In this document: positions 1 to 42,953 of the stretch, one piece after another
How the letters are laid out: each line of letters opens with the position of its first letter
Numbering within the stretch: position 1 is the stretch's first letter
NCBI GenBank assembly: GCA_009783685.1
Contig: WRCZ01000001.1
Span: forward strand, 1 to 42,953
Direction of reading: 5' to 3'
Length of the DNA: 42,953 bases
Source of the DNA: Actinomycetes bacterium
Lineage (GTDB): Bacteria > Actinomycetota > Actinomycetes > Streptomycetales > Streptomycetaceae
Made by a program: the position numbers and the translations under genes
The notes under the pieces: model-generated
Told to the model about the DNA's origin: nothing
Databases searched by the model: none
What the model saw: only the letters and a program-made list of their open reading frames with translations

Positions 1-677
1 AGGTCCATCGGCGTTCCCACCCGCCACGTCCCCCGCAACTGCAGCAGGCCGTACATCACGTCGGAGACCAGCAGGCCCGCCGTGCCCAGCGTCAGCAGCC
101 GGACGGCCGGCGACTTCACCGAACTCGGGGTCAGCAGCCGGGCCAGCATGGCCAGGATGAGGACGTCCCCGAGCGGATAGGCGATCGAGATGGCCTTCTG
201 TATCCACGTCATGCCCGGGGCGGTGGTGTTCGGGTTGATCAGCAGCGTCCAGAAGAGCAGCCCCAGGCCGGTGGTGAGGATCATGGCGTCGAGCAGGGCG
301 CCGCGGTCGCGGCCCGTGGCGCGGTACCGGATGAAGCCCATCATGCCCGCCGCGAACAGCGGATACGTCATCAGGTAGAAGGCGTCGGCCGCCGAGGGGA
401 ACGGGTTCTGCTCGCCGAAGAAGCGGTTGAGCACGTTGTACGTCGTGTCCCCCGCGGTGAACGTGAAGTTCGCCGCGGCCAGCATGTACCAGGGCCAGGC
501 GTGCGCCGGGCGGTGGATACGTATTCCGGTGACGATGGCCGCCGATGAGCCGAATCCGATGACCGCCCAGGTGCCGGTGTGCACCTTGGGCACGGTCAGG
601 TATGCGACGGTCGCCGCCGCCACCACGATGACGTAAACGGTCATCACCCGGTGGACGCGATCCGTCAGGAACCGCAT
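1..677 (-). CDS. N-terminal membrane-sensor part of a probable signalling protein (partial)
   Basis: The reading frame starts at ATG (complement 675-677) and stays open to the window edge, giving about 225 residues without a stop. The protein is a multi-span membrane domain: hydrophobic stretches include VMTVYVIVVAAATVAYL near the N terminus, a segment around MLAAANFTFTAGDTTYNVL, and several further helices (GLGLLFWTLL; DVLILAMLARLL; LLTLGTAGLLVSDVMYGLL). Membrane sensor regions of this kind sit at the N terminus of actinobacterial GGDEF/EAL (cyclic di-GMP) proteins and some sensor kinases. The catalytic part lies beyond the edge, so the output domain is unknown and the GGDEF/EAL suggestion rests on resemblance from memory. 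It shares strand with the exopolysaccharide genes upstream of it and starts only about 20 nt after the broken beta-helix gene, so it could be the last gene of that operon. Confidence 0.6.
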   Translation of the reverse strand, partial: MRFLTDRVHRVMTVYVIVVAAATVAYLTVPKVHTGTWAVIGFGSSAAIVTGIRIHRPAHAWPWYMLAAANFTFTAGDTTYNVLNRFFGEQNPFPSAADAFYLMTYPLFAAGMMGFIRYRATGRDRGALLDAMILTTGLGLLFWTLLINPNTTAPGMTWIQKAISIAYPLGDVLILAMLARLLTPSSVKSPAVRLLTLGTAGLLVSDVMYGLLQLRGTWRVGTPMD

Positions 678-697
678 ACGCCAAGGTTATGCCCGGC

Positions 698-2388
698 TCA
701 CCGGGAGTGCAGTTCGGCGGCCCCGATCAGGGTGGAGGTGGTCAGCGCGGTGCCGAACCAGTCCGTGGGGCCCGGGTCGATGCCGAACTGGGCGCTCAGG
801 CCGACGCCCTTGCCCGCCACCGCGTCGCAGGTCGGCACGATCCGCGGGGCCTGGGCGGTCGAGGTGACGGACGGGGCGGGCCCGCCGGCCAGGCAGGGAT
901 CGGCGGTCAGACCGGTCGGCTTGCCCCCGGCCTGCTCCTGATGCTGCGCGTTCCGCCACTGCCCGAGCGAGTGGTAGGTGGCCGGCCCCCAGCGGACCTG
1001 CCACGTTCCGGCCGAGGCGAGTAGTCGTTGCCCTGGAGCACCACCTGCTGGGGCGTGTAGGTCTCGGCCGCGGAGACGACCGGCGAGCCGTCGGTGATGA
1101 GGACGTTGTTGCGCACCGAGACGTCCACCGGGTGGTTCCGCAGCCGGACGGCCGGACCCTGCTTCGCGCCCGTGCCGGTCATCACCACGGTGTTGTTGTA
1201 GATCCGCAGGTTGCTGATGTCCGTGCCGTGGACGTCGATGCCGCCGTTCTGCGCCAGCTTCCGGCCGTCGTTGCTGCTGATGTTGAACCGGAAGGTGTCG
1301 TCCTTGAAGGCGCCGTTGTTGATGTTGGTGAACGCGTGGTAACCGGGCCCGTCGTTGCCGTAGGCGAGGTTGTACTGGACGGTCGTCGACGACACGTTCT
1401 GGTCCAGGCCGAAGCCGCTGCCGTCCACGATGGCGGGCGTGCGGTTGTGGAACGACTGGTTGTGCTGGATCGTCAGCCCGGTCGAGTCGTAGGCCCAGAT
1501 GCCCACCGGGCCCTCCAGCGCCTGGGCGGCCGACCGCGAACCGTTGTCGTGCGCCACCGACTGCTCCACCCGGCCGCTCTGGACACCGCCGATGACGATG
1601 CCGCTGCCGGTGTTGTGCTTCGTGGACGCCGGGTCGCCCAGGTTGCCGAACGCCTGGACGCCGGAGACCACCACGTTCTGGTGGGAGTACCGCGGATGGT
1701 TCACGTCGAGCCGGGGTCCGTACGTCAGCAGGCCGTCGTTCGTGTTGTCGTGCAGCGACGAGCCGGAGACGCGGACGTTGCTGAACCCCACGGAGGTGTC
1801 GGCGCAGCCGACGGACACCCCGATCCAGAACCGGGACACGTCGACGCCCGAGACCACCACGTGGTCCAGCCGTTTCGTGCCCTTCCGGTCGTTGTAGACG
1901 AGGATGCCGCTGGGCTTCTTGAGCGTGCGGTCGTTCCCGGTGACGACGAGGTCGGGGATCTCCACCCCGCCGGTGTCGACCACGGTGATCCCGGCCTTGT
2001 CGGTGGGGGCCACGGTCGCCCGCCCGGAGCCGTAGGAGCCGATGACCACCGGCTGGCTCGCGCGGCCCGCCTCGCCGTGGCCGACGGTGAGGCTGCCGGT
2101 GAAGCGGCTGCCGCCCTGGAGCAGCAGGTGGTCGCCGGGCACCAGCTGCTGCCGGTCGGCACGGGCCAGGGTGCGCCAGGCATGGCTCGTCGAGCGCCCG
2201 TCGTTGCTGTCGTCGCCGGTCGCGCTGACGTAGTACGTGTGGCCCGGCCGGAAGTGCGGGAGCGAGCTGCAGCCCGCGGCCACCGGGGCCAGCAGCGCCA
2301 GGAACGCCGGCGCCGCCAGGCGCACGCGCCGCGGCACGCGGCGCGTGACGGGGCGCTCGCCCCCCGCAGGGCCGTCGGGACCCGCCAT
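698..2388 (-). pseudogene. Parallel beta-helix lipoprotein, frameshifted near 1017
   Basis: The main frame runs from ATG 2388 to an early stop at 907 (493 aa). It has a lipoprotein signal: a basic start, a hydrophobic segment and a lipobox ending at C40 (VAAGC). Residues from about 50 onward show the repeated short-strand, Asn/Gly-rich pattern of right-handed parallel beta-helix proteins (NNTVVMTG, RNNVLITDG, LQGNDYS). After LQGNDYS the main frame becomes arginine/proline-rich, while the neighbouring frame continues sensibly (ASAGTWQVRWG ... GLTADPC ... DWFGTALTT) to a stop at 698. Joining the two frames needs one extra base near 1015-1022 and gives a 563-aa protein with a closed C terminus. 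So this is either a recently broken gene or a one-base sequence error. Beta-helix proteins are often polysaccharide lyases or epimerases. Its place at the end of the sugar-nucleotide operon suggests action on the exported polymer, but the substrate is not visible. Confidence 0.75.
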
Positions 2389-2403
2389 GCCCGGCCCCTT
2401 CCG

Positions 2404-3375
<972 letters not shown>

Positions 3376-3377
3376 GG

Positions 3378-4694
3378 CTACTCCCCGGGCTGGGGGCGGC
3401 CCGGCGCGTGCAGGGACCACCCGGCTTCGCGCCACCGGTCGGCGTCCAGCGTGTGGCGGGCGTCGACGACGGTGGGCCGGCGGACCAGCGGGGCCAGCGC
3501 GGCCGGGTCGATCGCCCGGTACTCCGGCCAGGCCGTCAGGTGCAGCACCACGTCGGCGTCCTCGCATGCCTTGGGAACGTCCAGGGTGTACTGCAGCCCG
3601 GGGGCCGCGCTGCGGGCGTTGTCCAGCGCCTCGGGGTCGTGCACCCGGACGCGCGCGCCGCGGCGACGGATCGATTCGGCGACGGCCAGCGCGGGGGAGT
3701 CCCGCACGTCGTCGCTGTCCGGCTTGAACGCCGCGCCCAGCACGGCCACGTTGGCGTCGGCGAACGAGCCGCCGACCAGCCGGCCGGTCAGTTCCACGGT
3801 CCTGGTGCGCTGCCGGGTGTTGATCGCGTCGACCTCGTCGAGGAAGGCCACGGCCCCGCCCACCCCGAGCTCCTCGGCGCGTGCCATGAAGCCCCGGATG
3901 TCCTTGGGGAAGCAGCTGCCGCCGAAGCCCAGGCCCGGCTGCAGGAACCGCGGGCCGATGCGGGAGTCCGCGCCGACCGCCTGGGCCAGCATGATCACGT
4001 CCGCGCCCGCCGCGTCGCAGACCTCGGCCATCGCGTTGATGAAGGAGATCTTGGTCGCCAGGAAGGAGTTCGACGCGACCTTGACCAGTTCCGCGGTGCT
4101 CGGGTCGGTGCGGAAGAACGGGACGCCGACGCGCAGCATCGGCGCGTACAGCTCGCGCAGGACCTCCTCGTCGTGCTCCGACGTCACGCCCACCACGATC
4201 CGCTCGGGTGCGGCCGAGTCCTGCACGGCGAAGCCCTCGCGCAGGAACTCGGGGTTCCAGGCGAGACCGGCCTGCGGTGCCGTTCTCCGCAGCCGTTCGG
4301 CCAGCCGGGCCGCGGTGCCGACCGGCACCGTGGACTTGCCCACGATCAGGTCCCCCGGTCCCAGGTGCGGCGCCAGGGCGTCGACCACCGCCTCCACGCT
4401 GCGCACGTCGGCCCGCTTCGCGCCGGGCTGCTGCGGGGTGCCCACGCAGACGAAGTGCGCCGGGGCGAACCGGGCGGCCGACGCCACGTCGGTGGTGAAC
4501 CGCAGCCGCCCCGAGGCGACCGTGCGCTGCAGCAGCTCCTGCAGTCCGGGCTCGTAGACCGGCGGGGTGCCGCTGCTCAGCGCGGCGATCCGCTCCTCGT
4601 CGATGTCGGTGCCGAGGACCTCGTGCCCGAGGTCCGCCATTGTGGCCGCGTGCACGACTCCGACGTAGCCGGTGCCGATGACCGTCATCCTCAT
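3378..4694 (-). CDS. ugd: UDP-glucose 6-dehydrogenase
   Basis: A 438-aa protein of the UDP-glucose/GDP-mannose dehydrogenase family, of normal length. The N-terminal Rossmann motif is GTGYVG (residues 7-12), the middle domain has the conserved EFLREG stretch near 149-154, and the catalytic cysteine is C261 in [10 protein letters not shown]. It oxidises UDP-glucose to UDP-glucuronate with two NAD+. It ends 2 nt before the decarboxylase-like gene, so the two are almost certainly co-expressed and act in sequence. The 79-nt gap between galE and this gene holds an imperfect GC-rich hairpin (4724-4731 with 4744-4751), which could tune read-through. Regulation would come from the promoter ahead of the glycosyltransferase gene. 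Confidence 0.93.
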
Positions 4695-4773
4695 GGCAGC
4701 CTCCCAAGGGGTTGCTGTTCGGGGGCGGCGCGCGGGTTCCGGTGCGCCGCCGCTTCGCGGGTCGGGCGGCCGG

Positions 4774-5811
4774 TCATGGCCGGTCCGCGTAGCCCGCAGG
4801 ATTGAGCCGGGTGAAGCGCCATGCGTCCTGGCACATGGCCGCCACGTCCCGGGTGGCCCGCCAGCCCCACGCGCGCGCCGCCGCGGTCGGGTCCGCGACC
4901 AGCGCGCCGACGTCGCCGGGGCGGCGCGGCACGATCCGGTAGGGGATCGGGCGGCCGGAGGCCCGCCGGAACGCGGCGAGCAGTTCCAGCACCGAAGTGC
5001 CCGATCCGAGGCCGAGGTTGAAGACCCGCATCCCGGGGCGCCCGGCGAGGTGCTCCAGCGCCAGCCGGTGCGCCTCGGCGACGTCCATGACGTGGATGTA
5101 GTCGCGGATGCCGGTGCCGTCGCTGGTGGCGTAGTCGCCGCCGAACACGTTCAGCCGGTCCAGCCGGCCGGCCGCCACCTGGGCCATGTACGGCATCACG
5201 TTGCCGGGCGCGCCGCGCGGCACCTCGCCCAGCAGGCCGCTGGGGTGCGCGCCCGCCGGGTTGAAGTACCGCAGGGACATCACCGCCCAGCCGTCGCGGC
5301 GGCGGCAGACGTCCGCCAGGATCTGCTCGCAGGTCCACTTCGACGCGGCGTAGGGGTTCGTGGGCCGCGCCGGGTCGGCCTCGGTCAGCGGTATCCGGTC
5401 CGCCTCGCCGTAGATGGAGCACGACGAGGAGAACACCAGCCGGTGGATGCCGTGCTCCTGCATCACCGACAGCAGGGTCAGCGTGCCGCCGACGTTGACG
5501 TCGTAGTACTCGACGGGGGTGCGCACGGACTCGGCGACCTCCTTCTTGCCCGCGAAGTGCACCACCACGTCGATCGGGTGGCGGTTGAAGACGGCGTTGA
5601 GCGCGTCCCGGTCGCGCAGGTCGATCCGGTAGACGGCGCCGAGGCAGCGGCCGGCGACCTTCTCGGTGCGGGCGAACACCTCGGGCGAGCTGTTGGAGTG
5701 GTCGTCGACGACGATCACCTCGTAGCCGTGTTCCAGCAGTTCCACGCAGGTGTGGCTGCCGATGAACCCGGCGCCGCCGGTCACCAGCGCGGTGGACAGG
5801 GTGCGAGGCAT
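4774..5811 (-). CDS. galE: UDP-glucose 4-epimerase
   Basis: A 345-aa extended SDR of usual GalE length. The NAD motif TGGAGFIG is at residues 11-18, the catalytic serine in SSSCSIYG is near 130, and Y154/K158 form the YAASK motif. The DNVGGT-like and CNLGxG-type regions of GalE are recognisable as DVNVGGT and FNLGLGSG. It interconverts UDP-glucose and UDP-galactose, using bound NAD. It lies between the glycosyltransferase and the UDP-glucose dehydrogenase on the same strand, so the operon can make UDP-galactose, UDP-glucuronate and probably UDP-xylose from UDP-glucose. The ATG at 5811 is preceded by a GGAGG-like sequence on the minus strand (in ctcctc at 5820-5825). Confidence 0.94.
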   Translation of the reverse strand: MPRTLSTALVTGGAGFIGSHTCVELLEHGYEVIVVDDHSNSSPEVFARTEKVAGRCLGAVYRIDLRDRDALNAVFNRHPIDVVVHFAGKKEVAESVRTPVEYYDVNVGGTLTLLSVMQEHGIHRLVFSSSCSIYGEADRIPLTEADPARPTNPYAASKWTCEQILADVCRRRDGWAVMSLRYFNPAGAHPSGLLGEVPRGAPGNVMPYMAQVAAGRLDRLNVFGGDYATSDGTGIRDYIHVMDVAEAHRLALEHLAGRPGMRVFNLGLGSGTSVLELLAAFRRASGRPIPYRIVPRRPGDVGALVADPTAAARAWGWRATRDVAAMCQDAWRFTRLNPAGYADRP

Positions 5812-5847
5812 CTGACGGACCTCCTCGGGGTTCGGCGCGGTACCGCG

Positions 5848-7719
5848 TCACCAGGTGGTGACGGCGGTCAGGTACGCCGGGTAGATGGCGATGGCCAGGG
5901 CGAGGGGGAGCAGGGGGACGGCGGACATGAACAGGGGGCGGCTGGCGGTGGCGAACGCGGACCTCAGCGGTGTGCCGGCCGCGCGGGAGGCCTCCCGTAC
6001 GTGCAGCACGGCCACCGACACGCTGACCACCGAGTACGCCAGGCCGCCGAGGATGCACAGGAACACGTAGCCCACGGACGGCCCGGTCAGCTCGCCGATG
6101 ATGGCGGCGGCGGACAGCCCCGTCGCGATGACGACGAACGGCAGCACCAGGCGCTTCGACAGCAGTTCGAGTCCGCTGCGGTCCTTGGGTGTCACCTTGA
6201 AGTAGATCGGCCGGCGGAAGGTCTCCTGGATGACGGCCCCCAGCACCCCCCAGGCCACGAAGGGCCAGCGGGCCATGGCGAACAGCCACAACTCCCAGCT
6301 CCACACAGGCGCGGTAGAGGGCCGCAGCAGCTTTCTGTGCCGCAGCAACAGCAGCAGGATCACCAGCCAGATCGACATGCCCCAGAAGTGGCCCAGGAAG
6401 GCGAGGTAGTTGACGCTCACCCACACCTGCCCGGTGATCGCGGCGGCGGACGGGAGGGCGATCGCGGCGAGCGCGCCGGCAGCGAGCAGCGGGTAGTACA
6501 TGAGCACGATCGTGAAGCGCAGCCGCAACCGGAAGGTCAGCCGGTGCATGTGGCGCGGGATCATGCCGAACATCATCGCGACCAGGCTCCGGGACCACTG
6601 GTACTCCTGGGTGACCATGTCGTCGAAGGTCATCGGACCCAGCCCGTGCGCCTCCGCGTCGATGGCGAACGCCCCCTGCCAGCCCGCGGAGTTGAACAGG
6701 AAGGTGGTGGTGAAGTCCTCGGCGAGGTCGGGCCCCAGGCCCCCGATGTCGCGCAGCGCGCGGGTGCGCACGCCGTAGTGCGAGCCGATGCACACCGGGG
6801 CGAGCCGGTCGGCGTGGCCGAGCTGGAAGGGGCCGTGGAAGGGCGCCTCGCGGTGCATCCGGCCGCGGGCCGACCACGAGGTGGCGGCGTTGGCGTCGCA
6901 GATGCTCGGCGCGGCGACGTAGCCGATGGCCGGGTCGGAGAACGGGCGGACGATCTCCCGCAGGTACCGGGCGTGCGGCTGGTGGTCACAGTCCAGCTGG
7001 ACCACGACGTCGTAGTCCCGGTACCCCCAGTGGTCGTAGAAGTAGGCGAGGTTGCCCTCCTTGCACTTGGTGCGCCGCGGCCACGTCGTGCGGTTGTAGG
7101 CCGCGACGCCCTTGCGGCTGGACACCCGCACCCCGTTGCGGGCGCACCAGGAGCGGATGTCCGCGCGCGGATCCTCGTCGCAGAGCCACACGTCGTAGGA
7201 GTAGGGGAAGTCCTGCGTGAGCATCGCCTCCAGCGTCCTGCGGGCCATGCCCCACGGCTCCGAGGGCGCGCGCGTCACCGCGATCGCCAGCCGGAGCCGG
7301 GGGATGGGCAGTGAGGACGAGACGCGGGGGAGCTTGGAGACGGCTATCAGGAAGTAACTCGCCTGGCAGGTCAGGTAGAACAGCAGCGCGCTGGTCAGCA
7401 CCAGTCCCATCCAGCTGACCCGGTGCGCGGGGTTCAGCCACCACTGCCAGAAGTACGCGAAGAAGGCGCCCCAGCCCACCGCCAGCACGGAGATCCAGAC
7501 CTTGTCACGGTGCGAGAGCGTCGGGACGAAGGTTCCGGGGGCGGCCTTGAGGTTGCGCGGCGGCCGGCCGAAGAGCGGGCCGTGCCGGGTGATCCTGGCG
7601 ACGTTGCCGTCGGAGATCAGGGCCATCCACTCCTCCAGGCCCATGTCCTCCGGTTCGCCGACCAGGGTGTCCGTGCTGCCGTCGTCCGGTGGTTCTGGGG
7701 GCGGGCTCCGGTGCGACAT
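5848..7719 (-). CDS. Processive family-2 glycosyltransferase (cellulose/hyaluronan-synthase-like)
   Basis: A 623-aa integral membrane protein. Two membrane helices lie near residues 73-130, the catalytic domain near 140-390, and about six further helices follow to the C terminus (first around 410-480, last ending at residue 623). Catalytic signatures of processive GT2 synthases are present: an acidic CDEDPRAD near 180-187, a DxD pair at D243/D245 (QLDCDHQ), an acid pair E334-D335 (LAEDFTTT), and the Q(Q/R)xRW position as QEYQW at 371-375, where the usual arginine is glutamine. It would polymerise a UDP-sugar at the inner membrane face and thread the chain out. There is no PilZ domain. It heads the operon with galE, ugd and uxs. 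The polymer is unknown: a hyaluronan-like, xylose- or galactose-containing chain is possible. Confidence 0.88.
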   Translation of the reverse strand: MSHRSPPPEPPDDGSTDTLVGEPEDMGLEEWMALISDGNVARITRHGPLFGRPPRNLKAAPGTFVPTLSHRDKVWISVLAVGWGAFFAYFWQWWLNPAHRVSWMGLVLTSALLFYLTCQASYFLIAVSKLPRVSSSLPIPRLRLAIAVTRAPSEPWGMARRTLEAMLTQDFPYSYDVWLCDEDPRADIRSWCARNGVRVSSRKGVAAYNRTTWPRRTKCKEGNLAYFYDHWGYRDYDVVVQLDCDHQPHARYLREIVRPFSDPAIGYVAAPSICDANAATSWSARGRMHREAPFHGPFQLGHADRLAPVCIGSHYGVRTRALRDIGGLGPDLAEDFTTTFLFNSAGWQGAFAIDAEAHGLGPMTFDDMVTQEYQWSRSLVAMMFGMIPRHMHRLTFRLRLRFTIVLMYYPLLAAGALAAIALPSAAAITGQVWVSVNYLAFLGHFWGMSIWLVILLLLLRHRKLLRPSTAPVWSWELWLFAMARWPFVAWGVLGAVIQETFRRPIYFKVTPKDRSGLELLSKRLVLPFVVIATGLSAAAIIGELTGPSVGYVFLCILGGLAYSVVSVSVAVLHVREASRAAGTPLRSAFATASRPLFMSAVPLLPLALAIAIYPAYLTAVTTW

Positions 7720-7794
7720 GACGACGCTCCTGGTCGGGGTGCCAGGACGTGTACGCAGTCGGTGTGCGCCCTATCCTGACGCCTGAAATTTACG

Positions 7795-7808
7795 ATGTAT
7801 ACGTACAT
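7795..7808. promoter_or_regulatory. Palindromic candidate operator in the divergent TetR/glycosyltransferase region
   Basis: ATGTA-TACG-TACAT is an inverted repeat with perfect 5-bp arms, set in an unusually AT-rich patch of a very GC-rich region. TetR-family regulators commonly bind such palindromes next to their own gene. It overlaps the candidate minus-strand -10 box, and its centre could also be the -10 (TATACG at 7798-7803, with CTGACG 16 nt upstream) for the regulator gene. It could therefore control both directions. Binding is inferred, not shown. Confidence 0.55.
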
Positions 7809-7835
7809 TTTGCGGCGGTTTGTCCGTAGAGTCAA
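7807..7835 (-). promoter_or_regulatory. Candidate promoter of the glycosyltransferase operon
   Basis: On the minus strand a TTGACT box (complement 7830-7835) is followed after exactly 17 nt by CAAAAT (complement 7807-7812). This resembles a housekeeping sigma promoter with a good -35 and a fair -10 box. It faces the glycosyltransferase gene, leaving a leader of roughly 80 nt. The -10 box overlaps the right arm of the palindrome at 7795-7808, so a protein bound there would block it. This is read by eye only. Confidence 0.5.
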
Positions 7836-7882
7836 AGGGCGGGACCGCGAGCCGAGCGGTCCCCCTCCCCGAAGGGGCGGCG

Positions 7883-8701
7883 ATGGCGCGACGCAAGCGC
7901 GACGAGCCGGCCGGCGCGGGCCGCGACGAGCGGGCCCCGAACCGGTCGGCGGACCACGCCCAGGGCCGGCGCACCGGCCGCCGCGCCGCCGACCACGGCC
8001 GCTACGGCCGGCTGAGCCGGGAGCGCGTGCTGTCCACCGCCCTGGAACTGGTCGACCGGGAAGGGCTGTCCGCGCTGAGCATGCGCCGCCTCGGGTCCGA
8101 GCTGGGCGTGGAGGCGATGGCCCTGTACCGGTACGCCGCGGGCAAGGACGCGCTGCTGGACGGCCTGGTGGAGGCGCTCTACCTCGAACTGCGCGAACGG
8201 CTCGACGAGGGTGCCGAGGAAGGCGCGCGGCCGCCGGCGAAGGGCGGCGCCGAGGAGCCCGGATGGCGCAGCGAGCTGCACCGGATCGCGCGGGCGACCT
8301 ACCAGGTGGCCATGGCGCACCCCGAGGTGGTGCCGCTGCTGGCCACCCGCATGCTGGCGGTGCCGCTGGCCCGCCGCGCGCCGGCCGTGCTGAGCGCGCA
8401 GGAGGACATCCTGCGGCTGCTGGCGGCGGCCGGCCTGGACGAGGACACGGCAGCCGCCGCGTACCGGGCGGTCAGCGCCTGGCTGCTCGGCTACGTCTTC
8501 GCCGACCTGCAGGCCATGGTGGACAACCCCGACGAACCCGAGGCGGCCTTCCGGCTGGGCCTGTACCGGATGCCCGCCCACGACTTCCCCGAGCTGCGCG
8601 CGATCACCCCGGCGCTGGCCGAGCGCGGCGGCCCGCAGGGCCTGACCGAGGGCCTGGACGCCGTCCTCGACCCGTGGGTGCCGGGCCCGCCCCAGGACTG
8701 A
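7883..8701 (+). CDS. TetR/AcrR-family transcriptional regulator
   Basis: A 272-aa one-component regulator from ATG 7883, which has a purine-rich AAGGGG about 5-8 nt upstream; an in-frame TTG at 7820 would add 21 residues but lies beside the operator. After a basic, low-complexity N-terminal tail of about 45 residues comes the TetR helix-turn-helix (LSRERVLSTALELVDREG, then LSMRRLGSELGVEAMALYRY). The C-terminal two-thirds is an alpha-helical ligand and dimerisation domain of the Streptomyces TetR type. It is transcribed away from the glycosyltransferase operon, with a palindrome between them, so it is probably an autoregulator that represses the exopolysaccharide genes. The ligand cannot be told from sequence. 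Confidence 0.88.
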   Translation: MARRKRDEPAGAGRDERAPNRSADHAQGRRTGRRAADHGRYGRLSRERVLSTALELVDREGLSALSMRRLGSELGVEAMALYRYAAGKDALLDGLVEALYLELRERLDEGAEEGARPPAKGGAEEPGWRSELHRIARATYQVAMAHPEVVPLLATRMLAVPLARRAPAVLSAQEDILRLLAAAGLDEDTAAAAYRAVSAWLLGYVFADLQAMVDNPDEPEAAFRLGLYRMPAHDFPELRAITPALAERGGPQGLTEGLDAVLDPWVPGPPQD

Positions 8702-8751
8702 ACGCGGGGTTCAACGGACGCTCCCGGGGCGGGTCTTCGGCGCCGACCGGT

Positions 8752-10426
8752 TCAGCGGACCTCCAGCTTCCAGATCTGCGGCGCGAGCTTGTTGCACGTC
8801 CACTGCTGCACGTTGGCGCCGGGCGCGCCCGACCCGCCGGCCACGTCCAGGCACAGGCCGCTGCCGGTGTTGCGGAACGTCCAGTAGCCGTCGCCCTGGT
8901 TCAGGGCCTGCCAGCGCTGCGCCGGCGAGCCGTTGCAGCCCTCCTGGTCGACGTTGGCGCCGGGCGCGGTGCCCGAGCCCGCCACCGCCACGCACAGGCC
9001 GGAGTTCTGCCCGGTCAGGGTGAAGTCGCCGGCGGCCGTCCTGGTGAAGCGGAAGTTCTGCGGGCCGAGCCCGTTGCACGTCCACTGCTGGATGTTGCCG
9101 CCCACCACGCGGGAATCGGCGGACACGTCCAGGCAGTTGCCGCTGATGACGTTGATCAGCCGGTAGGTGCTGCCGGAGGCCAGGCCCGCCCCCGAGGAGT
9201 CCTGGGTGCCCTGCGACGAGCCGGTGGCGTAGAACGGCCGGCACTGGGTGCCGACGTAGTCGGTCGCGATCTCCAGCAGCTTCGTGCCGTCGGTGCTCGG
9301 CAGCAGCGACGAGCTGTAGTTGGGGCAGTAGCTGGCGTCGGGGGAGGGTACGGCGACCGGCGCGTCGACGGGGAACCAGTTGCCGCCGCCGTTCTCGGTG
9401 TTGACCAGGACGGTGCGCCCGCTCGTCGTCGCCAGCGCGCCGTTCGCCTCGCGGAACTGCTGCCCGACGAGCACCAGCCGGCCCGCCGCGGTGCCGTTCG
9501 CCAGCCAGGCGACGACGGGCGTGTGGGTGAAGTACTGGCCGGTCTCGGTGGTGATCATCGGGCCGATGTCGGTCGGCGGGCCCCAGTCGGCGCCGTCGGA
9601 GGACGTGCGGTAGTGCACGGCGCAGTCGTACTGGTTGCCGGTGCCGCACACCTCGTAGGTCATGTAGAAGCTGCCGTCGGCCCGTTGGACGACCGTGGCC
9701 ATGCCGGGGCGCAGTGCCTGGGTGGTCGGGGCGACGGTGGGGAAGGCGGGGCCCCAGGTGCGGCCGTCGGAGGAGAACCGCTCCTGCAGCGACTGGCTGT
9801 GCGCCGCGGGGTCGGTCTCGTCGGAGTAGTGGCAGACCAGGTCGCCCTCGCTGTCCACCGACAGTTCCGGCTCCCACAGCCCGCCGGTGTTGGACGCGGT
9901 GGCGCAGGGCGGCAGTTGCGACCAGGAGGTGCCGTGGTCCTGGCTCTGCCAGACGTCGAGGGACATCCGCCGGTCGGCCGGGCTCTGGCCGACCGAGGCG
10001 GCCCACAGCAGCGTGCCGGCCGGCATGGCGCCGATCTGCCGGGGCAGCTCGAAGAGGGTCGAGCAGCACAGCCCGTTGGCCGTCGCGGGGTCGTGGATGC
10101 CGCCGACCTCCTGGAACGTCGCGCCGTCGTCGGTGCTCCGGTAGATGACGCCGACGCCGCCGTTGGCGTCGAAGTCCACGACGCTGGCCACCAGTTGGCC
10201 GTTGGCCGCGCCGGAGTGGGCCAGCCGCACGACGCGCGGGTACAGGCCCGTGCCGTTGCGCAGGGCGGTGCCGGTGGCGTCCGGGCTCACCGTGGCGGAC
10301 GAGGCCGCGGCCGGTGGCGGTGTCCGGCCGCTGGCCGGCCCCGCCGCGGGCGAGACCACCGATCGACATCAGGACGAGGGCTGCCAGCGCGGCGAGCAGC
10401 CGGTGGAGGGACGGGGGGGTACGCAT
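8752..10426 (-). pseudogene. Secreted Asp-box (sialidase-like) protein with ricin-type lectin domain, apparently frameshifted
   Basis: The long frame (535 aa if started at GTG 10359) lacks a signal peptide. The adjacent frame upstream, from ATG 10426, encodes a classic one (MRTPPSLHRLLAALAALVL). Removing one base near 10357-10362 joins them into SIVVSPAAG and gives a 557-aa secreted protein. The first two-thirds has sialidase Asp-box motifs (STDDGATF, SSDGRTWGP, SSDGADWGP), pointing to a six-bladed propeller of the BNR/exo-sialidase superfamily. The last 130 residues form a ricin B-type beta-trefoil with CLDV...QQW...CNG and QRW/QIW repeats that binds carbohydrate. Likely role: extracellular glycan binding or hydrolysis. 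The catalytic arginine triad of true sialidases was not identified, so enzyme activity is uncertain. Without the repair the protein could be made from GTG 10359 but would stay in the cytoplasm. Confidence 0.75.
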
Positions 10427-10755
10427 ACGGAAGCCTTCCGCGTGGGGGAACGGCGAAGCGGTCTGCGCAGTGGGCGGGGCGCGGTTGCATCGTTGCAAAG
10501 GGCGCTGCGTCAGGCATGACAGCACACCGCGGTCGGCCTGTCCATATCCCTGGTGCGAAGCGTGCGCCCGGTGGGGCGGGCCGGCGCCTTCCTCCGGCCC
10601 CGGGCCCTTCCGCCGCCGGGTCGTCCCCGCGGCGCAGGTGACCTGGGCGATCGGGTGACTTGACCGCGAGGCTCCCCGGCCCCCGCCGCGGCGGGCGCCA
10701 TGCTCGGTGGCTGTTCGAGCACAGCGACCCGACGGCGAGGGCCGGGAGGAGCCAG
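10427..10755. other. Divergent intergenic region between the lectin-domain protein gene and hypX
   Basis: This 329-bp stretch contains no convincing gene; open frames across it are GC-skew shadows. It should hold promoters for both flanking genes. The only clear structure is the TTGCA inverted repeat at 10485-10498. A convincing -35/-10 pair for hypX was not found. Confidence 0.6.
10485..10498. promoter_or_regulatory. TTGCA inverted repeat, candidate operator
   Basis: TTGCA-TCGT-TGCAA has perfect 5-bp arms and lies about 60-70 bp upstream of the secreted lectin-domain gene's start. The TTGCAT core is rare in this GC-rich DNA and also occurs beside the GntR regulators further right. It could be a binding site for a sugar-responsive regulator (GntR or LacI type). 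This is inference from position and symmetry. Confidence 0.4.
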
Positions 10756-12465
10756 GTGAAGATCCTTCTAGTGGCGACGGCGTTCAACAGCCTGACCCAG
10801 CGCGTGTTCACCGCGCTGCGCGACCGCGGGCACAGCGTCGGCGTCGAGCTCGCCCTCGGCGACGGCCAGTTGCGCGAGGCGGTACGCCGCGACCCGCCGG
10901 ACCTCGTCATCGCGCCGATGCTCAAGTCCGCGATCCCGCAGGACATCTGGTCCACCGTCACCTGCCTGATCGTGCACCCCGGTCCGCTCGGCGACCGCGG
11001 GCCCTCCTCCCTCGACTGGGCGGTCCACGAGGGAGCCCGGCACTGGGGCGTCACCGTGCTCCAGGCCGAGGCCGAGATGGACGCCGGCCCGGTCTGGGCG
11101 TCCGTGCCCTGCCCGCTGGCCGCCCGCGGCAAGAGCGACCTGTACCGCAACGAGATCGCGGACGCCGCGCTGGAGGCGGTGCTGACGGCCGTCGCCCGGT
11201 TCGCCTCCGGCGACCACCGGCCCCGCTCCCAGGACGGCCCCGAGCTGCGGGCCGCCGTCCGCACCCGGCCGCCGATGCGGCAGGCCGACCGGCGGATCCG
11301 CTGGGACAGCGACCCCACCGACCGCGTCCTGCGGACGCTGCGCGCCGCCGACTCCCAACCCGGCGTCCTGGACGAGCTGCTGGGCGGCGAGTGGTTCCTT
11401 CAGGGCGGCCACCGGGCGCACGGCACGGGCGGCGCCCCCGGCGAGGTGCTGGCCACCCGCGCGGGCGCGATCTGCCGGGCCACCGTCGACGGCGCCGTGT
11501 GGATCCCGCAGCTGCGCCCCCGCCGGACCCCGGGCGGCCCGCGGACCTTCTCGCTGCCCGCGGCCACCGCGCTCGGCGACCGGCTGGCCGGGGTGCCGGA
11601 CGTCCCCGCGCCGCTGCTCCAGGCGCACGGCCGCCGCGAGTGGAGCGACATCCGCTACCACGAGGTCGGCGCGACGGGCATCCTGTCGTTCTCCTTCCCC
11701 GGCGGGGCGATGGGCACCGACCACTGCCGCCGCCTGCTGGCGGCCTACCGTGCGGCGTGCGCCCGCCCCACCTCGGTGCTGGTGCTCGGCGGCGAGCGGG
11801 ACTTCTTCTCCAACGGCATCCATCTGAACGTCATCGAGGCCGCCGAGGACCCCGGCGAGGAGTCGTGGGCGAACATCAACGCCATCGACGATCTGGTGGA
11901 GGCGGTGCTCACCACCACCGACAAGATGGTGGTCGCCGCGCTGGGCGGCAACGCCGCGGCCGGCGGCGTGATGCTCGCGCTGGCCGCCGACGAGGTGTGG
12001 TGCCGGGCCGGCGCCGTGCTCAACCCGCACTACCGGCTGATGGGCCTGTACGGCTCGGAGTTCTGGACGTACTCGCTGCCGCGCCGGGTCGGCGCCTCGG
12101 TCGCCGCCGCGCTCACCGAGCAGTCACTCCCGGTGAGCGCCGAGCGCGCGGAGCGGCTCGGACTGGTGGACCGGGTGCTGCCCACCCCCGCGGAGGGCTT
12201 CGCCCTGCAGACGGTGGAGCTGGCGACCCGGTGGGCGTCCACCGCGGGCGTGCAGGCGCGGATCGCCGAGAAGAAGGCCGACCGGGAGAAGCGCGAGCAG
12301 GCCAAGCCCCTCGCGGCCTACCGCGACGAGGAGTTGGCGCGGATGCACGCCATCTTCCTCGACCCGGACCACCCCTACCACGCGCTGCGCCGGGCGTTCG
12401 TGCACAAGGAGGTGCCGGCCGCGACCCCGGACCACCTCAGGGCGCTCGCCGGCGCGCGCGGCTGA
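10756..12465 (+). CDS. hypX: HypX/HoxX, CO-forming hydrogenase maturation protein
   Basis: A 569-aa two-domain protein. The N-terminal half resembles N10-formyl-tetrahydrofolate transferases, with the HPGPLGDRGPSSLDWA active-site stretch and the downstream LQAEAEMDAGPVW segment; the C-terminal half is a crotonase (enoyl-CoA hydratase) fold with GGERDFFSNGIHL and ALGGNAAAGGVMLA, which form the oxyanion hole. HypX of aerobic H2 oxidisers takes a formyl group from formyl-THF through formyl-CoA and releases CO, which becomes the CO ligand of the NiFe(CN)2CO site when oxygen is present. The GTG start at 10756 is preferred over an upstream ATG because GGGAGGAG lies just before it and KILLVATAF begins the fold. 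It sits 192 bp ahead of the hydrogenase structural genes on the same strand, fitting an oxygen-tolerant enzyme. Confidence 0.92.
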   Translation: MKILLVATAFNSLTQRVFTALRDRGHSVGVELALGDGQLREAVRRDPPDLVIAPMLKSAIPQDIWSTVTCLIVHPGPLGDRGPSSLDWAVHEGARHWGVTVLQAEAEMDAGPVWASVPCPLAARGKSDLYRNEIADAALEAVLTAVARFASGDHRPRSQDGPELRAAVRTRPPMRQADRRIRWDSDPTDRVLRTLRAADSQPGVLDELLGGEWFLQGGHRAHGTGGAPGEVLATRAGAICRATVDGAVWIPQLRPRRTPGGPRTFSLPAATALGDRLAGVPDVPAPLLQAHGRREWSDIRYHEVGATGILSFSFPGGAMGTDHCRRLLAAYRAACARPTSVLVLGGERDFFSNGIHLNVIEAAEDPGEESWANINAIDDLVEAVLTTTDKMVVAALGGNAAAGGVMLALAADEVWCRAGAVLNPHYRLMGLYGSEFWTYSLPRRVGASVAAALTEQSLPVSAERAERLGLVDRVLPTPAEGFALQTVELATRWASTAGVQARIAEKKADREKREQAKPLAAYRDEELARMHAIFLDPDHPYHALRRAFVHKEVPAATPDHLRALAGARG

Positions 12466-12506
12466 CCGCGGGAACGCCCGCCGCAGGTCGCCCGCGGAGG
12501 GCCCCG

Positions 12507-12525
12507 CGGTCACGGACCGTGACCG
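12507..12525. promoter_or_regulatory. Perfect 9-1-9 palindrome upstream of hhyS
   Basis: CGGTCACGG-A-CCGTGACCG is a perfect inverted repeat in the 192-bp gap between hypX and hhyS. With a 1-nt centre it is a poor RNA hairpin, so a DNA-binding dimer site is more likely than a terminator. It lies about 130 bp upstream of the hhyS start, where an activator or repressor of the hydrogenase operon could sit. No matching regulator is encoded next to it. Confidence 0.5.
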
Positions 12526-12657
12526 GACTGCCCGAGTGGCGGTGTGCCCCTCACCCCGATGGTCGCCTTCGACCGCATCCGGCGGCGCGGCGCACGGTAC
12601 GCAGGGAGGAGACGCCGTTTTCTGGCGTATGTCGACCACAGCACCCAGGAGGCATCG

Positions 12658-13749
12658 ATGGCTGGTGCGAACTCGGCCACGCAGTCCCGCGCCGCCGGCG
12701 GCCCGGGTGCCGCGGCCGACGACCAGGACCCGATCCACATCCTCTGGATCAACGCAGGTCTCAGCTGCGACGGCGACTCGGTGTCGCTGACCGCGGCGAC
12801 CCTGCCGAGCATCGAGGAGATCGCCCTGCAGGGCCTGCCCGGCCTGCCCAAGATCGCGGTGCACTGGCCGCTGATCGACTTCGAGTGCGGCCCCACGCAG
12901 GGCGCCGACGCGTTCATCGAGTGGTTCTTCAAGGCCGAGCGCGGCGAGATCGACCCCTTCGTGCTGGTGGTGGAGGGCTCGATCCCCAACGAGGCGATCA
13001 AGGCCGAGGGCTACTGGTGCGGTTTCGGCGACAACCCCGAGACCGGCCAGCCGATCACCACCAGCGAGTGGATCGACCGGCTCGCCCCGAAGGCCCTGGC
13101 CGTCGTCGCCATCGGCACCTGCGCCACCTACGGCGGCATCCACGCCATGGAGGGCAACCCCACCGGCGCGATGGGCGTGCCCGACTACCTCGGCTGGGAC
13201 TGGAAGTCCTCGGCGGGCATCCCCATCGTGTGCGTGCCCGGCTGCCCGATCCAGCCCGACAACTTCGCCGAGACCCTGACCTACCTGCTGTACCAGGCGG
13301 CGGGCTCGGCGCCGATGATCCCGCTCGACGACAAGCTCCGGCCGACCTGGCTGTTCAACGCCACCGTGCACGAGGGCTGCGACCGGGCCGGCTACTACGA
13401 GCAGGGCGACTTCGCCACCACCTACGACTCGCCCAAGTGCCTGGTGAAGCTGGGCTGCTGGGGCCCGGTGGTGAAGTGCAACGTGCCCAAGCGCGGCTGG
13501 ATGGACGGCATCGGCGGCTGCCCCAACGTCGGCGGCATCTGCATCGCGTGCACCATGCCCGGCTTCCCCGACAAGTTCATGCCGTTCATGGACGAGCCGC
13601 CCGGCGCGAAGGTCTCCAGCACCGCGAGCGGCCTGTACGGAACGGTCATCCGCAGGCTGCGCGGCATCACCGCGAAGACGGTCGACGAGGAGCCCAAGTG
13701 GCGCCACACCGGCCGTGAACTGACCACCGGTTACAGCAAGCCCTGGTGA
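12658..13749 (+). CDS. hhyS: [NiFe]-hydrogenase small subunit, high-affinity actinobacterial type (group 1h/5)
   Basis: A 363-aa iron-sulfur electron-transfer subunit. The ATG at 12658 follows a good CAGGAGG site, and no Tat signal peptide precedes the protein, which fits the cytoplasm-facing location of this class. The N-terminal flavodoxin-like domain carries proximal-cluster ligands C37 and, at the place of the usual second cysteine (CxxC), D40 (SCDGD), plus cysteines in GTCATYGG and VPGCPIQPDN. The C-terminal part has the His/Cys distal-cluster set (HEGCDRAG, then cysteines in SPKCLVKLGCWGP) and the medial-cluster cysteines (GGCPNVGGICIACTMPGFP). The 3Cys-1Asp proximal cluster is a known trait of the Ralstonia eutropha actinobacterial hydrogenase. 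It takes electrons from the NiFe site and passes them toward the quinone pool. The hydrogenase would oxidise atmospheric-level H2. Confidence 0.96.
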   Translation: MAGANSATQSRAAGGPGAAADDQDPIHILWINAGLSCDGDSVSLTAATLPSIEEIALQGLPGLPKIAVHWPLIDFECGPTQGADAFIEWFFKAERGEIDPFVLVVEGSIPNEAIKAEGYWCGFGDNPETGQPITTSEWIDRLAPKALAVVAIGTCATYGGIHAMEGNPTGAMGVPDYLGWDWKSSAGIPIVCVPGCPIQPDNFAETLTYLLYQAAGSAPMIPLDDKLRPTWLFNATVHEGCDRAGYYEQGDFATTYDSPKCLVKLGCWGPVVKCNVPKRGWMDGIGGCPNVGGICIACTMPGFPDKFMPFMDEPPGAKVSSTASGLYGTVIRRLRGITAKTVDEEPKWRHTGRELTTGYSKPW

Positions 13750-13768
13750 CACCCCCACTCCCGTACAC

Positions 13769-15574
13769 ATGACGAAGGGCACGGCACTGACGATGGCACC
13801 CACCCCCACGGCCGCGGCGGACGGCAGCGGCCTGATGGAGATGTCCTGGGACCCGATCACCCGGATCGTGGGCAGCCTCGGCATCCACACGAAGATCGAC
13901 TTCAAGCAGAAGCGGGTCGCCGAGTGCTACAGCACCTCGTCGGTCTTCCGCGGCTACAGCGTCTTCATGCGCGGCAAGGACCCGCGCGACGCGCACTTCA
14001 TCACCAGCCGCATCTGCGGGATCTGCGGGGACAACCACGCCACCTGCTCGGTGTACGCGCAGAACATGGCGTACGGGGTGAAGCCGCCGCACCTGGGCGA
14101 GTGGCTGATCAACCTCGGCGAGTCCGCGGAGTACATGTTCGACCACAACATCTTCCAGGAGAACCTGGTCGGGGTCGACTACTGCGAGAAGATGGTCCGC
14201 GAGACCAACCCCGGCGTGCTGGAGCAGGCCGAGCGCACCGAGGCCCCGCACGCCGCCGAGCACGGCTACCGCACCATCGCCGACATCATGCGGTCCCTCA
14301 ACCCGCTGGAGGGCGAGTTCTACCGCGAGGCGCTCCAGGTGAGCCGCTACACGCGGGAGATGTTCTGCCTGATGGAAGGGCGCCATGTGCACCCGTCCAC
14401 GCTGTACGCCGGCGGCGTCGGCACGGTCGCGTCGGTGCAGCTGCTCACCGACTACCTGACGCGGCTCATGCGGTACGTGGAGTTCATGAAGCGCGTGGTG
14501 CCGCTGCACGACGACCTGTTCGACTTCTTCTACCAGGCGCTGCCCGGCTACGAGGAGGTCGGCCGCCGGCGGGTGCTGCTGGGCTGCTGGGGCGCGCTCA
14601 ACGACCCCGAGCACTGCGACTTCACCTACCGCAACATGACCGACTGGGGACGGAAGATGTTCGTCACCCCGGGCATCATCGTGGACGGGAAGCTGGTCAC
14701 CAACGACCTCACGCAGATCAACCTCGGCATCCGCATCCTGCTCGGCAGCTCGTACTACCAGGACTGGGAGGGGCAGGAGCAGTTCGTCACCCGCGACCCG
14801 CTCGGCAACCCGGTCGACCCCCGCCACCCCTGGAACCAGCACACCATCCCCGCGCCGCAGAAGCGGGACTTCGACGACAAGTACAGCTGGGTGATGTCGC
14901 CGCGCTGGTTCGACGGCAAGGACCACCTCGCGCTGGACACCGGCGGCGGCCCCATCGCCCGGCTGTGGTCCACCGCGCTGTCCGGCCTGGTCGACATCGG
15001 CTACGTCAAGGCCACCGGCCACAGCGTGGTGATCAACCTGCCGAAGTCGCTGACCAAGCCGGAGACCACCTTCGAGTGGAAGATCCCGCAGTGGAGCAAC
15101 GCGCTGGAGCGCAACCGCGCCCGCACGTACTTCCAGGCGTACTCGGCCGCCTGCGCCCTGTACTTCACCGAGCAGGCGCTCGCCGAGGTGCGCGCCGGCC
15201 GCACCCAGACCTGGGAGAAGTTCGAGGTGCCGGACGAGAGCATCGGCTGCGGCTTCACCGAGGCGGTGCGCGGCGTGCTCTCCCACCACATGGTCATCCG
15301 CGACGGCAAGATCGCCAACTACCACCCGTACCCGCCCACTCCGTGGAACGCCAGCGTCCGCGACAGCTACGGCACGCCAGGGCCCTACGAGGACGCGGTG
15401 CAGAACACCCCGATCTTCGAGGAGAACTCCCCGGAGAACTTCAAGGGCATCGACATCATGCGCGCCGTGCGCAGCTTCGACCCGTGCCTGCCGTGCGGGG
15501 TGCACATGTACGTCGGCGGCGGCAAGACGGTGGAGAAGATGCACGTGCCGACCGGCCTGAGCGGCCTGGCCTGA
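13769..15574 (+). CDS. hhyL: [NiFe]-hydrogenase large subunit, high-affinity actinobacterial type (group 1h/5)
   Basis: A 601-aa catalytic subunit. The four nickel-binding cysteines are in the L1 motif RICGICGDNH (R81, C83, C86, H90) and the L2 motif DPCLPCGVH (C573, C576, H579). The protein continues 22 residues past H579, a tail that a maturation endopeptidase would remove after Ni insertion; such a protease gene is in the operon. It starts 19 nt after hhyS; ATG 13769 and ATG 13793 are both possible, and neither has a strong ribosome site. The motif context (GDNHATCS, and the VHMYVGGG continuation) fits group 1h enzymes, which oxidise H2 at sub-atmospheric levels in air during carbon starvation and sporulation. 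The gene ends TGATG, overlapping the start of the next one. Confidence 0.97.
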   Translation: MTKGTALTMAPTPTAAADGSGLMEMSWDPITRIVGSLGIHTKIDFKQKRVAECYSTSSVFRGYSVFMRGKDPRDAHFITSRICGICGDNHATCSVYAQNMAYGVKPPHLGEWLINLGESAEYMFDHNIFQENLVGVDYCEKMVRETNPGVLEQAERTEAPHAAEHGYRTIADIMRSLNPLEGEFYREALQVSRYTREMFCLMEGRHVHPSTLYAGGVGTVASVQLLTDYLTRLMRYVEFMKRVVPLHDDLFDFFYQALPGYEEVGRRRVLLGCWGALNDPEHCDFTYRNMTDWGRKMFVTPGIIVDGKLVTNDLTQINLGIRILLGSSYYQDWEGQEQFVTRDPLGNPVDPRHPWNQHTIPAPQKRDFDDKYSWVMSPRWFDGKDHLALDTGGGPIARLWSTALSGLVDIGYVKATGHSVVINLPKSLTKPETTFEWKIPQWSNALERNRARTYFQAYSAACALYFTEQALAEVRAGRTQTWEKFEVPDESIGCGFTEAVRGVLSHHMVIRDGKIANYHPYPPTPWNASVRDSYGTPGPYEDAVQNTPIFEENSPENFKGIDIMRAVRSFDPCLPCGVHMYVGGGKTVEKMHVPTGLSGLA

Positions 15575-16128
15575 TGGCGGCACAGGACGCACGCCCGGCC
15601 CGGCCCGCGGAGGCCACCGCGCGCCGGGTCGAGGAGATCCTCGAACGCCTCGCCGCACACGGCGACCCCGCGGTGGCCCGCACCGCGGAGGACCTCGTCA
15701 GTGCCCTGATGGAGTTCTACGGCAGCGGGCTGGCCCGGGTGGTCGCGCTGCTGTCCGGCCGCAGCGGCACGCCGCTGGAGGCGCTGCTGGACGACGAACT
15801 GGCCGCCGGGCTGCTGGTGCTGCACGACCTGCACCCCGACGACCTGGCCCGGCGCGTGCAGCGTGCGCTGCGCGCGGCCGACGCCGCGTCGGCCGAAGTG
15901 ACCGCGCTGGACGCCGAGTCGGGGCTGCTGCGGCTGCGCGAGGAGGGCGCCGGCGGCTGCGGCTGCGGCGCCGGCGCGGCCCGCGGGCGGATCGAGGACG
16001 CCCTCGCCTGCTTCGCACCGGAGGTCGTCTCCGTCGAGTTCGAGGAGCCCGAGACGGGCGCGCGCGAACCGGTCCTGCTGCAGATCGGCACCCGCCCGCC
16101 CGGGGCGCGGCCGGCGGACGCCCGGTGA
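15574..16128 (+). CDS. NifU-like iron-sulfur protein of the hydrogenase operon
   Basis: A 184-aa protein whose ATG shares a base with the hhyL stop (TGATG). The N-terminal part is helical and acidic (VEEILERLAAHGD; LMEFYGSGLARVVALL). The C-terminal half resembles the NifU C-terminal domain, with a GGCGCG cluster near residues 127-132 and a further cysteine in ALACFAPEVVSVEF. NifU C-domains hold and pass on Fe-S clusters. A protein of this type is a regular neighbour of group 1h hydrogenases. It may supply or repair clusters of HhyS (including the odd Asp-ligated one) or act as an electron carrier; this is inference. Start choice is firm because of the overlap and the residue pattern. Confidence 0.8.
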   Translation: MAAQDARPARPAEATARRVEEILERLAAHGDPAVARTAEDLVSALMEFYGSGLARVVALLSGRSGTPLEALLDDELAAGLLVLHDLHPDDLARRVQRALRAADAASAEVTALDAESGLLRLREEGAGGCGCGAGAARGRIEDALACFAPEVVSVEFEEPETGAREPVLLQIGTRPPGARPADAR

Positions 16129-16778
16129 GGGCGGCCGGCGCCGCGCCCGGACTGCGCAGGTTCCTCACCCCCCGCACCGACGCCGGAACCGAGTGCTGCG
16201 AGCTGTGCTCCCTCGAACTCGGCCCCGGCCACCGCCATCTCGTCGACGTCGAGCAGCGGTCGCTGGCCTGCGCCTGCCAGGCGTGCGCCGTGCTGTTCGA
16301 CCGGCCGGGCGCCGGCGGAGGGCGGTTCCGCACCGTGCCGGACCGCTACCTCACCGACCCGGCGTGGCAGGCCGACCCGGTGCGCTGGCAGGCCCTGCAG
16401 ATCCCCGTCGACATGGCGTTCTTCTTCCGCAACTCCGCGCTCGAACGGCTGGTCGCGCTCTATCCGAGCCCGGCGGGGGCCACCGAGAGCGAGGTCCAGC
16501 AGGACGCCTGGGACGCGGTGTTCGGCGACTCGCCGCTGGCGCACGAACTGCAGCCCGACGTCGAGGCGTTGCTGGTGCGCCGCACCGACCACGGCGACAC
16601 CTGCCACCTGGTGCCGGTCGACGCGGCCTACCAGCTCGTGGGCCGGCTGCGGATGCACTGGCAGGGCTTCGACGGCGGCGCCCTGGTGCACCGCGAAGTC
16701 GACGCGTTCTTCGACGACCTGAACCGCAGGGCGCAGGCGGTCACCGCGACCGCCGGTGAGGGAGGCAACGTTCCGTGA
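16125..16778 (+). CDS. Uncharacterised hydrogenase-operon protein with two CxxC-type motifs (DUF5947-like)
   Basis: A 217-aa protein starting at GTG, overlapping the NifU-like gene by GTGA. Near the N terminus it has two cysteine pairs, CCELC (residues about 24-28) and CACQAC (about 48-53), about 20 residues apart. This spacing suits a zinc ribbon or an iron/Fe-S site. The rest is a soluble alpha/beta protein rich in aromatic residues (VDMAFFFRNSALERLVALYPSP), without membrane helices. It matches what I remember of a family (DUF5947) found beside group 1h hydrogenases. No reaction is known to me. The cysteines and tight coupling suggest a role in assembling or wiring the enzyme. Function is open. 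Confidence 0.75.
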   Translation: MRAAGAAPGLRRFLTPRTDAGTECCELCSLELGPGHRHLVDVEQRSLACACQACAVLFDRPGAGGGRFRTVPDRYLTDPAWQADPVRWQALQIPVDMAFFFRNSALERLVALYPSPAGATESEVQQDAWDAVFGDSPLAHELQPDVEALLVRRTDHGDTCHLVPVDAAYQLVGRLRMHWQGFDGGALVHREVDAFFDDLNRRAQAVTATAGEGGNVP

Positions 16779-17452
16779 CCAGCTTCGACTTCGCGTGCAC
16801 CGGAGTGCGGGCAGACCCCTATGCGGCCGGCCCCACGCTGGTGTTCCGGCTGCGGATCACCGCGCCCGGCGACCAGCCCGTGCACGCCGTGGCGCTGCGC
16901 TGCCAGATCCGCATCGAACCGGCGCTGCGCCGCTACGGCGACCGGGAGGCCGACGGGCTCGGCGACCTGTTCGGCGACCGGTCGCGGTGGGGGAGCACCC
17001 TCAACCCGCTGCAGTTCGCCCAGGTCTCCCTGGTCTGCCCCGGGTTCACCGGCGAGACCGAGGTCGACGTGCCGGTGCCCTGCACCTACGACATGGACAT
17101 CGCCGCCACCAAGTACTTCGAGGCACTGGAGGAGGGCGCGGCACCGCTGCTGATGCTCTTCTCCGGTATCGCCTTCCGCGGCCCCGGCGGCTTCCAGGTG
17201 GAGCCGATCCCCTGGGACAAGGAGGCCCCGGTGCGGCTGCCGGTCGCCGTCTGGCGGGAGATGATGGACCAGCACTTCCCCGGCTGCGGCTGGCTCCGGC
17301 TGCCCCGCGACACCATGGAGGCGCTGCGGGCGTTCCGCTCCCGGCACGCGCTGCCGTCGTGGCAGCACACCATGGAGGCACTGCTCGGCGCCGCCGAGGG
17401 CGCCACCGTGCTCCCCGCCGCCCAGGCCCCGGTGGAGGTGGCGGCGCCGTGA
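16775..17452 (+). CDS. Uncharacterised hydrogenase-operon protein (DUF6084-like)
   Basis: A 225-aa soluble protein, GTG start, overlapping the previous gene by 4 nt. The sequence looks like a beta-rich scaffold: an N-terminal strand pattern (SFDFACTGVRADPYAAGPTL, VFRLRITAPG), a cysteine in ALRCQIRI, then CPGFTGETEVDVPVPCTYDMD and a C-terminal helix region. There is no signal peptide, no membrane helix and no clear catalytic motif. It resembles DUF6084, known to me only as a conserved neighbour of actinobacterial hydrogenases. Because its coding region is linked by overlaps on both sides, it is likely made in fixed ratio with its neighbours and may be a chaperone or a structural subunit. Function unknown. 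Confidence 0.73.
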   Translation: MTSFDFACTGVRADPYAAGPTLVFRLRITAPGDQPVHAVALRCQIRIEPALRRYGDREADGLGDLFGDRSRWGSTLNPLQFAQVSLVCPGFTGETEVDVPVPCTYDMDIAATKYFEALEEGAAPLLMLFSGIAFRGPGGFQVEPIPWDKEAPVRLPVAVWREMMDQHFPGCGWLRLPRDTMEALRAFRSRHALPSWQHTMEALLGAAEGATVLPAAQAPVEVAAP

Positions 17453-18885
17453 ACCCCGTTGCCCCGCCCGCCGCCGCGCCCTGCTTCGACACCGCCCGCG
17501 CGGTCGCCGACGTCGTGCTCTTCGAGGGCTACGTGCTCTACCCCTACCGCGCGTCCGCGGCGAAGAACCGGATGCGCTGGCAGTTCGGCGTGCTGGTGCC
17601 CCCCGCCTGGGGCGACCGCAACGGCGAACACAGCGCCATGCGCACCGAGATCCTGATGGAGCCGCGCGGCGACGCGACCCTGCACGCCGAGGTGCGGTTC
17701 CTGCGCGCCCAGCGGCGGACCGTCGAACGCGCCCTGCCCGACGGCGGGTTCGAGCCGTCCGGGTCGCTGGAGCTGCCCGACCGGGTACTCGTCCCCTGGG
17801 ACGAGGGCGTGGTGGAGACCGCCGAACTCACCTGCGCCGTCGCCGATCTGCAGGCCGCGGTGGACGGCGGTCTGGCGCTGCCGTTCCGCCGCCCCGCCGG
17901 CCAGGACACCGAGGACGTGCGGGACTCCGGCGGCACGCTGATCGGCCGGCTGGTGCGCCGCCGCGAGCAGGTCGACGGGGTCCTGCGGCTGTCCGCCACC
18001 GAACTGCCCGGGCCCTACCGGGCGTTGCGGCTGACCGCGGTGGTGGAGAACACCGGTGCCTGGCAGCCGGCCGACGGCGGCCCCGCCGACCGGGAGGCGG
18101 CGCTGCCGCACGCCCTGGTCTCCGCGCACCTGATGCTCGGGCTGAGCGCGGGCGCCTTCCTGTCCATGACCGATCCACCGGAATGGGCGCGGGCCGCGGC
18201 CGTGGAGTGCCGCAACGAGCAGACCTGGCCCGTGCTGGCCGGCGCCGCGGCCCGCGACGACGTGGCGCTCTCGCTGCCGATCGTCCTGGAGGACCACCCG
18301 GGCATCGCCCCCGAGAGCCCCGGCGCCCTCTACGACGCCACCGAGATCGACGAGATCCTCGCGCTGCGCACGGCCGCCCTCACCGACCAGGAGAAGCGGG
18401 AGGCGCGCGGCACCGACGAGCGTGCCGGCGCGGTGATCGACCTGGCCGACTCGATGCCGCCCGAGGTGCTGGAGCGCCTGCACGGCGCGGTCCGCTCGCT
18501 GCGCGAGGTCACCGGCCCGCCGGTCCTCACCACACCGGACCCGGAAGCCGACCTGGACGAGCTGCTCCGGCCGGACACCCCGTGGTGGGACCCGGCCGCC
18601 GACCGCAGCGTCGACCCGGAGCGCGACCGCGTGCCCGTCGACGGCGTCCTGGTCGGCGCCGGCAGCCGCGTCCGGCTGCGCCCGGGCAAGCGCCGCACCG
18701 ACGCGCAGGACATCTTCCTGCACGGCCGCACCGCACTCGTCGAGGCGGTCCTGCACGACGTCGACGGCGGGGTGCACGTCGCGGTCACCGTCGACGGCGA
18801 TCCGGGCGCGGAACTGCGCCGCGCCCAGGGCCGGTTCCTGTACTTCCAGCCCGACGAACTGACCCCGGTGGAGGACGGCGCGTGA
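17449..18885 (+). CDS. Large uncharacterised hydrogenase-operon protein
   Basis: A 478-aa protein starting at GTG 17449 (GTGA overlap with the DUF6084-like gene) and ending in a GTGA overlap with the protease gene. The N-terminal 250 residues begin with VVLFEGYVLYPYRASAAKNRMRWQFG and look beta-rich. The middle is acidic and helical (DATEIDEILALRTAALTDQEKREARG). The last 90 residues (about GSRVRLRPGKRRTDAQDIFLHG onward to RFLYFQPDEL) look like a compact beta-barrel domain that I recall from other hydrogenase-linked proteins. It has few cysteines, no signal peptide and no membrane helix. Size and context suggest a dedicated assembly factor or partner of the hydrogenase. No function can be assigned. 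Confidence 0.75.
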   Translation: MNPVAPPAAAPCFDTARAVADVVLFEGYVLYPYRASAAKNRMRWQFGVLVPPAWGDRNGEHSAMRTEILMEPRGDATLHAEVRFLRAQRRTVERALPDGGFEPSGSLELPDRVLVPWDEGVVETAELTCAVADLQAAVDGGLALPFRRPAGQDTEDVRDSGGTLIGRLVRRREQVDGVLRLSATELPGPYRALRLTAVVENTGAWQPADGGPADREAALPHALVSAHLMLGLSAGAFLSMTDPPEWARAAAVECRNEQTWPVLAGAAARDDVALSLPIVLEDHPGIAPESPGALYDATEIDEILALRTAALTDQEKREARGTDERAGAVIDLADSMPPEVLERLHGAVRSLREVTGPPVLTTPDPEADLDELLRPDTPWWDPAADRSVDPERDRVPVDGVLVGAGSRVRLRPGKRRTDAQDIFLHGRTALVEAVLHDVDGGVHVAVTVDGDPGAELRRAQGRFLYFQPDELTPVEDGA

Positions 18886-19502
18886 ACGGCGGCAGCGGGA
18901 GCGAAGCCGGCCCGAGCGACGACGGCGTCCCCGGCCCGGTCGGGAACGACCGTGCGCGGGACGGCGGTTCGGGATCTCCGCGGCGGGTCCTCGTCGCGGG
19001 ACTGGGCAACATCTTCGCCGGCGACGACGGATTCGGCGTGGAGGCCGTGCAGCGGCTCGCCCGCCGGCCCCTGCCGCCCGGCGTGGAGACCGCCGACATC
19101 GGAGTGCGCGGCGTCCACCTGGCGTACCAACTGCTCGACGGCTACGACACCGTGGTGCTGCTCGACGCCACCGCGCGCGGCGGCGTCCCCGGCACCGTCT
19201 ACCGCATCGACGGTGCCGAGGCCGACCGCCCCGAGGGCGACGTGCTCATCGACGGCCACCGGATGACGCCCGACGCGGTCCTCGCGCTGCTGGACACCCT
19301 CAGCGCGGGCACCGGCGGCACCCGGCCCGGGCGCGTCACGGTGATCGGCTGCGAACCCGCCGTGCTGGCGGAGGGCATGGGCCTGAGCCCGGCCGTCGCC
19401 GGCGCGGTGGAGCCGGCCGTGGAGGCCGTCCTCGGCCTGCTCCGCGAGGAGCCGGGCACATCCGACCGGGCCCCTGCGGGGGCGGACGAGGCGAGGAGGT
19501 GA
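18882..19502 (+). CDS. Hydrogenase maturation endopeptidase (HyaD/HybD/HoxM family)
   Basis: A 206-aa protein, GTG start, 4-nt overlap with the preceding gene. After a variable N-terminal tail of about 34 residues the conserved core begins: VLVAGLGNIFAGDDGFG (residues 36-52). The expected nickel-sensing ligands are E54, D95 (VVLLDA) and H126 (IDGHRMTP), the three residues seen in HybD-type proteases. It checks Ni in the large subunit and cuts the C-terminal tail after the L2 histidine; HhyL here has a 22-residue tail for it to remove. The N-terminal tail is longer than in most family members (about 160 aa), so a later start cannot be ruled out, although the overlap supports this one. The stop lies within the ribosome site of the next small gene. 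Confidence 0.9.
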   Translation: MNGGSGSEAGPSDDGVPGPVGNDRARDGGSGSPRRVLVAGLGNIFAGDDGFGVEAVQRLARRPLPPGVETADIGVRGVHLAYQLLDGYDTVVLLDATARGGVPGTVYRIDGAEADRPEGDVLIDGHRMTPDAVLALLDTLSAGTGGTRPGRVTVIGCEPAVLAEGMGLSPAVAGAVEPAVEAVLGLLREEPGTSDRAPAGADEARR

Positions 19503-19507
19503 TCGTA

Positions 19508-19606
19508 GTGAAGTACGTGCTCGGTGCCGTCCTCGGCGGACTCGCCGCCGTCGTGGCGACGTCCCTGCCCGACGTCAGGCGCTACCTGAAGATGCGCGCG
19601 ATGTGA
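19508..19606 (+). CDS. 32-residue single-span membrane micropeptide (DUF6893-like)
   Basis: A very short gene: GTG 19508, TGA 19604-19606. The start has an ideal GGAGG at 19495-19499, which overlaps the end of the protease gene; a GTG at 19499 would lie on top of that site. The product is one hydrophobic helix of about 17 residues (YVLGAVLGGLAAVVATSL) followed by a basic end (PDVRRYLKMRAM), predicted to sit in the inner membrane with its positive C terminus in the cytoplasm. I recall a conserved small family (DUF6893) at this place in actinobacterial hydrogenase operons. The hydrogenase subunits have no membrane helix of their own, so this peptide could anchor the enzyme or an assembly partner near the quinone pool. 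That role is inference. Confidence 0.72.
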   Translation: MKYVLGAVLGGLAAVVATSLPDVRRYLKMRAM

Positions 19607-19610
19607 CCCA

Positions 19611-19658
19611 CGGGGCCGCACCGCTGCCGCCGAACGGGCGATGGCGGCAGCGGCCCCG
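19611..19658 (+). terminator. Strong hairpin between the micropeptide gene and hypA
   Basis: CCGCTGCCGCC (19621-19631) pairs perfectly with GGCGGCAGCGG (19643-19653) across an 11-nt loop. A further CGGGG/CCCCG pair (19611-19615, 19654-19658) extends it past a 5-nt bulge. It begins 4 nt after the micropeptide stop. No U-tract follows, which is common for actinobacterial hairpins. It may be a partial terminator or an mRNA-processing element that lowers hyp gene expression relative to hhySL. Confidence 0.55.
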
Positions 19659-19747
19659 CGGCGTGGCGGGCCCCCTGCCCCACCGGCGGCCCCTGTACTG
19701 GACTCGGCCGCGGGACACCCCTCCGGCGGCCGCGTCAGGGAGTGACC

Positions 19748-20125
19748 ATGCACGAGATGTCCATCGCACTGGCCGTCGTCGGCCAGGTCGAGGACGCCGC
19801 GCGCTCCCACGGCCACACCGCCGTCGAGTCGGTGGCGCTGCGGGTCGGGGAGCTGGCCGGAGTGGTGCCCGACGCCCTGCGGTTCTGTTTCGAACTCGCC
19901 TGTGAGAACACCCTGCTGGCGGGGGCCACGCTCCTCACCCAGCAGGTGCCGGGACGCGCTTCCTGCGCCCCGTGCGGGTCGGACTGGGACACCGGACTGC
20001 CCCCGCAGCTGTGCTGCCCGTGCTGCGGGGGTGCCGCAGGCGGCCTGCTGTCCGGCAGGGAACTGGAGATCGCCGAGGTGCGCTGGGCCGACGCCGGTGC
20101 CGCCACGGCCTGTCAGGAGGTGTGA
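19748..20125 (+). CDS. hypA: HypA, hydrogenase nickel-insertion chaperone
   Basis: A protein of 125 aa when started at ATG 19748. This start is preferred over GTG 19742 because HypA must begin Met-His-Glu: H2 and the N-terminal amine bind nickel. The zinc site is the two cysteine pairs in CAPCGSDWDTGLPPQ and LCCPCCGG. The core (SIALAVVGQVEDAA; RVGELAGVVPDALRFCFELA) matches the family throughout. It receives Ni with HypB and delivers it to the large subunit. It begins the hyp half of the locus after a 141-nt gap holding a hairpin, and its stop overlaps a possible upstream start of hypB. Confidence 0.95.
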   Translation: MHEMSIALAVVGQVEDAARSHGHTAVESVALRVGELAGVVPDALRFCFELACENTLLAGATLLTQQVPGRASCAPCGSDWDTGLPPQLCCPCCGGAAGGLLSGRELEIAEVRWADAGAATACQEV

Positions 20126-20130
20126 CGACC

Positions 20131-20967
20131 ATGTGCCGTGCCGCGGACCTGCAGACGGCGGTGCTCGCCAAGAACGACGAGGGGGCCAGGGACCTGCGGG
20201 CGCGCATGGCGGCGCGCGGCACGGCCCTGGTCAACCTGATGTCGAGCCCCGGAAGCGGCAAGACCGCGCTGCTGGAGGCCGAGTTGGGGCTGGCGCGCGA
20301 GCGCGGCCTGGCGGTGGCGGCGCTGACCGCGGACCTCGCCACCGAGAACGACGCCCGGCGGCTGGCCCGTTCGGGCGTGCCGGTGCGGCAGGTGCTCACC
20401 GACGGGCTGTGCCACCTGGAGACCGACATGCTCGGCCGGCACCTCGACGGGTGGCCCGAGCAGGACGTCCGGCTGCTGTTCGTGGAGAACGTCGGCAACC
20501 TGGTGTGCCCGGCGTCCTACGACCTCGGCGAGTCGCTGCGGGTGGTGCTCGCCTCGGTCACCGAGGGCGAGGACAAGCCGCTGAAGTACCCCACCGCCTT
20601 CGGGCTCGCGCACCTGGTGGTCGTCACCAAGAACGACATCGCCGAGGCCGTGGAGTTCGACCGCGAGGCGTTCCTCGGCCACGTCCGGCAGGTCAACCCC
20701 GGGGTGGAGGTGGTGTTCACCTCCGCGCGCAGCGGCGAGGGGGCCGGGCTGCTGCTCGACCGGGCGCTGGCGGTCGCCGACGGCGCCGCCCCGCACCGGC
20801 CGGTGATGGCCACCGCCACCGTCGCACTCGTCGAGGACGGGCACGCGCATGCGCACGCCTTCGGCCTCGGGCACGGCCACCCGCACGCCCACGCACACCC
20901 CCATCCGCACGACCCCGCCGACGCGCACGACGGCGCGCACGACGGCGCGCCCGCCGCGGCCCGCTGA
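20131..20967 (+). CDS. hypB: HypB, nickel-handling GTPase with a C-terminal histidine-rich tail
   Basis: A 278-aa SIMIBI-class GTPase. The P-loop is SSPGSGKT, followed by ALTADLATENDARRL, the VENVGNLVCPASYD segment with the dimer-site cysteine, and the guanine-specificity motif TKND. ATG 20131 has AGGAGG 10 nt upstream; GTG 20122 overlaps that site too closely. It hydrolyses GTP while handing Ni to HypA and the hydrogenase. The histidine-rich Ni-storage stretch, usually near the N terminus, is here at the C terminus: about 12 histidines in the last 45 residues (for example HAHAHAFGLGHGHPHAHAHP). The N terminus is short and lacks the CxxCGC motif of many HypBs. Next is hypF, 15 nt downstream. 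Confidence 0.95.
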   Translation: MCRAADLQTAVLAKNDEGARDLRARMAARGTALVNLMSSPGSGKTALLEAELGLARERGLAVAALTADLATENDARRLARSGVPVRQVLTDGLCHLETDMLGRHLDGWPEQDVRLLFVENVGNLVCPASYDLGESLRVVLASVTEGEDKPLKYPTAFGLAHLVVVTKNDIAEAVEFDREAFLGHVRQVNPGVEVVFTSARSGEGAGLLLDRALAVADGAAPHRPVMATATVALVEDGHAHAHAFGLGHGHPHAHAHPHPHDPADAHDGAHDGAPAAAR

Positions 20968-20982
20968 GACGGCCGCACCCCG

Positions 20983-23436
20983 ATGACCGCGGAACCCGCC
21001 GCGCCCGCAGCTCCCGCACCCCCGCTCGCGGGGTCCGCGCCGGTCCCCGTGACGCGCCGCAGGGTCACCGTGCGCGGTGTCGTCCAGGGCGTGGGGTTCC
21101 GGCCGTACGTGTACGCGCTGGCCGGTGAACTCGGCCTGTGCGGGCAGGTGACCAACACCGGCGAGGGCGTGGTCGCCGAGGTCGAGGGCCCGGCGGAGGC
21201 GACCGCGGCCTTCTGCGACCGGATCGGCGGAGAGGCGCCGCCGCTGGCCGTGGTGCAGTCCGTCGACCACCTCGCGGTCCCGCCGCAGGGCGACACCGCG
21301 TTCCACATCGTGGCGTCCCGGCAGGACGGGCCCCGCCGCACGCTGGTCGCGCCGGACACCGCGACGTGCGACGCGTGCCTGGCCGAACTGCGCGACCCGG
21401 CCGACCGCCGGTACCGGCACCCGTTCATCACCTGCACCCACTGCGGACCGCGGTTCACCATCGTCACCGCGCTGCCCTACGACCGCGCGCACACCACCAT
21501 GGCGGCGTTCCCGATGTGCCCGCGCTGCGAGCGGGAGTACACCGACCCCGCGGACCGCCGCTTCCACGCCCAGCCGGTCGCCTGCCACGACTGCGGGCCG
21601 CGACTGCGGCTGCTGCTCGGCGGCCCGGCAGGTCACGCAGCGGACCGCAGCGGTGAACCGGTCGCCCGCGCACGGCAGTTGCTGGCCGAGGGCGCGATCC
21701 TCGCCGTCAAGGGGCTGGGCGGCTACCACCTGGCCTGCGACGCGGCGAACGAGGACGCGGTGCGCACGCTGCGGCGCCGCAAGGCCCGCGGGGACAAGCC
21801 GTTCGCCGTGATGGCCGCCGGCGCCCACGACGTCGAGCCGCTGGTGCACCTCGACGCCGTCGAACGCGCGCTGCTCACCGGGATCCGCCGGCCCATCGTG
21901 CTGCTGCGTCGCCGGGCCGGCGCCGGGGGAGCGGGCGGCGCCGGGACCGGACCCGCGGTGCTCGCCCCGTCGGTGGCGCCCGGCTGCGCCGACCTCGGCG
22001 TCATGCTGCCCTACACGCCGCTGCACCACCTGCTGCTCGGGCTGCCCGGCGACCCGCCGGGCCCGCGGCTGCTGGTGATGACCAGCGGCAACCTCGGCGG
22101 CGAACCCATCGTCACCCGCGACGACGAGGCGCTGGAGCGGCTCGCGCCGCTCGTCGACGGCTGGCTCGCCCACGACCGCCCGATCCACGTCCCCTGCGAC
22201 GACTCGGTGGTACGGGTCGTCGACGGCCAGGAGCTGCCGGTCCGGCGCTCCCGTGGCCACACGCCGTTCCCGGTGCCGCTGCCCGTCCCGGTCCTCCCGT
22301 CGCTCGCGGTCGGCGGCGACCTGAAGAACACCTTCTGCCTCGGCGAGGGCCGCCAGGCGTGGCTGTCCGCGCACGTCGGCGACATGGACGACCTGGCCAC
22401 GCTCACCGCCTTCGCGCACGCGGAGCGGCACCTGGAGGACATCACCGGCGTCACCCCGCAGGTCGTGGCCGCCGACCGCCACCCGGGATACCGCTCGGGC
22501 CGGCTCGCCGAGCGCATGCACGGGCCGCGGCTGCGCCGGGTGCAGCACCACCACGCGCACGTCGCCGCGGTGATGGCGGACAACGGCCACGACGGCCGCA
22601 GCCCCGTCATCGGGATCGCCTTCGACGGCACCGGCGCGGGTGACGACGGCGCGGTGTGGGGCGGCGAGGTGCTGGTCGCCGACTACGACGGCTACCGGCG
22701 CGCCGCCCATCTCCGGTACACCCCGCTGCCCGGCGGCGACGCCGCCGTCCGGCACCCGTACCGGATGGCACTCGCCCATCTGCGCGCGGCGGGCCTGCCC
22801 TGGGATCCGGCACTGCCCTGCACCGCCGCCTGCCCGGAAGCGGAACGCGCCGTGCTGCAACGGCAGTTGGACCGCGGGCTGCACTGCGTGCCGACGTCCA
22901 GCATGGGGCGCCTGTTCGACGCGGTGTCCTCGCTGGTCGGTCTGTGCCACCACGCCACCTACGAGGCGCAGGCCGCCGTCGAACTGGAGGCGGCCGCCGC
23001 GTCGTTCGAAGGATCGCACGCCGAACTCCCCGGCTACGCGTTCGCGTTCACCCCGGCGGTCCGGAGCGCGGGGGAGCCCGCCCCGCTGCTGCTCGACCCC
23101 GCACCCGTCCTGGCGGCCGTCGTCGCCGACCTTGCCGCGGGCGTCGCCCCGGACCGCATCGCCGCCGCCTTCCACGCGGCCGTCGCCGGTGCGGTGCGGG
23201 CGGTGTGCGGGCGGCTGCGCGAGCGGACCGGCATCGGCTGCGTCGCGCTGAGCGGCGGGGTGTTCGCCAACGCCCTGCTGTCCTCGGCCTGTTGCCGCGG
23301 GCTGCGCGAGGACGGCTTCACGGTGCTGCGCCACCGCCTGGTGCCGCCCAACGACGGCGGGCTCGCCCTCGGCCAGCTCGTCGTGGCGGCGCGGGCGGCG
23401 CACCCCGCCGACCGGACCCTTCAACCGGAAGCCTAG
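20983..23436 (+). CDS. hypF: HypF, carbamoyltransferase for cyanide ligand synthesis
   Basis: An 817-aa protein with the full HypF domain order. Residues about 25-110 form the acylphosphatase domain (VVQGVGFRPYVYALA). Two zinc fingers follow, CDAC...CTHC and CPRC...CHDC (about 130-210). Next is the YrdC-like nucleotide-binding domain (LAVKGLGGYHLACDA) and then the Kae1-like C-terminal domain with metal-site histidines (HHHAHVAAVMADNG) and AFDGTGAGDDGAVWGGE. It turns carbamoyl phosphate and ATP into carbamoyl-adenylate and moves the carbamoyl group to the HypE C-terminal cysteine. An extra proline/alanine-rich N-terminal tail of about 24 residues makes it slightly longer than usual. No domain is missing. 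Confidence 0.96.
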   Translation: MTAEPAAPAAPAPPLAGSAPVPVTRRRVTVRGVVQGVGFRPYVYALAGELGLCGQVTNTGEGVVAEVEGPAEATAAFCDRIGGEAPPLAVVQSVDHLAVPPQGDTAFHIVASRQDGPRRTLVAPDTATCDACLAELRDPADRRYRHPFITCTHCGPRFTIVTALPYDRAHTTMAAFPMCPRCEREYTDPADRRFHAQPVACHDCGPRLRLLLGGPAGHAADRSGEPVARARQLLAEGAILAVKGLGGYHLACDAANEDAVRTLRRRKARGDKPFAVMAAGAHDVEPLVHLDAVERALLTGIRRPIVLLRRRAGAGGAGGAGTGPAVLAPSVAPGCADLGVMLPYTPLHHLLLGLPGDPPGPRLLVMTSGNLGGEPIVTRDDEALERLAPLVDGWLAHDRPIHVPCDDSVVRVVDGQELPVRRSRGHTPFPVPLPVPVLPSLAVGGDLKNTFCLGEGRQAWLSAHVGDMDDLATLTAFAHAERHLEDITGVTPQVVAADRHPGYRSGRLAERMHGPRLRRVQHHHAHVAAVMADNGHDGRSPVIGIAFDGTGAGDDGAVWGGEVLVADYDGYRRAAHLRYTPLPGGDAAVRHPYRMALAHLRAAGLPWDPALPCTAACPEAERAVLQRQLDRGLHCVPTSSMGRLFDAVSSLVGLCHHATYEAQAAVELEAAAASFEGSHAELPGYAFAFTPAVRSAGEPAPLLLDPAPVLAAVVADLAAGVAPDRIAAAFHAAVAGAVRAVCGRLRERTGIGCVALSGGVFANALLSSACCRGLREDGFTVLRHRLVPPNDGGLALGQLVVAARAAHPADRTLQPEA

Positions 23437-23451
23437 AGCGAGGAGAACGGC

Positions 23452-23789
23452 ATGTGCCTGGCGGTGCCCGGCAAGGTCATGGAGATCGAGGAACGCGACG
23501 GGACGCGGATGGCGACCGTCGACTTCGGCGGTGTGGTCAAGGACGTGTGCCTGGAGTACCTGCCGGACCTCAAGGTCGGCGAGTACACCATCGTGCACGT
23601 CGGCTTCGCGCTGCAAAGGCTCGACGAGGAGTCCGCCCTGCAGAGCCTGGCGCTGTTCCAGAACCTCGGACTCCTGGAGGAGGAGTTCGGCGACCCCTGG
23701 GAGCAGGCCGCGGGCGCGGCCGCGGAGCCTGCCCCGACCGACGAGGGGCGGGGGCCCGCCCACCCGCGCACCGCTGAGGAGGCCCGACG

Positions 23790-23793
<4 letters not shown>
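23452..23793 (+). CDS. hypC: HypC, Fe(CN)2CO scaffold/chaperone
   Basis: A 113-aa protein that begins MCLAVPGKV, where C2 binds the iron being assembled, and has the conserved histidine in [11 protein letters not shown]. The first 80 residues are a typical HypC beta-barrel. An Ala/Pro/Glu-rich tail of about 30 residues (after EEFGDPW) is an extension absent from most family members. A GAGGAG ribosome site precedes the ATG. It works with HypD, carries the Fe centre and escorts it to the large subunit. The gene ends in a GTGA overlap with hypD, consistent with a HypCD complex made in equal amounts. Confidence 0.95.
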
Positions 23794-24906
<1,113 letters not shown>

Positions 24907-24914
<8 letters not shown>

Positions 24915-26040
24915 CACCACCGGCATCCCGGCCGCCGGCAGCGGCACCGGCACGTCCGCGGGCCCCGTCCCCGCGCAGACGACCGCGCCCGCCCCGGACT
25001 TCTCCGGCTGGACCTGTCCCGCGCCGCTGCGCGACCTGCCCCGGATCGTCATGGGGCACGGCGGCGGTGGGGCGCTGAGCGCCGAACTCGTCGAGCACGT
25101 CTTCGCGCCGGCCTTCGGCGGCCCGGTCCTCGCCGGGCTCGGCGACTCGGCCCGCATCGAACTCGGCGGCGCGCGGCTGGCGTTCAGCACCGACTCGTAC
25201 GTGGTGCGGCCGCTGTTCTTCCCCGGCGGCAGCATCGGCGACCTGGCGGTCAACGGCACCGTCAACGACCTGGCGATGAGCGGGGCGCGGGCCGCGTACC
25301 TGTCCTGCGGCTTCATCCTGGAGGAGGGGGTGTCCGTGGCCGTGGTGGCCGAGGTCGCCCGCGCCCTGGGGGCGGCCGCCCGCACGGCGGGCGTCGAGGT
25401 GGCCACCGGCGACACCAAGGTGGTCGAGTCCGGCCACGGCGACGGCATCTACGTCAACACCGCCGGCATCGGCCTGATCCCCGACGGCGTGGACATCAGG
25501 CCGCAGCGCGCGGTGCCCGGCGACGTCGTGATCGTCAGCGGGCCCGTCGGGCAGCACGGGGTGGCCATCATGAGCGTGCGCGAGGGACTGGAGTTCGGCG
25601 TCGAGATCCAGAGCGACTGCGCCGCGCTCGGCGGCCTGGTGCAGGCGATGCTCGACGTGACCCCGGACCTGCACGTCCTGCGCGACCCGACGCGCGGCGG
25701 CCTCGCGGCGGCGCTGAACGAGATCGCCGACGCGGCCTCGGTGGGCGTCGTGGTGCACGAGAACCGCGTGCCGGTGCCGCCCGAAGTGGCCAACGCCTGC
25801 GCCGTGCTGGGCCTCGACCCGTGGTACGTGGCGAACGAGGGCAAGCTGGTGGCGTTCGTGCCCCGGCAGGACGCCGACGCGGTGCTGGCCGCCATGCGCG
25901 CCCACCCGCTCGGCGCCGGGGCGGCGGTCATCGGGGAGTGCGTCCCGGACCACCCCGGCATGGTGGTGGCGCGCACGGCCCTGGGCGGCACCCGTGTGGT
26001 CGACCTCCCGCTGGGGGAGCAACTGCCGCGGATCTGCTGA
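24907..26040 (+). CDS. hypE: HypE, carbamoyl dehydratase for cyanide ligand synthesis
   Basis: A 377-aa PurM-like ATPase. The start appears to be the rare codon TTG at 24907, inside the end of hypD, with GGAGG about 10 nt upstream; the first 35 residues are low-complexity, so a slightly later start is possible. The core shows [15 protein letters not shown] and [18 protein letters not shown]. It ends PRIC: the last-residue cysteine that receives the carbamoyl group from HypF and is dehydrated to thiocyanate for transfer to HypC-HypD iron. It is the last gene of the cluster; its stop codon lies in the terminator stem. Confidence 0.96.
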
Positions 26041-26058
26041 CCGCAGGCCGTGCGGTCA
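26038..26058. terminator. Shared convergent terminator with both stop codons in the stem
   Basis: TGACCGCA-GGCCG-TGCGGTCA is a perfect 8-bp stem with a 5-nt loop. The first three bases are the hypE stop and the last three, read on the other strand, are the stop of the converging gene. It would act in both directions. No U-tract is present. Confidence 0.65.
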
Positions 26059-26595
26059 GGTGTCGGTGCCGAGGGCCTTGCGGGCCGCCTGCTGGAACGC
26101 CCGGTCGGGCGCCCGCTTGGCCTCGGCAGCCGCCTTGAAGCGCACGTCGAAGTCGTCCAGACGCCCCTGACCACCGCGGATGGCGGCATGGCTCCAGGCC
26201 GTGCCCACCATCTCCCACTCGGACATGGCCTTGCGCAGGTCGTCCGCGGCGTCGGCGACGTCGCTGGGCCCGGCGACGCTCACCGCCGCCGCCGCGGTGC
26301 TGAACTGGGCCCAGGCGGCGTGTGCTTCGAGGAACCGGGCCTGCCAGTCGTCCGGGCCGCTGCCCTCCTCCCACAACTGGTCGGCGGCCCGCCACCACGC
26401 CGCGGACAGCTGCTTCGCGGTGGCGATGAACGTGTTGTACGCCTCGCGCCGGATCTCCTCGCGCCAGCGCTCGCGTTCGTCGCGGGCCTGCTGCCGGTGC
26501 TGGCGCGACTGTCCCAGCATGGAGAGCCAACTGCCGCCCAGGCCGCCGATGGTGCCGACCGCCGTACCGATCACCGCCACCGCACTCGCGTCCAT
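26056..26595 (-). CDS. Hypothetical membrane-anchored helical protein
   Basis: A 179-aa protein not recognised as a named family. The first 28 residues (SAVAVIGTAVGTIGGLGGSWLSML) look like a glycine-rich membrane helix. A charged coiled-coil-like region follows (SRQHRQQARDERERWREEIRREA), then amphipathic helices rich in tryptophan and alanine. The pattern is that of small Streptomyces proteins with one N-terminal anchor and a cytoplasmic helical bundle. It converges on hypE, so it is not part of the hydrogenase operon. The start at 26595 is preferred because the helix begins at once; an open frame further upstream overlaps the next gene region without a ribosome site. Confidence 0.65.
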   Translation of the reverse strand: MDASAVAVIGTAVGTIGGLGGSWLSMLGQSRQHRQQARDERERWREEIRREAYNTFIATAKQLSAAWWRAADQLWEEGSGPDDWQARFLEAHAAWAQFSTAAAAVSVAGPSDVADAADDLRKAMSEWEMVGTAWSHAAIRGGQGRLDDFDVRFKAAAEAKRAPDRAFQQAARKALGTDT

Positions 26596-26639
26596 GACGA
26601 CGCATCAGACCGCAACGGCCGGCCCGCGGCAAGAGGGCC

Positions 26640-26653
26640 CCGCCACGTGGCGG
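26640..26653. terminator. Palindrome downstream of the alpha/beta hydrolase gene
   Basis: CCGCCACGTGGCGG is a perfect 14-bp palindrome, with GGGCC-type flanks that extend pairing imperfectly. It lies 9 nt beyond the hydrolase stop on the minus strand. It may act as a terminator, although its loop is very tight; a protein site is the alternative. Confidence 0.35.
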
Positions 26654-26661
26654 CGGAGGGC

Positions 26662-27528
26662 CTACCCGGCCTGCTCGCCGGACAGGTGGCGGGCGGTCAC
26701 CGCGATCGCCTCGCGCTCGTGCTCCGGGGTGTGGAAGCCGTGGCCGGCGCCGGTGACCGCGTGGAACTCCCAGCGCGGGAGCGCCTGTGCGGCCTGCCTG
26801 GCGATGTCGAACGAGACCAGGGTGTCGCGGTCACCGTGCAGCACCAGCGCCGGCGGGGCCGCCGCGGCGTAGCCGTCGAGCGGGCGGCAGCGCGCCATCT
26901 CGGCGAACAGCACCCGGCCGAGCGCGAAGCGGCCGTCGAGCAGCAACTGGCCGTCGCGGGCCAGCTTCGCCATCGGCTCGGGACCGAAATTGGCCAGGCC
27001 CCACGGCAGTTCGGGTTCGAGGAAGGTGCGGCGCAGGTCCAGCACCGGGTTCCACAGCACCAGCCGGTGCAGCCGCGGGCCCAGCCAGGGCATCGACAGG
27101 CCGGTGGACACGGCACCGAAGCTCGCCGCCACCACCGACAGCGGACCGGGGAACTCCCGCTCCGCGTAGCCTGCGACGGCCTCCAGGTCGAGCATCTCGC
27201 CGGCGATCGTCACGCCCCGCGGGCCGCCGCCGCTCTCACCGTGGCCGCGGAAGCTGAACCGGACGGTGGTCAGGCCCAGTTCGGCGAGGCCCTGGGCGAG
27301 CCGGACGAAGGCGCCGCCCTCGTCCATGGTGGCCGAGATGCCGTGCACGAGGAGCACCGTGCCCCGGGAGCCGTCCGCGGGGAAGCCGGGTGCCGGGCGG
27401 TGCACCACGGCGTCGAGCTCGACGCCGTCCGGTGCGGTCACCCGGACCCGCCGCACGTCCCACGCGTCCGGTACGGGCCGGTCGTTCTGCCTGTCGTGCG
27501 CCTCGTGCACGTGCATCTCGTCGTTCAC
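26662..27528 (-). CDS. Alpha/beta-hydrolase
   Basis: A 288-aa serine hydrolase of the alpha/beta fold. The oxyanion region is LLVHGIS (about residues 59-65), FRGHGES follows, the nucleophile elbow is AASFGA (usually GxSxG, here with Ala at the first position), the acid is in HGDRDTLV and the histidine in GAGHGF. Such enzymes are esterases, acyl-peptidases or dienelactone-hydrolase relatives; the substrate cannot be told. No signal peptide, so cytoplasmic. It lies 55 nt downstream of the Tat-exported beta-propeller gene on the same strand and is probably co-transcribed with it, which could suggest de-esterification of an imported product. The start is GTG 27528 with GAGGAGG about 12 nt upstream; the in-frame ATG four codons later is possible. 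Confidence 0.85.
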   Translation of the reverse strand: MNDEMHVHEAHDRQNDRPVPDAWDVRRVRVTAPDGVELDAVVHRPAPGFPADGSRGTVLLVHGISATMDEGGAFVRLAQGLAELGLTTVRFSFRGHGESGGGPRGVTIAGEMLDLEAVAGYAEREFPGPLSVVAASFGAVSTGLSMPWLGPRLHRLVLWNPVLDLRRTFLEPELPWGLANFGPEPMAKLARDGQLLLDGRFALGRVLFAEMARCRPLDGYAAAAPPALVLHGDRDTLVSFDIARQAAQALPRWEFHAVTGAGHGFHTPEHEREAIAVTARHLSGEQAG

Positions 27529-27583
27529 AGGTGCTCGTCGCCTCCTCGGGTGCCGGTGGAACGGTCGGGGTTTCGGGGACGGC

Positions 27584-29806
27584 TCACGGCGTCCAGCGGT
27601 ACAGCAGGACCTTGTTGAACAGGTCGTCCTCGACCTGCACCAGGTAGTCCCCGTTGGAACGGCGGGTCGCGGTGAGCCCGTAGGGGACGTCGACCCAGCC
27701 GGTGCGGTCCACCCCGCCGACGTTCGCGCCCGGCTGCCAGGTGCCCACCGGGCTGGCGTCGGCGGCCTTCCACACCCAGACCTGGCCGCGGGTCGCGATG
27801 CCGCAGGCGAAGATGTAGTCGCCCGCGTAGTCCATGGTCACCATGGTCACCACCGGGTTCGCGGCGGTGTCCCAGGGCAGCACCAGCGACCAGGTGGGGG
27901 TGCGGTTGCCGGTGCTCCACTTGTCGTAGCGCACCAGGACCTTGCCGCACTCCTTCCAGTGGGCGTTGTCGAAGACCTGGTCGGCGGTGTACCCGGACAT
28001 GTACATCACGTCGGTGGTCACGTCGTAGTGCAGCCGCCGGACGACGGTGAAGGGGGCCGGCAGCGGGATGGTCTGCCGGCTGGCGTAGGTGTAGATCGGG
28101 TTGCCCTGCGCGTCGAAGCCCTGCAGGGGGTAGTAGCGCAGGTCGCGGTCGCCGCCCTCCCAGATGTTGCCGTGGTCGTCGACGAACCACACCCAGCAGT
28201 TGCTGGGGGAGTTGAGGCCGGTGCCGGTCTGGAGGTACTCGCCCGCCTCGAAGGCGCCGTTGCCGCTGATGTCGCGCCAGATCCACTCACCGGTGGCCGG
28301 CTGGTTCGGCGGCCACGTGGGGTCGTCACCGTTCCAGCGCGCCTTGAAGATCGCCCCGGACGGCTTGGCGATCTCGCCCTGGAAGCGGTAGATCAGCATG
28401 TGGGAGCAGTACATGCCGGTGACGAACATGTACAGCTGACCGTTCAGCCGCCGCAGGAACGGCGACGCCGCATGGTGCTGATGGCCCGTCAGGAACAGCC
28501 GGGCGTCCTGCGGGTAGGCGACGGAGTCCAGGGTGTAGCTGCGCCACGTCGCGTCGGTGCCGGGCGCCCGGCCGTAGTTCATGCTGTAGTGGCACTGCTT
28601 GGTGTAGACCTCGATCCCGTCGGCGGTCGGGTCGAAGTCGCCGGCGTCGACGAAGGCGCTGCCCTGCAGCTGCCAGACCACCGTTCCCGCGGAGTTGAAC
28701 TTCCGCAGCCAGGTGCCGAACTCGAACATCGCGACGTAGACGTTGCCCGCGGAGTCGCCGCCGACGCCGACGATGCCGAAGAACTTGTCCGAGGTGACCC
28801 GGCCCGGCGTCCCCGCCCCGATGCCGCCGGCCTGGCCGAGGCTGCGGGCCAGCGAGGGCGTCCCGGACAGGTTGGTGTACGTGTGGACCTGGCGCAGCGG
28901 GCCGTTGTCGCCGACCAGCAGGTTCCCGCTCACGTCGATCGCCAGCGAGGTGGGGATCCAGGCGGACGACGGGCCGCTGATGGTCCCGCCCAGCTGCGTA
29001 CCGGTGTTGGAGAAGTGCAGGATCTGCGCCGGACGCGACGCGTCGACGTGCCAGAAGTGCCCGTCGTTGGTGTCGCGGGTGACGTTCGCGACGACCCAGA
29101 TGTCGCCGTTCGCGGCGATCGCCACCGAGCCGGGCTGGTTGACGCTCCAGCTGCGCACCAGGGCACCGGTGGCCGCGTCGAAGATCTTGACCTGGTTGGC
29201 CGACCGGTCGGTGGCCACCACCTGGGTCGCCGAGGCCGCGGCGGCGGCCGGCGGGCTGCCGACGGCGAAGGTCAGCGAGGTGGCGGTGCCGTCCCGGTTG
29301 TAGCGGGTCAGGCCGTTGCCGACGCTGAGGTAGACGTAGGAGTCGTTGACCGCCACCGCGTCGCCGTTGGCGCCGCGGCAGTTGCCGATCATGTGACCGT
29401 CCTTGTAGATACCGGCGTAGTTGCCGGCCTCGTCCCAGAAGCTGACGGTGTAGACGGTCCCGTCGGACGCGACGGCGATGTTGAAGACGAAGTCCTGCAC
29501 CCACTCGGTGGCACCGGAGAAGGTGTTCCCGGTCCAGGAGGTGACGACGTTCGTCAGGGGCGTGGTCGGGGTGACCATCGGCGTCATGGCCGCGGGAGCC
29601 GCCGCGCCGGCCGTGGCGGCGGACGTGCCCTGGGTGCCCGCCGCCGCGCGGGCCGCCGCGGTCCCGGCCGCCGGGATCGCCAGGGCGGTGCCGGCGACGA
29701 ACGCCGCGTTGCGGCCGTGGGTGAGCAGCCGGCGGCGGCTCATGGAGCGGTCGGGGGACGTGGACTCGGGCGTGGAGGACGACTGTGCGGGTTCCTGCTC
29801 GCTCAT
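27584..29806 (-). CDS. Tat-exported beta-propeller protein of unknown function
   Basis: A 740-aa secreted protein. The N terminus has a twin-arginine signal (SRRRLLTHG near residues 23-31, then a hydrophobic Ala-rich stretch ending in AxA around 50-55). The body consists of repeated blade-like units of NHL/SMP-30 character: IAVASDGTVYTVSFW, VAVNDSYVYLSVGNGL, VAIAANGDIWVVANV, LAIDVSGNLLVGDNG, DSAGNVYVAMFEFG. The C-terminal half has aromatic segments (GEWIWRDISGNGAFEAGEY, WVWFVDDHGNIWEGGDRDLRYYP). No cysteine-based or known catalytic motif was seen. Export in folded form suggests a cofactor or a folded enzyme such as a polysaccharide lyase or dehydrogenase. ATG 29806 has AAGGA 7-8 nt upstream, and a good promoter lies at 29884-29912. 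Confidence 0.78.
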   Translation of the reverse strand: MSEQEPAQSSSTPESTSPDRSMSRRRLLTHGRNAAFVAGTALAIPAAGTAAARAAAGTQGTSAATAGAAAPAAMTPMVTPTTPLTNVVTSWTGNTFSGATEWVQDFVFNIAVASDGTVYTVSFWDEAGNYAGIYKDGHMIGNCRGANGDAVAVNDSYVYLSVGNGLTRYNRDGTATSLTFAVGSPPAAAAASATQVVATDRSANQVKIFDAATGALVRSWSVNQPGSVAIAANGDIWVVANVTRDTNDGHFWHVDASRPAQILHFSNTGTQLGGTISGPSSAWIPTSLAIDVSGNLLVGDNGPLRQVHTYTNLSGTPSLARSLGQAGGIGAGTPGRVTSDKFFGIVGVGGDSAGNVYVAMFEFGTWLRKFNSAGTVVWQLQGSAFVDAGDFDPTADGIEVYTKQCHYSMNYGRAPGTDATWRSYTLDSVAYPQDARLFLTGHQHHAASPFLRRLNGQLYMFVTGMYCSHMLIYRFQGEIAKPSGAIFKARWNGDDPTWPPNQPATGEWIWRDISGNGAFEAGEYLQTGTGLNSPSNCWVWFVDDHGNIWEGGDRDLRYYPLQGFDAQGNPIYTYASRQTIPLPAPFTVVRRLHYDVTTDVMYMSGYTADQVFDNAHWKECGKVLVRYDKWSTGNRTPTWSLVLPWDTAANPVVTMVTMDYAGDYIFACGIATRGQVWVWKAADASPVGTWQPGANVGGVDRTGWVDVPYGLTATRRSNGDYLVQVEDDLFNKVLLYRWTP

Positions 29807-29883
29807 ATCAGGGGTCCTTCGTCATGGGCCGGCCGCTGAGGGCCTGCCGAGCCGAGCGAGTGTCCGTTCACTTGACGGCGGTA

Positions 29884-29912
29884 AAGCTAGAACCGGTCCT
29901 GAGCCGCGTCAA
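29884..29912 (-). promoter_or_regulatory. Candidate sigma-70-type promoter of the beta-propeller gene
   Basis: On the minus strand TTGACG (complement 29907-29912) and TAGCTT (complement 29884-29889) are separated by exactly 17 nt. This is one of the best promoter matches in the window. It points at the Tat-protein gene about 70-80 nt downstream. Confidence 0.6.
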
Positions 29913-29980
29913 TGCCTGGCACCACTTTCGCTGTGACGGCTGGGACGTGGGGGGTGCTCATCGCCGGTCACGTGAGCGAT

Positions 29981-30001
29981 CACCGCCCTGGGAGGGCGGT
30001 G
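29981..30001 (-). terminator. Terminator-like hairpin after the GntR gene at 30082-30798
   Basis: CACCGCCCT-GGG-AGGGCGGTG is a perfect 9-bp stem with a 3-nt loop, 80 nt beyond the GntR stop on the minus strand. It also stands upstream of the beta-propeller promoter and would insulate the two. No U-tract follows. Confidence 0.55.
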
Positions 30002-30081
30002 CCCGGCGAGGGCAGCCCGGACCGCGGGGCCGCGCCGCTCGTGGCGGGGCCCCGTGGTGGACCGGTGAGATGCGGCGCCGT

Positions 30082-30798
30082 TCAGTCGGTGAAGTAGTCG
30101 GGGTACTGCTCCCGCAGCGTGGGGGCGTAGCGGCGCACCCGGCCGATGTGCGCGCGGAGGATCCGCTGCCCGCCCGCGACGTCGCCGGCCTCCAGCGCGT
30201 CGACGATTGCCGCGTGCTCCTCGATCAGGTCCCCCACGCTGCCGATGTCCGGCTGGGCGAGCCGGCGCAACCGGTCGAGCTGGACCTTCATCGGCTGCAT
30301 GACGGTCCATGCGCCGTGGTAGCCGCTGATCACGAAGATCTGCTCGTGCAGGGCCTCGTCGGCGTCGAAGAAGCCGGCGAGGTCCTCGTCGGCCCGGTAG
30401 CGGGCCTGATCGGCCAGCAGCGCCCGGCACGCGTCCACGCCGCGGTCGGCCTTGCCGCACGCGACGGCGAAGGCGGAGACCTCCAGGCTCTCCCGAACGA
30501 ACCGCGCCTCCTCGACGTCACGGAGGCTGATCCGGCCCACGGTGGTGCCGACCTGCGGGATGACGGAGACCAGCCCGCTGTCCACCAGGCGCGCGATCGC
30601 CTCGCGCAGCGGCGTCCTGCTCACCTGGAGCCTGGCGGACAGCTCGGTCTCGGACAGCGAGGCCCCCGGCGGGATCCGCAGGGTCCGGATCGCCGACATC
30701 AGCTCGTCGTGGACCCGGTCGGACGTGCGGACGCGACCGCGGGTGATGGGCCGGAGCGATCCGGCATCACGCTGGGTGCCCGCTGGGGTGCTGCTCAC
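30082..30798 (-). CDS. GntR-family regulator, FCD (FadR) subfamily, paralogue 1
   Basis: A 238-aa regulator. The winged helix-turn-helix covers about residues 25-90 (VHDELMSAIRTLRIPPGASLSETELSARL, SRTPLREAIARLVDSGLV). The FCD ligand domain follows, with its metal-site residues (DADEALHEQIF; EEHAAIVDALEAGD; AHIGRVRR). FCD regulators sense organic acids, often sugar acids. It is strikingly similar to the regulator at 37042-37782, including RDVEEARFVRESLEVSAF and the final PDYFTD/PDYFTE, so the two arose by duplication. The GTG start at 30798 has AAGGGA upstream, and CTTGCATA lies at 30809-30816, matching the palindrome at the other regulator. It likely controls the transporter and secreted-enzyme genes around it. 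Confidence 0.92.
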   Translation of the reverse strand: MSSTPAGTQRDAGSLRPITRGRVRTSDRVHDELMSAIRTLRIPPGASLSETELSARLQVSRTPLREAIARLVDSGLVSVIPQVGTTVGRISLRDVEEARFVRESLEVSAFAVACGKADRGVDACRALLADQARYRADEDLAGFFDADEALHEQIFVISGYHGAWTVMQPMKVQLDRLRRLAQPDIGSVGDLIEEHAAIVDALEAGDVAGGQRILRAHIGRVRRYAPTLREQYPDYFTD

Positions 30799-30937
30799 CG
30801 ATCATTCCCTTGCATAGGCGCATGCCGGACTTCCGGCAGGGCCAGGATAGGTGCCACCGTGCGCGACCGGCCGCGGACGAGGGGGCGCGGGAGGGGATGC
30901 GTCCCCGCCCGCGCCCCGCCGCCGCGCGGATCGGCCG

Positions 30938-33700
30938 TCAGCCGTGCTCACCGCGGGTGGTCATCGTCCACTTGTCGAAGTCGTACACGACCGCCTGGTC
31001 GTCGACCCTGGCGACGAACCGCGAGCCCTGCTGGTCCTGCTGGAGCCACGGCGTGTCGAACAGCTTGAACCCGTCGTAGTCGATGGGCTTCCCGTTCACC
31101 AGGTGGGTCGCACCGGGCGCCTGCGTCGGGTCGTCGAAGGTGATGTCCAGGTCGTCACCGCTCAGGCTGTGGTAGACCAGCCGCGGGTTCGCGTCGTCGA
31201 CGTGGCTGGTGTCCAGCCGGGTCTTGGTGGTCAGCGCCGTCGCGAACGCGTCGAGGCTGGCGTACTTGGAGGTGTCCCCGGTCTCCAGCACCCACCCGTT
31301 GCGGTCGGCCTGGCTGCGCAGGATGTCGTAGCTGTAGCTGGGGGTCGTCGTCGGGTGGATCTGCGTGGTGGTCTTCACCTTGTTCGACGGGTCGTTGGGG
31401 GTCTGGTGGTACCAGGTCGCCGGCTTCGCCATCTGGAACGCGAAGTACATGGTGCCGGTGTCCACGACCGTCCAGCCGTCCACCTGGCGCCGTTCCTTGA
31501 TCGAGCCGGTGTCGGGGAACATCGCGTTGACGTAGTTCTCGGTCTGGTCGCCGTCGGACTTGAAGACGCCCACGGCCGTCGGGCCGTCCTGCATCACCCG
31601 GTGCTCGGCCGGCTGGTCGTAGTTGCCGACCGGGGCGTTGCCCTGGTCGACCGACACCCGGAACAGCGGGTTCGCCGCGTCCGACTGCCAGCGCAGGTCC
31701 AGCGGCTGGTCCTCGATCCAGTTGTCGACCCTGCGGTACTGCACCTCGGTGCCCAGACCCCAGGTCGGCCGCACGTAGGTGGTGCGGTAGACGTCCATGG
31801 CGTTGCCGCTGGAGTTCTGCATGTTCGTCTTGAACGAGGTGTAGGACTTGTCGGTCATCTGGCCGATCTTCACCGCCAGGGCCGGCGGCGTGTAGGTCGT
31901 GCCGGACCAGGCGAGCAGGCCGACGTACTCCAGGTCGGGGCGGTACGCCGAGGGCGCCGTGTTGTCCGACTCGCCCACACCCTGCTGCGCGCGGTGCTCA
32001 CCGAAGTACGTCCAGGCGAGCGAGGTGTGGTCCGCGGGCCGCCACGTCGGGTCGTTGACGGACGACAGGTCGCCCTTGGCGCGGCTCTCGGACGAGATCA
32101 TGTAGCCGTTGTCCCAGTCGTTGGCCCACTCGAACCACATGACGTCCATGGCCATCTTGACCTCGTTGCGCAACTGCGGGTCGTTCGACCACTGGTAGAG
32201 CGCGTTGAGGCCGAAGTACGTCATGATCGTGTACTCGGGGCTCTCGTACTCGGCCCAGCCGCCGTGGACCGCCTTCTGCACCATCTCCTCGATGTTGGCC
32301 TTGCTCGCGGCCATCAGCGCCGCGCCGGACGTGCCGTTGGTGTCGGCCACGTCGGGGAGGTACTGGCCGACCAGGTAGCCGGTGACGTAGGTGCTCATCC
32401 GCAGGTTCTCGGTCTGCGGCAGCTTCTTGTAGCTGTACTGGCCGAAGTAGTGGCGCACGTCCTGGAGCATCGCGGGGTCGAACTGGTCGCCGGCCATGAG
32501 GTAGGCGTACATCCGCGACAGCCACTTGTACTGCTCGTAGTCGTAGCCCTGGTAGAGCTTGTCGAGCTTGCCGAGGTTCGTCGCGACGTCCTGGTGGTCC
32601 ACCAGCTGCGCGGTGTACTCGGCGATGTTGATCGGGCCCTCCTCCTCCTTCATCGCCTTGGTCTTGTCCCACAGCCACTGCGATCGCGTCTGCTGGGTGC
32701 CGGGGAAGGGCGCGGGGTCGGACGGCACGTAGGGGGCCGTCGAGACGTGCAGCGGGGTGCTCATCGGGCTGACGTTGCCGAACGCGTCCTTGGCCCGCAC
32801 CGTGAAGTCGTAGGCGGTGCCCGGCACCAGCCCGGTGACCACGGCCTGGGTGGTGGAGCCGCTGACGGACTGGACCAGGTAGCCGTCGCGGTAGACGTCG
32901 TAGCCGGTCACGCCGGTGTCGTCGGTGGACGGGCTCCACACCAGCGGCACGCTGTCCTGGGACGGCTTGCCGGCCGTCAGGTTCGCGGGCGCGGTCGGCG
33001 GGGTGGTGTCGTTGATCGAACCGGCGTCGTACACCCCGAGGTTGTCGACGGTGATCGCCTCGTCGGTGCCGCCGGTGTCGACGCGCACCTGGAAGCCGAG
33101 CTCGACGGACGTCACGAGCCGCTTGCCGCCGTTGGGCACGACGGTGAAGCGGTACTGGGGGATGTCGCTGTCGTCGACCGGCTGGAGCGCGCCGGAGGTG
33201 TTCTTGTACGCGGCGGTGCCGGTGAGGCTCACCGACGGGACGGGGAACCGCGGCACCATGACGTTGTCGAAGTTGCCGAACTGGATCTGCGCGTAGATGT
33301 CCTTGGCGACCGGCTTGTCGCTGGCCGCGCTGCGCTTGAGGTCGAACTTCAGCACGAACTGCTCGGCGGGGCTGCCCACCGGCTGGCTGTAGACGGCGTT
33401 GATCCGGTCCTTGAGCGAGCCGGTGGAGAAGCGGTGGTAGAAGTAGCTGGCGAGGGCGGCCCCCTGGGAGGCGTCCCGCAGTTCGAGGGCGTTGTCGCCG
33501 CCCACGTCCACGATCTGCTGGGAACCGCCGGTGGTGGTGCTGCCCAGGGTCAGGGGGCTGGTGCCGCTGTCCATCGTGGTGTCCATGTCCGCCGCGAGCA
33601 GGTTGACGGGCGTGTCGTCGGCGGCGACGGCACCCTGGGACGGTGCCGCGAGAAGCACGGTGACGCACAGCGACGCCACGGCTCCGTACAGGACTCTCAT
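30938..33700 (-). CDS. Large secreted protein with fibronectin type III domain, candidate polysaccharide-active enzyme
   Basis: A 920-aa protein from ATG 33700, preceded by GAAAGGA; an in-frame GTG at 33721 would place that ribosome site inside the gene. The N terminus is a Sec signal peptide (MRVLYGAVASLCVTVLLAA...). Residues about 30-225 form a beta-sandwich, about 230-320 a fibronectin III domain (TTPPTAPANLTAGKPSQDSV), and about 335-620 an aromatic helical region with ENLRMSTYVTGYLVGQYLPD, EYESPEYTIMTYFGLNALY and NDWDNGYMISSESRA. These recall (alpha/alpha)n-toroid lyases and hydrolases. The last 300 residues are beta-rich, like the C-terminal sheet domains of toroid lyases. It is the last gene of the sugar ABC operon, 28 nt after the permease, so it may release the sugar that the transporter imports. 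Enzyme class is inferred; I know no characterised homologue. Confidence 0.78.
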   Translation of the reverse strand: MRVLYGAVASLCVTVLLAAPSQGAVAADDTPVNLLAADMDTTMDSGTSPLTLGSTTTGGSQQIVDVGGDNALELRDASQGAALASYFYHRFSTGSLKDRINAVYSQPVGSPAEQFVLKFDLKRSAASDKPVAKDIYAQIQFGNFDNVMVPRFPVPSVSLTGTAAYKNTSGALQPVDDSDIPQYRFTVVPNGGKRLVTSVELGFQVRVDTGGTDEAITVDNLGVYDAGSINDTTPPTAPANLTAGKPSQDSVPLVWSPSTDDTGVTGYDVYRDGYLVQSVSGSTTQAVVTGLVPGTAYDFTVRAKDAFGNVSPMSTPLHVSTAPYVPSDPAPFPGTQQTRSQWLWDKTKAMKEEEGPINIAEYTAQLVDHQDVATNLGKLDKLYQGYDYEQYKWLSRMYAYLMAGDQFDPAMLQDVRHYFGQYSYKKLPQTENLRMSTYVTGYLVGQYLPDVADTNGTSGAALMAASKANIEEMVQKAVHGGWAEYESPEYTIMTYFGLNALYQWSNDPQLRNEVKMAMDVMWFEWANDWDNGYMISSESRAKGDLSSVNDPTWRPADHTSLAWTYFGEHRAQQGVGESDNTAPSAYRPDLEYVGLLAWSGTTYTPPALAVKIGQMTDKSYTSFKTNMQNSSGNAMDVYRTTYVRPTWGLGTEVQYRRVDNWIEDQPLDLRWQSDAANPLFRVSVDQGNAPVGNYDQPAEHRVMQDGPTAVGVFKSDGDQTENYVNAMFPDTGSIKERRQVDGWTVVDTGTMYFAFQMAKPATWYHQTPNDPSNKVKTTTQIHPTTTPSYSYDILRSQADRNGWVLETGDTSKYASLDAFATALTTKTRLDTSHVDDANPRLVYHSLSGDDLDITFDDPTQAPGATHLVNGKPIDYDGFKLFDTPWLQQDQQGSRFVARVDDQAVVYDFDKWTMTTRGEHG

Positions 33701-33728
33701 CGAGCATCCTTTCGTTGACACTGACTGA

Positions 33729-34655
33729 CTACTTGACGGCCCCTGCGACCAGGCCCTTGCTCCAGAACGACTGCAGCGACACGAACATGGCGACGACCGG
33801 CACGACCGACAGCATCGCCCCGGTGACGACGGTGGCGTAGCCGATGGGGTAGCCCTGCATTTCGCGCCAGCCGACGAGACCCACGGTCACGGGCTGCAGC
33901 CTGCTGTTGGCGAGCATGAGCGAGGGGAGAAGGAAGTTGGTCCAGATCGCCACGAACTGGAACAGGAAGACGGTGACCATGGCGGGAGCCATGATCCTCA
34001 TCCCCATGGCGAAGATGCGCAGTTCACCCGCGCCGTCGATGCGTCCGGCCTCGATCAGCGCGTCCGGTATCGAGGACGCGGCGTAGATCCGGCTGAGGTA
34101 CACGCCGAACGGGCTGACGATGCTCGGGATGAACACCGACCAGAAGGTGTTGACCACCCCGGTGTGGCTGAACAGCAGGTACAGCGGGACGGCGAGCACC
34201 GGCGCGGGCAGCAGCACCGCGGCGAGCACGGTGCCGAACACCGCCTCGCGGCCGGGGAAGGGGAGCTTGGCCAGCGCGTAGCCGCACATGGCGGCCAGCA
34301 GCGTGGAGACGACGCCGCCGCCCACGGCGTACAGCAGCGAGTTGAGCAGCCACCGCGAGTAGATGCCGCCCTGGGCCCGGAACAGCGTCTGCACGTTGTC
34401 CCAGAGGGCGAAGTGGTGGCCGAACCAGAAGCCGCTGCCGGAGAACAGCTCCCCGCTGCCCTTGGTGGCGGACACGATCAGCCACCACACCGGGAGCAGG
34501 AAGTAGAGCGCGAAGAGCGACATGACGGCCAGCACGAACAGCCGGGACGCCGGGTTCACGGTCGTCAGCGGGCTGCCCTTGGAGCGCCGCCGCGGCGGCG
34601 GGGGCGCGGCCTTCGCCGTGGTGGTGGGCGCGGGCGGGTGCATCGTGCTGGTCAT
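33729..34655 (-). CDS. Carbohydrate ABC transporter permease (MalG/CUT1 type)
   Basis: A 308-aa inner-membrane protein with six predicted helices and a Pro/Lys-rich N-terminal tail of about 30 residues. The ATPase-docking EAA loop is ALIEAGRIDGAGELRIFAMGMRIMAPAM, typical of CUT1 MalG. It pairs with the permease encoded just upstream, with which it overlaps by ATGA. With the binding protein at 35644-36939 it would import an oligosaccharide. No ATPase gene is nearby; actinomycetes usually share one (MsiK) among such transporters. Confidence 0.94.
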   Translation of the reverse strand: MTSTMHPPAPTTTAKAAPPPPRRRSKGSPLTTVNPASRLFVLAVMSLFALYFLLPVWWLIVSATKGSGELFSGSGFWFGHHFALWDNVQTLFRAQGGIYSRWLLNSLLYAVGGGVVSTLLAAMCGYALAKLPFPGREAVFGTVLAAVLLPAPVLAVPLYLLFSHTGVVNTFWSVFIPSIVSPFGVYLSRIYAASSIPDALIEAGRIDGAGELRIFAMGMRIMAPAMVTVFLFQFVAIWTNFLLPSLMLANSRLQPVTVGLVGWREMQGYPIGYATVVTGAMLSVVPVVAMFVSLQSFWSKGLVAGAVK

Positions 34656-35569
34656 GAGTCGGTCCTCTTGGCCGACGCCCGGAAGACGGCGACCGACAGC
34701 ACGCAGATCAGCGCACCGAGCACCACCGACTGCGTCGCCGCGTAGTTGAAGTTGTTCGAGGACACCGACCGCAGCGTGGCCATGATCGGTGTGTAGGTCG
34801 ACGACAGGTTCGGTGCCACCGACTTCATGGTGGCCGGCTCGTTGTAGAGCTGGAACGTGCCGATGATCGAGAACACCAGGGTCATCAGCAGCGCCGGGCG
34901 GATCTGCGGGACCTTGACGAGCAGCGCGGCCTTCCAGCCGGTGCAGCCGTCCAGCGCGGCGGCCTCCATGGTCTCCTGCGGAACGGCCTGCAGGGCCGCG
35001 TACATCAGGATCGTGTTGTAGCCGGTCCAGGCCCAGGTGAGGATGTTCGCGATGGAGAAGGGCAGGGCCGCGTCGCTGACGAAACTGGCGTGGATGCCGG
35101 CCGAGTCGAGCAGCCGGGTGACCGGGCTCAGCGACGGCGCGTACAGGAACGACCAGACCAGACCGGCGATCACGCCGGGCAGCCCGTACGGGACGAAGTA
35201 GGCGACCCGGAACAGGCGGCCGCCCCTGGCCGCCGCCGAGTCCAGCATCAGGGCGAGCACCAGCGCGATGGCGAGCATCAGCGGCACCTGGATCACGCCG
35301 ATGAAGGCCACCCGTCCCAGGGAGTCGAGGAAGTCCGTGTCGTGGAACACCTGGACGTAGTTGTCGAAGCCGGCGAAGACCGTCCGCGAACCGGTGAGTC
35401 CGAGGCCGGAGCGCTTCACGGCGAAGAAGCTCTGCTCCAGGGAGTATCCGGTGGGGATCAGGTAGACGCAGACGAAGAGCAGGAGGAAGGGCAGGACGAA
35501 GGGCGCGGCTCGGCGGAGTTCGCGAAGTCGGCGCCGGCGGTTCGTCACGGCGGACGTCACGGAGGACAC
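34652..35569 (-). CDS. Carbohydrate ABC transporter permease (MalF/CUT1 type)
   Basis: About 305 aa from GTG 35569, chosen because GAGAAGG lies 5 nt upstream; longer in-frame starts reach into the hairpin ahead of the gene. Six membrane helices are visible (first: PFVLPFLLLFVCVYLIP) and the EAA loop is METMEAAALDGCTGWKAALLVKVPQIRP-like, near the C-terminal third. It forms the transport channel with the MalG-type subunit. Its stop overlaps the next gene (ATGA). Confidence 0.93.
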   Translation of the reverse strand: MSSVTSAVTNRRRRLRELRRAAPFVLPFLLLFVCVYLIPTGYSLEQSFFAVKRSGLGLTGSRTVFAGFDNYVQVFHDTDFLDSLGRVAFIGVIQVPLMLAIALVLALMLDSAAARGGRLFRVAYFVPYGLPGVIAGLVWSFLYAPSLSPVTRLLDSAGIHASFVSDAALPFSIANILTWAWTGYNTILMYAALQAVPQETMEAAALDGCTGWKAALLVKVPQIRPALLMTLVFSIIGTFQLYNEPATMKSVAPNLSSTYTPIMATLRSVSSNNFNYAATQSVVLGALICVLSVAVFRASAKRTDS

Positions 35570-35604
35570 GGTCACCTTCTCTGAGGAGGAACGGGTGCGG
35601 GGGA

Positions 35605-35634
35605 GCGGGGGGCCGCGGGACCGCGGCCCCCCGC
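35605..35634 (-). promoter_or_regulatory. Perfect hairpin between binding-protein and permease genes
   Basis: GCGGGGGGCCGCGG (35605-35618) pairs with CCGCGGCCCCCCGC (35621-35634) around a 2-nt loop; in practice a 12-13 bp stem with a 4-6 nt loop. It begins 10 nt after the binding-protein stop on the minus strand. In CUT1 operons such stems stabilise the upstream mRNA or partly terminate, which keeps binding protein in excess over permeases. Confidence 0.6.
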
Positions 35635-35643
35635 CGGGGATGG

Positions 35644-36939
35644 TCAACTCACCGAGAAGCCCTGCGACTTCAGGGCGGTGACGGTGCTCTTCTGGGCACC
35701 GTCGAGGGCGTCCTGGTAGGTCCCCTTCTTCGTGTGGATCCTGCCGAGACCGTCACCGAGCGACGTCGCCGAGGTCGACATGATCGGACCCCACACCCAG
35801 CCGTCGTTCACCTTGGCGGACTCGCTGCGGAACAGCTGGTAGATGCGCTGGCCGCCGTAGTAGGCCTGCGGCGCGTCGAGCGCGGAGTTGGCCAGCCCGG
35901 ACTTGGACGCGGGCAGGATGGCCGCGGACGCGATCAGGTTCGACACGGAGTCGTTGTTCGTCGACATCCACATCGCGAACTCGGTCGCCTCCTTGGGGTG
36001 CGCGCAGTCCTTCATCACGGCCGTGGCCGATCCGCCGGAGTTGCCGACCGCGTCGGAACCGGCCCAGCGCGGCATGGGCGCGACGCCCCACTTGCCGGTG
36101 GAACCGGCCGCGTTGTCGCGGATCAGGGACGCCGACCAGACCGGACCGACCTCGGCCCAGACCGTTCCCTTGCTCCACGCGGAGTACAGCGACGCGTCGA
36201 AGGCCGGGTACGAGGTGAGCAGCCCCTTGTCGAACAGGCCCTGCCAGTAGTCGCCGACCTTGCGGTTGGCGGGGCTGTCGAAGGACACGGACCAGGAGTC
36301 GCCCTTCACCCCGAACCACGGGGCGCCGCCCTGCCAGGCGAAACCGGCGTACAGGTAGGGGTCGGTGGGCAGGTTCATGATCCGCGAGGACGGGTCCGCC
36401 GCCTTCACGGCGGCCGCGGCGGCCGCGAACTCGTCCCAGGTCTTCGGCACGGCGATGTGGGCCTTGGTGAACAGGTCGGTGCGGTAGAACATCGCCATCG
36501 GGGCGGTGTCCACGGGCACGCCGTAGGCCTTGCCGTCGACGCCGACGTTGTTCCACACCCAGTTCGGGAACTCCGCGCGGTCCTTCTCGACGTACGTGCT
36601 GACGTCCTGGAGGACGCCCGCGGCCAGGAAGCTGGAGAAGGTCTCGTACCCGACCTGCGCCAGGCAGGGGGCGTTGCCGGCCTTGGCGGCCGTGAGCATC
36701 TTGTCGTAGCCCCCGGCGCCGCCGTTGGTGACGGCCTCGTACTTCACGTGGATGTCCGGGTGCGTCTTGTTCCAGAGGGCCACGGACTTGTCGTAGCCGG
36801 CGGCCCAGCCCCAGAAGGTGATGTCGGCCGGGCCCTTGGATTCAGCTGTCGGGCTGCTGCTACTGCTGCACCCGCTCAGCATGATGGTGGTGGCAGCGAG
36901 GATCGCTGCGGCAGTGAGCCTCGCCCTGCGCTTGATCAT
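35644..36939 (-). CDS. Sugar ABC transporter substrate-binding lipoprotein
   Basis: A 431-aa extracytoplasmic solute-binding protein, family 1 type. The signal is MIKRRARLTAAAILAATTIM with lipobox LSGC, followed by a Ser-rich linker and the mature fold (ITFWGWAAGYDKSVALWNKTHPDI). Many tryptophans (WFGVKGDSW, WVWNN, GWVWGP) fit a sugar-stacking pocket. It starts at ATG 36939 with GAGGGG upstream. It is the first gene of the operon binding protein - MalF - MalG - secreted protein, and is divergent from a GntR regulator across a palindromic site. The ligand is not determinable, but nearby genes suggest an oligosaccharide containing uronate or galactose. Confidence 0.94.
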   Translation of the reverse strand: MIKRRARLTAAAILAATTIMLSGCSSSSSPTAESKGPADITFWGWAAGYDKSVALWNKTHPDIHVKYEAVTNGGAGGYDKMLTAAKAGNAPCLAQVGYETFSSFLAAGVLQDVSTYVEKDRAEFPNWVWNNVGVDGKAYGVPVDTAPMAMFYRTDLFTKAHIAVPKTWDEFAAAAAAVKAADPSSRIMNLPTDPYLYAGFAWQGGAPWFGVKGDSWSVSFDSPANRKVGDYWQGLFDKGLLTSYPAFDASLYSAWSKGTVWAEVGPVWSASLIRDNAAGSTGKWGVAPMPRWAGSDAVGNSGGSATAVMKDCAHPKEATEFAMWMSTNNDSVSNLIASAAILPASKSGLANSALDAPQAYYGGQRIYQLFRSESAKVNDGWVWGPIMSTSATSLGDGLGRIHTKKGTYQDALDGAQKSTVTALKSQGFSVS

Positions 36940-37002
36940 GACGTCCCCTCGGTTTGCTCTTACAGCGCGGTGCGCTTGTGCTGCCCGGCCGATGGCGGGG
37001 AA

Positions 37003-37018
37003 TACTTGCATACAAGTA
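37003..37018. promoter_or_regulatory. GntR-type palindromic candidate operator
   Basis: TACTTG-CATA-CAAGTA is a perfect 6-4-6 inverted repeat between the binding-protein gene and its divergent GntR gene, only 24 nt from the GntR start. A second ATGCAA copy is at 37026-37031. FCD-type regulators bind short AT-rich palindromes of this form. The 8-mer CTTGCATA in its core recurs at 30809-30816 by the paralogous regulator. It probably represses both directions until a sugar acid is bound. Confidence 0.6.
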
Positions 37019-37041
37019 CGCTGGCATGCAAGGATTCTGAC

Positions 37042-37782
37042 ATGAACGCTCCCCGACCAGCGCGCATGCCGGATCAGGCGCCGTACGGACCCGCCGGAGT
37101 GCTGTCGCCGATCAGCCGGGACGGCCGGCGGACCCGGACCTCCGATCTCGTCCACGACGAACTGGTGTCCGCCATCCGCACCCTGCACCTGGCGCCCGGC
37201 TCCTCCCTGTCCGAGACGGAGATCGCCGAGCGCCTCCACGTCAGCCGGACGCCGGTGCGCGAGGCGATCGCCCGGCTCGCCGACGCCGGCCTCGTCCACG
37301 TCGTGCCGCAGGTCGGCACCAGGGTCGGGCTGATCCGCCTGTGGGACGTGGAGGAGGCGCGCTTCGTCCGCGAGAGCCTGGAGGTCTCGGCCTTCGAGGC
37401 GGCGTGCGGCAGCTCGTCCCTCGACGTCGGCCGGCTGCGCGCCCTGCTGGACCAGCAGGAGGAGAGCTACCGCGCCGACGACCACGACGCGTTCTTCCTG
37501 GCCGACGAGGCCCTGCACGCCGAGGTGTTCGCCCTCAGCGGGTACCTGCGCGCCTGGCAGGCCGTGCAGCGGATGAAGCTCCAACTCGACCGGCTGCGCC
37601 GGCTCGCCCAGCCGGACACCGCGAGCATGCGGGACCTGATCGACGAGCACCGGCTGATCGTCGACGCGCTGGAGGCCCGCGACCTCGCGGGCGGGCGCGA
37701 GCTGATCAGCCGGCACGCCAGGCGCGCGCTCGAACGCGTCCCGGCGCTGTGCGCGCAGTATCCGGACTACTTCACCGAATGA
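37042..37782 (+). CDS. GntR-family regulator, FCD (FadR) subfamily, paralogue 2
   Basis: A 246-aa regulator from ATG 37042. The winged helix-turn-helix is at about residues 33-98 (VHDELVSAIRTLHLAPGSSLSETEIAERL, SRTPVREAIARLADAGLV). The FCD domain has the expected Asp/His metal ligands (LADEALHAEVFALSG; DEHRLIVDALEARD; SRHARRALERV). It is divergent from the ABC operon with a palindrome between them, and upstream of the SDR, mannonate dehydratase and GH42 genes. FCD regulators of hexuronate pathways (UxuR/ExuR type) are the closest functional model. It is a paralogue of the gene at 30082-30798. Confidence 0.93.
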   Translation: MNAPRPARMPDQAPYGPAGVLSPISRDGRRTRTSDLVHDELVSAIRTLHLAPGSSLSETEIAERLHVSRTPVREAIARLADAGLVHVVPQVGTRVGLIRLWDVEEARFVRESLEVSAFEAACGSSSLDVGRLRALLDQQEESYRADDHDAFFLADEALHAEVFALSGYLRAWQAVQRMKLQLDRLRRLAQPDTASMRDLIDEHRLIVDALEARDLAGGRELISRHARRALERVPALCAQYPDYFTE

Positions 37783-37858
37783 CCGGGCAGACGCCGCCTC
37801 GGCGGCGGCCCGGCGGGGTCAGGACGCCCCGCACCACCGTGCGCCCCGCGCACCCCTT

Positions 37859-37876
37859 TGCATCCCGTGCATCCCG
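37859..37876 (+). repeat. Tandem 9-bp repeat TGCATCCCG x2 upstream of the SDR gene
   Basis: Two perfect, adjacent copies lie 37 nt before the SDR start. Preceded by a T at 37858, the first copy contains TTGCAT, the core seen in the GntR-linked sites. It may be a regulator site or a chance duplication. Confidence 0.45.
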
Positions 37877-37912
37877 CACGCCCGATGAAGGCCCCGGAAA
37901 GGACGATCCCAC

Positions 37913-38647
37913 GTGAGCAGGTTCGCCGGACGGACGATTCTCGTCACAGGTGCCGGTTCCGGCATCGGCCGCGAGATGGCACGGCAGTTCGTCGAAGAGG
38001 GAGGAACGGTGTACGCGGCGGACCTCGACCCCGGCGCCGTGCCCGAGGGCAGCACCCCGCTGAAGGTCGACGTCACCGACCCCGACTCCTTCGCCGCGGC
38101 GGTGGACCGGGCCGTGTCCGAGACCGGCGCGCTCCACGTGCTCTGCAACAACGCGGGTGCCTCCTCCACCACCGACGTGCTGGACTGCACCCTGGAGGAG
38201 TGGGAGCGCACCTTCGCGGTCAACAGCCGCGGCGTCTTCCTCGGCACCAAACTCGCCCTGCCGCACATGCTGGCCCAGGGCGACGGCGCCATCGTCAACA
38301 CCGCGTCGGTCGCCGGGCTGGTCGGGCTGAAGGACCGCGCGGCCTACTGCGCGAGCAAGGGCGCCGTGATCGCCCTCACCCGCCAGGTCGCCGTGCAGTA
38401 CGCGGGCACCGGCGTGCGCTGCAACTGCGTGTGCCCCGGCACCGTCGACTCCCCGTGGGTGGGCCGGCTGCTCGCCGCGGCCGACGACCCGGAGCGGGCG
38501 CGGGCCGGGCTCGTCGCCCGGCAGCCCATGGGCCGGCTGGGCACCCCGACCGAGGTCGCGGCGGCGGCCCTGTACCTCGCTTCCGATGCCGCCACGTTCA
38601 TCACCGGCACCGAGTTGGTCATCGACGGCGGCCTGCTCGCCGGCTGA
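37913..38647 (+). CDS. Short-chain dehydrogenase/reductase
   Basis: A 244-aa classical SDR. The cofactor motif is TGAGSGIG (residues 12-19), NNAG is present (CNNAGASS), and the catalytic Ser-Tyr-Lys lies in NTASVAGLVG and AYCASKG. The acidic residue after the second strand (AADLDPG) suggests NAD rather than NADP. The C-terminal GGLLAG fits the family. It is followed after 54 nt by mannonate dehydratase, so it could be the fructuronate/mannonate oxidoreductase of the pathway or oxidise another sugar. Substrate is inferred from context only. The GTG start at 37913 has GGAAAGGA upstream. Confidence 0.88.
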   Translation: MSRFAGRTILVTGAGSGIGREMARQFVEEGGTVYAADLDPGAVPEGSTPLKVDVTDPDSFAAAVDRAVSETGALHVLCNNAGASSTTDVLDCTLEEWERTFAVNSRGVFLGTKLALPHMLAQGDGAIVNTASVAGLVGLKDRAAYCASKGAVIALTRQVAVQYAGTGVRCNCVCPGTVDSPWVGRLLAAADDPERARAGLVARQPMGRLGTPTEVAAAALYLASDAATFITGTELVIDGGLLAG

Positions 38648-38701
38648 CCATCCCCCTACCACCGAACGGATCACCGTGAAGCTCCTGCGGGTCGGCCAGG
38701 C

Positions 38702-39832
38702 ATGACCATACGACTCTCCCTCGGCCACATCGACACCTACGACGACCGGGTTGCCACGTTCGCGCACCAACTCGGGCTCTCCGGCGTCCAGTTGCACACA
38801 CCGGATCTGCTGCCCGGCGAGGACGGGCACTGGAGCCTGTCCGAACTGCGGGCGCTGCGCGACCGCTGCGACGCCGACGGCCTCGCGATCGACGGCCTCG
38901 AGAACGTGCCCCTCGCGCACTTCTGGAAGATCCAGCGCGGCCTGCCGGGCCGCGACGAGCAGATCGAGAACTACCGGAAGACCATCCGCAACCTCGCCGC
39001 GGTGGGCATCGACCTGCTCGGCTACAACTTCCTCGCCACGTACGTCTGGCGCACCGACATGGCGGCGGCGGGACGCGGCGGCGCGAAGGTGACCACCTTC
39101 GACCTGGCGGACGTCTCCCGCGGCAACGCGCTCGCCGGGTACCGGCTGACCCCGGACCACCCCGTCGAGGAGCCCATCACCGCCGACGACATGTGGGCGA
39201 ACCACCAGTACTTCCTGGACGCCGTGCTGCCGGTGGCGGAGGAGGCCGGGGTACGCCTCGCGCTGCACCCGGACGACCCGCCCGTGGACCAGCCGCTCGG
39301 CGGCATCGCCCGGATCTTCACCTCGCCCGCCGCCATCGCCCGCGCCCGCGCCCAGGCGGGCGGCAGCCCCTCCTGGGGGCTGAACCTCTGCCTGGGCACG
39401 GTGTCGGAGATGGCCGGCGAGGAGAGCATCAACGAGGTCATCGACCTGCTCGGTCCGCAGGTCTTCTACGTGCACTTCCGGGACGTGCGCGGCACCGTGC
39501 CGCGGTTCACCGAGTGCTTCCTCGGCGAGGGCAACTTCGACCCGGCGCGGGTGATCCGCCGCCTGGAGGCCGCCGGGTTCGACGGCTTCCTCATCGACGA
39601 CCACGTCCCGGCGATGATCGGCGACCTCGACACCTGGGGCGACACCTCCTCCGCGGCGTACTGCAGCCGCGGGCGGGCCCACGCGATCGGGTACCTGCAG
39701 GGCGTCCTCAACGGTCTGGGGCTCGACGGCCCCGCCGCCCGCGAGGCCGTACACGTTCCCGGGGCCCGCGGCGCCGGACCCGTCCAGGACCGGCCGGCGG
39801 CCGGGGTGCAGGGTTGCTCGTCAGCACAATGA
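38702..39832 (+). CDS. uxuA: Mannonate dehydratase
   Basis: A 376-aa TIM-barrel enzyme of the UxuA family. Conserved metal and substrate stretches are visible: LALHPDDPP, LNLCLGTVSEM, VHFRDVRG and LIDDHVPAM. It dehydrates D-mannonate to 2-keto-3-deoxygluconate in hexuronate breakdown. The length is normal, with an unconserved Gly/Ala/Arg-rich tail of about 35 residues. It lies between the SDR and the GH42 gene and overlaps a possible upstream start of the latter (ATGA). This is the strongest evidence that the locus handles a uronic acid. ATG 38702 follows a weak ribosome site. Confidence 0.9.
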   Translation: MTIRLSLGHIDTYDDRVATFAHQLGLSGVQLHTPDLLPGEDGHWSLSELRALRDRCDADGLAIDGLENVPLAHFWKIQRGLPGRDEQIENYRKTIRNLAAVGIDLLGYNFLATYVWRTDMAAAGRGGAKVTTFDLADVSRGNALAGYRLTPDHPVEEPITADDMWANHQYFLDAVLPVAEEAGVRLALHPDDPPVDQPLGGIARIFTSPAAIARARAQAGGSPSWGLNLCLGTVSEMAGEESINEVIDLLGPQVFYVHFRDVRGTVPRFTECFLGEGNFDPARVIRRLEAAGFDGFLIDDHVPAMIGDLDTWGDTSSAAYCSRGRAHAIGYLQGVLNGLGLDGPAAREAVHVPGARGAGPVQDRPAAGVQGCSSAQ

Positions 39833-39849
39833 AGTCAGGAGGAGAGCAC

Positions 39850-41901
39850 GTGAGGGATGGGTGGATCCGCTGGCCCGCCAACGTGGCGGGCCGGTTCGGT
39901 GGCGAACCGGTCGCCTTCGGGGGCGACTACAACCCCGAGCAGTGGGACGAGAGCGTGTGGCCCGAGGACGCCCGGCTGATGCGCGAGGCCGGCGTCAACC
40001 TCGTCACGGTGGGGGTGTTCGCCTGGTCGGCGCTGCAACCGGGCCCGGACCGCTGGGACTTCGGATGGCTCGACCGCGTGCTCGACCTGCTGCACGCGAA
40101 CGACATCGCCGTCGACCTCGCCACCGCCACCGCGTCCCCGCCGCCCTGGCTCACCACGCGGTTCCCCGAGGTGCTGCCCGTCGACCGCGACGGGCGCACC
40201 ATGTCCCAGGGCGGCCGCCAGGCGTGGTCGCCGTCCTCGCAGGTGTTCCGCGAGCACTCCCTCGCCCTGGTCGAGAAGTTGGCGGCCCGCTACGGCGGCC
40301 ACCCGGCGCTCGCGCTGTGGCACGTCTCCAACGAACTCGGCGGCCACAACTCGCGCTGCTACGGCGAGGCGAGCGCGGTGGCCTTCCGCGGCTGGCTGCG
40401 GGAGAGGTACGGAGACTCCCTCGACGCGCTCAACGCCGCCTGGGCGACCCGCGTGTGGAGCCAGAGCTACTCGGCATGGGAGGAGATCCAGCCCCCGCGG
40501 CTCACGTTCACCGACTCCAACCCCACGCAGGTGCTGGACTTCGACCGGTTCAGCTCCGACCAGCTGCGCGAGCAACTCCGCGCCGAGAGCGCCGTGTTGC
40601 GGCGCCACACGCCGGACGTGCCGATCACCACGAACATGGTGCTGTTCGACGCGGGCAAGAACATGAACTACAGCTCGTGGGCAGGCGACATGGATCTCGT
40701 GTCGAGCGACCACTACCTGCGCCCGGCGCCCGACGCCGACGCCGAGTTGTCGTTCTCCGCGGACCGCGCCCGTGGCCTGGCCACGGGGTCGCCCTGGCTG
40801 CTGATGGAGACGGCCACCGGCGCCACGAGCTGGCGTCCGGTCAACCCGGCCAAGCGCCCGGGGCAGTTGAGGCGCGACGTGTTCGCGCACGTCGCCCGGG
40901 GAGCGGACGGCATCTGCTTCTTCCAGTGGCGGGCCGGCCAGGCCGGTCCCGAGCGCTTCCACTCCGCGATGCTCCCGCACGCCGGGGCCGGCAGCCGCAA
41001 GTTCCACGAGGTGAAGGCCCTGGGCGCGGACCTGGCGGCCTGCGCCGAGGTGCTCGGCAGCCGGACGGCCGCGGACTGCGCGCTGCTGTTCGGCGAGGAG
41101 GCCTGGTGGGCGGCCGACCGCGAGTCCCATCCGCACAACGGGCTCTCCTACGCGGACACCGCCCTGCGCTGGTACCGGAGCCTGCGGGACGCCGGCCTGA
41201 CCGTCGACGTCGTGCCGCCGTCCGCGGACCTGTCGCGCTACCGGCTGATCGTCGCGCCCATGCTGTACCTGGTCTCCGACGAGGACGCGGGCGCCCTCGC
41301 CGCCGCGGCCGAGGCGGGGGCGACCGTGCTGGTGACCTACTTCTCCGGCATCGTCGACCCGCTCGACCGGGTGCGGCTCGGCGGCTACCCCGGGGCGTTC
41401 CGCGACCTGCTCGGCGTGCGGGTGGAGGAGTTCGCGCCCCTGCTCGACGCGGAAACCGTGGAGATCAAGGGGGTGACGGGTCCCGGACGGGTGTCGACCT
41501 GGCACGAGCAGATCGATCTCACCGACGCGGTCGCCGAGGCCACGTACGCCGGCGGGGACTTCGCCGGACTGCCGGCGGTCACCCGGGCAGCCCGCGGTTC
41601 CGGCGAGGCGTGGTACGTCGGCGGGGAGCTGGAGTCCGAGGCCCGCGCCGCGCTGCTGGCGGCGCTGGTCGAGCGCTCCGGTGCCACCGCCGTGCCGCAC
41701 CGGCCCGGCCTCGACGCCGTGATCCGCAGGGCGGCCGACCGCGACTACCTCTTCCTCATCAACCACGGCGCGGACGACGCCGTCGTCGCCGGATCGGGGA
41801 CGGACCTGCTGGACGGGTCGGTGCACGAGGACGAGATCGTGGTGCCCGCGGGCGGTGTACGGGTCGTCGCCTCCGCCCGCGGTGCAACGGCAGGGGCGTG
41901 A
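39850..41901 (+). CDS. GH42-family beta-galactosidase
   Basis: A 683-aa cytoplasmic glycoside hydrolase of normal family length. The catalytic TIM barrel begins FGGDYNPEQW; the acid/base is E162 in LWHVSNELGG and the nucleophile is E320 in WLLMETATG. The trimerisation domain (ALLFGEEAWWAADRESHPHNGLSYAD onward) and a C-terminal beta domain are complete. It cleaves terminal beta-galactosides (some members cleave alpha-L-arabinosides). GTG 39850 is preferred because GGAGGAG lies 6-7 nt before it; ATG 39829, which overlaps the uxuA stop, would add seven residues. No signal peptide, so it acts on imported oligosaccharides. Confidence 0.94.
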   Translation: MRDGWIRWPANVAGRFGGEPVAFGGDYNPEQWDESVWPEDARLMREAGVNLVTVGVFAWSALQPGPDRWDFGWLDRVLDLLHANDIAVDLATATASPPPWLTTRFPEVLPVDRDGRTMSQGGRQAWSPSSQVFREHSLALVEKLAARYGGHPALALWHVSNELGGHNSRCYGEASAVAFRGWLRERYGDSLDALNAAWATRVWSQSYSAWEEIQPPRLTFTDSNPTQVLDFDRFSSDQLREQLRAESAVLRRHTPDVPITTNMVLFDAGKNMNYSSWAGDMDLVSSDHYLRPAPDADAELSFSADRARGLATGSPWLLMETATGATSWRPVNPAKRPGQLRRDVFAHVARGADGICFFQWRAGQAGPERFHSAMLPHAGAGSRKFHEVKALGADLAACAEVLGSRTAADCALLFGEEAWWAADRESHPHNGLSYADTALRWYRSLRDAGLTVDVVPPSADLSRYRLIVAPMLYLVSDEDAGALAAAAEAGATVLVTYFSGIVDPLDRVRLGGYPGAFRDLLGVRVEEFAPLLDAETVEIKGVTGPGRVSTWHEQIDLTDAVAEATYAGGDFAGLPAVTRAARGSGEAWYVGGELESEARAALLAALVERSGATAVPHRPGLDAVIRRAADRDYLFLINHGADDAVVAGSGTDLLDGSVHEDEIVVPAGGVRVVASARGATAGA

Positions 41902-41974
41902 GCGGCCCCGGCCGGTGAGCCGTCGCGGATAGGGTGGTGGCGCCGGACCAGGCGCAGGATCGGTTGAGAAGGCG

Positions 41975-42953
41975 ATGGCGGTGGCGCTCGACGACGAGGG
42001 CAGCGGGACGGGGGACGAGGCGCCCCTGCGGTTGTCGGCGCCGGAGAAGGCGCGGCTGCGGGAGATCGCCGAGCAGATCCGGTCCCGCGCCGACTCGCTG
42101 GCCGACAAGCTGATCCTCGCCTACCAGGCGGAGATCCCCCAGTACGCCGTCGTCACCGATCCGGTGCTGCTGGCGGACATGAAGGCCGTGTCCCTGACCG
42201 GACTGCTGTGCTGGCTGGAGGCGCTCGACGTCGACCGGCCCATCGACGACGACCTGCTCACTCCGGTACTGGAGGCGCGGGGCCGCCGGGCGCTGCAGGG
42301 CGTCGGCATGGACGCCATGCTGCGCGCCTACCGGATCGCCACCCGCACGGTCTGGCAGGAGATCCTCGAACTGCCGGTCGACCAGGAGCTGATGGCCCCG
42401 CTGTCGAGACGGATGCTCGAGTTCGTGGACCGGTTGACCACCGCGGCCGAGAGCGCCTACGCCGCCGAAACCCCCGAACCCGATCCGCAGCGCGAGGAAC
42501 GGGGGCACCCGGCGCTGTTCGAGGCCGTCCTCGCCGGGCAGCACCAGCAGTACCCCGAGGCGGGCGCGCTCGCCCGGGACCACTGCGTGGTCCTGGTCGA
42601 AGCGCCGCGGAGCACCACCAGGCTGTCCCTCGACGAACTCGCCGCGGGGCTCGCCCGCGAGGCCCGGGCGGCGTACTGGACGACCCGGCACCGCAGCGTG
42701 GTCGCCGCCTGCCCGGTGGGCCAGGGCGGAGAACGGGACGAACTCCTGCGCCGCCTGGAGCGCTTCGCGCGCTCCCGGACGTCCGTCGACGGCGTCGCCG
42801 TGGGCGGTGTCGCACGGGGAACGGCCGAGACCCGGCAGAGCTATCGCGAGGCGGGCCAGGCGCTGAAGATCGGCACACGGCTCGGCGACACCGCCTCGCA
42901 CGTCAACGACTTCCAGCAACTCGCGCCGCTGGCCGCGCTGATCGCCGACCGCG
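41975..42953 (+). CDS. PucR/CdaR-type transcriptional regulator (partial, runs off the edge)
   Basis: The frame begins at ATG 41975 with GAGAAGG just upstream and stays open to the edge (326 codons). The N-terminal 160 residues resemble the helical RsbRD-N/globin-like sensor region found in Streptomyces PucR proteins (IRSRADSLADKLILAYQAEIPQYA; GRRALQGVGMDAMLRAYRIATRTVWQEIL). The middle part corresponds to the GGDEF-like CdaR domain (VAVGGVARGTAETRQSYREAGQALKIG). The DNA-binding helix-turn-helix would lie beyond the window. Targets unknown; it may be unrelated to the sugar locus. Confidence 0.82.
   Translation, partial: MAVALDDEGSGTGDEAPLRLSAPEKARLREIAEQIRSRADSLADKLILAYQAEIPQYAVVTDPVLLADMKAVSLTGLLCWLEALDVDRPIDDDLLTPVLEARGRRALQGVGMDAMLRAYRIATRTVWQEILELPVDQELMAPLSRRMLEFVDRLTTAAESAYAAETPEPDPQREERGHPALFEAVLAGQHQQYPEAGALARDHCVVLVEAPRSTTRLSLDELAAGLAREARAAYWTTRHRSVVAACPVGQGGERDELLRRLERFARSRTSVDGVAVGGVARGTAETRQSYREAGQALKIGTRLGDTASHVNDFQQLAPLAALIADR

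Follow-up and report, generated by a model that had tools for sequence, protein, structure and literature searches.

What do the genes between hhyL and hypA contribute to the hydrogenase encoded in this stretch of Streptomycetaceae DNA, and do they form a system of their own? The window, meaning the whole 42,953-nucleotide stretch that was analysed (GCA_009783685.1, contig WRCZ01000001.1), carries a locus that, judged by its sequence, is the structural operon of a group-1h-like (actinobacterial-type, Asp-ligated) [NiFe]-hydrogenase. The original prediction of the gene set, order and coordinates from hhyL to a 32-aa peptide was confirmed by the open reading frames of the window and their Pfam and NCBIfam matches. 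The locus contains the following features:

10660..12465, + strand: hypX-like gene with formyl-transferase and enoyl-CoA hydratase domains (PF00551, PF02911, PF00378); TTG start assigned mechanically; upstream neighbour, outside the module proper
12544..13749, + strand: hhyS, small subunit (PF14720, PF01058; best PDB match 5aa5 HofK, 549 bits), with the CxxD motif CDGD; real start probably downstream of 12544
13769..15574, + strand: hhyL, group-1h-like large subunit (PF00374; best PDB match 5aa5 HofG, 1107 bits); stop codon at 15572-15574
15574..16128, + strand: short HhyE-like (NifU-derived) protein, 184 aa, assigned by position, alignment and motif counts; no PF01106 match of its own
16125..16778, + strand: DUF5947 protein, 217 aa, with CxxC-HxH-CxCxxC and predicted metal binding (PF19372, 246 bits, cut-off 25)
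16775..17452, + strand: DUF6084 protein, 225 aa, predicted Ig-like beta sandwich with C-terminal helices (PF19562, 317 bits, cut-off 25)
17449..18885, + strand: 478-aa protein without a match in Pfam, NCBIfam or PHROGs; the N-terminal part is predicted to be beta-rich, the C-terminal domain SH3-like
18882..19502, + strand: hydrogenase maturation endopeptidase, HyaD/HycI type (PF01750, TIGR00072)
19508..19606, + strand: DUF6893 membrane micropeptide, 32 aa, hydrophobic helix and basic tail LPDVRRYLKMRAM (PF21833, 53 bits, cut-off 24.6)
19748..20125, + strand: hypA (PF01155), opening the hyp cluster that follows

HhyL carries both Cys motifs, RICGIC and DPCLPC, in the window translation, and its group 1h label follows from similarity to HofG (1107 bits). 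HofG and HofK of C. necator are the closest solved relatives of HhyL and HhyS. In group 1h enzymes, as in the 5aa5 structure, the small subunit has an Asp instead of one Cys of its proximal-cluster motif, and the CDGD of HhyS sits at the presumed proximal-cluster position. This motif reads CDGD in the window and in C. necator, and CDGC in more distant relatives. CxxD was found in all 76 module loci with a HhyS among 80 Streptomycetaceae loci (the best 80 of 524 candidates), as well as in further module loci, whereas all nine readable relatives without the module have CxxC. The contrast, apparently undescribed in the literature, lies only between two clades and may therefore be a single evolutionary event. 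At one decayed locus (G150), a HhyS fragment with CDGD survives without the module, which runs counter to the assembly reading favoured below.

The accessory genes are tightly packed. Overlaps of 1 to 4 nt had been claimed for every junction down to the protease, and the window values are indeed 1, 4, 4, 4 and 4 nt. Across the window and the best 80 of 524 loci, a 4-nt overlap is possible at the five successive junctions in 68/78, 77/78, 80/81, 77/81 and 78/81 cases where both genes are readable; the corresponding overlaps in C. necator pHG1 measure 1, 4, 8, 4 and 4 nt. By these counts, the overlaps exceed chance. The hypC/hypD and hypD/hypE pairs of the window likewise overlap, by 4 and 8 nt with mechanically assigned starts. 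The proposed fixed-ratio synthesis fares less well: the overlaps behind it are real and conserved, but PDB entry 5aa5 (HofG, HofK), the one group-1h-like entry found, is matched by HhyL and HhyS only, and the search returned no credible PDB chain match for the accessory proteins. A strong hairpin lies 3' of the peptide gene in the window (z -1.87). A conserved terminator at this position was rejected, as only 19 of the best 80 of 524 loci clearly exceed shuffled sequence; a search found neither a sigma-70-like promoter nor a T-tailed terminator.

The same gene order recurs well outside this genome. C. necator H16 pHG1 encodes hofK (small subunit), hofG (large subunit), a NifU family protein, DUF5947, DUF6084, a 476-aa protein, the protease and hyp genes; as in the window, a peptide follows the protease. 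In M. smegmatis Hhy, HhyE (MSMEG_2718) likewise comes directly after hhyL, and by its position MSMEG_2717 is presumably the DUF5947 protein; on a M. intracellulare plasmid the DUF5947 gene follows HhyE. Among the best 80 of 524 loci, 75 keep the order, four are cut by contig ends and one lacks hypA. Comparison of these loci places the HhyE-like, DUF5947, DUF6084 and 478-aa proteins as conserved hhySL neighbours across Actinomycetota and two proteobacteria. The set, put forward as the best candidate for an undescribed system, is not new, given its occurrence in C. necator pHG1 and Streptomycetaceae and a published HhyE deletion. An ordinary group 1h operon with known conserved hypothetical genes, and nothing new, would fit the order shared by C. 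necator, Mycobacterium, Methylocystis and Streptomycetaceae, and such genes are in print (excerpts of PMC6883350 and PMC6776052), the latter noting hhaABC in the T. roseum operon. On the other side, our literature search turned up nothing on DUF5947 or DUF6893 and, for DUF6084, a single paper from a different context; the gene tables consulted for C. necator and Methylocystis, which describe themselves as incomplete, do not list the peptide. We regard this plain reading as possible but somewhat doubtful.

The distribution of the accessory genes was examined in 198 Actinomycetota genomes, counting HhyL at at least 65% identity. HhyL is present in 24 of them; DUF5947 accompanies it in 22, the 478-aa protein in 22 and DUF6084 in 21. 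Conversely, DUF5947 occurs in 23/198 genomes, 22 with a group-1h-like hhyL and one where the locus is cut by a contig end. The phyletic profile thus tracks group-1h-like hhyL very closely, in line with the predicted tie to group 1h hydrogenases, and wide occurrence without them, which would have spoken against that tie, was not seen in this sample. Both genomes with HhyL and no DUF5947 have altered loci. In G184, hhyL is shortened and joined to a hypE-like stretch. In G042, the HhyE frame continues straight into DUF6084; a natural NifU-DUF6084 fusion was rejected, and a deletion or misassembly is likelier, because the shared frame holds DUF6084's own Met and DUF5947 is missing. A further candidate module genome (G018, 18.8 bits over 50 residues) was taken as chance and left out of the counts. 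Among 72,556 plasmid records, HhyL occurs in 12, with three strains represented twice; all 12 also carry DUF5947 and the 478-aa protein, and 10 carry DUF6084. A tblastn search of the plasmids with the NifU-like protein matched only four records, all partially. Of 524 confirmed candidates for the 478-aa family, the best 80, all Streptomycetaceae, supplied the loci used here; being picked through that protein, they test neighbourhood, not independence. On this profile, the accessory genes are inherited almost only together with the group 1h hydrogenase.

The 184-aa protein had been labelled NifU-like. Its ancestry holds by position and alignment, but alone it has no Pfam NifU match. It adjoins the 3' end of hhyL, can be aligned with HhyE over the N-terminal part, and is 33% identical to the C. 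necator and 35% to the Mycobacterium homologue, both of which match PF01106. Position and alignment identify it as a short form of HhyE. It has GCGC, and no CxxC, where the ligands of NifU/Nfu scaffolds form CxxC, and it ends after the NifU-like part, without the C-terminal Rieske-like domain and its two CxxC pairs. Mycobacterial HhyE, by contrast, is long and has a CxxC plus the C-terminal CxxC pairs. Among the best 80 of 524 loci (69 with a usable start), plus the window, the short form has CxC in 64/70 cases, a single Cys in 6/70 and CxxC in 0/70. In Methylocystis one motif Cys is present, and the C. necator protein differs from that of the window in having none. The loss of CxxC from short HhyE is apparently undescribed in the literature, although truncated forms are mentioned in excerpts of PMC6883350. 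A split of HhyE into the NifU protein and DUF5947 was rejected, because M. intracellulare has a long HhyE plus a separate DUF5947.

DUF5947 carries CxxC-HxH-CxCxxC in all 76 Streptomycetaceae proteins among the best 80 of 524 loci and in 25 of 27 others, a nearly invariant metal motif that is apparently undescribed in the literature. The DUF6084 model (mean pLDDT 89.8) is an Ig-like sandwich whose best match, LEA protein 1xo8 (Z 8.9), lies within the commonly seen range; such matches are generic. The S. cattleyicolor type lacks DUF6084, which therefore cannot be essential, a point against the assembly reading favoured below. The 478-aa protein has no Pfam or NCBIfam match at E<=1 and no PHROGs match. 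In its model (mean pLDDT 78.4), the C-terminal part resembles the PetP-like SH3 chain 7r0w_V (TMt 0.77, Z 6.7), with which many other SH3-like chains tie, and the N-terminal part aligns with DrmA at Z 9.5 over 197 residues and 4.6 A, the confidence of the model being modest.

Two options are live for the set, an assembly line and a membrane-docking or electron-transfer complex; we favour assembly as the role of the soluble proteins and docking as that of the peptide. That none but the protease has a nameable role, as first supposed, does not hold, since the NifU-like protein is a short HhyE and a deletion phenotype is known: loss of the M. smegmatis counterpart abolishes Hhy activity, and without hhyE the Hhy staining disappears even when NBT serves as artificial acceptor (excerpts of PMC6883350). 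The soluble proteins might instead form an electron-transfer chain, in which HhyE and DUF5947 would be Fe-S carriers from HhyS to the quinone pool, with DUF6084 and the 478-aa protein as scaffolds. The retained DUF5947 motif is consistent with this, as are the NifU CxxC and Rieske-like C-terminal part kept by long HhyE forms, the co-localisation of HhyE with HhySL on native gels, the proposal of PHG067 as electron acceptor and the absence of a cytochrome b subunit from group 1h operons; excerpts of PMC6883350, the source of these last three points, themselves favour electron transfer as the role of HhyE, against assembly. Such a chain would not explain the lost artificial-acceptor staining, nor a short HhyE without CxxC and the Rieske-like part, and we consider it rather unlikely. 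Assembly is preferred over mere electron transfer because of the NBT result, the loss of CxxC in many short HhyE proteins and a parallel in Huc. This oxygen-insensitive, high-affinity group 2a enzyme has a NifU-containing partner, HucE, and a separate membrane-contact subunit, HucM; the purified complex comprises HucS, HucL and HucM, and HucE is unmentioned in the excerpted text (PMC10017518).

The DUF6893 peptide starts at GTG 19508 behind GAGGAGG (32 aa), with GTG 19499 as an alternative (35 aa), and consists of a single hydrophobic helix and the tail PDxxRYLxxRxM. Small membrane subunits such as CydX and KdpF have about 30 residues and one membrane helix, are encoded at the operon end and stabilise their complex; DUF6893 would be comparable in size, single helix and operon-end position, unlike HucM, a 189-residue coiled-coil scaffold. 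Of the best 80 of 524 loci, 79 have the peptide at the end of the protease gene according to locus HMM and pattern scans; in 77 its distance from the protease stop codon is -10 to +80 nt. The D, R and Y residues of the tail do not vary (80/80 peptides). The conserved place beside the protease is apparently undescribed in the literature. A motif-plus-hydrophobicity scan of 1.64 Mb from 86 sources gave 84 matches, at most one per source and none on the opposite strand. In the 44 Streptomycetaceae genomes counted, a subset of those with the 80 loci, 43 have one PF21833 copy each; in the remaining genome the locus HMM finds one. In C. necator the peptide, at pHG1 66753-66854, adjoins the protease and matches only 26 profile positions; the Methylocystis peptide likewise lies next to the protease. 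Eight of the 24 HhyL genomes give no PF21833 match, and searches of the module loci in G171, G182, G100 and G124 did not turn up the peptide. A tblastn search of the plasmids with DUF6893 gave nothing even at E 5 where the HMM matches, so tblastn negatives mean little.

It is doubtful that the peptide is a general small membrane protein or protease/hyp partner encoded here by chance, as matches at maturation genes without nearby hhyL (G150, G195), three elsewhere in the 198-genome sample (G189 C155, G189 C92, G092 C26:29044) and a second M. intracellulare copy beside phosphoribulokinase would allow, given that the module accounts for 17 of the 23 matches in the sample, a further one (G152 C75) shares its contig with a protease end and hypF, and copy number and tail are so constant. 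Loci lacking the peptide and copies away from hydrogenase genes also count against a tether. Absence of the peptide from C. necator, considered as a reason for its soluble enzyme, was rejected when a match was found there; the presence of the peptide alongside a C. necator enzyme described as cytoplasmic and low-affinity (excerpts of PMC7174314) likewise sits uneasily with a tether.

The reading that we put at an even chance combines a soluble assembly set with a membrane-tethering peptide, the functions being deduced from sequence. The HhyE-like, DUF5947, DUF6084 and 478-aa proteins would make the unusual proximal cluster of HhyS or place it in the subunit, and would keep HhyS ready for pairing with HhyL; metal binding would fall to DUF5947, and DUF6084 and the 478-aa protein, which have no cofactor motifs, would act as scaffolds. 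The protease would then trim HhyL before the DUF6893 peptide acts. With a single membrane helix and a conserved basic tail facing the cytoplasm, the peptide may tether the enzyme, otherwise soluble, to the membrane close to the quinone pool. The tether is suggested because group 1h enzymes are membrane-associated despite lacking an anchor (excerpts of PMC7174314) and because the peptide is so regularly present at the loci. A bolder version would make DUF6893 the missing, universal membrane subunit of group 1h, its tail binding HhySL and placing the complex at the quinone pool, and the four soluble proteins an assembly line specific for the Asp-ligated cluster and distinct from the machinery of CxxC enzymes; this we hold to be unlikely.

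Much of the uptake of atmospheric H2 by soils is attributed to group 1h hydrogenases, and excerpts of PMC6883350 and PMC7174314 describe their membrane attachment and the onward path of their electrons as an open question. With a conserved micropeptide at the operon end and accessory genes that go with the Asp-ligated cluster, this question becomes reducible to single-gene deletions in tractable strains. The accessory genes probably help build the group 1h enzyme, and the micropeptide could be the missing membrane tether of the atmospheric-H2 enzyme.

Between the hhyL stop (15574) and hypA (19748), the window carries six plus-strand genes, with successive overlaps of 1, 4, 4, 4, and 4 nt from hhyL down to the protease.

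Genes between hhyL and hypA in the window
First after hhyL, + strand: NifU-derived protein (HhyE-like), 184 aa
Second, + strand: DUF5947 protein
Third, + strand: DUF6084 protein
Fourth, + strand: 478-aa protein
Fifth, + strand: protease, HyaD/HycI-type
Sixth, + strand, before hypA: DUF6893 peptide, 32 aa

Among solved structures, the window HhyL and HhyS are closest to C. necator HofG and HofK, respectively (PDB 5aa5). The host appears to be a streptomycete resembling Actinacidiphila; the 478-aa protein has its top match in Actinacidiphila rubida (84%). A HypX-like gene with formyl transferase and enoyl-CoA hydratase domains (10660-12465) lies immediately upstream of hhyS; hypX of S. avermitilis is reported, in the available text, to form its own separate transcript. 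Also upstream of the operon, the minus strand (8752-10359) encodes a protein that combines ricin-type lectin repeats with a BNR-like domain.

The window order recurs on C. necator pHG1 (small subunit, large subunit, NifU family, DUF5947, DUF6084, a 476-aa protein, protease), where the overlaps are 1, 4, 8, 4, and 4 nt. It is also found on plasmids of Kitasatospora, M. intracellulare, and Methylocystis parvus. Of 524 candidates for the 478-aa family, the best 80, all from Streptomycetaceae, supplied the loci compared; 75 of these 80 are complete and in order from hhyS to hypA; contig ends interrupt the run in L032, L049, L058, and L059, and L048 misses hypA alone. Judged by gene order, the window gene set is a conserved module rather than a local oddity.

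The originally predicted tie of the accessory proteins to group 1h hydrogenases is supported by their distribution over 198 Actinomycetota genomes. HhyL (E<=1e-100) was matched in 30, 24 at >=65% identity and six at only 41-46%; the former are termed group-1h-like, a label set by identity and not by HydDB. DUF5947 occurs in 23 genomes, 22 of them among these 24 (naive Fisher test, P = 7e-26, kinship ignored), and in the 23rd, G189, a 6,878-bp contig terminates within DUF5947. The 478-aa protein marks the same 23 genomes plus G018 (a chance-level match). DUF6084 is present in 22 genomes, including 21 of the 24, and is lacking in G128, G171, and S. cattleyicolor. Two exceptions stem from metagenome-like, fragmented assemblies: G184, with a truncated hhyL fused to a hypE-like stretch, and G042, in which the HhyE frame continues into DUF6084 and DUF5947 is absent. 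Among 72,556 plasmid records, 12 carry HhyL, and the identical 12 carry DUF5947 and the 478-aa protein, three strains being present twice.

The Asp-ligated cluster that the original prediction offered as a target of the module corresponds to the CDGD motif of HhyS in the window type; more distant enzymes have CDGC at the same place. From work on 5aa5, we take this Asp to be a proximal-cluster ligand. CxxD was found in 76/76 Streptomycetaceae loci having HhyS and in the remaining module loci examined. Of 11 loci with a 41-46% large subunit, HhyS was readable in nine, all with CxxC, and none of these nine contained DUF5947, DUF6084, or the 478-aa protein within the stretch taken. Genome G140 has both enzyme kinds. 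The link between module and CxxD is suggestive only, because it reflects a single clade contrast. A decayed hydrogenase locus in G150 (L112, G150:C1:2940000-2958000, at 8155-9439) retains hyp genes, the protease, a DUF6893 peptide, and an HhyS fragment with CDGD, but neither hhyL nor any of the accessory genes.

Across 70 short HhyE proteins, drawn from 69 of the 80 loci and from the window, the NifU motif reads CxC in 64, a single Cys in six, and CxxC in none; the C. necator protein has no motif Cys and the Methylocystis protein one. The long HhyE forms seen in other Actinomycetota, and in one genome from the same family (G182), retain CxxC, and some long HhyE match Rieske-like profiles weakly. 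The G182 locus (L120, 4904-8496) has a 90% HhyL and a 478-aa gene interrupted by a stop codon; protease and peptide were not found within the stretch examined. The DUF5947 motif, CxxC-HxH-CxCxxC, is present in 76/76 Streptomycetaceae and 25/27 other sequences, the misses being a cut sequence (L130) and a variant motif (L128). Since this motif is kept while that of short HhyE is degenerate, DUF5947 would be the metal handler, if any single member of the set is one everywhere. No cofactor motif was seen in DUF6084, predicted as an Ig-like sandwich (mean pLDDT, 89.8), or in the 478-aa protein, predicted as a beta-rich body with an SH3-like C terminus (mean pLDDT, 78.4); fold matches were generic for both. 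In the S. cattleyicolor arrangement, a gene between the 478-aa gene and hhyS (L008, 8273-8818) has a putative hemerythrin-like start.

An HMM built on the peptide of the window detected DUF6893 in 79 of the 80 loci, L059 stopping short of its place, and in 77 of those 79 it lies at -10 to +80 nt from the protease stop. The tail residues D, R, and Y are identical in 80/80 peptides, window included; 78/80 end in Met, and the last 12 residues carry a net charge of +3 or +4 in 72/80. Tail codon positions 1, 2, and 3 show 8,829, 5,096, and 14,507 pairwise differences, the third being highest, as translation of the gene would predict; third positions are not the most variable in the hydrophobic part. 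A scan of 1.64 Mb from 86 sources for a hydrophobic segment combined with an RY...M/I tail found 84 hits; no source had more than one, and every hit was on the operon strand. The Pfam DUF6893 model finds exactly one copy in 43/44 Streptomycetaceae genomes from the 80-locus set and one in C. necator pHG1 (66774-66851), with an ATG behind GGAGG and no entry in the gene table. The Methylocystis peptide MGLFEIILGLLILALIAFNFRDIVRYIKITMM, immediately after the protease, scores under the model threshold, and the S. cattleyicolor type is a variant ending RIWRM with a C-terminal extension. HMM and pattern scans did not find the peptide in the module loci of G171, G182, G100, and G124.

DUF6893 copies also lie away from the module (G189 C155, G189 C92, and G092 C26:29044) and at maturation genes without hhyL (G195 and the decayed G150 locus). 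On the M. intracellulare plasmid, a second peptide (L132 7332-7523; NZ_CP012886.2 357331-357522) adjoins phosphoribulokinase, and a full nuo operon borders the hydrogenase in what looks like an H2/CO2 island. A subtype ending PDFQRYKQLRDM or PDFQRYQQLRDM lies apart from hydrogenase genes in two genomes that belong to a single family (L117 4045-4137 and L116 2155-2250).

The description of the module as an undescribed system is not supported, as several of its genes are already in print as uncharacterized or partly characterized: HhyE and MSMEG_2717/PHG067 (PMC6883350) and hhaABC (PMC6776052), as seen in the available portions. Four genes of unknown function adjoining hhyL were likewise noted in Alphaproteobacteria (available text of PMC12319191). 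A literature search for DUF5947, DUF6084, and DUF6893 yielded a single paper, which mentions DUF6084 as part of an antibiotic cluster. Further searches found no published account of the DUF6893 peptide; subscription literature lay largely outside these searches, and prior mention is possible (e.g., Schafer 2013/2016, Constant 2011).

According to the available parts of these reports, hhyE deletion abolished Hhy activity, artificial acceptor included (PMC6883350); group 1h enzymes have no anchor of their own, yet are membrane-associated, and their H2 affinity drops on purification away from the membrane (PMC7174314); and the purified Huc complex comprises HucS, HucL, and HucM, with HucE unmentioned in the text available (PMC10017518). 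From these reports taken together, docking is the probable role of the DUF6893 peptide, its basic tail suggesting a cytoplasmic C terminus. However, C. necator has the peptide, yet its enzyme is described as cytoplasmic (PMC7174314, available text). DUF5947 could possibly transfer electrons. From the same reports, we favor assembly, in which HhyE, DUF5947, DUF6084, and the 478-aa protein would each have a role.

Follow-up and report, generated by a model that had tools for sequence, protein, structure and literature searches.

Group 1h hydrogenases are regarded as a main soil sink of atmospheric H2. How does such an enzyme, which has no membrane helix, reach the membrane and pass on its electrons? 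Both its attachment and its electron hand-over have been stated to be unresolved (PMC7174314, PMC6883350), and the usual cytochrome b anchor is missing from the Hhy operon (PMC6883350). The Hyd-1h subunits of Methylacidiphilum strain SolV have no membrane anchor, and activity is mostly membrane associated through an unknown partner; the Methylacidiphilum group 1h enzyme loses affinity on purification (PMC7174314). Hydrogenase activity of M. smegmatis was chiefly in the membrane fraction, according to the part of PMC4767420 that cites Greening 2014.

Here we analyze a hydrogenase cluster in a 42,953-nucleotide stretch of Streptomycetaceae DNA (the window). The first-pass annotation had pointed to a mini-gene in this cluster and proposed its product as a plausible anchor of the hydrogenase.

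A 32-codon gene in a group 1h hydrogenase cluster

The order of the cluster is hypX, hhyS, hhyL, hhyE-position gene, DUF5947 gene, DUF6084 gene, the gene for a 478-residue protein, protease gene, micropeptide gene, and hypABFCDE (Table 1). The sole PDB relative of HhyL at an E value of up to 1e-60 was 5aa5, HofG of C. necator, which fits an assignment to group 1h. No significant Pfam match was obtained with the window copy of the hhyE-position gene. The 478-residue protein occurs throughout group 1h clusters, including those of C. necator and Methylocystis. The direct neighbors of the micropeptide gene differ between clusters and can be the protease gene, hypA, hypF, or hypC. On a plasmid of Mycobacterium intracellulare subsp. 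chimaera (L167, 18862-25731), a nuo (complex I) set directly follows the hhy cluster.

Table 1. Features of the hydrogenase cluster (window coordinates)
Feature	Position	Strand	Remarks
hhyS, hydrogenase small subunit	12544..13749	+	No membrane-helix-like segment
hhyL, group 1h large subunit	13769..15574	+	PDB match 5aa5 HofG, 1107 bits
hhyE-position gene	15574..16128	+	C. necator and Mycobacterium homologues NifU-like
DUF5947 protein	16125..16778	+	PF19372
DUF6084 protein	16775..17452	+	PF19562
Conserved 478-aa Hhy-cluster protein	17449..18885	+	No Pfam family
HycI/HyaD-type hydrogenase maturation protease	18882..19502	+	PF01750
Shine-Dalgarno AGGAGG	19494..19499	+	8-nt spacer to GTG start
Micropeptide gene, 32 aa, PF21833/DUF6893	19508..19606	+	GTG start 19508-19510, TGA stop 19604-19606
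11-bp inverted repeat, RNA hairpin	19620..19654	+	z -3.4; just 3' of the micropeptide stop
Conserved non-coding element	19631..19700	+	CGAACGG box 19631-19637, CTGTACTG box 19693-19700
Maturation operon hypA, hypB, hypF, hypC, hypD, hypE	19742..26040	+	

The 32 codons at 19508-19603 translate to MKYVLGAVLGGLAAVVATSLPDVRRYLKMRAM. The description of a GTG-started mini-gene with an excellent ribosome site was borne out, because AGGAGG lies 8 nt upstream of the start and a TGA closes the frame. The stretch AGGAGGTGATC pairs with the 16S anti-Shine-Dalgarno sequence across 11 nt, and comparable Shine-Dalgarno sites lie 5' of the homologous micropeptide genes. An earlier in-frame GTG at 19499 overlaps the protease stop codon (TGA, 19500-19502). 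We disfavor it as the start because it would coincide with the ribosome site.

The micropeptide belongs to a Pfam family and its frame is conserved

The micropeptide is a member of PF21833 (E value of 3.4e-14; 53 bits, with a curated cut-off of 24.6), and the match is full length, with residues 2-32 on positions 2-32 of the 32-position profile. Its own genome has one PF21833 copy. In Pfam this family is DUF6893, with no function given; the first-pass annotation had overlooked it. An NCBIfam search with the micropeptide returned no model, and no paper in the open-access literature that we searched names DUF6893.

For conservation analysis, a HhyL search, which returned only Streptomycetaceae and relatives, provided 80 loci. 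Four were short or truncated, and the 76 Streptomycetaceae loci that extend far enough downstream all have a micropeptide in the same place. Between close pairs, dN/dS was 0.26 in the micropeptide frame, and the two alternative frames gave 1.14 and 2.26. (Close pairs were taken because the overall pN/pS of 0.71 over 28 codons is saturated; that value was not used.) Substitutions at the three codon positions numbered 84, 59, and 178, so that the third position varies most. Judged by these patterns, the frame is under purifying selection. Together with the 76 of 76 conservation, this means that the frame is not lost in related operons, which was the outcome named in advance as counting against the gene.

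Conservation is concentrated in the 12-residue tail, residues 21-32 (PDVRRYLKMRAM). Counting from the C terminus, all 76 loci share R(-8), Y(-7), and M(-1); D(-11) is shared by 75, and P(-12) by 74. The tail motif of this main form is P-D-h-x-R-Y-h-K/R-I/M-x-x-M-stop. The C-terminal RY....M is conserved in the PF21833 alignments and is present in the micropeptide. Changes in the helix part are chiefly between hydrophobic residues. The product had been described as a hydrophobic helix with a basic tail. The helix stands, whereas calling the tail basic understates it: this is a specific motif with an invariant R, an invariant Y, and a final M.

The micropeptide is the membrane-helix-like product of the cluster

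The hydrophobic segment of the micropeptide covers approximately residues 3-20 and is short, about 17 residues. Its 17-residue Kyte-Doolittle maximum, 2.15, was the highest among 15 cluster proteins, followed by HypF at 1.79. HhyS and HhyL reached 1.40 and 1.10, which agrees with the earlier claim that they have no membrane helix. No other product of the conserved 15-gene cluster is clearly membrane-helix-like. AlphaFold2 modeled residues 2-31 as a single continuous helix (pLDDT of 80.5; this model is of the peptide alone and is silent on partners). One Lys is N terminal and several Arg/Lys residues are in the tail, and the positive-inside rule applied to these charges predicts an N-out/C-in topology, which would suit a cytoplasmic hydrogenase. 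There is no cysteine, histidine, or cofactor motif.

The micropeptide co-occurs with HhyL

Among 200 Streptomycetaceae genomes surveyed, 130 have HhyL and 106 have PF21833. Every one of the 106 PF21833 genomes also has HhyL, and none of the 70 genomes without HhyL has PF21833 (Fisher, 1.4e-33). In 105 instances the peptide gene followed hhyL on the same strand at a distance of 3,649-4,755 nt (median, 3,898), and the other two were on separate contigs. When type-2 relatives (see below) and two subthreshold copies are included, the peptide is present in 126 of the 130 HhyL genomes. Three of the 130 have a cluster with no peptide (G182, G369, and G555), and in one more the cluster is cut by a contig edge.

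The 148 Mycobacterium genomes surveyed gave both proteins in 84, HhyL only in one, and the peptide only in two. The HhyL-only genome (G659) has a peptide copy under the Pfam cut-off. Of the peptide-only genomes, G635 has a contig that stops before hhyL, and in G150 the cluster is a relic that retains a fragment of hhyS. In a phylum sample of 396 genomes, PF21833 was found in 36, and 27 of these have a group 1h HhyL. In four of the others (G189, G216, G290, and G371), PF21833 lies in a truncated group 1h accessory cluster or in a genome that has one. The remaining five comprise relics (G150 and G195), probable chance matches (G214 and G262), and a 45-base match at a contig edge (G269). We took the matches in G214 and G262 as chance because they are substretches of long frames.

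In sixteen genomes of this phylum sample, the only HhyL-like proteins are 38-46% identical and belong to other hydrogenase groups. Fourteen of them have no peptide; in one of the remaining two it lies in a truncated group 1h accessory cluster, and in the other it is the 45-base match at a contig edge. Therefore, the peptide is tied to group 1h rather than to hydrogenase maturation in general. Both co-occurrence and synteny with hhyL were found, as for a component of the group 1h cluster, and on these genome comparisons the association is strong.

Some PF21833 copies have unusual surroundings. In two relic clusters (L129 of G150, 8311-9430, and L133 of G195, 8780-9375), hhyL and most structural genes are deleted, and the peptide and the protease, whole or truncated, remain. 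Locus L131 has two copies (7327-7416 and 8259-8348) flanking the protease. L130 has a second copy (1045-1134) on the opposite strand and close to a HypC-like gene. We considered whether the second copies in L128 and L130 represent nonhydrogenase contexts and rejected this, since a HypC-like gene adjoins each (judged by eye). A strong copy on contig C155 of G189 (L126, 2469-2561) is beside acyl-CoA dehydrogenase-like and ferredoxin-like frames, and this 4.3-kb contig has no hydrogenase genes.

Relatives in another phylum and a diverged form

Cupriavidus necator H16 encodes MKGFLKYLVLPALVVALLANIKDIRRYIRIRSM on pHG1, between the protease gene and hypF (PF21833, 38.9 bits). Methylocystis parvus encodes a relative with the motif, MGLFEIILGLLILALIAFNFRDIVRYIKITMM, between the protease gene and hypC; a Pfam search did not recognize it. 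Both are missing from the gene table used, which describes itself as incomplete. We had expected no peptide in C. necator, for which a cytoplasmic enzyme is reported, and this expectation was rejected.

These relatives bear on whether the frame is real. A spurious frame, or a mere translational-coupling leader for hypA, might be suspected: the gene is very short, it overlaps longer mechanical open reading frames on both strands, and its homologues are often unannotated in incomplete gene tables. However, selection at the amino acid level, the invariant tail, and conservation across phyla argue otherwise, and in Mycobacterium, Cupriavidus, and Methylocystis the peptide gene does not precede hypA. 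We regard this explanation as extremely improbable, and for the spurious frame we take conservation as refuting it. The micropeptide gene is a genuine, conserved, and probably translated member of the group 1h hydrogenase operon.

A divergent Streptomyces clade with a rearranged cluster, which we call type 2 (HhyL sharing 80% or more identity with that of S. cattleyicolor; no DUF6084 detected), gave no PF21833 match in Pfam searches of its clusters. The idea that these clusters have no peptide at all was nevertheless rejected, because 18 of 19 loci encode a relative of approximately 43-52 residues after the DUF5947 gene. Its motif, P-G/S-h-x-R-E-h-R/K-h-W/Y-R/K-M, is in the same register and is followed by approximately 6-13 further residues. 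A profile comparison of the main form and the type-2 relative (P value of 8.7e-6; probability, 83%) makes a common origin likely but not certain. In a lineage with approximately 65% HhyL identity, the peptide was undetected in two complete clusters (L150 and L152).

A conserved non-coding element follows the gene

In the gap between the micropeptide gene and hypA, a [CG]GAA[CT]GG box was found in 62 of 76 loci, versus 2.0 expected by shuffling the same gap (L046-L125). A second box, [CT]T[GC]TA[AC]TG, is exactly 61 nt downstream in 32 of the 38 loci that have both; the two boxes of the window are 62 nt apart. The pair resembles an activator site and a -10 box for the hyp operon and is a probable control region. 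Because the hairpin and the conserved boxes come after its stop codon, we suggest that the micropeptide gene closes the structural operon.

This arrangement matters for the main rival to a docking role, in which the micropeptide would serve assembly or maturation of group 1h enzymes specifically. It would be a membrane peptide that brings the protease or the Hyp machinery to the nascent enzyme and is absent from the finished complex. The micropeptide gene adjoins the maturation protease gene in most clusters, on either side; the relics without hhyL (G150 and G195) keep both genes, and G182 has lost both. However, the hairpin and box in the window set the peptide apart from the hyp operon, as the final gene of the structural one, and it is absent from 14 of the 16 genomes that have other hydrogenase groups only. 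Furthermore, the type-2 relative keeps its place next to hhySL-hhyE-DUF5947 where the protease gene is elsewhere or on the opposite strand (the latter in four of the six loci where it was seen). We consider a maturation role rather unlikely.

Discussion

The simplest reading of the micropeptide is as a docking micro-subunit. Starting from what was observed of the gene, its conservation, its specificity, and its hydrophobicity, we infer its membrane insertion, its topology, its binding to HhySL or HhyE, and its effect on electron transfer, as follows. One helix would span the membrane, its N terminus facing out and its basic tail facing the cytoplasm. The invariant tail would bind the HhySL dimer or an electron transfer partner (HhyE, or DUF5947 and its neighbors). 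This contact would keep the enzyme at the membrane and thereby let electrons from H2 pass to the quinone pool. Docking is favored over a catalytic or redox function because cysteine, histidine, and cofactor motifs are absent. From the sequence evidence, we put the chance that the micropeptide is a single-pass micro-subunit docking cytoplasmic HhySL at the membrane at about even. We propose more tentatively, and at somewhat less than even chances, that DUF6893 is an overlooked, near-universal group 1h micro-subunit whose tail docks the enzyme and which is needed for high-affinity, quinone-coupled oxidation of atmospheric H2.

What speaks most strongly against simple anchoring is C. necator, in which the peptide accompanies an enzyme described as cytoplasmic and of low affinity (PMC7174314). 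Also against docking are the clusters that have no peptide (L150, L152, G182, G369, and G555), the shortness of the hydrophobic segment, the relics G150 and G195, which have no hhyL, and the varying neighbors. Small accessory subunits of terminal oxidases provide a model for another role, in which the micropeptide would be a quinone-side or stabilizing subunit on the small subunit, HhyE, or a respiratory complex, rather than an anchor. The same genetic evidence fits such a subunit as well as it fits docking, and a conserved tail in which R, Y, and M never vary points to a specific contact with protein or lipid headgroups over bulk anchoring. However, the micropeptide has no cofactor-binding residues, and we consider this role unlikely.

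The question of attachment and electron hand-over becomes directly testable with a 96-base gene that occurs in almost all group 1h clusters examined, is absent without the enzyme, and can readily be deleted in laboratory strains. The association also gives DUF6893 a first functional context. Gene finders mostly overlook this small gene, and gene tables of group 1h clusters can lack a conserved component.

What was already known is DUF6893 as a domain of unknown function; the link to group 1h and the type-2 and Methylocystis relatives are added here. In the open-access literature searched, we found neither the tie to group 1h, nor the extension to a diverged form, nor the docking hypothesis.

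Two known systems invite comparison. The cytochrome b subunit of group 1d [NiFe]-hydrogenases may share a role with the micropeptide, namely membrane attachment and a link to quinone (PMC6883350). However, that subunit carries heme and passes electrons, whereas the micropeptide consists of a single helix and lacks cofactor residues. The first-pass annotation had drawn a loose parallel with HucM, which is likewise a separate small protein that accompanies a helix-less atmospheric-H2 hydrogenase (the group 2a Huc of Mycobacterium smegmatis) and is proposed to link it to the membrane. HucM has 188 residues and forms a tetrameric coiled-coil stalk that scaffolds an oligomer (PMC10017518), whereas the micropeptide has 32 residues and one helix, far from the size and coiled coil of the HucM family. 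A PDB search with the micropeptide returned no chain at an E value of up to 10, and thus no similarity to HucM. The parallel therefore holds as an analogy of role and fails in sequence, size, and architecture, so that HucM is a functional analogy at most. We see the micropeptide as a candidate accessory subunit of a respiratory hydrogenase, small and in the membrane, with no relationship to the subunits of this kind described so far.
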